Below, one piece after another: positions 1-34,811 of a stretch of 34,811 nt of DNA. The notes beneath the pieces are model-generated. The model was not told where the DNA came from. It made no database searches and saw only the letters and a list, made by a program, of their open reading frames with translations. The DNA comes from Syntrophobacter sp. SbD2. GTDB lineage: Bacteria > Desulfobacterota > Binatia > UBA9968. How positions within the stretch are numbered: position 1 is the stretch's first letter; each line of letters starts with the position of its first letter. The stretch spans positions 1 through 34,811 of the forward strand of contig CAMDBU010000052.1 of assembly GCA_945889495.1 (NCBI GenBank). The letters are read 5' to 3'. A program made the translations under genes and the position numbers.

Positions 1-85
1 CGGCTTCCACCATCGTCAGCTCATTACGTAACGATCGTTGTATGATGTCTAGTCGTTTCTCGTCTCTCATCGTCAGGGTTGTCAT
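1..85 (-). CDS. Transposase N-terminus, partial (runs off the window)
   Basis: From an ATG at 85-83 the minus strand reads MTTLTMRDEKRLDIIQRSL and ends in a TMVEA motif at the window edge. The short basic start followed by 'L(T)xxEAA' looks like the first helix-turn-helix of transposases of the ISNCY/IS481 type, which begin in a similar way. It lies directly inside the terminal repeat, where a transposase start would be expected. Only 28 codons are visible, so family and intactness are unknown. The copy at the right end differs by one residue (Thr to Arg at position 2). Confidence 0.5.
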   Translation of the reverse strand, partial: MTTLTMRDEKRLDIIQRSLRNELTMVEA

Positions 86-146
86 CCTTCCACCCTGACA
101 TATTCACGTTGCCGTTAGACCCTGACAGATTCACTTTGCTACAACA
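1..146 (-). repeat. Insertion-sequence end, left copy of 146-bp inverted repeat
   Basis: Bases 1-146 are the reverse complement of 34665-34810 with one mismatch (base 81 against 34730). The inner part carries two near-identical 16-bp repeats, GTGAATCTGTCAGGGT and GTGAATATGTCAGGGT, 27 bp apart. Repeated subterminal boxes of this kind are typical transposase-binding sites. The homology stops sharply at 146/147, which I take as the tip of the element (TGTTGTAGC read inward on the minus strand). The rest of the element lies outside the window. The family is not identified with certainty. Confidence 0.85.
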
Positions 147-206
147 CGAGAGCACCATTGCGGTTGCACAGGCCAAATTCATCATAGTCTTGTTGATCGA
201 TTTCAT
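147..206 (-). pseudogene. Exported-protein gene cut by IS insertion; only the signal peptide remains
   Basis: An ATG at 206-204 is preceded by a strong ribosome binding site, GGAGG, with six bases of spacing. The 20 codons before the IS junction encode a Lys-containing start and a hydrophobic core (MNLACATAMVLS), a classic Sec signal peptide, possibly leading to a lipobox. Exactly there the 146-bp IS end begins, and translation continues as an artificial tail. A good promoter lies upstream at 334-362. The mature protein lies beyond the IS, outside the window, so its function cannot be told. The disruption is inferred from the sharp junction. Confidence 0.6.
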
Positions 207-333
207 GGTTGTCCTCCAAATAAAATGTTTTTACCTATGCTGGCGCGTAGCGTGTCCGGTCAAAACGAGCCGAGCACGAAGTATTTACCCGCGTCGAATC
301 GGCAATTCACCTCCTGTTTTCTTACCGCCGCGA

Positions 334-362
334 GATATAGCGCTGGCGCGGCGCGGCGTCAA
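334..362 (-). promoter_or_regulatory. Sigma-70-like promoter for the disrupted exported gene
   Basis: On the minus strand a TTGACG -35 box (362-357) and a TATATC -10 box (339-334) are separated by exactly 17 bases. The transcript would run towards the signal-peptide gene at 206 with a leader of about 120 bases. That leader contains a second strong Shine-Dalgarno (AGGAGG at 315-310) before TTG at 305. This could open a six-residue leader ORF (305-285, MPIRRG). The leader peptide is speculative. Confidence 0.5.
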
Positions 363-450
363 TCGTGGATTACTGTGGATTTCGGTGGGATGAAAGTTTG
401 AGCGCGCGGCGTGGCGGCTTATTTGAACCCAAGATACGCAAGGAAAGCGA

Positions 451-831
451 CTAAATTGCTCCAGCTGGCGGCTTCGGGGTGAGGATCGGTGTAACTGCGA
501 TCCGATCTATCTCAACAAGCGTATATCGTTCCAATGCAGCTTCTATTTCAGGCAGATGGCGTTCAAATAGGGAACACAACTCGCGCTTGGACATGTTGCC
601 GGTCTTGACGAGAACCAGCTTCCACGGACGGCCTAGAACTAGATGCGAATAAAAGAAGTCCGCGTCTTTGGAAATTACGACGCGCTGTTCGGCGACTGAA
701 ATATGATTGAGGATGTTGTCTTTGGTTGCATTCTTCGCCGGTAGATCCAGTGTATGGGTGGCGTCATGGTTGCGGCGCGCCAGTACCGCGCACAAGCTTG
801 GCGGCAGGTGCGCGTCCACGAGAAACTTCAT
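451..831 (-). CDS. DUF5615 PIN-like protein (putative toxin)
   Basis: 126-residue protein starting MKFLVDAHLPP, the hallmark opening of the DUF5615 (Mut7-C-like, PIN-fold) family. Acidic residues that could form the metal site are Asp6 and the ISKDADFF motif (Asp56, Asp58). Family members are usually encoded beside a DUF433 protein and are regarded as putative ribonuclease toxins of toxin-antitoxin-like pairs. Here the start codon overlaps the stop of the upstream DUF433 gene by four bases (ATGA, 828-831), so the two are translationally coupled. The C-terminal tail (about residues 108-126) is low in conserved features. Toxicity is not shown by the sequence. Confidence 0.8.
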   Translation of the reverse strand: MKFLVDAHLPPSLCAVLARRNHDATHTLDLPAKNATKDNILNHISVAEQRVVISKDADFFYSHLVLGRPWKLVLVKTGNMSKRELCSLFERHLPEIEAALERYTLVEIDRIAVTPILTPKPPAGAI

Positions 832-1067
832 GTGAGCGGCAAGTGAGTGGTTTTCGCGGCTAACATTCGGCGGGCGAACTCATGGCAGGCGAGAAAATCT
901 TCCCGCTCGAGATCGGGAAACTCCTGGAGCAAATCTTCAATCGTGTCGCCGCCGGCGAGATATTCCAACAGACTCTCCACCGGGTAGCGCAGTCCCCGGA
1001 TGCAAGGCTTGCCGTGGCAAATTTCCGGGTCCACCGTGATTCTCGAAAGTAGGTTTTCGTTCGACAT
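828..1067 (-). CDS. DUF433 protein (putative antitoxin)
   Basis: 79-residue protein with the DUF433 signature: 'ITVDPEICHGKPCIRGLRYPVE', then a short helix-turn-helix-like segment 'LLEYLAGGDTIEDLLQEFPDLEREDFLACHEFA'. I start it at the ATG at 1067-1065. An upstream in-frame ATG at 1121 would add 18 residues that do not match the family. No strong ribosome binding site is visible. Its stop overlaps the start of the DUF5615 gene by four bases, the standard arrangement of the pair, with DUF433 as the presumed antitoxin and DNA-binding partner. Confidence 0.82.
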   Translation of the reverse strand: MSNENLLSRITVDPEICHGKPCIRGLRYPVESLLEYLAGGDTIEDLLQEFPDLEREDFLACHEFARRMLAAKTTHLPLT

Positions 1068-1160
1068 AGGCGGAATTTTACACCCCGGTCGGCCGGTTGC
1101 AAGCGAGCAGTGGAATCGCAATTGGGTCGATTCGGCTTATGCCAGACCGTTCAGGCATGT

Positions 1161-3323
1161 TTAGTATCTACCCCTCCCCACCTTCGCGTCGGGCCGCGCC
1201 AGCTCTGCTTTGCCGGCCGGCACGATGCGCACGGCGCAGGCTTTGTACTCGGGGATTTTCGCCAGCGGGTCGAGCGCGTCGATGGTGAGTAAGTTCGCAG
1301 CGGCTTCGGCGAAGTGCATAGGGATGAAGACCACGCCGGGGGTGGTGCGCTGGGTCACCCAAGCGCGCAAGACAATGGTGCCGCGGCGCGAACTGACGCG
1401 CACGGCTTGCTCGTCTTCGAGCTTCAAGCGCACGGCGTCGGCGGGGTTGATCTCGATGCGCGCTTCAGGATTGAGCTCGTCGAGCTTGGAATGGCGCGTC
1501 AGCGTGCCGCCATGCCAGTGCTCCAGTAGTCGTCCGGTGGTCAGGATGAACGGATATTCTTCATCGGGCATCTCCACCGACGGGATATATTCGAGCGGAT
1601 GAAACTTGCCGCGGCCGCGCGGAAAGCTGTCGGCGAAGAGAAACGGCGTGCCGGGATGATCGTCGTCGAGCACGGGAGTTTGGATACCGGCTTTTTCAAT
1701 GCGCGGATATTTGACGCCGGCATATTCGGGCACGACGCGGCCCATTTCTTCCAACACTTCGGACGGATTCTCATAGGCCCAGAAGGCGGTCGGTTTGCGG
1801 TCGAGTTTTTTCTCGATTCTCTCGGCGAGGTCGCAGACGATTTGCCAATCGGCGCGCGCCTGGCCGCGCGGTTCGATCGCCTTTCGCACGCGCTGGACGC
1901 GCCGGTCGGTGTTGGTGAAGGTGCCTTCTTTTTCCGCCCAAGAAGCGGCCGGCAAAAACACATCGGCGAAGGCGCCGGACTCGTTGATGAACAAATCCTG
2001 GGCGACGATAAACTCCAACTGCTCCATCATGTGGCGGGTGTGGTTCAAGTTGGGCTCGGACATCATTGGATTTTCGCCCATGATGTGGAGCGAGCGCACG
2101 CCGCCGGGGCCCACCGCGCCCATGATTTCGGTGGTGGTCAGCCCGAGATTGCGATTGAGTCCACCGGGCTCGATCCGCCAGGCCTGCTCGAATTTGCCCG
2201 CCGCCACTTCGTCATCGACGCGCTGATAACCAGGATAGTGCCAGGGCATGGCGCCGGAGTCGGACGCGCCCTGGACGTTGTTCTGGCCGCGCAGCGGATT
2301 CAGCCCGGTGCCTCTGCGGCCGATGTGTCCGGTTAACAACGCCAGATGGATCAGCGACATGGCGTTGTCGGTGCCATGCGAATGCTCGGGAATCCCCAGC
2401 GCCCAGTAGATCGCCGCATTTTTCGCGCCGGCGTACATACGCGCCGCCTGAATGATTAAATTTTTGTCGACGCCGGAAATCGCTTCGGCGTATTCCGGGG
2501 TGAATTTTTCCATCGACTTAGCGAAGTCTGTGAAACCTTCGGTGCGGCTGTCGATGAAATCCTGGTTGTAGAGTTTTTCTTTGATGATCACATGGGCCAT
2601 GGCCGAATAGAGTGGCACGTCAGTGCCGGGCTTTTCGGGCAGCCAGAGGGTTGCGTAATTGACCATCTCGACCCGGCGCGGATCGATGACGATCAGCTTG
2701 GCGCCATGTTTTTCCACGGCGGCTTTCATTTGCAGGGCGATGATCGGATGGGTTTCCGCGGTATTCGACCCGGTGACGATGAACAGGTCGCTGTGAATCA
2801 CTTCCGCCGCCGTGTTGCTCATGGCTGAGGAGCCCAGCGCCATCTGCAAAGCCACTACCGAGCCGGCGTGGCACAAGCGCGTGCAATGATCGATGTTGTT
2901 GGAGCGGAACAGGGCGCGATAGAGTTTTTGCAAAAGATAGTTATCTTCGTTGGTCGCCTTGGCGCAGCAGTAGACCGCCATGGCGCCGTCGCCGTCGCGC
3001 CGATAAATTTCGCACTGGCGCTCAGCGACGTAATCGAGGGCTTCGTCCCAGGATGCCTCGCGCCATTCGCTACGGTCGAAGGCTTGGCTGCGTGCGCCGG
3101 GCGCCTGCTTGGTTTTTCGGATCAGCGGCGTGGTGACGCGGTCTTTGTTGTAGATGAAATCGTAGCCGAAGCGGCCTTTGACGCAGAGATTGCCGTGGTT
3201 GACCACCGAGTCGAAGGACGAGGTGACTTTGTAGATATACTCGTCCTTGATATGCAGCTGCAGGCCGCAGCCGACGCCGCAGTAGGGGCAGGTGGTGGGG
3301 ACGGTACGATCGGCGCTGATCAT
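1161..3323 (-). CDS. fdhA: NAD-dependent formate dehydrogenase, catalytic (alpha) subunit
   Basis: 720-residue molybdopterin oxidoreductase that oxidises formate to CO2. An N-terminal [4Fe-4S] site is formed by Cys12, Cys15, Cys19 and Cys47 ([10 protein letters not shown] ... LCVKG). The Mo/W ligand position reads [11 protein letters not shown], so Cys151 followed by His152 replaces the selenocysteine of FdhF-type enzymes. The molydopterin dinucleotide-binding C-terminus ends with the typical '[25 protein letters not shown]'. The start at 3323 has GGAGGAAACC upstream and overlaps the ferredoxin gene stop by four bases. A longer frame to 3458 only reads through that gene. The electron-transfer domains usually fused to the N-terminus are on the separate gene upstream. 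No fdhD-like sulfurtransferase gene is nearby. Confidence 0.88.
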
Positions 3324-4021
3324 GACGGTTTCCTCCGGCGCTTTTGACCGCCGCGGGTGGCTTGCAGGATTTCGTCCAGTGAAACTCCCTGTTCGAGCAG
3401 CGCCTCGCGCTTGGGTTTGAGGGCGCCGGTGGGGCAGACGCCGACGCACTGGCCGCAAAACACGCAGGTGGTGTCGGGCATCGATTTATCGAAGAAGGTA
3501 CCGATGCTGGTGTCGAAGCCGCGGCCGGTGAAATTGATCGCGTGGGTGTACTGGGCATCGTCGGCGCACACCTGGACGCAGCGCCAACAGAGGATGCACT
3601 TGTCGTAATCGCGGATGTACATCGGGTTGTCGTCGAGCACGGTGTGCTCGCGCCTTTCCGCGGCGGGAAAGCGGGCGCGATCGGCGTGATTTTCATCGAG
3701 CAGCTTTTGAATCTCCGGTGCCTCCGATAGATCGACGGCGGAATCGAGCATTTCCAAAATCGTCCGGCGGCTGCGCTCGGCGCGGGCGCTCGAAGTCGTG
3801 ACTTTCATGCCTTCGCTGACCCGGCTCAAACAAGCCGGCAGGAGTGGCCTGACGCCGTCGACCTCAACGACGCAGATGCGGCACAGGCCGTTGGCGGTGC
3901 AGTGATCGTGATAGCAAATCGTCGGCACCTGCCTGCCCAGCTGCTCAGCGGCTTTGAGAATCGTCGTGCCGGCGGGGACGGTGACGGGTTGGTTGTCGAT
4001 GGTGAGGGTTATATCAGCCAT
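3320..4021 (-). CDS. Formate dehydrogenase iron-sulfur subunit (NuoG-N/ferredoxin-like)
   Basis: 233 residues. It begins with a plant-type [2Fe-2S] ferredoxin domain (Cys36, Cys47, Cys50, Cys64), as at the N-terminus of NuoG and of FdsA-type formate dehydrogenases. Two [4Fe-4S] ferredoxin clusters follow (Cys142/145/148/152 and Cys186/189/192/196). The His-Cys3 cluster that sits between these in NuoG is missing: residues 100-125 have no cysteine. It should pass electrons from the catalytic subunit to the fused NuoE-NuoF protein. The C-terminus is very basic ([10 protein letters not shown]). It is coupled to the catalytic gene by a four-base overlap, so the usual single polypeptide appears split in two. 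No clear ribosome binding site precedes the ATG at 4021. Confidence 0.85.
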
Positions 4022-4055
4022 AAGAAAGCGTTACCGGTTAAGTAACTAAGATTTT

Positions 4056-4138
4056 TCACCACAGAGGGCACAGAGTTCACAGAGAAAAAATTTCTTCGCT
4101 CTTCCGACCCTCTGTGTCCTCTGTGTTCTCTGTGGTGA
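4056..4138. repeat. Intergenic word palindrome, CACAGAG type
   Basis: The left arm (4056-4084) repeats the word CACAGAG with small changes. The right arm (4108-4138) is its imperfect reverse complement built from CTCTGTG. The loop is about 23 bases. It sits between the two fdh genes, which run in the same direction, so a transcript could fold a long hairpin here. The word family is common in environmental genomes; its role is unknown. Confidence 0.8.
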
Positions 4139-4153
4139 TATTTCCGGTGAATT

Positions 4154-5875
4154 CTATTTTCCATCAAACATTTCCGGCCACAACTTCATGGCGCTCAGGA
4201 TCGCCGTCGGCGCGGTCTGGCCCAGGCCGCAGAGGGACGCGTCGATCATCGTTAAGCCGATGTCGGATAAACGTTCGCGGTCGCCGGCAAGCGGGCCGGC
4301 GCCAGCGGTGCGGTCGAGGATTTCCGACTGGCGGCGCGCGCCCAGCTGGCAGGGATAGCATTTACCGCAGCTCTCGTCGGCGAAGAAGTGCGCCAGGCGC
4401 TTCAAGACATCGCGCAAATCGGCGCTGTCGTCGAACACCATCACCGCGCCGGAGCCCAGCGGCAGGTCCGCGGCGCGCAGAGCTTCGAAGGACAAGATCA
4501 CGTCTAAATCTTTTTCCGTGGCGAAGGCGCCGGCGGCGCCGCCCATGAGCACGGCTTGCAGTTTTCTTCCAGCATTCAATCCGCCGGCGAGATCGAACAA
4601 CAAGTGGCGCAGGGTGACGCCGAAGGGCACTTCGTAGAGCCCAGGTTTTTGTATTTGGCCGGAGACGCAGAAAAGTTTCGGGCCGGGGGAGCGCTCGGTG
4701 CCGATCTTGCGATACTCCGCCGCGCCGCGTTCGAGGATCAGCGGCACGTTGCAGAAAGTTTCGACGTTGTTGATGATCGTCGGCTTGCCGAACAGGCCAT
4801 GGGTGGTCGGGAACGGCGGCTTGATGCGCGGCAGGCCGCGTTTGCCTTCGATGGATTCCAACAGCGCGGTTTCTTCGCCGCAAATATAAGCGCCGGCGCC
4901 CAGGCGCATTTCGATGTCGAAATTCAAACCGGAGGCGAAAATGTTGGGGCCGACGATGCCCGCTTGGCGCGCGTCGGCCACCGCGTCGCTGATGATTTGA
5001 AATGCCGACGGATATTCGCCGCGGACGTAGATGTAGCCCTGGCTGGCGCCGACGGCGTAGGCGGCGACGATCATGCCTTCGATGACCCGGTGCGGGTCTT
5101 CTTCCATCAAAATTCGGTCTTTGAAAGTGCCGGGCTCGGATTCATCGGCGTTGCAGACGATATATTTAGGTTGGCCCGTCGCCGCCGCCGCGCCCTCCCA
5201 TTTTATTCCCGTCGGAAATGCCGCGCCGCCGCGGCCGACCAGACCGGCGGCTTTGACTTCGGCGAGCACCGCGTCGGGCGTCATCGTCAGCGCTTTTTTC
5301 AGGCCGGCGTAACCGCCGCGCGCCTGATATTCGGCGAGACTGGTGGGGCGGCCTCGGCCGCAGTTGCTGGTCAGGATGCGAATGTCGCCGCCGACATGGC
5401 TTAGCGGATTCCCCGCGTTGGCGGCGCAGATCGCGGCTGCTTGGGTGGCTTCGGCACTTCCCACCGCGCTTTCACCGACTAGTACTGCCGGCGCATGATC
5501 ACACAAGCCTAGGCAGGGCGCATGCTCGACGGTGAAAGCGCCGTCGGCGCTGACTGTGCCCGGTTCGATCTTGAGTTGGCGGCAGAGCGCCTGGGCCACG
5601 CCATCGGCGCCAGCCAGTGCGCAAACCGGCGCGCCGCACACACGCAGGATCGTTCGCCCCACGGGCTCGTGATGAAACATCTCGTAAAATTCAATAACAC
5701 CGTAGACGTCGGCAAGCGGCACGCTCAAAGCCCGGCTGATTTCGCTGGCGAGCGCTTCGGTTATCCAACCGAAGAGTCGCTGCGCCGTATGCAGGGCTGG
5801 CAGCAGCGCGGCGCGCCGTTGCGGCGCCAGCTCGGCGAGTATCGCGCGCAGCGGAATGAGTTCGTCGTCAGTCAT
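4154..5875 (-). CDS. Formate dehydrogenase diaphorase: NuoE-NuoF fusion (FdsG-FdsB type)
   Basis: 573 residues joining two subunits that are usually separate. Residues 1-135 are NuoE/FdsG-like, with a thioredoxin-fold [2Fe-2S] site at Cys80, Cys85, Cys121 and Cys125 (CGAPVC and CLGLC). Residues about 180-573 are NuoF/FdsB-like. They contain the NADH/FMN loop [13 protein letters not shown] (214-226), the [14 protein letters not shown] motif (241-254) and a [4Fe-4S] site at Cys503, Cys506, Cys509 and Cys549. It should accept electrons from the ferredoxin-like subunit and reduce NAD+ through FMN. It is first in the minus-strand cluster, about 130 bp upstream of the next gene, with a palindrome between them. 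Complex I is an alternative context, but the neighbouring formate dehydrogenase makes that unlikely. Confidence 0.87.
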
Positions 5876-6093
5876 CTAATGGTCCGGGCGTTGGAGGTTC
5901 GGTACTGATCGTGCCCGACTTGAAAGGCGTCCGCAAGGTCTATTCTATTGTCGAGCGAATCTGCCGGTCGGCGGGCGAATTGAGGTAAGCGCGAAAAATC
6001 TATCGCCCCGAGCGCGGTCGCTGCTGCGATGCGTTTGTTGGGGTCGTGCGCAGGTCAGACCCTATTTAGCTAACGAAAGAGTTTCGAAGATTG

Positions 6094-6161
6094 CTCGCGC
6101 CAAGGTCGCAAAGTGGGAATTACTTTTTCTCCCTTTGCGCTCTTGGTGTGCTTGGCGCGAG
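6094..6161. repeat. Intergenic inverted repeat in the 5876-6185 gap
   Basis: The 310-bp gap between the divergent-end genes has no credible ORF. It holds an inverted repeat with perfect 11-base outer arms, CTCGCGCCAAG (6094-6104) and CTTGGCGCGAG (6151-6161). A second inner pairing uses GCAAAG / CTTTGC. It lies just past the stop of the TenA-like gene at 6186 and could serve as its terminator. It is also built from the CGCAAAG / CCAAG words seen in other palindromes here. Nothing else recognisable is seen in 5876-6093. Confidence 0.65.
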
Positions 6162-6185
6162 ATTTTCCGACTGTGGCTGGCCGTC

Positions 6186-6971
6186 CTACGGATTGTACGG
6201 ATTGTCGAGCGCGGCTTGTTTCATCTGCCAGTGCAGGTCGACCATGGTCATGGCGCAGTATTCGAGTGAATAGCCGGCGCGGAATTCGACGCTCTCTTGC
6301 AGCGCGCGCGTCAACACGGTGCGGTTGAAGGCGCCATGGCCCATGGCTTCCTCGTCGCTGTCGCCCAGTTTATGGGTGTCCATGTCGGCTTCTTCGTGGG
6401 TCGAGAAATAAATTGCGTCTTTCTTGGAAAAACCGTAGTGGGTGGTCAGCGCATTGAACCACTGGCCGGACCACATGGACAGCGATTCTTCGAAGACATG
6501 CAGGCCCCAGAGCTCGACGATGGAGCCGTCGATGAAAATCTTGTGGCAAAAGTCGTTGATCGAGCGGGCGGCGGGCAAGTAGGGATCTTCGAGCATCTCT
6601 TTTTTGTTGAGGCCCATCTTTTCGGCGGTTTGCAGCAGCACCAGCACATGGCCGGGCGCCTTGGGGGAAATCAGTTCGTCGGCGATCTTGGCGCAGAACG
6701 GTCCCAGCAGATCGAAGTGGCGCACGAAGAACGGCAGATGAGTGTAGTAGGAGACCGCGTTGAGACCGTTCACTTCCATTGAGAAGTGGCCCCAGTTTTT
6801 GAAAAACTGGCGCATCACCGGCAGCGGCAGCTTGCCGTCGCGCAGTTGGGTCATGAAAGTGCCCTTGTAGATTTTCTCATGGGCGTACTTGTAGAGCGCT
6901 TTATACAAGTAGTCGACGTATTCTTTGGCTTCTTGCTCGGTCAATTTTTCGCCGGCTTTGGGTTCTTTCAT
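6186..6971 (-). CDS. TenA/PqqC-like haem-oxygenase-fold protein
   Basis: 261-residue all-helical protein. '[37 protein letters not shown]' and '[48 protein letters not shown]' match the TENA/THI-4/PqqC superfamily (iron-containing redox enzyme group). The HEEADMDH-like stretch and the Glu/His residues could bind a di-iron centre. No pqq or thiamine genes are nearby, so neither PQQ nor thiamine salvage can be claimed. I start at the ATG at 6971, where similarity begins. An upstream ATG at 7043 would add 24 unlike residues. It is divergent from queF, with about 120 bp between them. Function unknown beyond the fold. Confidence 0.7.
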
Positions 6972-7091
6972 GGTCGCAACTCCGATCTCGCAGAGGATTC
7001 GCAAAGGCACCATGGTGTTATCATTCGAGTTTCGGCGAGTCAAGGTAAGTGGCCGAATTGCAATGGTATTACGGTGCGCTATGATGAGACC

Positions 7092-7448
7092 ATGGCAACC
7101 CAGCCGAGTAAAACCTTAGAGACCTTCGCCAATCCGCGGCCGGAGCGCGACTTCGAAATCAACATGGAGTGCCCCGAGTTCACCTGTGTCTGCCCCAAGA
7201 CCGGCCAGCCCGACTTCGCTACCATCCGAATCACCTACGTGCCCGACCAGATTTGTCTCGAACTCAAATCGTTGAAGCTCTATCTGTGGTCCTACCGTAA
7301 CGAGGGCGCGTTTCACGAAGCGGTGACCAACCAGATTCTCGACGACCTGGTGGCCGCCTGCCAACCGCGCAAGATGACCGTGGTCGGCGACTTCAACGTG
7401 CGTGGCGGCATCCATACGACAGTGACGGCGAGCTATTCGCAAAATTAA
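7092..7448 (+). CDS. queF: NADPH-dependent 7-cyano-7-deazaguanine reductase (QueF)
   Basis: 118 residues, the length of the short (unimodular, type I) QueF. It reduces preQ0 to preQ1 in queuosine biosynthesis for tRNA. The catalytic Cys lies in '[18 protein letters not shown]'. The QueF motif, usually E(S/L)K(S)hK, is seen as '[21 protein letters not shown]'. The C-terminus '[15 protein letters not shown]' is also typical. The ATG at 7092 fits the family start; the open frame extends upstream to 6786 only by chance. No other queuosine gene is in the window. The gene is divergent from the TenA-like gene and precedes dnaB on the same strand. Confidence 0.93.
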
Positions 7449-7725
7449 CGCGCCGGGCACGGGTCCGGTAGGTAAACTTAATCCCCGCGGGTTGTGAGTA
7501 ACTTGTTCACAAGCTGTTTTTAGTTGTTTTAAACGCGGCGCGCACCGTCGCGAAACAATTCGCTCGACCGCTTTGCTCAAAATCTGAGCGGCGAATTTCC
7601 GCCAAACAAATTTTCCGATTAAGGGAAAATTTTCTTGTAATTTTTATTTCTTTGGCATTAGATTCGGAAACCAATTTTTTCTGTTAGGATGCGTCATTCC
7701 AGTGCGCTTTCGGTTTTGACATCCC

Positions 7726-9105
7726 ATGGCCGCCCTAGAAGATAATCTACGCAAGATCCCGCCGCAAAACCTCGAAGCCGAGTCTTCGGTGTTGGGCGGC
7801 ATCTTGATCGAGAACGACGCTATCAACGTGGTTCTGGAAGTCTTGCGCCCGGACGATTTTTACCGCGAGTCGCACCGCCGCATCATGCGCGCCATGATCG
7901 ACATCACCGACCGCGGCGAGCCGGTGGATTTGATCACGCTGAGCGAGTTTCTCAAAACCCGCAACGAGCTCGAGTCCGTCGGCGGCACCGCCTACTTGGC
8001 ATCGCTTGCCGACTTCGTGCCGACGGCGGCCAATATCGCTTTCTACGTTCGCATCGTTCATGAGAAGGCGATCCTGCGCAATCTGATTTCCACCGCCACC
8101 GAGATCGCCACCCGCGGCTACGACGAGCAGGGCAACGTCGACGAGTTTCTCGACACCGCGGAAAAAGTCATCTTCGACATCTCGGAGAAAAAAATAAAGC
8201 AGTCCTTTGTCGCCGTCGGCGACATGATCACCGAGACCCTCAAGACCATCGACAAGCTTTATCAGCGCAAGGAGATGATCACCGGCGTGTCCACCGGCTA
8301 CGGCGACCTGGACAAGATCACCGCCGGCTTACAGCCCACCGATCTGATCATCGTCGCCGGCCGGCCGGGCATGGGCAAAACCGCCTTCGCCCTCAACATC
8401 GCCACCAACGCCGCCTACACCGGCGTCGGCGCCGCGGTGTTCTCCCTGGAAATGGGTAAGGAGCAGTTGGTCATGCGCATGCTCTGTTCCGAGGCGCGGG
8501 TCAATAGTTCCAAAGTCCGCTCCGGCTATTTGGGCGAGCGCGATTTCCCGCAACTCGCCAAGGCCGCCGGCAAGCTGCACGCGGCGCCGATCTACATCGA
8601 CGACACGCCGGCGATCTCGGTCTTGGAGCTGCGCGCCAAAGCGCGCCGGCTGGTGCGCGACCGCTCGAAAAAAGTCGGCTTGATTGTCGTGGATTACCTG
8701 CAGCTCATGCGCGGCATGGGCAACGCCAACAACCGCGAGCAGGAGATCTCGGAAATCTCCCGCTCGCTCAAAGCGTTGGCCAAAGAATTATTCGTTCCCG
8801 TGATCGCGTTATCCCAGCTCAACCGGCGGCTCGAAGACCGCTCCGAGCGCCGCCCACAGATGTCCGACCTGCGCGAATCCGGCGCCATCGAGCAGGACGC
8901 CGACGTCATCATGTTCATCTACCGCGACGAGGTCTACAACAAGAACAATGACGACGTGAAGGGCAAAGCCGAAGTGATCGTCGCCAAGCAGCGTAACGGC
9001 CCCACCGGTTCCGTCGACTTGACCTTCATCGGCGAATTCACCCGTTTCGAGAACTACACCGAACGCGATGAATACGGCGCGCGCGATGAGATGGACGAGG
9101 CCTAA
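7726..9105 (+). CDS. dnaB: Replicative DNA helicase DnaB
   Basis: 459 residues, full length for the hexameric helicase that unwinds DNA at the replication fork. The N-terminal primase-interacting domain starts 'KIPPQNLEAESSVLGGIL'. The RecA-like domain has Walker A GRPGMGKTA (211-219), Walker B LIVVDYLQLM (Asp322) and the C-terminal 'SDLRESGAIEQDADVIMFIYRDEVY' sensor/arginine-finger region. There is no intein. No clear ribosome binding site precedes the ATG. The 277-bp upstream region is A/T-rich close to the gene (7560-7690) and probably holds its promoter. dnaB is a core gene, so this part is stable chromosome. Confidence 0.97.
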   Translation: MAALEDNLRKIPPQNLEAESSVLGGILIENDAINVVLEVLRPDDFYRESHRRIMRAMIDITDRGEPVDLITLSEFLKTRNELESVGGTAYLASLADFVPTAANIAFYVRIVHEKAILRNLISTATEIATRGYDEQGNVDEFLDTAEKVIFDISEKKIKQSFVAVGDMITETLKTIDKLYQRKEMITGVSTGYGDLDKITAGLQPTDLIIVAGRPGMGKTAFALNIATNAAYTGVGAAVFSLEMGKEQLVMRMLCSEARVNSSKVRSGYLGERDFPQLAKAAGKLHAAPIYIDDTPAISVLELRAKARRLVRDRSKKVGLIVVDYLQLMRGMGNANNREQEISEISRSLKALAKELFVPVIALSQLNRRLEDRSERRPQMSDLRESGAIEQDADVIMFIYRDEVYNKNNDDVKGKAEVIVAKQRNGPTGSVDLTFIGEFTRFENYTERDEYGARDEMDEA

Positions 9106-9255
9106 ACGCGCGGCGCTTAGGCTTTTCAGATTACAAATTTCAGATTGTCGAAATTGGTCCAGGCCAGTGATGAATTAAATATGTCGAACGATAAGTACCG
9201 ATAAGCTCGCGGTTCAGGATTGGAAACTAATACTTCCCGAATTTGGCAACGATCG

Positions 9256-9471
9256 ATGAAGAAAGAACCCTCAAAATCGTTGGTTTTCAGCGATGACAAG
9301 CGCGATCTCATCAAGCTCGCTCGCCAAAAAGGTTTGACGGATGAACAGATCGTATTGAAGCTAACGCAGGGCCACACGTATTTGGACTGTCGCACCATGG
9401 CCCCGGTATGGGCCAAGGAGATCGGGATCACCGCAAGTGAATTTATGGTGCTCGCTCGTAGACGACGTTAA
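9256..9471 (+). CDS. Small protein of unknown function
   Basis: 71 residues from the ATG at 9256; a TTG at 9220 in the same frame would add 12. The sequence is helical and charged: 'SDDKRDLIKLARQKGLTDEQIVLKLTQGHTYLDCRTMAPVWAKEIGITASEFMVLARRRR'. It has the look of a small DNA-binding or antitoxin-like protein but matches no family I can name. Its stop overlaps the stop of the converging gene at 9468. Base composition here is lower in GC than dnaB, suggesting acquired DNA. Whether it is translated is uncertain because no good ribosome binding site is visible. Confidence 0.45.
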   Translation: MKKEPSKSLVFSDDKRDLIKLARQKGLTDEQIVLKLTQGHTYLDCRTMAPVWAKEIGITASEFMVLARRRR

Positions 9472-10115
9472 CTAGAAAGCGACTCGCGTAATCGCTTTCC
9501 TGATTGGGCAAGTAAAGTTGGAAGTTTCTTTTTCAGCTTTCGTTCTTGATCTTCATTATAGCCGAGCTCGTCCTTAATATCTTCGAGGGTCGACGGTGGA
9601 ATCTGGAACTCACATTTGAATGTATGGCGCTCTGGCGACAGGATGTCCATGAATGTGGGCATTTTCTCGATCTTCACTTCGGTGCCAGGCGTGTCTTCAG
9701 GCGGGAGCGCTAATTGATAAACGAGTTTCATCAGTTTTTGCCCGTCATAGGGCGTGTACCTCGCCGTCGTCTTGTCTATCAATTTTAGAATCTGAGAATT
9801 GTTTTTGTAGTCGCCGATCGTGCCGTCCACAAAGTCAACTAAGTACTGACCTCGGTCTGTGACCTTATAGGTTGTCTTGTGGGCGAGTCCGGTATTGGCC
9901 ACCCACTGAAAGTCCGCGGCTAGGTCGGCGCTAAATGGGCCGAGCTGATAACGGAAGTATTTGTAATAGAGTCCGCCGAAGTTGGACTTGATTAGAGCGA
10001 GTTCATTCAAAAACACCTGTTTTTGAAGTTTTAGATTGCCCCAAATGTTCTCATCCTGCGCCAGGATGCGGAGAAGCAAGAGCCTCTGGATAATCTTTTG
10101 TTTTTCAGTTTTCAT
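9468..10115 (-). CDS. Winged-helix YwgA/Panacea-like protein of unknown function
   Basis: 215 residues. The N-terminal part reads 'LLLLRILAQDENIWGNLKLQKQVFLNELALIKSNFGGLYYKYFRYQLGPFSADLAADFQWVANTGLA'. 'LQKxxFL', 'YxYxxYxxGPFS' and the later 'TDRGQYLVDFV' resemble the YwgA/DUF4065 (Panacea, SocA-like) group, which includes phage-associated proteins and antitoxin domains. The rest (150-215) is charged, with a Lys-rich helical end. Codon use and GC are lower than in dnaB or the ligase gene. It converges on the small ORF at 9256 with a four-base overlap of stop codons. Assignment to the group is by motif only. Confidence 0.5.
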   Translation of the reverse strand: MKTEKQKIIQRLLLLRILAQDENIWGNLKLQKQVFLNELALIKSNFGGLYYKYFRYQLGPFSADLAADFQWVANTGLAHKTTYKVTDRGQYLVDFVDGTIGDYKNNSQILKLIDKTTARYTPYDGQKLMKLVYQLALPPEDTPGTEVKIEKMPTFMDILSPERHTFKCEFQIPPSTLEDIKDELGYNEDQERKLKKKLPTLLAQSGKRLRESLSS

Positions 10116-10352
10116 TGCGGTTGGATTATTTCCTCAATTATAGCTTCCCTCATACCAGAATGTAACGGCCCGTGCAAAAGAAAGTTAAGCGATTCGCCTA
10201 CTCAATTGAAAGGGACTGGTTGCTTCGGAAGGAGGAGCAGAGCAACCGGTGAGTTCTGCCGTCTAGGTGGTCAGTGCCCATGGCTTATCTTCCCTTGAAA
10301 ATTGGCGCCAGTCTGGACTAAGATTCCGACGTTGGATTTTCAGTTTTGCTGT

Positions 10353-11213
10353 ATGTTCTTTAAATCTTTGCTACTGCTTTTGGGCGTGGAATTGGTCGCT
10401 TGTTCAATGGGTGCGACCGCTGCGGGTGTTTCAAGTTCGACCCCCCCGGCGCTACTGCTCGCCAACGAACTCGGGCCGCAAATTGATCCGGCGAAATATC
10501 TGGTCAGCGAAAAATATGACGGCGTGCGCGCGTTGTGGAATGGCACGGAGCTGCGCTTTCGCAGCGGCCGGCAGGTGAGCGCGCCGGCCTGGTTCATCGC
10601 CAAGCTGCCGGCGCAATCCCTCGACGGCGAGCTCTGGCTCGACCGTGGCAAGTTCGAAGCTCTCTCCGGCATCGTGCGTAAAACCGAACCGTTGGACGAC
10701 GAGTGGCGCCAGGTTAAATATATGATCTTCGAGCTGCCCGACGCGCCCGGGACTTTCGCCGAGCGCGCCCAGCGGATTAAAGAAATCGTCGCGCGTAGCC
10801 AGTGGCCGCAGCTGGCCGCCGTCGAGCAGTTTCGCGTCGCCGACCGCGCCGCGCTGAAAAAGAAGTTGGATGAAGTGGTGCGCGGCGGCGGCGAGGGGCT
10901 GATGCTGCATCTGGCCGACGCGCCGTACCTCACCGGCCGCAGCGACGCTCTGCTCAAATTAAAACCGCTGCAAGACACCGAAGCGGTGGTGGTCGAGCAT
11001 GTCGCCGGCAAAGGCAAGTACACCGGCATGATGGGCGCCCTGCGCGTGCGCATGCCCGACGGCAAAGTGTTTGTGATCGGCACCGGCTTCACCGACGCGG
11101 TGAGAAAAAAACCGCCGCCGCTGGGCGCGACCGTCACTTATACCTATCGCGGCCTGACCAAGACTGGTCTGCCGCGCTTTGCCAGCTATCTGCGCGTGCG
11201 CGAAGATTTCTGA
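10353..11213 (+). CDS. ligE: Secreted ATP-dependent DNA ligase, LigE type
   Basis: 286 residues from the ATG at 10353. The start MFFKSLLLLLGVELVACSMG is a signal peptide with a lipobox (LVAC, Cys17), so it may be a lipoprotein. The minimal ligase follows: motif I SEKYDGVRALW with nucleophile Lys54, DGELW (motif III, Glu93), GEGLMLH, LKLKP, and a C-terminal OB-fold. LigE enzymes are small periplasmic ATP-dependent ligases of Gram-negative bacteria, linked to handling of extracellular or incoming DNA. The 5' part to about 10440 is A/T-richer than the body of the gene. No competence genes are nearby. A frame to 10302 exists but destroys the signal peptide. Confidence 0.85.
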   Translation: MFFKSLLLLLGVELVACSMGATAAGVSSSTPPALLLANELGPQIDPAKYLVSEKYDGVRALWNGTELRFRSGRQVSAPAWFIAKLPAQSLDGELWLDRGKFEALSGIVRKTEPLDDEWRQVKYMIFELPDAPGTFAERAQRIKEIVARSQWPQLAAVEQFRVADRAALKKKLDEVVRGGGEGLMLHLADAPYLTGRSDALLKLKPLQDTEAVVVEHVAGKGKYTGMMGALRVRMPDGKVFVIGTGFTDAVRKKPPPLGATVTYTYRGLTKTGLPRFASYLRVREDF

Positions 11214-11307
11214 ACCCGCGCGCAGGCCTTGGCGGCATCACGGACAACGAACCGAATTAAAATCTAGCAGGCCGCTGAAAAACGAAGGAATATGCCTCGA
11301 CAAGTCT

Positions 11308-11400
11308 GTCCGGAGCCACGTCGAAGGACTCAGCATAATCGGTTTTGTCTCAACGACTTCAATATCAGATCCGTTTGTCCTGAGCCTCGTCGAAGGACTC
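11308..11400. repeat. Two degenerate 24-bp direct repeats, GTCC(T/G)GAGCC(T/A)CGTCGAAGGACTC
   Basis: Copies lie at 11308-11331 and 11377-11400 and differ at two positions. The word GTCGAAGGACT next to GTCCTGAGC belongs to a repeat type very common between genes of environmental bacteria. The unit is partly self-complementary (GTCC ... GGAC). It fills the gap between the ligase gene and the MBL-fold gene. Possible roles are transcript ends or REP-like sites. Confidence 0.7.
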
Positions 11401-11452
11401 CGAGGATTTTTTCAGTACACTGCTAGAGCTTTCGATACAAAGGAGTATTGCC

Positions 11453-12181
11453 ATGCCCATCACCAACCCACAGTCGGGAACTAACGTTCATGAAATCGCC
11501 GGCGGGATTTACCGCATCAATACGCCGGTGGCGCTACCGGGCGCCGGCGGTTTCTCTTTCAATCAATTTCTCATCGACGACGATGCGCCGCTGCTGTTTC
11601 ACACCGGCCCGCGCAAGATGTTTCCGCTGGTGCGCCAGGCGGTGGCGAGCGTGATTGATGTCGACCGGCTGCGCTACGTGAGCTTTTCCCATTTTGAAGC
11701 CGACGAGTGCGGCTCGCTCAACGAGTGGCTCGCCGCCGCGCCCCAAGCCGTGCCGCTATGCGGCCAAGTCGGCGCGATGGTTTCGATTGACGACATCGCC
11801 GACCGCCCGGCTCGCGCGCTGGCCGACGGCGAAACGCTGTCGCTGGGCAAACACACCGTGCGCTGGTTCGATACGCCGCACCTGCCGCATGGCTGGGAGT
11901 GTGGTTTCTTGCTGGAGGAGACCACGCGCACGTTATTTTGCGGCGATTTGTTCACCCAAGGCGGCGCCGAGCATCCGGCCACCACCGAAGCCGATATCCT
12001 GGCGCCGAGTGAAGCATTCCGCCAAGCGATGGACTATTACTCGCACACCAAAAACGCCCGGCCGATGCTGGAAAAACTCGCCGCCGCCGCGCCGACTACG
12101 CTGGCGTGCATGCATGGCAGCACGTTCAGAGGCGATGGCGGGAAGATGTTGCTGGCGCTGGCGGATGCGCTGGCGGGATGA
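11453..12181 (+). CDS. MBL-fold metallo-hydrolase, ODP (di-iron oxygen-sensing) type
   Basis: 242 residues. It resembles the metallo-beta-lactamase domain of flavodiiron and ODP proteins rather than a hydrolase with HxHxDH. The metal motif is FSHFEADECG (His80, Glu82, Asp84), followed by His146 (or His143), FCGDLF (Asp165) and CMHGS (His221). Such domains bind a di-iron centre that reacts with O2 or NO. There is no flavodoxin domain, so it would act alone as an oxygen-binding or sensing protein. The ribosome binding site AAAGGAG lies seven bases before the ATG. It is flanked by intergenic repeats upstream and a broken small gene downstream. Confidence 0.8.
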   Translation: MPITNPQSGTNVHEIAGGIYRINTPVALPGAGGFSFNQFLIDDDAPLLFHTGPRKMFPLVRQAVASVIDVDRLRYVSFSHFEADECGSLNEWLAAAPQAVPLCGQVGAMVSIDDIADRPARALADGETLSLGKHTVRWFDTPHLPHGWECGFLLEETTRTLFCGDLFTQGGAEHPATTEADILAPSEAFRQAMDYYSHTKNARPMLEKLAAAAPTTLACMHGSTFRGDGGKMLLALADALAG

Positions 12182-12215
12182 GCGCCGAGGGTGAACCGTC
12201 ATGAACGGAGGAAAT

Positions 12216-12515
12216 ATGAAGAAGGCGACACCTAAAGACAACGACATGCGCGACCACTACGACTTCACTGGCGGTGTTCGCGGTAAGTAAGCGCGCCGCT
12301 ACGCCGAAGGCAGCAATGTTGTTGTGCTCGCTCCCGACGTCGCGCGGCCATTTCCAAATCGCGAGGTGATAAACGATACGCTGCGGGCGGTTGCGAAAAT
12401 TGTTCAGATGCAGGAGCGCAGGGGGGACGGGGCGAAAAAGACGGTACTGTTCAACGGTGGATCGGTTGCGGCATCCAACAAGACGGCTAAAGCGCGCGTT
12501 GGGCGCGGTGTTTGA
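12216..12515 (+). pseudogene. Small 'YDFxGGVRGKY' antitoxin-like protein, broken by a nonsense codon
   Basis: A strong site GGAGGAAAT precedes the ATG at 12216. The frame reads MKKATPKDNDMRDHYDFTGG, then VRGK and TAA (12288-12290). The same frame continues with ARRYAEGSNVVVLAPDVARPFPNREVINDTLRAVAKIVQ to about 12420. Related small proteins read GGVRGKYARRYAEG..., so a Tyr codon (TAC or TAT) appears to have become TAA. The family is small and often encoded next to toxin-like genes; I regard it as antitoxin-like by recollection, not proof. After codon 70 the frame has no family-like sequence. It lies just upstream of the TIR-like island. Confidence 0.65.
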
Positions 12516-12559
12516 TATGGCGGAGTTTGTGACTCAGAAACTGAAGGATCGAACCGTTC

Positions 12560-12610
12560 AAATCGTTCAAGTTGTTCAATCACTTCCTTCCGTTCAAGCT
12601 GTCAATCGTT
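12560..12610. repeat. Degenerate GTTCAA(N)TC tandem words, single arm
   Basis: The words CGTTCAAATC, GTTCAAGTT, GTTCAATC, GTTCAAGC and GTCAATCG follow each other. There is no facing reverse-complement arm. It lies directly before the ribosome binding site of the TIR-like gene at 12622, so it forms the leader of that gene. Confidence 0.5.
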
Positions 12611-12621
12611 TTGGAGGTTTC

Positions 12622-13428
12622 ATGTCACGCAAGCGGATTTTCGTTAGCTGTGGTCAGCTGACTGACGATGAGAAGGCTCTTGGCAAACAAGTCATCAATG
12701 TCATCGCTGCAACCGGTCGTATGGAGGGATTTTTCGCGAATGAAGCGCACGATGCGACGGATCTCAACTCAAGCTTGTTCAGAGAACTTCAAAGCTGCGA
12801 TGGATTTGTTGCGATCATTCAAAGCCGCGGGAAGGTTCGTTCTCAAGGTAGGCCGGCTGTGACAAGGGGCTCAGTTTGGATACATCAGGAAATCGCCATT
12901 CTCTTTTATCGATCCTTTTTGCTTGGGCGCCCCGTGCCGATGCGAATTTACATGGAGAAATCCATAGCCCATGAAGGCCTGACGCAGTTCTCCATGATCA
13001 ATCCGAGAGATTTCGAAGAGAACAATGGTCTCTTGAGCGATTTGAGAACGTGGATATCTGGTCCAACATTCGAGGAAACCCCAGTGCTTGCACGACGTGA
13101 AGATATATTCCGTCGGCTTACGGCCAATTATGAGGATCATCATTGGCTTCTACTGGAAATAGTCGCCGCAAATTCAAGCGAATCGGGGGCGAGGGTTGAT
13201 CGCCCGTTTCTCAGTAAGGCCTTTTTAGAAATTGTTCATGGTGGGAAGTCTGAGGATCTGAGTTCTCAAGAGAAATCGGCATGTCGACAATACATTATGA
13301 GTCTCATTGATGATGGAGTTTTAGAGGCTGATCGAGATGAACGACGTCAGGTGAGTGTCTGTTCAATCAAGACTCAATGGTGGGATTTGATTCATGACGA
13401 ACTCAGGAATCGGTCACGGATAAAATAA
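12622..13428 (+). CDS. TIR-like (Rossmann/NADase-type) protein, putative conflict effector
   Basis: 268 residues from the ATG at 12622, which has GGAGG upstream (12613-12617). The longer frame to 12391 only crosses repeats and the broken small gene. The N-terminal half has TIR-like logic: strand 'KRIFVSCGQLTDDEKALG', 'GFFANEAHDATDLNSSLFRELQSCDGFVAIIQSRG', then 'RGSVWIHQEIAILFYRSFLLGRPVPMRIYME', where Glu90 sits where TIR and deoxyribosyltransferase folds place the catalytic Glu. I recognise this as a recurrent uncharacterised family in bacterial genomes. Residues about 190-268 look like a helical or winged-helix domain. GC is clearly lower than in neighbouring metabolic genes, suggesting transfer. 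NADase activity is inference. Confidence 0.65.
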   Translation: MSRKRIFVSCGQLTDDEKALGKQVINVIAATGRMEGFFANEAHDATDLNSSLFRELQSCDGFVAIIQSRGKVRSQGRPAVTRGSVWIHQEIAILFYRSFLLGRPVPMRIYMEKSIAHEGLTQFSMINPRDFEENNGLLSDLRTWISGPTFEETPVLARREDIFRRLTANYEDHHWLLLEIVAANSSESGARVDRPFLSKAFLEIVHGGKSEDLSSQEKSACRQYIMSLIDDGVLEADRDERRQVSVCSIKTQWWDLIHDELRNRSRIK

Positions 13429-13429
13429 C

Positions 13430-13537
13430 ATGGGCTCCCGGGACTATGAACCGGAGAACCTGCGATCATCGAACCGGAACCGGAACAACACCGACAACCG
13501 CAACAACAACGTCGGCTTTCGCCTTGCCCAGTCCGCC
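13430..13537 (+). other. Asn-codon-rich repeat resembling a diversity-generating retroelement template/variable repeat (remnant)
   Basis: The plus strand reads GSRDYEPENLRSSNRNRN, then NTDNRNNNVGFRLAQ. This is the C-terminal signature of formylglycine-enzyme-like proteins targeted by diversity-generating retroelements, usually GSWNNNPENLRSANRNRNxxDNRNNNxGFRLA. Nine AAC codons are kept unmutated between 13457 and 13512, as in a template repeat. The stretch expected to be WNNN reads RDYE, with changes at adenine positions as in a variable repeat. It begins two bases after the stop of the TIR-like gene and is not joined to a longer ORF upstream. No reverse transcriptase or Avd gene is in the window, so it is a remnant or distant partner site. 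Confidence 0.6.
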
Positions 13538-13563
13538 CGCCCGGTAACAGTGCCGGCCCTGAG

Positions 13564-13587
13564 CCGTTCGGTCCATGGACCGAACGG
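13564..13587. repeat. Perfect 24-bp palindrome
   Basis: CCGTTCGGTCCA is followed at once by its exact reverse complement, with no loop. It lies about 30 bases past the retroelement-like repeat. In characterised diversity-generating retroelements a hairpin or cruciform lies just downstream of the variable repeat and is needed for homing, so the placement fits. An operator for the TIR gene at 13804 is another possibility. The rest of 13429-13803 (375 bp) has no recognisable gene. Confidence 0.85.
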
Positions 13588-13803
13588 GCGCGGTAAGCGG
13601 GTGTCCATGAGTCCGTTTCCCGGCTCCCTGCCATGACGGGAAAGCCCAATAGTGAACCTGGGGTGAGGCGCGCGGGGTTGGTAGGCGAATGCCGAAGGCC
13701 CCGGGTGCTGCTTGGTGGGTTCATTGACATCCGGTAGCCGCCGGCGCAGAATTTGCCCATGGAAGGTTTGATGTTCTCCGAGAGTTGAGCGCGAGGTGCG
13801 GCA

Positions 13804-14310
13804 ATGGGGCAAGCAAAAAAAGTATTTGTTTCTTACAACCGCCGCGACGATGCGGTGGCGCGCGGTCTGATCGACGAGCTGCGTCAGCATCATTTCGCTA
13901 TTCTCGGCGACCCGCGAGACTTGCAAGCCGGTGAGTCTTGGCAAGACAAGACGGAAGAGGCGATCCGAACCGCCGACGCCGTCATTGTGTTGATCACCGG
14001 CAGCGGCGCGCCGACTAAATATCAGGACCATGAATGGAGCTGCACGCTGGAATCCTATTGGGCTGACCAGAGTAAATTGTTGATCCCAGTGCTGATTGGC
14101 GACGCGCCGTTGCCGAGTTTCGTCGCGCGCTTTCAGGCGCTGCGCTTGGCCGATCCCACCGCCGGTTGGGACGCTGTCATCGAAGCGCTGCAATCCCAAG
14201 CGGCTCATTCGTCGCCGGCTGCCGCCAAAGACACGACACAACTGCGCGAGCGCTTGAAGAGCCTCGAAAGCTTCGCTCAGAGCTTAAGAAAAGATCCCAG
14301 CAGCTGGTAA
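13804..14310 (+). CDS. TIR domain protein, putative NADase effector or signalling protein
   Basis: 168 residues. Residues 5-130 form a TIR domain: VFVSYNRRDDAVARGLIDEL (box 1), 'ILGDPRDLQAGESWQDKTEEAIRTADAVIVLIT' and 'DHEWSCTLESYWADQSKLLIPVLIGD'. Glu83 in WSCTLES sits at the position of the catalytic Glu of NAD+-cleaving TIR domains. Residues 140-168 form a short charged helix that could mediate assembly. There is no sensor domain, so the partner is probably another protein. It is followed after six bases by the 14317 gene and is probably cotranscribed with it. An anti-phage role is inference from family and context. Confidence 0.8.
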   Translation: MGQAKKVFVSYNRRDDAVARGLIDELRQHHFAILGDPRDLQAGESWQDKTEEAIRTADAVIVLITGSGAPTKYQDHEWSCTLESYWADQSKLLIPVLIGDAPLPSFVARFQALRLADPTAGWDAVIEALQSQAAHSSPAAAKDTTQLRERLKSLESFAQSLRKDPSSW

Positions 14311-14316
14311 CCCGGC

Positions 14317-14931
14317 GTGGCGCAGATCAATCCAACCCCCGATCCCAATCGTTCGGTTTTCATCAACTGTCCCTACGACGCTGAATTCGCTCCCCTGTTC
14401 GATGCCATCGTGTTCGCAACGGTGTGCTGCGGCTTTGTGCCGCGTAGCGCGCTCGATTCGGGCAGCGTCGCCGAGCCGCGCATGGCGCGGATCACCCGGG
14501 CGATGTTCTCGTCGAAGTATTCCATACATGATTTATCGCGCTGCAAAGGCGAGGGCAGCGAGCAGTTGGCGCGCTTCAACATGCCGCTGGAGCTCGGCAT
14601 CGCCATCGCGCGGCGATATACGGAAATCGACGAAGCGCAGAAGCATGATTGGCTACTGCTCGTGCCACAGGGTCATCAATACGGCAAGTTCATTTCCGAT
14701 CTCGCCGGCTTCGATCCGAAAACCCACGACGGGACGGTTAAGGTGATGGTGCCGAGGGTGATGTCGTGGCTAAGAACCCGGCCGGACGCGGTGGACACGC
14801 CGGACCCGCCGGAAGTTTTGGCCGCGCTGCCAAATTTCGCTCAGGCGAAAGCCGCGTTGGCACAAACTTGGAACGACGATATTCCTTGGGCTGATATCCT
14901 GCTGGCCGCCAAGGAGCATGTGCCGGCTTAG
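14317..14931 (+). CDS. 'FINCPYD' family protein, deoxyribosyltransferase/TIR-like fold, function unknown
   Basis: 204 residues from a GTG at 14317, six bases after the TIR gene stop. Signatures are SVFINCPYDAEFAPLFDAIVFA, GFVPRSALD, KYSIHDLSR and ARFNMPLELGIAIA. This set defines a widespread uncharacterised family. The fold expected is flavodoxin-like, close to nucleoside 2-deoxyribosyltransferase and TIR. The invariant Glu (Glu92, in MPLELG) would be catalytic. The C-terminal part (150-204) is helical. Close coupling to a TIR gene suggests a two-gene module acting on a nucleotide or NAD+. Start choice is uncertain because no strong ribosome binding site is visible. Confidence 0.65.
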   Translation: MAQINPTPDPNRSVFINCPYDAEFAPLFDAIVFATVCCGFVPRSALDSGSVAEPRMARITRAMFSSKYSIHDLSRCKGEGSEQLARFNMPLELGIAIARRYTEIDEAQKHDWLLLVPQGHQYGKFISDLAGFDPKTHDGTVKVMVPRVMSWLRTRPDAVDTPDPPEVLAALPNFAQAKAALAQTWNDDIPWADILLAAKEHVPA

Positions 14932-14938
14932 AGCGGTT

Positions 14939-15331
14939 TCAATCCTTCGCCGCTTCGTACATTTCTAAAAACTTCTCAGCGCCGATGGCGTAAGCGTCAG
15001 TGCCGTCGGGGTTGTTGGAGACTAGGTAGTCGCCGATCTCATAGGCGGTCTCGCCTTCTTTGGTTTTGACCTTGCCTGGCTGATCGGCGATCTCGGCCCA
15101 GACCGGCGCGGACTTGGTGTAGACGCCGGGGCTGACCTGCTCGTAGGTTTTGGCGAAGGAATCTCCGGATACCGTGTACTTGTCGCCGTTGTTGTCGACC
15201 AGCCAGTCGCCGCGTTTGCAGACCTGCTGGCCGCCCCATTTGTTGTAGGAGAAACCTTCGGTGTCGAGGTCGAGTTGGACGGCGGTGATGAAGGATGTCG
15301 GCTTCTTTTTATACTTTCGTCTGGTCGCCAT
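14939..15331 (-). CDS. Small protein with duplicated 'GDYLV/GDWLV' modules
   Basis: 130 residues from the ATG at 15331, with AAGGAG eight bases upstream. After a basic start (MATRRKYKKKP) it has two copies of one module: 'CKRGDWLVDNNGDKYTVSGDSFAKTYEQVSPGVYTK' and 'YEIGDYLVSNNPDGTDAYAIGAEKFLEMYE'. Both hold G-D-(W/Y)-L-V, then an Asn/Asp turn and a FxxxYE helix. Similar PGDYLV-type small domains occur in phage and plasmid-borne proteins of unknown role. It converges on the FINCPYD gene, leaving seven bases between stops, so it closes the accessory island. An ORF start at 15385 is rejected. Confidence 0.6.
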   Translation of the reverse strand: MATRRKYKKKPTSFITAVQLDLDTEGFSYNKWGGQQVCKRGDWLVDNNGDKYTVSGDSFAKTYEQVSPGVYTKSAPVWAEIADQPGKVKTKEGETAYEIGDYLVSNNPDGTDAYAIGAEKFLEMYEAAKD

Positions 15332-15460
15332 GGTGGGCTCCTTTGGCTTCGTTATGCATATTACCAAGCTGGCGGCGAATGTCACGGTGCTATTTCCGCG
15401 CGATCCCGGGCGTTCCCGCGATGGGTGGCTTGAGTTGAGGAGGTTCGGATTCGGATGTTC

Positions 15461-15566
15461 TCTCGCAAAGGCGCAAAGACGCTAAGTTCGGAAGATCAGG
15501 AGGACCGATCCCAAGACATTTGTGTTCCAGGCTTCCTACCCTTGGCGTCTTTGCGCCTTTGCGAGA
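15461..15566. repeat. Intergenic palindrome with 22-bp perfect arms, CGCAAAGGCGCAAAG type
   Basis: The arm TCTCGCAAAGGCGCAAAGAC plus GC (15461-15482) faces its exact reverse complement at 15545-15566, with a 62-base loop. The 326-bp gap 15332-15657 otherwise holds no gene. The words match those of the palindromes near 6094, 17838 and 19421. The left gene and right gene diverge here, so it cannot be a simple terminator for either. Confidence 0.85.
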
Positions 15567-15657
15567 GATAATCTTATTTCTGCGTCTTCGCTGGGCGATG
15601 TTGACGATTCAACATCCGCGGTGATAGGTTCCAGGCAATTCAATTCGGAGGTGCTGC

Positions 15658-16449
15658 ATGGCTGAACGGGTTTGGGAAAAATTTCTTTCGGAGCAGGACA
15701 AAGCTACTTTGGTTGGCAAGGCGGAGCGGCGCATCGGTTTTGGCGAGCGTCCGGCGCTGTTGTTGATCGATCTTTATCGTTGGGTGTTTGGCGACAAGCC
15801 GGAGCCGGTGCTGGAATCGATCAAGACTTGGCCGGGGAGTTGCGGCATGTCGGGGTGGGATGCCTTGCCGCATATTCAAAAGCTCTTGGCCAAATGCCGC
15901 GAGGTCGGTATCCCGATCATCCATGTCACCGGCATGGACGGTGTCGCGGTGGAGCCCTGGGCGTTTCGCCGCGACACCAAGAAGCGCGCGACGATGTCCG
16001 CGGAGGAACTCGACCGCTTCCGCCGCCGCTACGACATCGTCGACGAGGTGAAACCGATCCCCGGTGAGACCGTGTTCAAAAAAGTTTCGCCGTCGGCTTT
16101 CTGGGGCACGCCGCTGATCGGCCATCTGAATTTTCTCGGCGTCGACACCATCCTCACCTGCGGCGAGAGCACCAGCGGCTGCGTGCGCGCCAGCGTGGTC
16201 GACGGCACCACCAACCGGCTGCGCATGGTGGTCGCCGAAGAATGCGTCTTCGACCGCCATGAGGCTTGCCACGCGATTAACTTGTTCGACATGAATCAGA
16301 AATACGCCGACGTGCTGCCGCTAGACGACATCATCAAATACCTCGACGGCTGGCGCGCCGAGAAAGCCGGCCAGGTCGGCTACGCCAACAACAGCATGGA
16401 GTATCTGAAGGATCTCGCCATCGGCGAGGACTATAAAGGATTACGATAA
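15658..16449 (+). CDS. Isochorismatase-family cysteine hydrolase (N-carbamoylsarcosine amidase-like)
   Basis: 263 residues with the catalytic triad of the family: Asp38 (LLLIDLY), Lys (141 or 142, in VFKKVSPSAFWGT) and Cys175 in CGESTSGCVRAS. Such enzymes hydrolyse amides or carbamoyl compounds, such as carbamoylsarcosine, biuret or ureidoacrylate. The substrate cannot be told from sequence. It has a strong ribosome binding site, GGAGGTGC. The neighbouring gene converges on it and encodes an MFS transporter, which may or may not be functionally related. A creatininase-like gene lies 6 kb away, which makes an amide-nitrogen scavenging theme possible. Confidence 0.85.
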   Translation: MAERVWEKFLSEQDKATLVGKAERRIGFGERPALLLIDLYRWVFGDKPEPVLESIKTWPGSCGMSGWDALPHIQKLLAKCREVGIPIIHVTGMDGVAVEPWAFRRDTKKRATMSAEELDRFRRRYDIVDEVKPIPGETVFKKVSPSAFWGTPLIGHLNFLGVDTILTCGESTSGCVRASVVDGTTNRLRMVVAEECVFDRHEACHAINLFDMNQKYADVLPLDDIIKYLDGWRAEKAGQVGYANNSMEYLKDLAIGEDYKGLR

Positions 16450-16451
16450 GA

Positions 16452-16529
16452 ATTGGAGTAATGGAGTGGTGGAGTATTGGAGTGTTGGGGTTCGGACAAC
16501 CCACTACTCCACTACTCCATCACTCCAAT
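16452..16529. repeat. Intergenic word palindrome, TGGAGTA type
   Basis: The left arm repeats ATTGGAGTAATGGAGTGGTGGAGT-type words. The right arm (about 16499-16529) is the reverse complement, from CCACTACTCC words. A GGTTCGGACAAC loop separates them. The stop codon of the MFS gene at 16520 is inside the right arm. The same word family recurs at 30271-30357. Confidence 0.85.
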
Positions 16530-17704
16530 GGTTTGTCCGCCCGCGCTGCTTTCGCTCTCAACCCCAGCCACGCCACTACCAGGATCACGGCCGAGATCGC
16601 GGCCATGCCGTGATAGCCGGTCTCGTAGCCGAAATGTTGCACCAATAGGCCGGCCATCAGCGGTCCCAAAGTATTGCCCAGGGAGGTGCACGAGCGCGTC
16701 AGTCCAAGCGCCAGAGCTTTGGCTTTGGGCCCCGCCGATTGGAGCGCGAAGGTGGTCGCGCCGACATTCGAATATCCAAAACCCATGGTCATCACCGTCA
16801 GCGGCAGCACTAGCGATAGGACACCGGAGCCGTAGGGTTGCATGATGAACATCGGGATGCCGATGGCGACGCCCGAGAGAATCACCCGCGGCGCGGTGAT
16901 GCGGTCGCACAGCCAGCCGCCGGTGTAGCGGCCGAAGGTGTCGGTGATGCGCGAGATCGCGACAACTGTGCCGACCCAGTCGAGCGCGTAGCCGCGGCTC
17001 ACCGCCAGAAACGGAAAGGCCAGCCGAGTGACGCCGACCAACATGACGAAGGATTGGAAGATCGCCAGGGACGAGGCGAGAAACGACGGCCGGGTTAATA
17101 ACGTTTTGCCCTCGCGCCAGAGCTGCACGGAACTTTCCTGGGTGATGGCGCGGGAGCGATGGGCACCGCCGAGAAGAATCAGGATCAAGCCGATCATCTG
17201 CGGTAGCGCGTAGAAGGCGAACAGTATCTGGGAGCCGAACATTTTGCCGATAAAGCCGCTGGTGAGTGGCCCTAGCGAAAAACCGATGCCCAGGGCGGCG
17301 GCGACTTGTCCCTGGACGCGGCCCTGTTGGCTCGGTTCGGATTGTTCGAAGGCAATTTTGCGGATCGACAGCGCGAACATCGCTTCGGTGATGCCGAGGA
17401 GGGTGAACGCGCCCATGAATACCACCGGCGATTCGACAAAAATGTGCGCAACGACGGCGACGACGATGGACGCCGCCGAGGCGGCGACGATCAACCTGCC
17501 GGAGCTGAAATAGCTCGCCAAGATTCCCGAAGTCAGATCGGAGCAGACCCGGCCGATGCCGTTGACCACCAACGGCACGCTTGCCGCGGCGATGGAGTAG
17601 CCATGATCTTTCATGAAGAACGGCGCCAACATGGCGGCGCCAGAGGAGCCGGCGATCTGGACGATGGCGGCCAGCGAATAGAGCTGCAGCGGTTTGATTT
17701 TCAT
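16520..17704 (-). CDS. MFS transporter
   Basis: 394 residues from the ATG at 17704. Twelve hydrophobic segments are seen, typical of the major facilitator superfamily. 'GRYTGGWLCDRITAPR' is the cytoplasmic loop motif of MFS carriers. The C-terminal end (VAWLGLRAKAARADKPLE) takes its last codons, TTG GAG TGA, from the palindrome. Substrate is unknown. It is a polytopic inner-membrane protein. The longer frame to 17860 would add 52 non-hydrophobic residues and is rejected. It converges with the cysteine hydrolase gene. Confidence 0.82.
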   Translation of the reverse strand: MKIKPLQLYSLAAIVQIAGSSGAAMLAPFFMKDHGYSIAAASVPLVVNGIGRVCSDLTSGILASYFSSGRLIVAASAASIVVAVVAHIFVESPVVFMGAFTLLGITEAMFALSIRKIAFEQSEPSQQGRVQGQVAAALGIGFSLGPLTSGFIGKMFGSQILFAFYALPQMIGLILILLGGAHRSRAITQESSVQLWREGKTLLTRPSFLASSLAIFQSFVMLVGVTRLAFPFLAVSRGYALDWVGTVVAISRITDTFGRYTGGWLCDRITAPRVILSGVAIGIPMFIMQPYGSGVLSLVLPLTVMTMGFGYSNVGATTFALQSAGPKAKALALGLTRSCTSLGNTLGPLMAGLLVQHFGYETGYHGMAAISAVILVVAWLGLRAKAARADKPLE

Positions 17705-17837
17705 GGCGGCGATGCGAAGTTGCCGAGTCAGCGCGGTTATACGCGATGGCCGGCGGCTTTTCCACTGTGGACAGCGAGAATCGACCTTGATAGAACCACA
17801 ACGTTGCGCGGCGCAACCGGAGGGATTCGGAATGTTA

Positions 17838-17914
17838 GCCGCAAAGAACGCAAAGGGCACAAAGGGTCCGGATAAAGAAATTTCCGAACTTCGTGTCCTT
17901 CGCGTCTTCGTGGT
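17838..17914. repeat. Intergenic imperfect palindrome, CGCAAAG / CTTCGTG words
   Basis: The left arm (17838-17867) uses GCAAAGAACGCAAAGGGCACAAAGG. The right arm (17887-17914) uses AACTTCGTGTCCTTCGCGTCTTCGTGG. The two match only in part, as if arms of two word families were joined. It lies between the divergent MFS and rhodanese genes. Confidence 0.6.
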
Positions 17915-17962
17915 GAATAATCGGTTTTCAAACTACCAAGCCCCCGCGGCGAAAGGAAGAAA

Positions 17963-18277
17963 ATGGAAATTCCGCAGATCCAGATTCACGAGGCGAAAAA
18001 GAAGTTTGACGAGAAAAGCTCTTTGTTCGTCGACATTCGCGATCCGGGGTCGTACCAGCAGGCGCATATTCCTGGCGCGATTCATTTGAACGATGGCAAT
18101 GTGCAGGAGTTCTTGCAAAACACCGCCAAGGATTGCGACGTCGTGGTCTACTGCTATCACGGCAACAGTAGCATGGGCGCGGCGGGATATTTTCTTGAGA
18201 ACGGTTTTACCAACGTCGCCAGCATGATGGGCGGCTTCGAGGCTTGGCGACAGGTGTATGAACATGAGGCGGAATGA
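17963..18277 (+). CDS. Single-domain rhodanese (GlpE-like thiosulfate sulfurtransferase)
   Basis: 104 residues forming one rhodanese domain. The active loop is CYHGNSS, with Cys64 as the persulfide carrier and the six-residue loop of sulfurtransferases. Earlier elements are 'FVDIRDPGSYQQAHIPGAIHL' and the end 'GFTNVASMMGGFEAWRQ'. GlpE-type enzymes move sulfur from thiosulfate to a thiol such as cyanide or thioredoxin in the cytoplasm. The ribosome binding site AGGAAGAAA lies close before the ATG. It is about 70 bp upstream of an NHL-repeat gene on the same strand. Confidence 0.9.
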   Translation: MEIPQIQIHEAKKKFDEKSSLFVDIRDPGSYQQAHIPGAIHLNDGNVQEFLQNTAKDCDVVVYCYHGNSSMGAAGYFLENGFTNVASMMGGFEAWRQVYEHEAE

Positions 18278-18282
18278 AAAAT

Positions 18283-18316
18283 AGTTGCCAGTTCCCAGTT
18301 GTTGGTTGTCAGTTGG
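18283..18316. repeat. Single-arm word repeat, AGTTGCCAGTT type
   Basis: AGTTGCCAGTTCCCAGTTGT is followed by more GGTTGTCAGTT words. No reverse-complement arm follows. It lies just after the rhodanese stop. Confidence 0.5.
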
Positions 18317-18348
18317 GGAGATAGGGACTCGGAAGCGATAGAGGATTT

Positions 18349-19302
18349 ATGAGCGTGATTATCGGCAGCGGCGAATTTCGTTACGAAGTGATTGAGGGCT
18401 TCGGCAAGTTGCCCGATGACTGGACGTTTCACGAAGTGGCGGCGGTGGCGGTGGACAATAAAGATCAGCTTTACTGCTTCACCCGCGGCAAGCACCCGGT
18501 GATCGTGCTCGACCGCGACGGCAATTTTTTGCGCTCCTGGGGCGACGGCGTGTTCAAGCGCGCCCATGGCGCGACCATTGGACCCGACGAGACGATCTTT
18601 CTCACCGACGACGGCGATCACACCGTGCGCAAGTGTGCACTCGACGGCAAGGTGCTGATGACCATCGGCGTGCCGGGCAAGTCTTCGACCTATCAGGGCG
18701 GCGAGCCGTTCAATCGCTGCACGCATGTGGCGTTCTCGCCTCAGGGCGATATTTACGTGTCGGACGGCTACGGCAACTCGCGGGTACATAAGTATTCGCC
18801 GGATGGCAAGTTGTTGTTGTCGTGGGGCGAGTCGGGTGCCGATCCGGGGCAATTCAACATCGTTCACAACATCGTCACCGACAAAGACGGCTGGGTCTAC
18901 GTCGCCGACCGGGAAAATAACCGGGTGCAAGTGTTCGACGGCAACGGCAAGTACGAAACCCAATGGAACAACATGCACCGTCCCTGCGCGCTCTACATGG
19001 ACACCACCAAGAAGGATCCGCTGTGCTACGTCGGCGAGTTGGGCCCGGGACTCGGCGTCAACTTGAACGCGCCCAACCTCGGCAACCGCGTCGATATCTA
19101 CGACAAGCAAGGCAAGCGGCTGGCGCGCCTGGGCGATATCTTCGCCGGCGAGAAGCCGGGCCAGTTCATCGCGCCCCATGGCCTGGCCATCGATTCCCGC
19201 GGCGATATTTATGTCGGCGAAGTGTCCTGGACGATCATGGGCCAACGCTTGCAACCACCGCGCGAACTGCGCAGCCTGCAAAAATTGAAGAAGGTGAATT
19301 AG
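18349..19302 (+). CDS. NHL-repeat beta-propeller protein (peptidyl-alpha-hydroxyglycine lyase-like)
   Basis: 317 residues with several NHL-type blades, for example 'FSPQGDIYVSDGYGNSRVHKYSPDGKLLLSWGESG', 'VTDKDGWVYVADRENNRVQVFDGNGKYETQW' and 'GLAIDSRGDIYVGE'. The set resembles proteins annotated as 6-bladed propellers or PAL-like (amidating lyase) domains. No signal peptide is present, so it is cytoplasmic. Homologues in these lineages sit beside xenobiotic or ring-cleaving enzymes, but none is here. The function is unknown. Confidence 0.75.
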   Translation: MSVIIGSGEFRYEVIEGFGKLPDDWTFHEVAAVAVDNKDQLYCFTRGKHPVIVLDRDGNFLRSWGDGVFKRAHGATIGPDETIFLTDDGDHTVRKCALDGKVLMTIGVPGKSSTYQGGEPFNRCTHVAFSPQGDIYVSDGYGNSRVHKYSPDGKLLLSWGESGADPGQFNIVHNIVTDKDGWVYVADRENNRVQVFDGNGKYETQWNNMHRPCALYMDTTKKDPLCYVGELGPGLGVNLNAPNLGNRVDIYDKQGKRLARLGDIFAGEKPGQFIAPHGLAIDSRGDIYVGEVSWTIMGQRLQPPRELRSLQKLKKVN

Positions 19303-19313
19303 GAACGGAGATT

Positions 19314-19448
19314 TAACCACAGAGAGCACATAGGTCACAAAGGAAGAAATCAGATTCGGAATGGTGGCGGCAAAGAACGCAAAGTACACATAGGTTTTAA
19401 GAAAAATATTCTTTTCCGAACTTGGCGTCTTGGCGCCTTTGCGGGAGT
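19314..19448. repeat. Intergenic repeat cluster, CACAGAG and CAAAG words
   Basis: AACCACAGAGAGCACATAGG (from 19314) is a single CACAGAG-type arm. It is followed by GCGGCAAAGAACGCAAAGTA (about 19367-19394), with a reverse-complementary CTTGGCGTCTTGGCGCCTTT at 19421-19440. It fills the gap between the NHL and DUF427 genes. Confidence 0.6.
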
Positions 19449-19477
19449 AACATCCGAATCCGATTGTCGAGGTCATC

Positions 19478-20290
19478 ATGCAGAGCAATATCACTCAAGA
19501 GCGCGTGCCGGTTCATGGCGACCCCGGCCATTGGCTGCATATCTCCCAGAGTCCGCGCCATGTGCGGGTGTTTTTGGGTGGCGTGGCGATCGCCGATAGC
19601 AAGCGCGCCAAGTTGGTGCGTGAAGCGGAAGTCTTGCCGGCTTACTATTTCCCCAAGGAAGATGTGCGCACCGATCTGTTTGTCGCCAGTGCGGCGAAAT
19701 CCACTTGTCCGGTCAAGGGTGGCGCGGCCTATTGGTCGGTCAATGTCGACGGCAAGTCAGCGGCGAACGCGGCATGGAGTTACGTCGAGCCTTTGCCGGA
19801 GGCGGCGGCGATCAATGACCATTTCGCCTTTAACTGGCCGCAGATGGACAAGTGGATGGAGGAGGAAGAGGAACTTTACAAGCACGCTCGCGATCCCTAC
19901 AAGCGCGTCGATGCGATTCCGAGCGCGCGCCATGTGCGCGTGGCCATCGATGGTCAAACCGTCGCCGAGACCCGCCGGCCGCATTTACTGTTCGAGACCA
20001 ATCATCCGGTGCGCTACTACATGCCGCGAGAAGATGTGCGCATGGATTTGCTGGTCGCCAGCGCGACCACCTCGCGCTGCCCGTACAAAGGGCCGGCGTC
20101 CTACTGGTCGGTCAAGCTTGGCAATGAAACCTTCAACGATCTGGTCTGGGGCTACATGGAAACCATCCCCGAGTGTCCGAAAATCAAAGGTTTGTTGAGC
20201 TTCTTCCACGAGCAGGGCTGCGATATTTACGTCGACGGCGAGTTGGTCGAGCGGCCCAAGACCAAATGGGCGCGGCCATTGCGCAGGTGA
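19478..20290 (+). CDS. Tandem DUF427 domain protein
   Basis: 270 residues containing two DUF427 domains: residues about 25-115 (PRHVRVFLGGVAIADSKRAK ... YYFPKEDVRTDLF ... CPVKGGAAYWSV) and 150-235 (ARHVRVAIDGQTVAETRRPH ... YYMPREDVRMDLL ... CPYKGPASYWSV). Each half has the conserved 'R-x-D-L ... S-x-C-P-(V/Y)-K-G' pattern. DUF427 proteins are small beta-tent-like proteins of unknown function; doubled versions are known. A C-terminal tail (KIKGLLSFFHEQGCDIYVDGE) resembles part of a third half-unit. Cytoplasmic. It is on the same strand as the NHL gene. Confidence 0.85.
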   Translation: MQSNITQERVPVHGDPGHWLHISQSPRHVRVFLGGVAIADSKRAKLVREAEVLPAYYFPKEDVRTDLFVASAAKSTCPVKGGAAYWSVNVDGKSAANAAWSYVEPLPEAAAINDHFAFNWPQMDKWMEEEEELYKHARDPYKRVDAIPSARHVRVAIDGQTVAETRRPHLLFETNHPVRYYMPREDVRMDLLVASATTSRCPYKGPASYWSVKLGNETFNDLVWGYMETIPECPKIKGLLSFFHEQGCDIYVDGELVERPKTKWARPLRR

Positions 20291-20300
20291 GGGATGGGGA

Positions 20301-20388
20301 TTTAACTACGAAAAACACGAAAGGCACGAAAGGCACGAAAGGGATCCGAAATTTATTTTTTGCGTCGTTCGTGTTTTTCGTGGTTAAA
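20301..20388. repeat. Intergenic palindrome, ACGAAAGGC / CGTGTTTTTCG words
   Basis: TTTAACTACGAAAAACACGA and two 9-bp tandem copies of GGCACGAAA form the left side. The right arm at about 20366-20388 (TTCGTGTTTTTCGTGGTTAAA) is the reverse complement with few changes. It lies between the DUF427 and alcohol dehydrogenase genes. Confidence 0.8.
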
Positions 20389-20414
20389 ATTCTTGCTCTC
20401 CATTAGACAAAACC

Positions 20415-21380
20415 ATGCAAGCACTTCACTGGGACGGCCATGACCTACGTTTCGATCCCGCCTACCGGGAGCCCACGGCGCCGACCGATGCGTCATCGAT
20501 GGCGCTGGTCAAAGTCCACCTCGCCGGCGTTTGTTCCACCGATTTACAAATTCTCAGAGGCTACATGGATTTCACCGGCGTACCGGGCCATGAGTTCGTC
20601 GGTTCGGTTGTTGATGGGCCGGAGCCATGGCGCGGCAAGCGGGTGGTCGGTGAAATCAACTTCGGCTGCGGCGTTTGCGACAGCTGCCGGCGCGAGCTGG
20701 CGCGGCACTGCGCCAACCGCAGCGTCATGGGCATCGTCAGCGCCGACGGCGCTTTTGCCGAATATGTCGCCGTGCCGGTGCATAATCTGCACGCAGTGCC
20801 AGACAGCCTGAGCGATGAAGAAGCGGTGTTCACCGAGCCGCTGGCGGCGGCTTTCGAGATATTGACGCAGATCCACATCGACCATGGCCATGAAGTTCTG
20901 GTCGTCGGTGACGGCAAGCTCGGCAATCTCTGCGCGCAAGTGTTGGCCTTGACCGGCGCGCGCGTGACGGGGCTGGGTAAGCACGCCGACAAACTCGCCT
21001 TGATCAAAAAAGCCGGCGTCAGGACGATTCTATTAACCGACTGGCAGGCGCGCCAGTTCGACATCGTCGTCGAAGCCACCGGCTCGGCGTCGGGGTTGGA
21101 GCTGGCGCTCGGCGCGGTGCGGCCGCGCGGCACGCTGAGTCTCAAGAGCACCATCGCCGGCAAGCATCAGGTATCGCTCGCACCCATTGTCATCAACGAG
21201 ATCAACGTTATCGGCTCGCGCTGCGGCCCGTTCCCCGACGCGCTCGACGCCTTGGCGGCCAAACGCGTGGCGGTGACGCCGCTGATCGAGGAAACGTTCT
21301 TATTGTCGCAAGGTCTAGTTGCGCTTGCGGCCGCGGGACGACCAGGTGCGAAAAAAATAATGCTACGCGCGACCCCGTAG
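20415..21380 (+). CDS. Zinc-dependent alcohol dehydrogenase (MDR family)
   Basis: 321 residues. Catalytic zinc ligands are Cys40 (AGVCSTD) and His59-Glu60 (PGHEFVG). The structural zinc loop has Cys85, Cys88, Cys91 and Cys99. The NAD(P)-binding motif 'VLVVGDGKLGNLCAQVLALTGARVTGLGK' keeps GxGxxG in the form GDGKLG. It is slightly shorter than most family members (about 340-350). The substrate is unknown; threonine/sorbitol dehydrogenase-like members look closest. No operon partner is clear. It starts 12 bases after a gene-poor stretch without a strong ribosome binding site. Confidence 0.85.
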   Translation: MQALHWDGHDLRFDPAYREPTAPTDASSMALVKVHLAGVCSTDLQILRGYMDFTGVPGHEFVGSVVDGPEPWRGKRVVGEINFGCGVCDSCRRELARHCANRSVMGIVSADGAFAEYVAVPVHNLHAVPDSLSDEEAVFTEPLAAAFEILTQIHIDHGHEVLVVGDGKLGNLCAQVLALTGARVTGLGKHADKLALIKKAGVRTILLTDWQARQFDIVVEATGSASGLELALGAVRPRGTLSLKSTIAGKHQVSLAPIVINEINVIGSRCGPFPDALDALAAKRVAVTPLIEETFLLSQGLVALAAAGRPGAKKIMLRATP

Positions 21381-21444
21381 CAACCTGACAATCCAACCTT
21401 GACAACTTTAGGATCGGCGCTTAGTTTGAGTGCGAGGTGACTTT

Positions 21445-21645
21445 ATGGCGCGTACTAACATTGAGCTCGATGACCGCTTGATCAATCAAGGACTCAAAGT
21501 CTTTAAGTGCAAATCGAAAAGCGAACTCGTCGATCTCGCCCTAAAGGAACTTTTAAAAAGCTCCAAACGCAAGGAAATTCTGTCCCTGCGCGGCCGTATT
21601 CATTGGCAGGGAGACCTTGACGAATCGCGCCGTGGTAGGCCGTGA
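21445..21645 (+). CDS. VapB-type antitoxin
   Basis: 66 residues: 'ARTNIELDDRLINQGLKVFKCKSKSELVDLALKELLKSSKRKEILSLRGRIHWQGDLDESR'. The ribbon-helix-helix N-terminus and the toxin-wrapping tail fit the VapB (DUF2191) group. GAGGTGA lies before the ATG at 21445. Its TGA overlaps the toxin's GTG start by four bases, the standard coupling. It represses its own operon and neutralises VapC in known systems. The toxin is broken here, so the antitoxin is an orphan in effect. Confidence 0.85.
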   Translation: MARTNIELDDRLINQGLKVFKCKSKSELVDLALKELLKSSKRKEILSLRGRIHWQGDLDESRRGRP

Positions 21646-22039
21646 TCGTCGTCGATACCACGGTCTGGATCGAGTTTTTCGGTGGCAGCGGATCGCGTTT
21701 CGATCTCCATCTGGCCGAGCTCATCGAAACCGGCGCGGCGATCGCGCTGACCGATCTTATTTACTGCGAAAGTTTGCAGGGCATCAGAGAGGATCGGGCC
21801 TTTGCTCGGGTACGGCGGATGTTGTTGCGTTATCCGATCCTGCAAAGGGCGAGCTCCACATTGTCGAGGAGTCCGCGGCGATTTACCGGGACTGCCGTAA
21901 ACGCGGCATGACGATTCGAAAAACCATCGATTGCTTGATTGCCGCCACTTGTCTGGCGGCGGGCGCGGAGCTATTTCACAACGATCGGGATTTCGCTGCG
22001 ATTGCCCGGGTCCGCGATCTCAGGATTTATCGTCCGTGA
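21642..22039 (+). pseudogene. VapC PIN-domain toxin, split by a frameshift
   Basis: From the GTG at 21642 the frame reads MIVVDTTVWIEFFGGSGSRF, then LIETGAAIALTDLIYCESLQGIREDRA, matching VapC as far as LLRYPIL. After about 21845 the match continues one base back in another frame: KGELHIVEESAAIYRDCRKRG, then TIDCLIAATCLAAGAELFHNDRDFAAIARV, ending at 22039. The two halves together make a full-length PIN domain with acidic residues Asp5, Glu43-like and the NDRDF motif. One lost base near CAAAGGGC explains the break. A sequencing error is possible. As it stands the toxin should not be made. Confidence 0.85.
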
Positions 22040-22093
22040 AGCGGTCGCGGGTTCTATCTCTCAACGTAAGTGACTAACTGGATGAGGTGATTC

Positions 22094-22843
22094 ATGAAAT
22101 GGGGTGAACAGCGTTGGCCGCAGATGAAGGCGATGGACCGGTCGAAGATCGTCACGATACTGCCCACCGGGTCGATGGAGCAGCATGGGCCGCATCTGCC
22201 GTTGCAGGTGGATCATTTTATCGCCAACCGCATCGCCGAGGATTTGGAAAAGCGCGTGCCGGAGATTCTCACCTTGCCGCCGGTGTGGGCCGGGACGTCC
22301 GGGCATCACATGGATTTCCCCGGCACGATCACGCTGCGGCCGCGGGTGTTTATCGATCTGCTGCGCGATGTGTGCGTCTGCATGCATGCCCATGGCTTTC
22401 GCCGGATGATTCTGCTCAACGGCCATGGCGGCAACCGCGCCAGCTTGCAGGTGCTCGGGCAGGAGCTCTACGCCGAGATGGGCTTCTCGATCAACGTGAT
22501 CGCCTACTGGGATCTGGTGCCGCAGCTGGTTAAATCGCTGAAGAAATCCAAATCCAAAGGCATGGGCCATTCCGGCGAGCTAGAAACGTCCTTGATGCTC
22601 TACCTGGCGCCGCAGCTGGTCGACTTGAGCGCGGTGCCGGACGGCTTCCGCTCGGATCAATTGCACCACAGCCGTTTCATTTCCGGCGAGGGCATCACGC
22701 GTTATGTGAATATCAAAGAACACTCCGAGATCGGCGTCGACGGTTTCCCCGCCGCGGCCAGCGCCAAGGATGGCGAGCTGTTTTACCAATCGGTCTTGAC
22801 CGAGTTGGAAAAGGTCGTGCGCGAGCTGCAAGCGGAAGCGTAG
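22094..22843 (+). CDS. Creatininase-family amidohydrolase
   Basis: 249 residues with all creatininase motifs: PTGSMEQHGPHLPLQVD (metal-binding Glu and His), GTSGHHMDFPGT, LLNGHGGNRASLQ and GHSGELETSLML. The family includes creatininase, mycofactocin precursor peptide peptidase (MftE) and ArfB-type enzymes, all using two metal ions to open amide bonds. No mycofactocin or riboflavin genes are near, so the substrate stays open. The start has GAGGTGATTC upstream. Confidence 0.88.
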   Translation: MKWGEQRWPQMKAMDRSKIVTILPTGSMEQHGPHLPLQVDHFIANRIAEDLEKRVPEILTLPPVWAGTSGHHMDFPGTITLRPRVFIDLLRDVCVCMHAHGFRRMILLNGHGGNRASLQVLGQELYAEMGFSINVIAYWDLVPQLVKSLKKSKSKGMGHSGELETSLMLYLAPQLVDLSAVPDGFRSDQLHHSRFISGEGITRYVNIKEHSEIGVDGFPAAASAKDGELFYQSVLTELEKVVRELQAEA

Positions 22844-22860
22844 CGGGTTAGAAAAAATTG

Positions 22861-22894
22861 CACCGCGGCGATGCGGAGAACGCGGAGTTGAGAG
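22861..22894. repeat. Single-arm word repeat, GCGGAGAACGCGGAG type
   Basis: CACCGCGGCGATGCGGAGAA continues with CGCGGAGTTGAGAG. It belongs to the same general class of short-word intergenic repeats but has no facing arm. Confidence 0.4.
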
Positions 22895-22945
22895 AAAGTC
22901 GATCACCATCGAGTCGGCTCGTCTCATCGTGCCAGTAGGTTGGCG

Positions 22946-24379
22946 TCAATCTGGGAAGAAATCTCGGATGCTCAGGTGGCTGGCCGCGACGGGCTCGTCA
23001 TCCACAGCGCACACTGGCGACAGCAGCGCTTCCAAGAACGGCCGCATATGGGCGAGCCGTTGCAGGCGGATCACCGCGTTCCACGCCGGTTCGAATTTTT
23101 TCCAGCCGGCGCTGTAGGCGAAGTGTTTGATGCGGTGCTTCAGGCTTTCGTGGGCGCTGCTGGCGCGGGCGATGGAGCGCCATCGGTAAAATTCACGGTA
23201 GGCCCAATCGTAGCCTTTTTTTAGCTCGGCGGCGGACATGCCGCGAGGCTCAAAGATCACCGTGCGCGTGTCGTAGCGGTCCCAATCGCGGCTGACGATG
23301 CGGCCCGCGGCCTCCATCTGGGCGAACAAGCCGGTACAGGGATAGGGAGTGAGGATATGAAAAGTTGCGGTGGTGATGCCGTTGTCGATGGCCCAATCGA
23401 CGGTGCGGGCAAAGACACTCGGATCGTCGCCGTCGAAGCCGAAGACAAAACTGCCGTTGATCATGACGCCATTGTCATCGAGGCGACGGACCACTGCGCG
23501 ATAGTCGCGGCCGAGATTCTGCCGCTTTTGGCTTTGCGCCAAACCGGTTGGACTCAGGCTTTCGAAGTCGACGAAGAGGCTACGTAGCCCGGCGCCCACG
23601 GCGCGTTCCAAAAGGTCGCTGCTAAGGATCGAGTCCACGGTGGCGGCGCCTTGAAATATTCTCCCCATGCCGCGCATGCCGTCGAACAGCGCGCGGGCGA
23701 AGCGCGGGTTGCCAAACAGATGATCGTCGAGGAAATATAAGTGGCGGCCCGGTAAACGGGCGATCTCCGCCAACGCATCATCGACGCGCTGGGTGTAGTA
23801 CGTCCGACCGCCTTGGAAAAAGCCGTCTTTGTAGCAGAAGTTGCAGTGATGCGGGCAGCCGCGCGAGACCACGATGGAATTGGGCACGAGATAGAGGTGG
23901 CGCTTGATCAGGTCGCGGCGTATCGGCGGTAGGCCATCGAGCGTGCGGATCGGCGATGAATAAACTGTCTTGGCGCAGCCTTCTGCCAAGTCGTTTAGGA
24001 ACTGCGGGAAAGTAAATTCACCGGGACCGAGGAAGATCGAGTCCGCGTGTCGCGCCGCCTCGTCGGGTAGCGATGTGACGTGCAGACCACCCAGCGCAAC
24101 GTAGCTACCCTTGCCGCGGTAAAAGTCCGCAAGGCGGTAGGCGCGACTGGCGTTGGTGATGTAGACCTGGATCACCACCAGATCGGGCGTGTCATCGAGA
24201 GCGATGGTTTCGACATGTTCGTCAACGATGGTGACGTCAACCCGCTCGTCGAAATAGGCGGCCAGCGTCGCCAAACCGAGCGGCGGGAAGAGCGAGTATT
24301 TGATCGGCCGCCAGTAGGGACTGGTGGCTTCGGTTAACGCAAGTAGAACGAGTTTGGCGCTTCTGATTTGACGTTTCAT
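22946..24379 (-). CDS. B12-binding-domain radical SAM protein
   Basis: 477 residues. The N-terminal cobalamin-binding domain runs about 25-145 (FPPLGLATLAAYF ... VDEHVETIALDDTPDLVVIQVYI ... YVALGGLHVTSLPDEA). The radical SAM domain has the CxxxCxxC cluster at Cys175, Cys179 and Cys182 (SRGCPHHCNFCYKDG). The usual DxHxxG base-off motif is imperfect (DEHVET). Such proteins catalyse methylations or ring contractions on unactivated carbons. HpnP- or HpnR-like methylases are related, but I see no hopanoid genes. A strong ribosome binding site is not clear. Confidence 0.8.
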   Translation of the reverse strand: MKRQIRSAKLVLLALTEATSPYWRPIKYSLFPPLGLATLAAYFDERVDVTIVDEHVETIALDDTPDLVVIQVYITNASRAYRLADFYRGKGSYVALGGLHVTSLPDEAARHADSIFLGPGEFTFPQFLNDLAEGCAKTVYSSPIRTLDGLPPIRRDLIKRHLYLVPNSIVVSRGCPHHCNFCYKDGFFQGGRTYYTQRVDDALAEIARLPGRHLYFLDDHLFGNPRFARALFDGMRGMGRIFQGAATVDSILSSDLLERAVGAGLRSLFVDFESLSPTGLAQSQKRQNLGRDYRAVVRRLDDNGVMINGSFVFGFDGDDPSVFARTVDWAIDNGITTATFHILTPYPCTGLFAQMEAAGRIVSRDWDRYDTRTVIFEPRGMSAAELKKGYDWAYREFYRWRSIARASSAHESLKHRIKHFAYSAGWKKFEPAWNAVIRLQRLAHMRPFLEALLSPVCAVDDEPVAASHLSIRDFFPD

Positions 24380-24431
24380 GCCGCTACTATGGCCATGAGC
24401 TGTGCAGGTAGCGGCAAGAAAGTTATGAGAT

Positions 24432-25280
24432 TCAACTCAGCTTATGTGCAAGTCCCTCGACAAATTCCTTGGCTTGGCCGAGATCATAGCCGTAGAGCCG
24501 GCGCGCCATGGCGATGGCGCTGATTTTATCGCCGGACTCGGCCAGCTCGAGCAGGCGGGTTTCTTGTTCGGCACGGCTGAGATCTTCCAGGTTCGCTAAA
24601 TCCTTTCTGGCCGACTCGGCTGGCCGCACCATGGTGTGGCGGGTCAGCTTTTCCAGGATCACGTCAAGCTTCGGTTTGACCGCCCATTCGATTCGCAATA
24701 TCTGCGGCGACGGTAAGAGCACGGGGAAGTGTTGATAGCGCGTCGAAATTTTCTCATCGCCGATGCGGCGCGTGCGCAGCACCGTATCGGTTTCATTGGC
24801 CAGGGCGATGGCGAGCTCTCTGGTGTCGCCGGCTAGTTCGAGCTCCAACCATCGCTGGGTGCGGGTCGTCGTGTTCGGATGGCGATTGTCGTCGAGTTCG
24901 GCGATCTCCTTGAGTTCGTCGACCCGTTTGGCCGAGCGGATTTCCGCGTGGGGGATGAAGACCACGGTGTAATCTTGCGCCGGGAAGTGGCCGTTGAGAT
25001 AGGAGCGAAATTTGATCAATAGGCCGTGATCGGTTAGGCGCACCAGCCAGTTGGACGGTTGGAAACAGGCGGTCACACTTTTCTGCATGATCAGCAAAAA
25101 GAGCAGTATCACGCCGGCGAAATAGTAACCGAGCCAGCTGTCTTTGAGCGCGCTTAGAAAAATGACCACGACCGTGACCGCGACCATGGCGCAAACCACG
25201 ACGAGTGCTTGGACGCGCGAATAGGCGCAGATTAGGTCGCGGTCGCTGATCGGCGCTTCCGTTAGGCGGTGGAGCTGCAT
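24432..25280 (-). CDS. Membrane protein with C-terminal L7/L12-like tail, function unknown
   Basis: 282 residues. Two membrane spans lie at about 25-45 (VQALVVVCAMVAVTVVVIFL) and 50-68 (WLGYYFAGVILLFLLIM). A long cytoplasmic beta-rich part follows. The end 'AIAMARRLYGYDLGQAKEFVEGLA' resembles the helical motif of ribosomal L7/L12-like or UBA-like tails ('GLGLKEAKDLVE'). No homologue is recognised. It is the fourth gene of the minus-strand run after the sirtuin gene. Confidence 0.6.
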   Translation of the reverse strand: MQLHRLTEAPISDRDLICAYSRVQALVVVCAMVAVTVVVIFLSALKDSWLGYYFAGVILLFLLIMQKSVTACFQPSNWLVRLTDHGLLIKFRSYLNGHFPAQDYTVVFIPHAEIRSAKRVDELKEIAELDDNRHPNTTTRTQRWLELELAGDTRELAIALANETDTVLRTRRIGDEKISTRYQHFPVLLPSPQILRIEWAVKPKLDVILEKLTRHTMVRPAESARKDLANLEDLSRAEQETRLLELAESGDKISAIAMARRLYGYDLGQAKEFVEGLAHKLS

Positions 25281-25342
25281 AGGTGCGCGTCATTGTCGCC
25301 CATCGAAATGGAAATGCCAAATCGCCGGGCCGCGCACGCGGC

Positions 25343-26095
25343 TCAAGCGTCGAGGGTCAGCGATTTGAGTTGCCCGAAGAACTCGCCAATGGCGCCGTTG
25401 TAAATAAAGTCGGCGTAGTCGTCGAGCGGCGTCGGATCGCGGTTGACGATGGCGAGTAGCGCGCCGCTGCGTTTGGCGATGACCGGAAACGATGCCGCCG
25501 GTTGCACCTGCAACGATGAGCCGATGACGATGAAGACATCGGCCGCTTCGCTCCAGCGTTGGGCGCGCTGCATGGCCTCCACCGGCATGGATTGGCCGAA
25601 GGAAACGTTGGCCGATTTCAAGTAGCCGCCGCAGTCGTCACAGGTGGGCGTCGGCAGATGCTCGTGCCAATCTTCGTAGACGTCTTTGGGTAGGTAGACT
25701 TTGCCGCACTGGAGGCAAGTGACTTTGCGGTCGGTGCCATGGAGTTCCACCAGCCGCGCGTCCGACGTGCCGGCGATTTTGTGCAGGCCGTCGATATTTT
25801 GCGTGATCAAGCCCAACAGCTGGCCGCGCTGTTCGAAGTCGCGGATCGCCTGGTGGCCGATGTTTGGCTGGACGGTTTTGAAAAGTTCGTAGGTGGCTTT
25901 TTTCAATTGCCAGTGCTGCACCCGCGCCGCTTCGCTGGCGAGAAAATCTTGCAACAGCACGGGCTGGTATTTACTCCAGACGCCGCCGGGGCTGCGGAAG
26001 TCGGGTACGCCGGATTCGGTGCTGATGCCGGCGCCGGTGAAAAATACCAGAGCCTCGGACTTGCGCACGCGGGTGGCGAACTCTTCCAGCTCCAT
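25343..26095 (-). CDS. cobB: NAD-dependent protein deacylase, sirtuin family
   Basis: 250 residues with the full Sir2 signature: GAGISTESGVPDFRSP (21-36), TQNIDGLH (98-105), catalytic His119 (ELHG), zinc Cys127/130/152/155 (CLQC ... CDDC) and IGSSLQVQPA. It removes acyl groups from lysine using NAD+. It is class III-like in length. The start follows the FKBP gene by about 20 bases, so the two are probably cotranscribed. It is not joined to any defence gene, so a metabolic role is favoured over a Sir2-type anti-phage role. Confidence 0.92.
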   Translation of the reverse strand: MELEEFATRVRKSEALVFFTGAGISTESGVPDFRSPGGVWSKYQPVLLQDFLASEAARVQHWQLKKATYELFKTVQPNIGHQAIRDFEQRGQLLGLITQNIDGLHKIAGTSDARLVELHGTDRKVTCLQCGKVYLPKDVYEDWHEHLPTPTCDDCGGYLKSANVSFGQSMPVEAMQRAQRWSEAADVFIVIGSSLQVQPAASFPVIAKRSGALLAIVNRDPTPLDDYADFIYNGAIGEFFGQLKSLTLDA

Positions 26096-26114
26096 GAACT
26101 ACGCTCGCGGCTGA

Positions 26115-26750
26115 TTATTTTTTCGCCGGCTCGGCGGGCTTGGCCGGTTGCGCCGGAGTGGCGGCTTTGGCGGGCTCCGCCGGTTTCGCCGGGGTGGCGG
26201 ACGGAGCGCCAGCCGCCGGTGGCGGCGGCGCCGGTTGCACATCGACGATCTTGACGTTGAAGAACAAAGTCTTGCCGGCCAACGGGTGATTCATGTCGAT
26301 GACCACGGCCTTTTCCTTGATCTCATGCACGCGCGCTTTCATGGGCCGACCTTGGTCGTCTTGGCCCTGAAGGATGGCGCCGACTTTGAGGCCGTTGGGC
26401 GGCAGTTTATCCTTGGGGATTTCTTGAAAGGCGTTTTTGTTGACCGGGCCATAGGCGTCTTCCGGTTTGACGGTGACGTTTTTCTCGCCGCCGGCTTTCA
26501 TGCCGGTGAGCTCTTTTTCCAGGCCGGGGATCATCATTTTTTGGCCATGCACGTACTTGAGCGGTCCGCGGTCTTTGCTGGCGTCGATCACCTTGCCGTC
26601 GGCGCCCTTGAGGGTGTACTCCATGCTGACCAACATGCCGTCCTTGACCAGGTTATCGTTCTTGGTTTTCTCCGCCGCGGAGGCCGATTGGGTCAAAGCG
26701 AGTAGTAACATCGCCGCGACGACGACCCAAGCGATAAGTTTTTCGTGCAT
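26115..26750 (-). CDS. Exported SlyD-like FKBP peptidyl-prolyl isomerase
   Basis: 211 residues. A Sec signal peptide (residues 1-26, core VVVAAMLLLALTQSASA) precedes an FKBP domain with the SlyD-type arrangement: 'VSMEYTLKGADGKVIDAS', 'YVHGQKMMIPGLEKELTGMKAGGEKNVTVKPEDAYG' and 'IDMNHPLAGKTLFFNVKIVDV'. The insert-in-flap region is present. The C-terminal 40 residues are a low-complexity Pro/Ala/Lys tail (PAKPAEPAK repeats). It should fold proteins in the periplasm. A second copy is at 30366. Ribosome binding site GAGGGGAA. Confidence 0.88.
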   Translation of the reverse strand: MHEKLIAWVVVAAMLLLALTQSASAAEKTKNDNLVKDGMLVSMEYTLKGADGKVIDASKDRGPLKYVHGQKMMIPGLEKELTGMKAGGEKNVTVKPEDAYGPVNKNAFQEIPKDKLPPNGLKVGAILQGQDDQGRPMKARVHEIKEKAVVIDMNHPLAGKTLFFNVKIVDVQPAPPPPAAGAPSATPAKPAEPAKAATPAQPAKPAEPAKK

Positions 26751-26852
26751 GTAGTTCCCCTCTCAAACGTTTACTGCAATTGGAAAGTTCGCCCAGAGTA
26801 CATGGTGCCGGCGATGAACTCAACGAAATAAGCCGTTCCAGGTCGCGGGATG

Positions 26853-26909
26853 GTTATCTTCGTTCGAGATGACCGCTAGTAATTGTCATTTCGAGCGTAG
26901 CGAGAAATA
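26853..26909. repeat. Intergenic inverted repeat, GTCATTTCGAGCGTAGCGAG type
   Basis: GTTATCTTCGTTCGAGATGAC (26853-26873) and GTCATTTCGAGCGTAGCGAG (from 26885) form imperfect facing arms of a repeat found widely between bacterial genes. It lies just after the substrate-binding protein stop at 26914. Confidence 0.65.
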
Positions 26910-26913
26910 TCAT

Positions 26914-27894
26914 CTACTTGCCGAGCCGCTCGAAGAATCCATCTTTTTGTATTTCATCGAGCAAGCTCATATCGACAAAGCGTGCCATCTCGGCTTCGCT
27001 CTTGCCCAGGGTGGCGATCAAGTTGCACCAGCCATTCATTTCCGTACGCGGGATGCTGGTGAAGCTGTCGGCGTAGAACTTGCGGGTTTCCTCCAACGCA
27101 GCCGCGTCGCTGACGCCGGTGTAGCGCGACAGCGCGCGGTAGGCCGACTCGGGGTTGCGTTTGATGCGCGCGATCGCTTCGACGTAGCCCTGGAGAAAGC
27201 GTTTCAACAGCGGCCGCTGTTTGTCCAAACCGGCGCGGGTCACCACCACCGAGGTATCGGTGAGGTCGGCGTAGGGGCGCAGGTCGGCGATGACGGGAAA
27301 GCCTTCTTTGCTGGCGATCAGCAGTTCTGGATAGGCGAAGACCGTCGCGTCGACCACGCCTTCGCGCAGCGCCGCCATGCGGGTCGGGCTCGGGCCCAAG
27401 CTCAAGAGAGTCACTCGGCTGAAATCCAGATTCCATTTCTTGAACGCCAGCTGTAAGCCCAACTCGCTCGATCCGCCGCGCGAGGCGATGGCGATCTTCT
27501 TGCCGAGCAAATCTTTCACTTCGCGGATCTCCTTGCGCGCGACGATTTTCCAATTGACCTGATTCATCACCGTGGCGATCATGGTCAAGTCGGCTCCGGC
27601 GATGCCGGCACGGGCGACCGTCGAAGCTCCGGAGTGGGTGAGCAGCAGTTCGCCGCTGAGCAGCGTTTGAATGATCCGCGCGCCGCCGGCGATCAGCAGG
27701 ATCTCGAGATCGAGGCCGTATTTTTTATCCAACCCTTCCTGCTTCTGCACCCAGATCGGCAGATGATAGCCGGTGGTACCGGCGAAGCTGGCGCGCAGTT
27801 TTGTTAGCTGCGCTTGGGTCTGCTTTGGCAGCGCGACGACGAAGCAGCCAACAATTATTACCGCGGATAGAAGATGGCGCATCGATTTTCGCAT
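26914..27894 (-). CDS. ABC transporter substrate-binding protein, SsuA/NMT1-like
   Basis: 326 residues. A signal peptide (1-28, ending TQAQ) is followed by the NMT1/THI5-like binding fold: 'RASFAGTTGYHLPIWVQKQEGLDKKYGLDLEILLIAGGARIIQTLLSGELLLTHSGAST'. 'VVDATVFAYPELLIASKEGFPVI' and the C-terminal helix follow the same family. Ligands in the family include nitrate, sulfonates, pyrimidines and aromatic acids, so specificity is not known. No permease or ATPase gene is close, so it is an orphan binding protein. A good site AGAGGTCGGA is present. It lies directly downstream of the LLM gene on the same strand. Confidence 0.82.
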   Translation of the reverse strand: MRKSMRHLLSAVIIVGCFVVALPKQTQAQLTKLRASFAGTTGYHLPIWVQKQEGLDKKYGLDLEILLIAGGARIIQTLLSGELLLTHSGASTVARAGIAGADLTMIATVMNQVNWKIVARKEIREVKDLLGKKIAIASRGGSSELGLQLAFKKWNLDFSRVTLLSLGPSPTRMAALREGVVDATVFAYPELLIASKEGFPVIADLRPYADLTDTSVVVTRAGLDKQRPLLKRFLQGYVEAIARIKRNPESAYRALSRYTGVSDAAALEETRKFYADSFTSIPRTEMNGWCNLIATLGKSEAEMARFVDMSLLDEIQKDGFFERLGK

Positions 27895-27923
27895 TCCGAC
27901 CTCTGCCTTGCGATTTCAGACTG

Positions 27924-28916
27924 CTAATACTTGCCAATTACTTCTTTGCCCCACTTGTCCATCACCTGATCGTAGATCGCGCCCGGCGGCGTGAGCAACA
28001 CTCTTTTAATGCCGTCGGCTTCGAGCCGCTTCACTTTGGCGATGCACTCGGCGGGCGTGCCGGCGATGGTGAAGCGGTCGAGCAAGTAATCGGTGACGAA
28101 GTCGGGATCGACGCGCTCTTCGATCGGCTTCGAGATGTCGAAGTTATCCATGAATCTTTGAATGCCGGCGGCTTCGCCTTCGGGCACGGTCTCCATGGTG
28201 AAGCGGAAGTTATGATGGGCGCGGTTGGCCATGCGGCTGCGCACCAATTTCCGCGCGCGTGCGCCGTCATCGTCGACGACGATCATGCCGGCGGGCATGA
28301 TGTCGATGTCTTCGAGCTTTCGTCCTTCTTCTCTGGCCCCTTCGGCGACCCGCTGGCGCGCCCAGTCGGTGACTGGTTTGTCAAAACCGGTGCCTAAAAT
28401 AATCCCGTCGCAGGTGCGGCCGGCGACCCGCAGGGTCTTCGGTCCTTCGGCTGAGATATAAATCGGCACCGGCCGCTGGCCGGCCTTCAATTTCACATTG
28501 CCGCCGGCGCGTTCATGACTGTTCGGCACGTCGATGCCGCGGTCGTGAAGTAAATCGCGGATCACGCGCAAGCCCTTTTCGAAGTCGACCAGCTTGGTGG
28601 CGGTTCTGCCCAGACTGTATACCGGCCCGTCTCCGGTGCCCAGGCCGACGATGGCGCGGCCGTTGGAGATCTCGTTGAGCGTCGCGTAGGAGCAGGCGGT
28701 GATGGTCGGGTCGCGGTAGACCATGTTGGTCACGGCGGTGCCGAAGCGAATAGTTTTAGTGTTGTCCGCGCACAGCGCCATCGCTTGGTAGGGATCGACG
28801 TTGTTCATCTGGCTATCGGCGAAAAAGATCGCCTCGAAGCCCAACGCCTCGGCGCGGCGAGCGCGCTCTACGGCTTCCTTTACGGTTCGCGCGGAACCAT
28901 GGAGGCAAAAGTTCAT
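27924..28916 (-). CDS. LLM-class flavin/F420-dependent oxidoreductase
   Basis: 330 residues of luciferase-like monooxygenase fold: 'AEALGFEAIFFADSQMNN', 'IRFGTAVTNMVYRDPTITACSYATLNEISNGRAIVGLGTGDG' and 'VPIYISAEGPKTLRVAGRTCDGIILG'. The family uses F420 or FMN; neither cofactor can be chosen from sequence. AAGGAGC lies before the ATG at 28916. An in-frame ATG 18 bases earlier is rejected because the family begins at MNFCLHGS. It precedes the binding-protein gene with a 30-base gap, so the two may form a transport-oxidation unit. A 79-bp palindrome lies just upstream. Confidence 0.85.
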   Translation of the reverse strand: MNFCLHGSARTVKEAVERARRAEALGFEAIFFADSQMNNVDPYQAMALCADNTKTIRFGTAVTNMVYRDPTITACSYATLNEISNGRAIVGLGTGDGPVYSLGRTATKLVDFEKGLRVIRDLLHDRGIDVPNSHERAGGNVKLKAGQRPVPIYISAEGPKTLRVAGRTCDGIILGTGFDKPVTDWARQRVAEGAREEGRKLEDIDIMPAGMIVVDDDGARARKLVRSRMANRAHHNFRFTMETVPEGEAAGIQRFMDNFDISKPIEERVDPDFVTDYLLDRFTIAGTPAECIAKVKRLEADGIKRVLLTPPGAIYDQVMDKWGKEVIGKY

Positions 28917-28933
28917 AGAAGCTCCTTCATACA

Positions 28934-29012
28934 AATGGATAATGGATAATGGACAATGGATAATGATTTCTGAGGCCGAAAATTATCCATTATCCATTTT
29001 CAATTATCCATT
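28934..29012. repeat. Intergenic palindrome, AATGGATAATGGATAATGG type
   Basis: The left arm (28934-28966) repeats AATGGATAATGG. The right arm (28981-29012) carries TTATCCATT words as its reverse complement. The last residues of the MFS gene (CAA TGG ATA ATT GAA AAT GGA TAA) are written in the right arm, so the stop codon is palindrome sequence. Confidence 0.88.
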
Positions 29013-30264
29013 GATTTTTTTCATGCCAGCGCACGCAGAGGTGAATCGCCAGGCCGGAGACGATGAAGCAAAATAGACAGACCGTGAACGACCAGGCGTA
29101 GGTGCCGGTGGCGTCGAAGAGAAAGCCGCCGATCCAGGAGCCGAAGGCGCTGCCGAGGCCGAAGCTGATTTCTAAAAATCCAAATATCAAGCCGATCTTG
29201 TGGCCGGAAAAAATATCGCCGATGACCGAGCCGTAGGTCGGGTTGCCGGCGCTATGGCCGATGCCGTAAAGCGCGATGGTGAGATAGACCAGCCAGAGCG
29301 GCGCGCCGAAGGTGAGCGCGATCATGCAGGCGACACCCAAGGCAGTGACGGCGGTGGCGATGGCGTAGGTCTTACTGCGCCCCAACCGATCGGAGAGCGA
29401 GCCCCAAACCAGCGTCGCGCCGATACGAATGAAGCCGATAAAGCCGAAGTAAAAAGACGCCGCCAGTTTTTCATAGCCGACGGCAACGAAGTGGGCGATG
29501 GCGTGGGTGTTGATCATGAATAGCGCGGTGCCGAGCGCCAGGTGGCCGATGGTGATGCACCAAAATGGAAACGAGCGCGCCGCTTGGCCGAGCGTCCAGT
29601 CGCGCTGGCTTGGCTGCTTCGATCCATGGCGGCCGCCGCTACTACCGCTTGACGGCGCGGCGTCGCCGTCGGGAAATTGGCCGACCTCGGCCGGCGTGCG
29701 GCGCTGAAAGAAAGCGTTGGCTGGAACTAAGATGAGCAACAGCAGCCCGCCGGTGGCGACGTAGGTCCAGCGCCAGCCGATGGAGCTGACCAACATTTGC
29801 GTCGCCGGCACCATCACCAGCGCGCCCAAACCCTGTCCCATGGAGGCGATGCCGATAGCGGTGGCACGCTTGCGCACGAACCAAAAGGAGATCAGCGCGT
29901 TGTGGCCGACGAAGCTAAGCGCGCCCTGGCCCAAGGCGGTGACGACGCCGTAGGTAAAATAAAGTCCGCCGAGTGAGTGGGCGAAGGACGACAGCACCAA
30001 GCCGAGTCCGGTGAGAAACGCGCCCAGCGGCATGAGCACGCGCGGGCCGTAACGGTCGAAGGCCAGACCGACCAGCGGCGAAGCCAGCGCGTAGACGAAA
30101 AAATTCGCCGACGCGATACTTGCGCCGGCGCTGCGCGACCAGGGAAACTCTTCCAATAGGGCGAGATAGTAGACGCCGAAAGCGCCGTTGACGCCGCGCA
30201 TCACCACCATGTTGGCGAAACACAGGGCGATGATGACGTAGCCGTAGAAGTAACGGGGACGCAT
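28990..30264 (-). CDS. MFS transporter, OFA/monocarboxylate-like
   Basis: 424 residues, twelve membrane spans. 'WGSLSDRLGRSK' is the conserved MFS loop, and 'FYGYVIIALCFANMVVMRG' at the start resembles oxalate/formate antiporter and monocarboxylate groups (OFA). A charged central loop (residues about 185-220) is typical. Substrate could be an organic acid; formate would link to the dehydrogenase at 1161-5875, but this is inference only. The C-terminus is palindrome-encoded (NQWIIENG). A palindrome also lies upstream (30271-30357). Confidence 0.8.
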   Translation of the reverse strand: MRPRYFYGYVIIALCFANMVVMRGVNGAFGVYYLALLEEFPWSRSAGASIASANFFVYALASPLVGLAFDRYGPRVLMPLGAFLTGLGLVLSSFAHSLGGLYFTYGVVTALGQGALSFVGHNALISFWFVRKRATAIGIASMGQGLGALVMVPATQMLVSSIGWRWTYVATGGLLLLILVPANAFFQRRTPAEVGQFPDGDAAPSSGSSGGRHGSKQPSQRDWTLGQAARSFPFWCITIGHLALGTALFMINTHAIAHFVAVGYEKLAASFYFGFIGFIRIGATLVWGSLSDRLGRSKTYAIATAVTALGVACMIALTFGAPLWLVYLTIALYGIGHSAGNPTYGSVIGDIFSGHKIGLIFGFLEISFGLGSAFGSWIGGFLFDATGTYAWSFTVCLFCFIVSGLAIHLCVRWHEKNQWIIENG

Positions 30265-30270
30265 GGGGGA

Positions 30271-30357
30271 ATGGAGTATTGGAGTGATGGAGTGGTGGGT
30301 TTCGGACGGTTCTTAATCTTAAGCCATCATTCCAATACTCCAGTACTCCATCACTCC
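30271..30357. repeat. Intergenic word palindrome, TGGAGTATTGGAGTGATGG type
   Basis: The left arm 30271-30298 (ATGGAGTATTGGAGTGATGG and GAGTGG) faces the right arm from 30324 (CCATCATTCCAATACTCCAG and more). The loop is about 25 bases. It is the same word family as 16452-16529. Confidence 0.88.
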
Positions 30358-30365
30358 GGGTTGTG

Positions 30366-30938
30366 TTACCGTGCTTCCGCCGCCTTGATGTCCTTCACCT
30401 TGACGTCGAAGTGCAATGTCTTACCGGCCAGCGGGTGATTCAAATCGACGACGACAGTTTTTTCGTTGACCTTAGCGACCTTGAGCGGGATGGTCCGGCC
30501 GTCGGGCGCCTTCATCACCAAGGTTTGGCCATCCTTTAATTCCTTCAAGGCATCGGCGGGAAGCTTTTCGCGGGGGATTTCTTGCACCGCCTTCTCGTTG
30601 GGCATGCCGTAGCCGTCTTCCGGTTTGATGCTGACTTTTTTCTGATCGCCGACCTTGAGGCCGTTGAGCTCGCGCTCCAGTCCTTTGACGATTTGCCCGG
30701 CGCCGTGGATGTAGGTGAGTGGCTCCTTGCCGACGCTCGAGTCGATAACTTTGCCGTCATCGCCGGTGAGCGTGTATTCGATGGAGACGATGGAGCCTTC
30801 CTGAATTTGCGAGCCGGCCCTGAGCGTGATCGCCTGGCTCGGCTGGCCGCCACCCGGACCGGAAAGACTGGTCAACAAAAACAGCGCGCCGGTCACCGCC
30901 CCGCTCATCACCAACAATCCCAAGAGTTTTTTCATCAA
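30366..30938 (-). CDS. Exported SlyD-like FKBP peptidyl-prolyl isomerase, second copy
   Basis: 190 residues. The N-terminus is a hydrophobic export segment (KKLLGLLVMSGAVTGALFLLTSL). Gly/Pro-rich residues follow, then the FKBP domain: 'VSIEYTLTGDDGKVIDSS', 'YIHGAGQIVKGLERELNGLKVGDQKKVSIKPEDGYG' and 'VDLNHPLAGKTLHFDVKVKDI'. It is a paralogue of the protein at 26115 but lacks the Pro/Ala/Lys tail. There is no lipobox cysteine, so it may stay anchored by its N-terminus. The two copies bracket the binding protein, LLM and MFS genes. Confidence 0.88.
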   Translation of the reverse strand: MMKKLLGLLVMSGAVTGALFLLTSLSGPGGGQPSQAITLRAGSQIQEGSIVSIEYTLTGDDGKVIDSSVGKEPLTYIHGAGQIVKGLERELNGLKVGDQKKVSIKPEDGYGMPNEKAVQEIPREKLPADALKELKDGQTLVMKAPDGRTIPLKVAKVNEKTVVVDLNHPLAGKTLHFDVKVKDIKAAEAR

Positions 30939-30972
30939 TGCCTCGATGCCGATGGTTTACCGAACAACTTCG

Positions 30973-30990
30973 CGCCAACATATATTGGCG
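30973..30990. promoter_or_regulatory. Small palindrome CGCCAA-6-TTGGCG, possible operator
   Basis: Two six-base half-sites with a six-base spacer (CATATA) lie 35 bases upstream of the start of the second FKBP gene. A further TTGGCGCC lies nearby at about 31011. The layout suits a dimeric repressor or an A/T-rich promoter core. No regulator is identified. Confidence 0.3.
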
Positions 30991-31056
30991 AAAAATCGAA
31001 TACAACTAAATTGGCGCCACGATGGATTCTGGTGATGACGGCGCAAGTTCTCTGGG

Positions 31057-31140
31057 TGCCATTCTGAGCGTCAGCGAAGAATCTCGACTTGGATGCGGCA
31101 TACGAAGACGAGATCCTTCGGCTCAGGCCTCAGGATGACA
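31057..31140. repeat. Intergenic inverted repeat, CATTCTGAGCG / CTCAGGATGACA type
   Basis: The left arm 31057-31086 (TGCCATTCTGAGCGTCAGCG...) faces the right arm 31109-31140 (CGAGATCCTTCGGC...GGATGACA). It belongs to the repeat TGTCATCCTGAGCGAAGCGA seen between genes in many bacteria. It covers the first codons of an open frame that continues into the EamA gene, so that extended N-terminus is not real. Confidence 0.75.
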
Positions 31141-31223
31141 GCCTAAGATTTCATCGCGCCTCGCTGGCTTCTATCTTGGCCGCCGCGGCTATGCTAAAGC
31201 TCGAAGGCGGCGAGGAATTTCAC

Positions 31224-32090
31224 TTGGCGATCAGCGGCGAGATTTGGGCACTGTTATCGGCGGCGGCGTGGGCGGTGGATTCGATCCTGGTGCGCAAGGG
31301 GACGGCGTTTTCCAACGCGTCGACGGCGGCGTTCGTGAGCTTTTCCGTCAACGTCGTCGCGCTGGTGCCGCTGGTGCTGTATTACTATTCCTTCGCCGAG
31401 ATTTTGCAGCCAGGCAATCTCTACTTCGTTGCCAGCGGCGTGATCCAGCCGGCGATGGTGCGGGTGCTCTTTTACGTGGGCATCATTCGTCTTGGCGTGT
31501 CGCGTGCCGGCCCGGTGCGCGGCACCGCGCCGCTGTTCACCGTCGCGCTGGCGTTTTTTATCTTGGGCGATCGGCCGAGCCTGGTGGTCTATCTCGGCGG
31601 GCTGATCACCGTGGTGGGAACTTGGATGGTTTCCTACGAGCGGCTGGGCGAGAAAGCCTGGCGCAAGATCGACCTCTTGTACCCGCTGGGCGCGGCGTTA
31701 TTAGCGTCGGTCTCACAGAACATTCGCAAGCTCGGCCTCAACGTCACCGCCGCGCCGCTGCTGGCGTCCACGGTGAGCATTACCACGTCTTTTGTCTGTT
31801 TGACCGGCTCGCTGGCGGTGTCGGGAGGATTCAAGTCGCTCAAATTCCGCGGCGGCTGCCTGCCGTATTATTGCAGCGCGGCGATCTTTGCCCTGTTCGG
31901 CCAGTTCTTCACCTTCCGCGCGCTTCACTTCGGCCAACTGTCGGTGGTCAGCCCGATAATCAATACCACGCCTCTGTTCATCATCATTTTCACCGCGGCC
32001 TTCCTGCGCGCCGAGGAAAAGCTCAACAAGCTGGTGGTCATCGGCGCGCTGATGATCGTCGGTGGCATCGCAGTGATCACCGGGCGGTAG
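31224..32090 (+). CDS. EamA-family transporter (drug/metabolite transporter superfamily)
   Basis: About 288 residues, ten hydrophobic segments in two EamA repeats. Starts at TTG 31224 with GCGAGGA about seven bases upstream. ATG 31191 is an alternative. The frame from 31089 would begin in a repeat. The first span 'EIWALLSAAAWAVDSILVRKG' and the last 'ALMIVGGIAVITGR' are typical of the family. It exports or imports small metabolites; the substrate is unknown. Confidence 0.82.
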   Translation: MAISGEIWALLSAAAWAVDSILVRKGTAFSNASTAAFVSFSVNVVALVPLVLYYYSFAEILQPGNLYFVASGVIQPAMVRVLFYVGIIRLGVSRAGPVRGTAPLFTVALAFFILGDRPSLVVYLGGLITVVGTWMVSYERLGEKAWRKIDLLYPLGAALLASVSQNIRKLGLNVTAAPLLASTVSITTSFVCLTGSLAVSGGFKSLKFRGGCLPYYCSAAIFALFGQFFTFRALHFGQLSVVSPIINTTPLFIIIFTAAFLRAEEKLNKLVVIGALMIVGGIAVITGR

Positions 32091-32111
32091 GGTGATTGCT
32101 ATCTTGAAGAT

Positions 32112-32201
32112 GATGCGGTTCCCGGTGGTCACCGCATCTTACAAGTTTCGCTCGCTCGCGGATTTCCCCAGTAGGATGTGGTGAGCGCAGCGAACCGCAT
32201 C
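32112..32201. repeat. REP pair (BIME-like), left flank of the RAYT gene
   Basis: REP-L1 (32112-32142, GATGCGGTTCCCGGTGGTCA...) is followed by the inverted REP-L2 (32171-32201, GTAGGATGTGGTGAGCGCAG...). The second is identical over 31 bases to REP-R2 on the right flank. The loop between differs from the right-hand pair. Confidence 0.9.
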
Positions 32202-32208
32202 GTTCTAG

Positions 32209-32739
32209 TTATTCACCGGCCGGTAGGTCGGGGCCAGGCGAATCACCCCAGTCTGCCGTGTAGATTCCTCGTTCCACGTATTGATGAAAGCTGGAATGCG
32301 GCCAATCCGCGACGCGTTGCACCCAGCCATGCTTGACCGGATTCCAATGAATGTAATCTATGTGCGCGTTCAAATCGCTCTCGTCGCGAATGAGATGCTC
32401 CCAGAAGCGCCGCTGCCAGATTCCTCGTTCGCCTCTCTTCGATCTACTGAGTGAGCGATATTCGCCTTTTCCGATGGCGCGGGAGAATTGGCCTTTGATC
32501 AATCCCCAACGGGTCGCGAAATCAGCGTCGTTGGGTGGCAGTGTCCAAATGCAATGGAGATGTTCCGGCAGGATAACTACGGCATCGATCTGGAATGGGT
32601 GGCGTGATCGAACCGCGCGCGTCGCCGCGCGCAAATCTTCGAGTTTGTCGAGTAGTAAGCGATTTCCTTTGCGATCCGCCAACGCGACGGTGAAAAACCA
32701 AGTGGCGCCTGGCACCCATGGACGGCGATATTCCGTCAT
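32209..32739 (-). CDS. tnpA-REP: REP-associated tyrosine transposase (RAYT)
   Basis: 176-residue Y1-type single-strand transposase. The HUH-type motif is EHLHCIW (His60, His62). The catalytic Tyr129 lies in 'HIDYIHWNPVKHGWV'. 'KGQFSRAI' and 'IWQRRFWEHLIRDESDL' are also characteristic. It cuts and moves REP sequences. Its own REP pairs lie on both sides (32112-32201 and 32766-32855), so the gene, its substrates and the flanks form a REPtron. It appears intact. Confidence 0.92.
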   Translation of the reverse strand: MTEYRRPWVPGATWFFTVALADRKGNRLLLDKLEDLRAATRAVRSRHPFQIDAVVILPEHLHCIWTLPPNDADFATRWGLIKGQFSRAIGKGEYRSLSRSKRGERGIWQRRFWEHLIRDESDLNAHIDYIHWNPVKHGWVQRVADWPHSSFHQYVERGIYTADWGDSPGPDLPAGE

Positions 32740-32765
32740 CTGAGACCTAGCTGTTGGTTAAAGAT

Positions 32766-32855
32766 GATGCGGTTCCCGTTGGTCACCACATCCTACGAAA
32801 ATCGGATTGAGCGGATTCGAGGTTGTAGGATGTGGTGAGCGCAGCGAACCGCATC
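32766..32855. repeat. REP pair (BIME-like), right flank of the RAYT gene
   Basis: REP-R1 (32766-32796, GATGCGGTTCCCGTTGGTCA...) and the inverted REP-R2 (32825-32855) are the counterpart of the left flank. It ends 16 bases before the stop of the DUF35 gene. Confidence 0.9.
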
Positions 32856-32870
32856 GTTACGTTGTTAGCC

Positions 32871-33296
32871 TTACGCCGGCTTGAACTTCGGCAATGTAAT
32901 CCCATCTCCCGAATCTTCGAACACGGTCACCACCGGCATGTCGATCTTCACTTGCTCTACGGGGCAGCCGATGACGTTGCTGCATAGGCGCGGGCCGTCG
33001 TCGAGGTCGACCCAGGCGGTGACGTAGGGGATGTCGGGAGCGAAACCGCGCAGCGCGGTGCCGACCACTTCACGGATGATGGTGAAGCAGAACACTTTGC
33101 CTGTGCCGCTGACTTGCACCCAGTCGAGCTTTTCGCTGGCGCAATCGCCGCACACCGGGCGCGGCGGGAAAACCCAAGTCGAGCAGTTGGTGCACTTTTG
33201 CATCATTAACTTGCTAGCCTTGGCGCCGTCCCAGAAGGGCTGGTTGACCGGCGTGACATCGGGGAGAGGTTTTTTCGCTACTTTTTCTTCTGCCAT
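32871..33296 (-). CDS. DUF35 OB-fold protein with N-terminal zinc ribbon
   Basis: 141 residues. The rubredoxin-like zinc ribbon has Cys35, Cys38, Cys49 and Cys52 (CTNC ... CGDC). It is followed by an OB-fold ('GTGKVFCFTIIREV', 'PYVTAWVDLDDGPRLCSNVIGC'). DUF35 proteins form complexes with thiolase-like enzymes and carry acyl-CoA substrates between active sites, as in archaeal HMG-CoA synthase complexes and steroid side-chain retroaldolase. The thiolase gene upstream on the same strand is the expected partner, with about 100 bp (a palindrome) between them. Confidence 0.9.
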   Translation of the reverse strand: MAEEKVAKKPLPDVTPVNQPFWDGAKASKLMMQKCTNCSTWVFPPRPVCGDCASEKLDWVQVSGTGKVFCFTIIREVVGTALRGFAPDIPYVTAWVDLDDGPRLCSNVIGCPVEQVKIDMPVVTVFEDSGDGITLPKFKPA

Positions 33297-33307
33297 TTTA
33301 AACTCCT

Positions 33308-33404
33308 GTCGTGTTCGTAACTCGTGATCGTGTTCGTCGCTCGTGCTCGTGGTTCGGAATCGGACCGATCTTTACGAACACGAGCCACGAGCACGAGTCA
33401 CGAC
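33308..33404. repeat. Intergenic word palindrome, CGTGTTCGTAACTCGTG type
   Basis: The left arm GTCGTGTTCGTAACTCGTGA and further CTCGTGCTCGTGG words face TACGAACACGAGCCACGAGC plus ACGAGTCACGAC. The stop codon of the thiolase gene (33398-33400) lies in the right arm. It sits between the thiolase and DUF35 genes. Confidence 0.88.
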
Positions 33405-34591
33405 TGACTTCCCAAGATCGCCGCGGCGGTGCAGCCAAAATTTTTGCCGTAGTTGACCGCGCCGACGCCGGTGCTGATGCCGAATTTGATATTGGGCACT
33501 TGGCGGTCGCCGGCTTCGCCGCGGATTTGCCGGACGGTTTCGATGACGTGCAGCATGCCGCCGGTGGTCGACGGCTGGCCGCAGTTGATCATGCCGCCGC
33601 TGGTTTGGATCGGCAGGTCGCCTTTGAAGGTGAAATCGGTTTTCTCGAAGAAGGCTTTGTCGTTTCTCCTGCAGAAGCCGAGATCTTCGATCTGAATCAT
33701 GACCACCGGAATGTAATCGTCGTAGAGGTTCAAGCAGCGGATATCTTTGTGCGCCACGCCGGACATTTTAAACGCCCGCTCGCCGGACTGGGTGATGCCG
33801 GTGATTAATGGGTTCGCGCGATAACGCGGGCCGTAGCTGGCGTTGTTGCATTCGCCCCAGCCGAGCAGATAGACCGGCGGTTTTTTCATGGTTTTCGCGC
33901 GTTCCGCCGAGGTCATGATGTAGGCTTTGCCGCCGTTGGCCGGCATGACGCAGTCGAACAGGCGGATCGGATCGGAGATCATGCGCGATTTTTTGTAATC
34001 GTCGATGGTGATCGGCTTTCTCAGATAAGCGTTGGGATTGAGCGAAGCATGATAGCGGCCGGTGACCGCGACTTTGCCGAAGTGCTCGTCGGTCATGCCC
34101 GACTCATGCATATAGCGGCTCATGACGAAGGAGATTTTGCAGTTGGGACCCATGACGCCGAAGGGCATTTCAAAATCTCTGGTATCGCCATGGGCGCCGC
34201 GATGGCCGCCGCGTTCGCTGAACGGCGCCGCCGCCGCGATGACCAGCACCAGATCGCATAGTCCGGCGGTGATCGCCGCTGCGGCGTGGCCGAGCAATGA
34301 CACCGAGCTGGCGCCGCCGTTGCCGCCGGCGAGCGAGACGCCGGGCGTGATGCCGAGGATCGCCGCCACTTCCTCGGGCCAGAAGGGCTGGGAATGATTG
34401 GTCGTGTAGATCGCGGCCAGGCCCTGGCCGTCGAAGTCTTTTTTAGTCAAGCCGGCGTCTTCGATGGCTAGACGCGCGGCCCAAGCGAGATACTCCGCCG
34501 TCGATTTGCGCGGTTCGCCGGGTTTGCCGCCGAGCCGGTCGGTGGGGGTCTCGCCGATGCCGACGATCGCTGCTTTTCCTCTGATGCTCAT
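33398..34591 (-). CDS. Thiolase-fold protein (acetyl-CoA acetyltransferase/lipid-transfer-like)
   Basis: 397 residues of thiolase fold. 'AIVGIGETPTDRLGGKPGEP' starts it. The nucleophile region 'SLAGGNGGASSVSLLGHAAAAI' has no Cys, as in the SCP2-thiolase and Ltp aldolase branch. The C-terminal motif is MINCGQPSTTGGML, not the usual GHPxGxxG. With DUF35 downstream it is likely a retro-aldolase or acyltransferase subunit, not a true acetyl-CoA acetyltransferase. AAAGGAAC lies before the ATG. Its last codons (CAG TCG TGA) enter the palindrome. Confidence 0.85.
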   Translation of the reverse strand: MSIRGKAAIVGIGETPTDRLGGKPGEPRKSTAEYLAWAARLAIEDAGLTKKDFDGQGLAAIYTTNHSQPFWPEEVAAILGITPGVSLAGGNGGASSVSLLGHAAAAITAGLCDLVLVIAAAAPFSERGGHRGAHGDTRDFEMPFGVMGPNCKISFVMSRYMHESGMTDEHFGKVAVTGRYHASLNPNAYLRKPITIDDYKKSRMISDPIRLFDCVMPANGGKAYIMTSAERAKTMKKPPVYLLGWGECNNASYGPRYRANPLITGITQSGERAFKMSGVAHKDIRCLNLYDDYIPVVMIQIEDLGFCRRNDKAFFEKTDFTFKGDLPIQTSGGMINCGQPSTTGGMLHVIETVRQIRGEAGDRQVPNIKFGISTGVGAVNYGKNFGCTAAAILGSQS

Positions 34592-34664
34592 AGGGATAGT
34601 TCCTTTCTCGATTTATGCAGAAGTATTGCAGCGGCGCCGAGCTGTCAAGCGGCGCGCCAGCCAC

Positions 34665-34810
34665 TGTTGTAGCAAAGTGAATCTGTCAGGGTCTAACGGC
34701 AACGTGAATATGTCAGGGTGGAAGGATGAGAACCCTGACGATGAGAGACGAGAAACGACTAGACATCATACAACGATCGTTACGTAATGAGCTGACGATG
34801 GTGGAAGCCG
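34665..34810 (+). repeat. Insertion-sequence end, right copy of 146-bp inverted repeat
   Basis: This is the reverse complement of 1-146 (145 of 146 identical). The two 16-bp boxes are at 34677-34692 and 34704-34719. The homology begins at TGTTGTAGC. The sequence before it is the promoter region of the thiolase gene, so the IS lies about 70 bp upstream of that gene. Confidence 0.85.
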
Positions 34811-34811
34811 C
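34726..34811 (+). CDS. Transposase N-terminus, partial (runs off the window)
   Basis: From the ATG at 34726 the frame reads MRTLTMRDEKRLDIIQRSL and ends with ELTMVEA at the edge. It is the mirror copy of the partial gene at 1-85, differing at residue 2. The upstream GGAAGG could be its ribosome binding site, though spacing is tight; ATG 34741 is an alternative start. Confidence 0.5.
   Translation, partial: MRTLTMRDEKRLDIIQRSLRNELTMVEA

Follow-up and report, generated by a model that had tools for sequence, protein, structure and literature searches.

The window analysed here, a stretch of 34,811 nt, raises the question of why the stop codon of a gene should lie inside a repeated palindrome, and whether repeats of this kind arrive at transcript ends or are tolerated there. 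The palindrome in question and its neighbours are the following:

15658 to 16449, plus strand: isochorismatase-family gene, the convergent partner (PF00857, 6.1e-23)
16452 to 16529, no strand: palindrome of TGGAGTRN octamers, 78 nt, between the convergent genes
16520 to 16522, minus strand: TGA stop codon of the MFS gene, within a TGGAGTGA unit
16520 to 17860, minus strand: MFS transporter gene (PF07690, E 6.7e-32), start uncertain (17704 or 17860)

The palindrome is built of a left arm, a loop holding TTCGGA, and a right arm that is the reverse complement of the left. With the MFS stop in the right arm, and only 2 nt separating the left arm from the end of the isochorismatase-family gene, the space between the two genes is taken up by the element. 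The last codons of the MFS gene, TTG (16528-16526), GAG (16525-16523) and TGA (16522-16520), are all located in the right arm, so that the earlier note was correct in deriving this stop from the TGGAGT arm. A rival ORF at 16512-17816 was rejected as an alternative to the MFS gene, as it had no Pfam match at E 0.001; orthologs of the MFS gene are carried by the genomes of relatives. We surveyed a sample of 1,644,111 nt, made up of stretches of 36 contigs and the window and amounting to about a third of the 5.64-Mb genome. The palindrome is taken as real because the first 834,811 nt (the first sample) gave 87 palindromes against 1 in one Markov shuffle, and because TGGAGTNNTGGAGTNNTGGAGT occurs 62 times in the 5.64-Mb genome in a triple-word search, the reversed control occurring 0 times.

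The earlier note had counted seven palindromes in the window, which was not borne out, as the palindrome finder gives nine. Besides the focal element they include the following, listed without strand:

4056 to 4138: CACAGAG palindrome, loop with TTCCGA
15459 to 15568: CGCAAAG palindrome, loop with TTCGGAA
20301 to 20388: CACGAAA palindrome, loop with TCCGAA
28934 to 29012: AATGGATA palindrome, holding the stop of the MFS gene 28990-30264
30263 to 30351: second TGGAGTRN palindrome, behind the FKBP-type gene 30366-30938, loop with TTTCGGA
33334 to 33403: CTCGTG palindrome, overlapping the final 6 nt of the thiolase gene (stop at 33398)

Three of the nine overlap a stop codon (MFS 16520, MFS 28990 and thiolase 33398), which agrees with the earlier count of three palindromes meeting a gene end. 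The thiolase stop does lie inside the CTCGTG palindrome, but it was not taken from the repeat, because the protein is 397 aa long in 7 of 7 genomes whatever stands behind the gene; judging from the sequences compared, the stop position is ancestral. At 17824-17865 and 19302-19447, CACAGAG-like words and CGCAAAG words also form half arrays and stacked arrays, with GATTCGGAATG between. The contig ends (1-146 and 34665-34810) are inverted copies of each other over 146 nt at 99%, probably a mobile-element end or another repeat where the assembly broke, and a PIN-like DUF5615 protein, perhaps with a toxin-antitoxin role, is encoded at 451-831 on the minus strand (2.9e-21).

Whether stop overlaps exceed random placement was examined using 1484 genes called in the sample by a dicodon model trained on that same sample, the calls thus being our own, and 181 palindromes returned by an ungapped palindrome search. 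In the window, the three overlaps among nine palindromes compare with 0.66-0.71 expected (P 0.020-0.027), and, with CDS overlap limited to at most 12 nt, two of eight compare with 0.30 expected (P 0.003); the window is where the idea arose, and its excess is not an independent test. Outside it there are 172 palindromes, 8 of them wholly in called CDS; a stop is overlapped by 11 of the remaining 164, a start by 7. No excess was seen in the first sample outside the window, neither with uniform placement (5/73 stops, 5.1 expected) nor with CDS overlap of at most 12 nt (4/70, 4.0 expected). In the larger sample, with CDS overlap of at most 25 nt, stops were overlapped by 8 of 159 palindromes where 16.7 were expected, and 0 of 300 trials came out as low. 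Expectations for the two samples are not comparable because the null models differ: the first-sample null (‘anywhere’) allows sites wholly in CDS and the larger-sample null does not, and placement ‘anywhere not fully in CDS’ expects 49.6 stop overlaps among the 164 palindromes of the larger sample. Three further stop overlaps occurred in 132 kb picked for TGGAGT matches and were kept out of the counts. For the sampled third of the genome, the excess of stop overlaps over random placement is thus refuted. Starts were avoided, with 3 of 159 overlapped against 19.2 expected under matched placement and CDS overlap of at most 25 nt.

If stops are not favored as such, the overlaps that do occur may be explained by the words of which the arms are made. 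The 11 overlaps outside the window involve AGTAAGG (3), TGGAGT (2), CTCGTG (1), AATGGATA (1), GCAAAG (1) and other palindromes (3), and in one of these last the gene end carries TTCGTAG, a feature on record for GTAG REPs. An overlap with a stop is seen in 7 of 32 palindromes with stop-bearing words versus 1 of 69 with stop-poor words (Fisher P 0.0012), a contrast that is partly post hoc in that the stop-bearing group was drawn after the first sample; it included GTTTCGAG, which proved stop-poor (1/18 frames). The proportion of inward frames stopped in the near arm is 22/24 for AATGGATA, 22/30 for AGTAAGG, 75/174 for TGGAGT and 20/78 for CTCGTG, the overlaps outside the window being, in the same order, 1/1, 3/5, 2/14 and 1/9; for the stop-poor words GCAAAG, CACGAAR and CACAGAG the proportions are 40/246, 23/180 and 0/54, with 1/35, 0/28 and 0/8 overlaps. 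The words rank alike by inward stops and by overlaps outside the window. Read outward, a stop is met in 9/174 frames of TGGAGT, 19/54 of CACAGAG, 40/180 of CACGAAR and 12/30 of AGTAAGG, and since the last three words do meet stops outward, the argument from inward versus outward polarity is not general. The stop overlaps therefore look like a by-product of stem words rich in inward-read stops. With the arms inverted, genes that run in from the left and from the right meet the same strand of the word, and for certain words this strand is rich in stops; a gene without its own stop, or entered near its end, would then stop soon after reaching the near arm, with the loss of few codons. It could also be that the overlaps are chance juxtaposition only and represent what dense coding gives. 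Uniform placement does expect 5.1 where 5 of 73 were observed, but the word contrast, its partly post hoc grouping notwithstanding, speaks against chance alone, which we consider highly doubtful.

The word families were named by hand-written regular expressions set after looking, and two palindromes labelled TGGAGT are in fact GTCTAG arrays (C3:57507 and C8:30551). Because CACAGAG, CACAAAG, CACGAAG and GCAAAG may be related to one another, it is safest to speak of ‘different words’ for TGGAGT, AGTAAGG, CTCGTG and AATGGATA. Outside the window, 1.61 Mb contain 111 word-array palindromes, most of them wholly intergenic, and nine named word families plus several unnamed ones occur in this one genome. 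At positions 5040-5252 of its contig C12 lies a nested palindrome with 85-nt arms, the outer part made of CACAAAG words and the inner part of GCAAAG words, with TTCGGAATC between.

The palindromes prefer gene 3′ ends and avoid starts. In tandem gaps the element is closer to the upstream 3′ end than to the downstream start in 80 of 109 cases, with median distances of 23 nt and 72 nt, respectively (P 7e-6), and convergent gaps are occupied 39 times versus 29.4 expected, divergent gaps 16 times versus 31.0. These figures, together with the avoidance of starts, uphold the suggestion that the repeats are tolerated at transcript ends. The 3′-end preference itself is not new, as published repeats already show it (PMC3733652, PMC4679880).

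One explanation would be that selection has preserved the elements as transcription terminators that serve both convergent genes. For four window elements, all five predicted RNA folds were stabler than all 200 shuffles (z -3.9 to -7.5); both strands were folded for the focal element, whose region 16440-16545 gave -54.0 (plus) and -48.4 (minus) kcal/mol (z -7.5 and -6.4), and the enrichment in convergent gaps fits a terminator as well. Against this, T-runs (at least 6 T in 8 nt) are found at 6 of 220 array ends (2.7%; intergenic background 490/33,660, 1.5%) and none stands beside 16452-16529, and the orthologous MFS gap is without a palindrome in two relatives, G004 (9 nt) and G008 (27 nt). 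Since T-runs after the hairpin are so rare, most arrays are not ordinary intrinsic terminators, and selection for termination at both genes seems unlikely to us. A known Rfam RNA was rejected, with 0 matches at gathering score in 14900-34811. The function of the elements as 3′-end hairpins and the way in which they spread are inferred.

The same gaps in related genomes bear on how the repeats came to be there. In these comparisons the window gaps are counted among those of its own genome (G000), and for several gaps in which the finder detected no palindrome the words were identified by eye. In the MFS-isochorismatase gap, a TGGAGT palindrome supplies the MFS stop in both G000 and G001. The MFS ortholog of G002 runs into a TTCAAGG palindrome and stops within it (tail ...QGSTFKVQG*), G010 and G017 have REP-like sequences after the gene's own stop (by eye; the finder gave only a GTAG-type palindrome, in G017), and in G014, G020 and G015 (loci L074, L075 and L080) a CCGGCCGG palindrome sits in the coding part of the MFS ortholog, among its final codons and 6-8 nt short of the gene end. 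Because G001 shares TGGAGT at the focal gap, inheritance is there as possible as fresh arrival. TGGAGT triple words were found in 14 of 39 genomes, own included, all of them among the 23 of the window's family, and in none of the 16 genomes outside that family.

Different words can occupy one and the same gap. In a syntenic block, the words that the finder reports behind the thiolase gene are CTCGTG for G000, CCACGGAG for G001 and CACGAAG for G002, the flanking proteins of these genomes being 86-97% identical to the window's; by eye, G004 has half a GCAAAG array there and G006 has TGAGT words, and the gap is empty in G008 and G012. The LLM-MFS gap holds AATGGATA in G000 and G003, with an MFS protein of 424 aa in both (417, 421, 422, 426 and 471 aa in five other genomes), CACGAAG in G001, a half CACGAAG array in G002 (by eye) and TTCAAAC-like words in G004. 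At the last-named locus of G001 (L233, G001:C115), a GTAG-type hairpin stands inside the loop of the CACGAAG palindrome, beside TTTCGGA, and similar cases were seen by eye in G002 and in another G001 loop. In 42 orthologous pairs compared between G000 and the G001 sample, gaps filled in G000 were filled in G001 in 5 of 10 cases and otherwise in 3 of 32 (P 0.012; 0.08 when both genomes had to have a gap of 40 nt or longer). Of the five gaps filled in both genomes, four belong to the window, which was not randomly chosen. Two of these five carry different words, and two further pairs differ in words by eye, below threshold. One gap, between flanking proteins 86% and 98% identical, holds a GCAAAG palindrome and measures 126 nt in G000, but has a length of 9 nt in G001. 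Target-site duplications were sought in seven gaps against G001, whose sequences could not be aligned at the level of single bases, and no base-resolution insertion junction was seen in the gaps compared. The suggestion that the repeats arrive at transcript ends thus holds in part: the same gaps in relatives are short or hold another repeat, but insertion at the level of bases was not seen.

The elements could, on the other hand, target stop codons or gene 3′ ends through sequence- or transcription-coupled insertion, the overlap then being their mode of arrival. Such targeting would account for the three overlaps in nine window palindromes, the 3′ bias in tandem gaps and the gaps filled twice. 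However, overlaps outside the window fall below expectation, selection against 5′ insertions, as the avoided starts indicate, would produce the 3′ bias just as well, and the doubly filled gaps come mostly from the window and lose strength once short gaps are left aside. We regard targeting as very unlikely. Much more probably, and with good confidence on our part, the hairpins are repeats tolerated behind genes, with stop overlap as a side effect, and act as 3′-end caps if transcribed. They would be non-autonomous repeats that come, go and replace one another in those gaps in which selection puts up with them, and a transcribed hairpin would form a cap at the 3′ end of one flanking mRNA or of both. 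The clean null result means that repeats at gene ends need stop-rich words and tolerance, not stop targeting. In practical terms, final codons beside such repeats should not be equated with conserved protein.

A further feature links arrays that differ in their stems. Arrays of different 7-9-nt words share TTCGGA, TCCGAA, TCCGGA or close variants in their loops in 90 of 145 cases, where the pattern consists of seven hexamers and the null, summed over families, is about 10 of 145; the count drew on the sample, the window and the 132 kb picked for TGGAGT. TCCGAA alone occurs 58 times in the 145 loops versus 4.2 expected from intergenic DNA. By word, the apex is found in 18/29 loops of TGGAGT, 24/30 of CACGAAR, 24/41 of GCAAAG, 8/13 of CTCGTG, 4/9 of CACAGAG, 3/5 of AGTAAGG, 3/4 of AATGGATA, 3/3 of TTTTGGAT, 0/3 of GTTTCGAG and 3/8 of others, and among non-array palindromes in 1/30 dRS3-like and 2/41 other ones (together 3/71). 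Where unfused halves occur together, TCGGA precedes TCCGA 19 times and the reverse order is found 0 times. The core is missing from 55 of the 145 loops, and 38 of the 145 lack even a five-base half. The motif also adjoins GCAAAG arrays outside loops.

Because the pattern was written after the loops had been seen, G001 was chosen as a fresh test. With the pattern fixed beforehand, the apex was present in 9 of 14 G001 arrays (null 0.4, maximum 3 in 500), and in 2 of 10 palindromes binned as non-array, both of which are by eye word arrays missed by the period test. The G015 sample (GC 0.35, only 5 palindromes) had it in 0/1 array and 0/4 others. By eye, CACGAAG loops carry it at 5 of 5 distinct places in G005 and G015, in 0 of 2 in G004 and G007, and in 0 of 8 in G023, of another family; TGGAGT loops of G005 and G007, two other genera, carry it at 3 of 20 distinct places. 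CACAGAG, with a match in 10 of 198 genomes, own included, shows it in 0 of 12 loops in the nine other genomes of the phylum. The apex therefore looks lineage-bound, the words being more widespread.

Two things look new, namely the shared apex and the occurrence of different words in orthologous gaps; to our knowledge, an apex common to different stem words is without precedent. Tentatively, and as a possibility that we rate well below even, all these arrays could belong to one undescribed system with a constant apex (TTCGGA...TCCGAA, or fused TCCGGA) and interchangeable stem-word cassettes, which would let the stem in a given gap be CTCGTG in G000, CCACGGAG in G001 and CACGAAG in G002. A replicating or recombining enzyme might recognize the apex, or else new arms might be laid into old hairpins at the apex, as the nested palindrome of contig C12 could illustrate. 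If confirmed, the apex and the exchange of stem words would make the origin and spread of transposase-less palindromic repeats testable by comparing close strains.

Among known systems, the architecture of TGGAGTRN most resembles the multicopy sites of Geobacter metallireducens, where class 1 comprises four tandem octamers GTTGCTYN and class 3 five tandem heptamers MTYCTGA (Aklujkar et al. 2009, PMC2700814). Those sites occur as opposite-strand pairs, at variable distance in class 1 and in many copies, some multicopy sequences also lying within genes, and binding of IHF/HU has been proposed for the paired sites (PMC2700814). Shared with TGGAGTRN are the tandem octamers with a constant 6-mer followed by R and N (there YN) and the two opposite-strand sites at variable spacing; the word itself differs, and the passages of that paper at hand describe neither a shared apex nor stop codons nor an exchange of words between orthologous gaps (PMC2700814). 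By analogy, the palindromes could be paired binding sites for nucleoid-associated or regulatory proteins, which would suit the common design of six constant bases plus YN on opposite strands (PMC2700814) and the distribution of arm-to-arm differences in TGGAGTRN, which fall mostly at R (23/85) and N (44/88) and in 32 of 609 cells at constant positions, as for a repeated recognition word. The fact that a single genome contains nine named families of words besides several without a name, the location behind genes and the patchy presence in relatives count against this, and we hold it to be quite improbable. In G. bemidjiensis, intergenic direct repeats of 6 to 42 nt have been described (PMC2996986).

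GTAG/CGTC REPs likewise occupy convergent or tandem gaps (Di Nocera et al. 2013, PMC3733652), and in two genomes those in convergent gaps lie mostly within 20 bp of 3′ ends (PMC3733652). As described there, they are single short tagged stems, whereas the window arrays are made of tandem words. Membership of the TGGAGT element in the REPs was rejected, as neither end of 16452-16529 has a GTAG or CGTC tag. REP-like palindromes do coexist with the arrays as a separate class, 27 in the sample being labelled dRS3-like. A complete REP-associated tyrosine transposase (RAYT) gene lies at 32209-32739 on the minus strand (NCBIfam NF047646, E 9e-59; 1.2e-49 against the solved TnpArep chain 4er8_A), flanked by palindromes at 32112-32201 and 32766-32855 whose right arms begin with GTAG; a 31-nt arm of the flanking palindrome has three genome matches at no more than 2 mismatches, and in G001 the corresponding gap of 127 nt holds one such palindrome and is too short for a transposase gene. 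The neighbours of the window RAYT are thus other repeats, and word arrays are absent from the approximately 3-kb loci of three further Y1_Tnp matches.

The tandem heptamers TAACTGA of Beggiatoaceae are different from the window palindromes in being direct repeats (with one inverted case) located mostly just before start codons. In 13 cases they overlap the stop of an upstream gene, since the word yields stop codons whichever of the three frames is read (PMC4679880).
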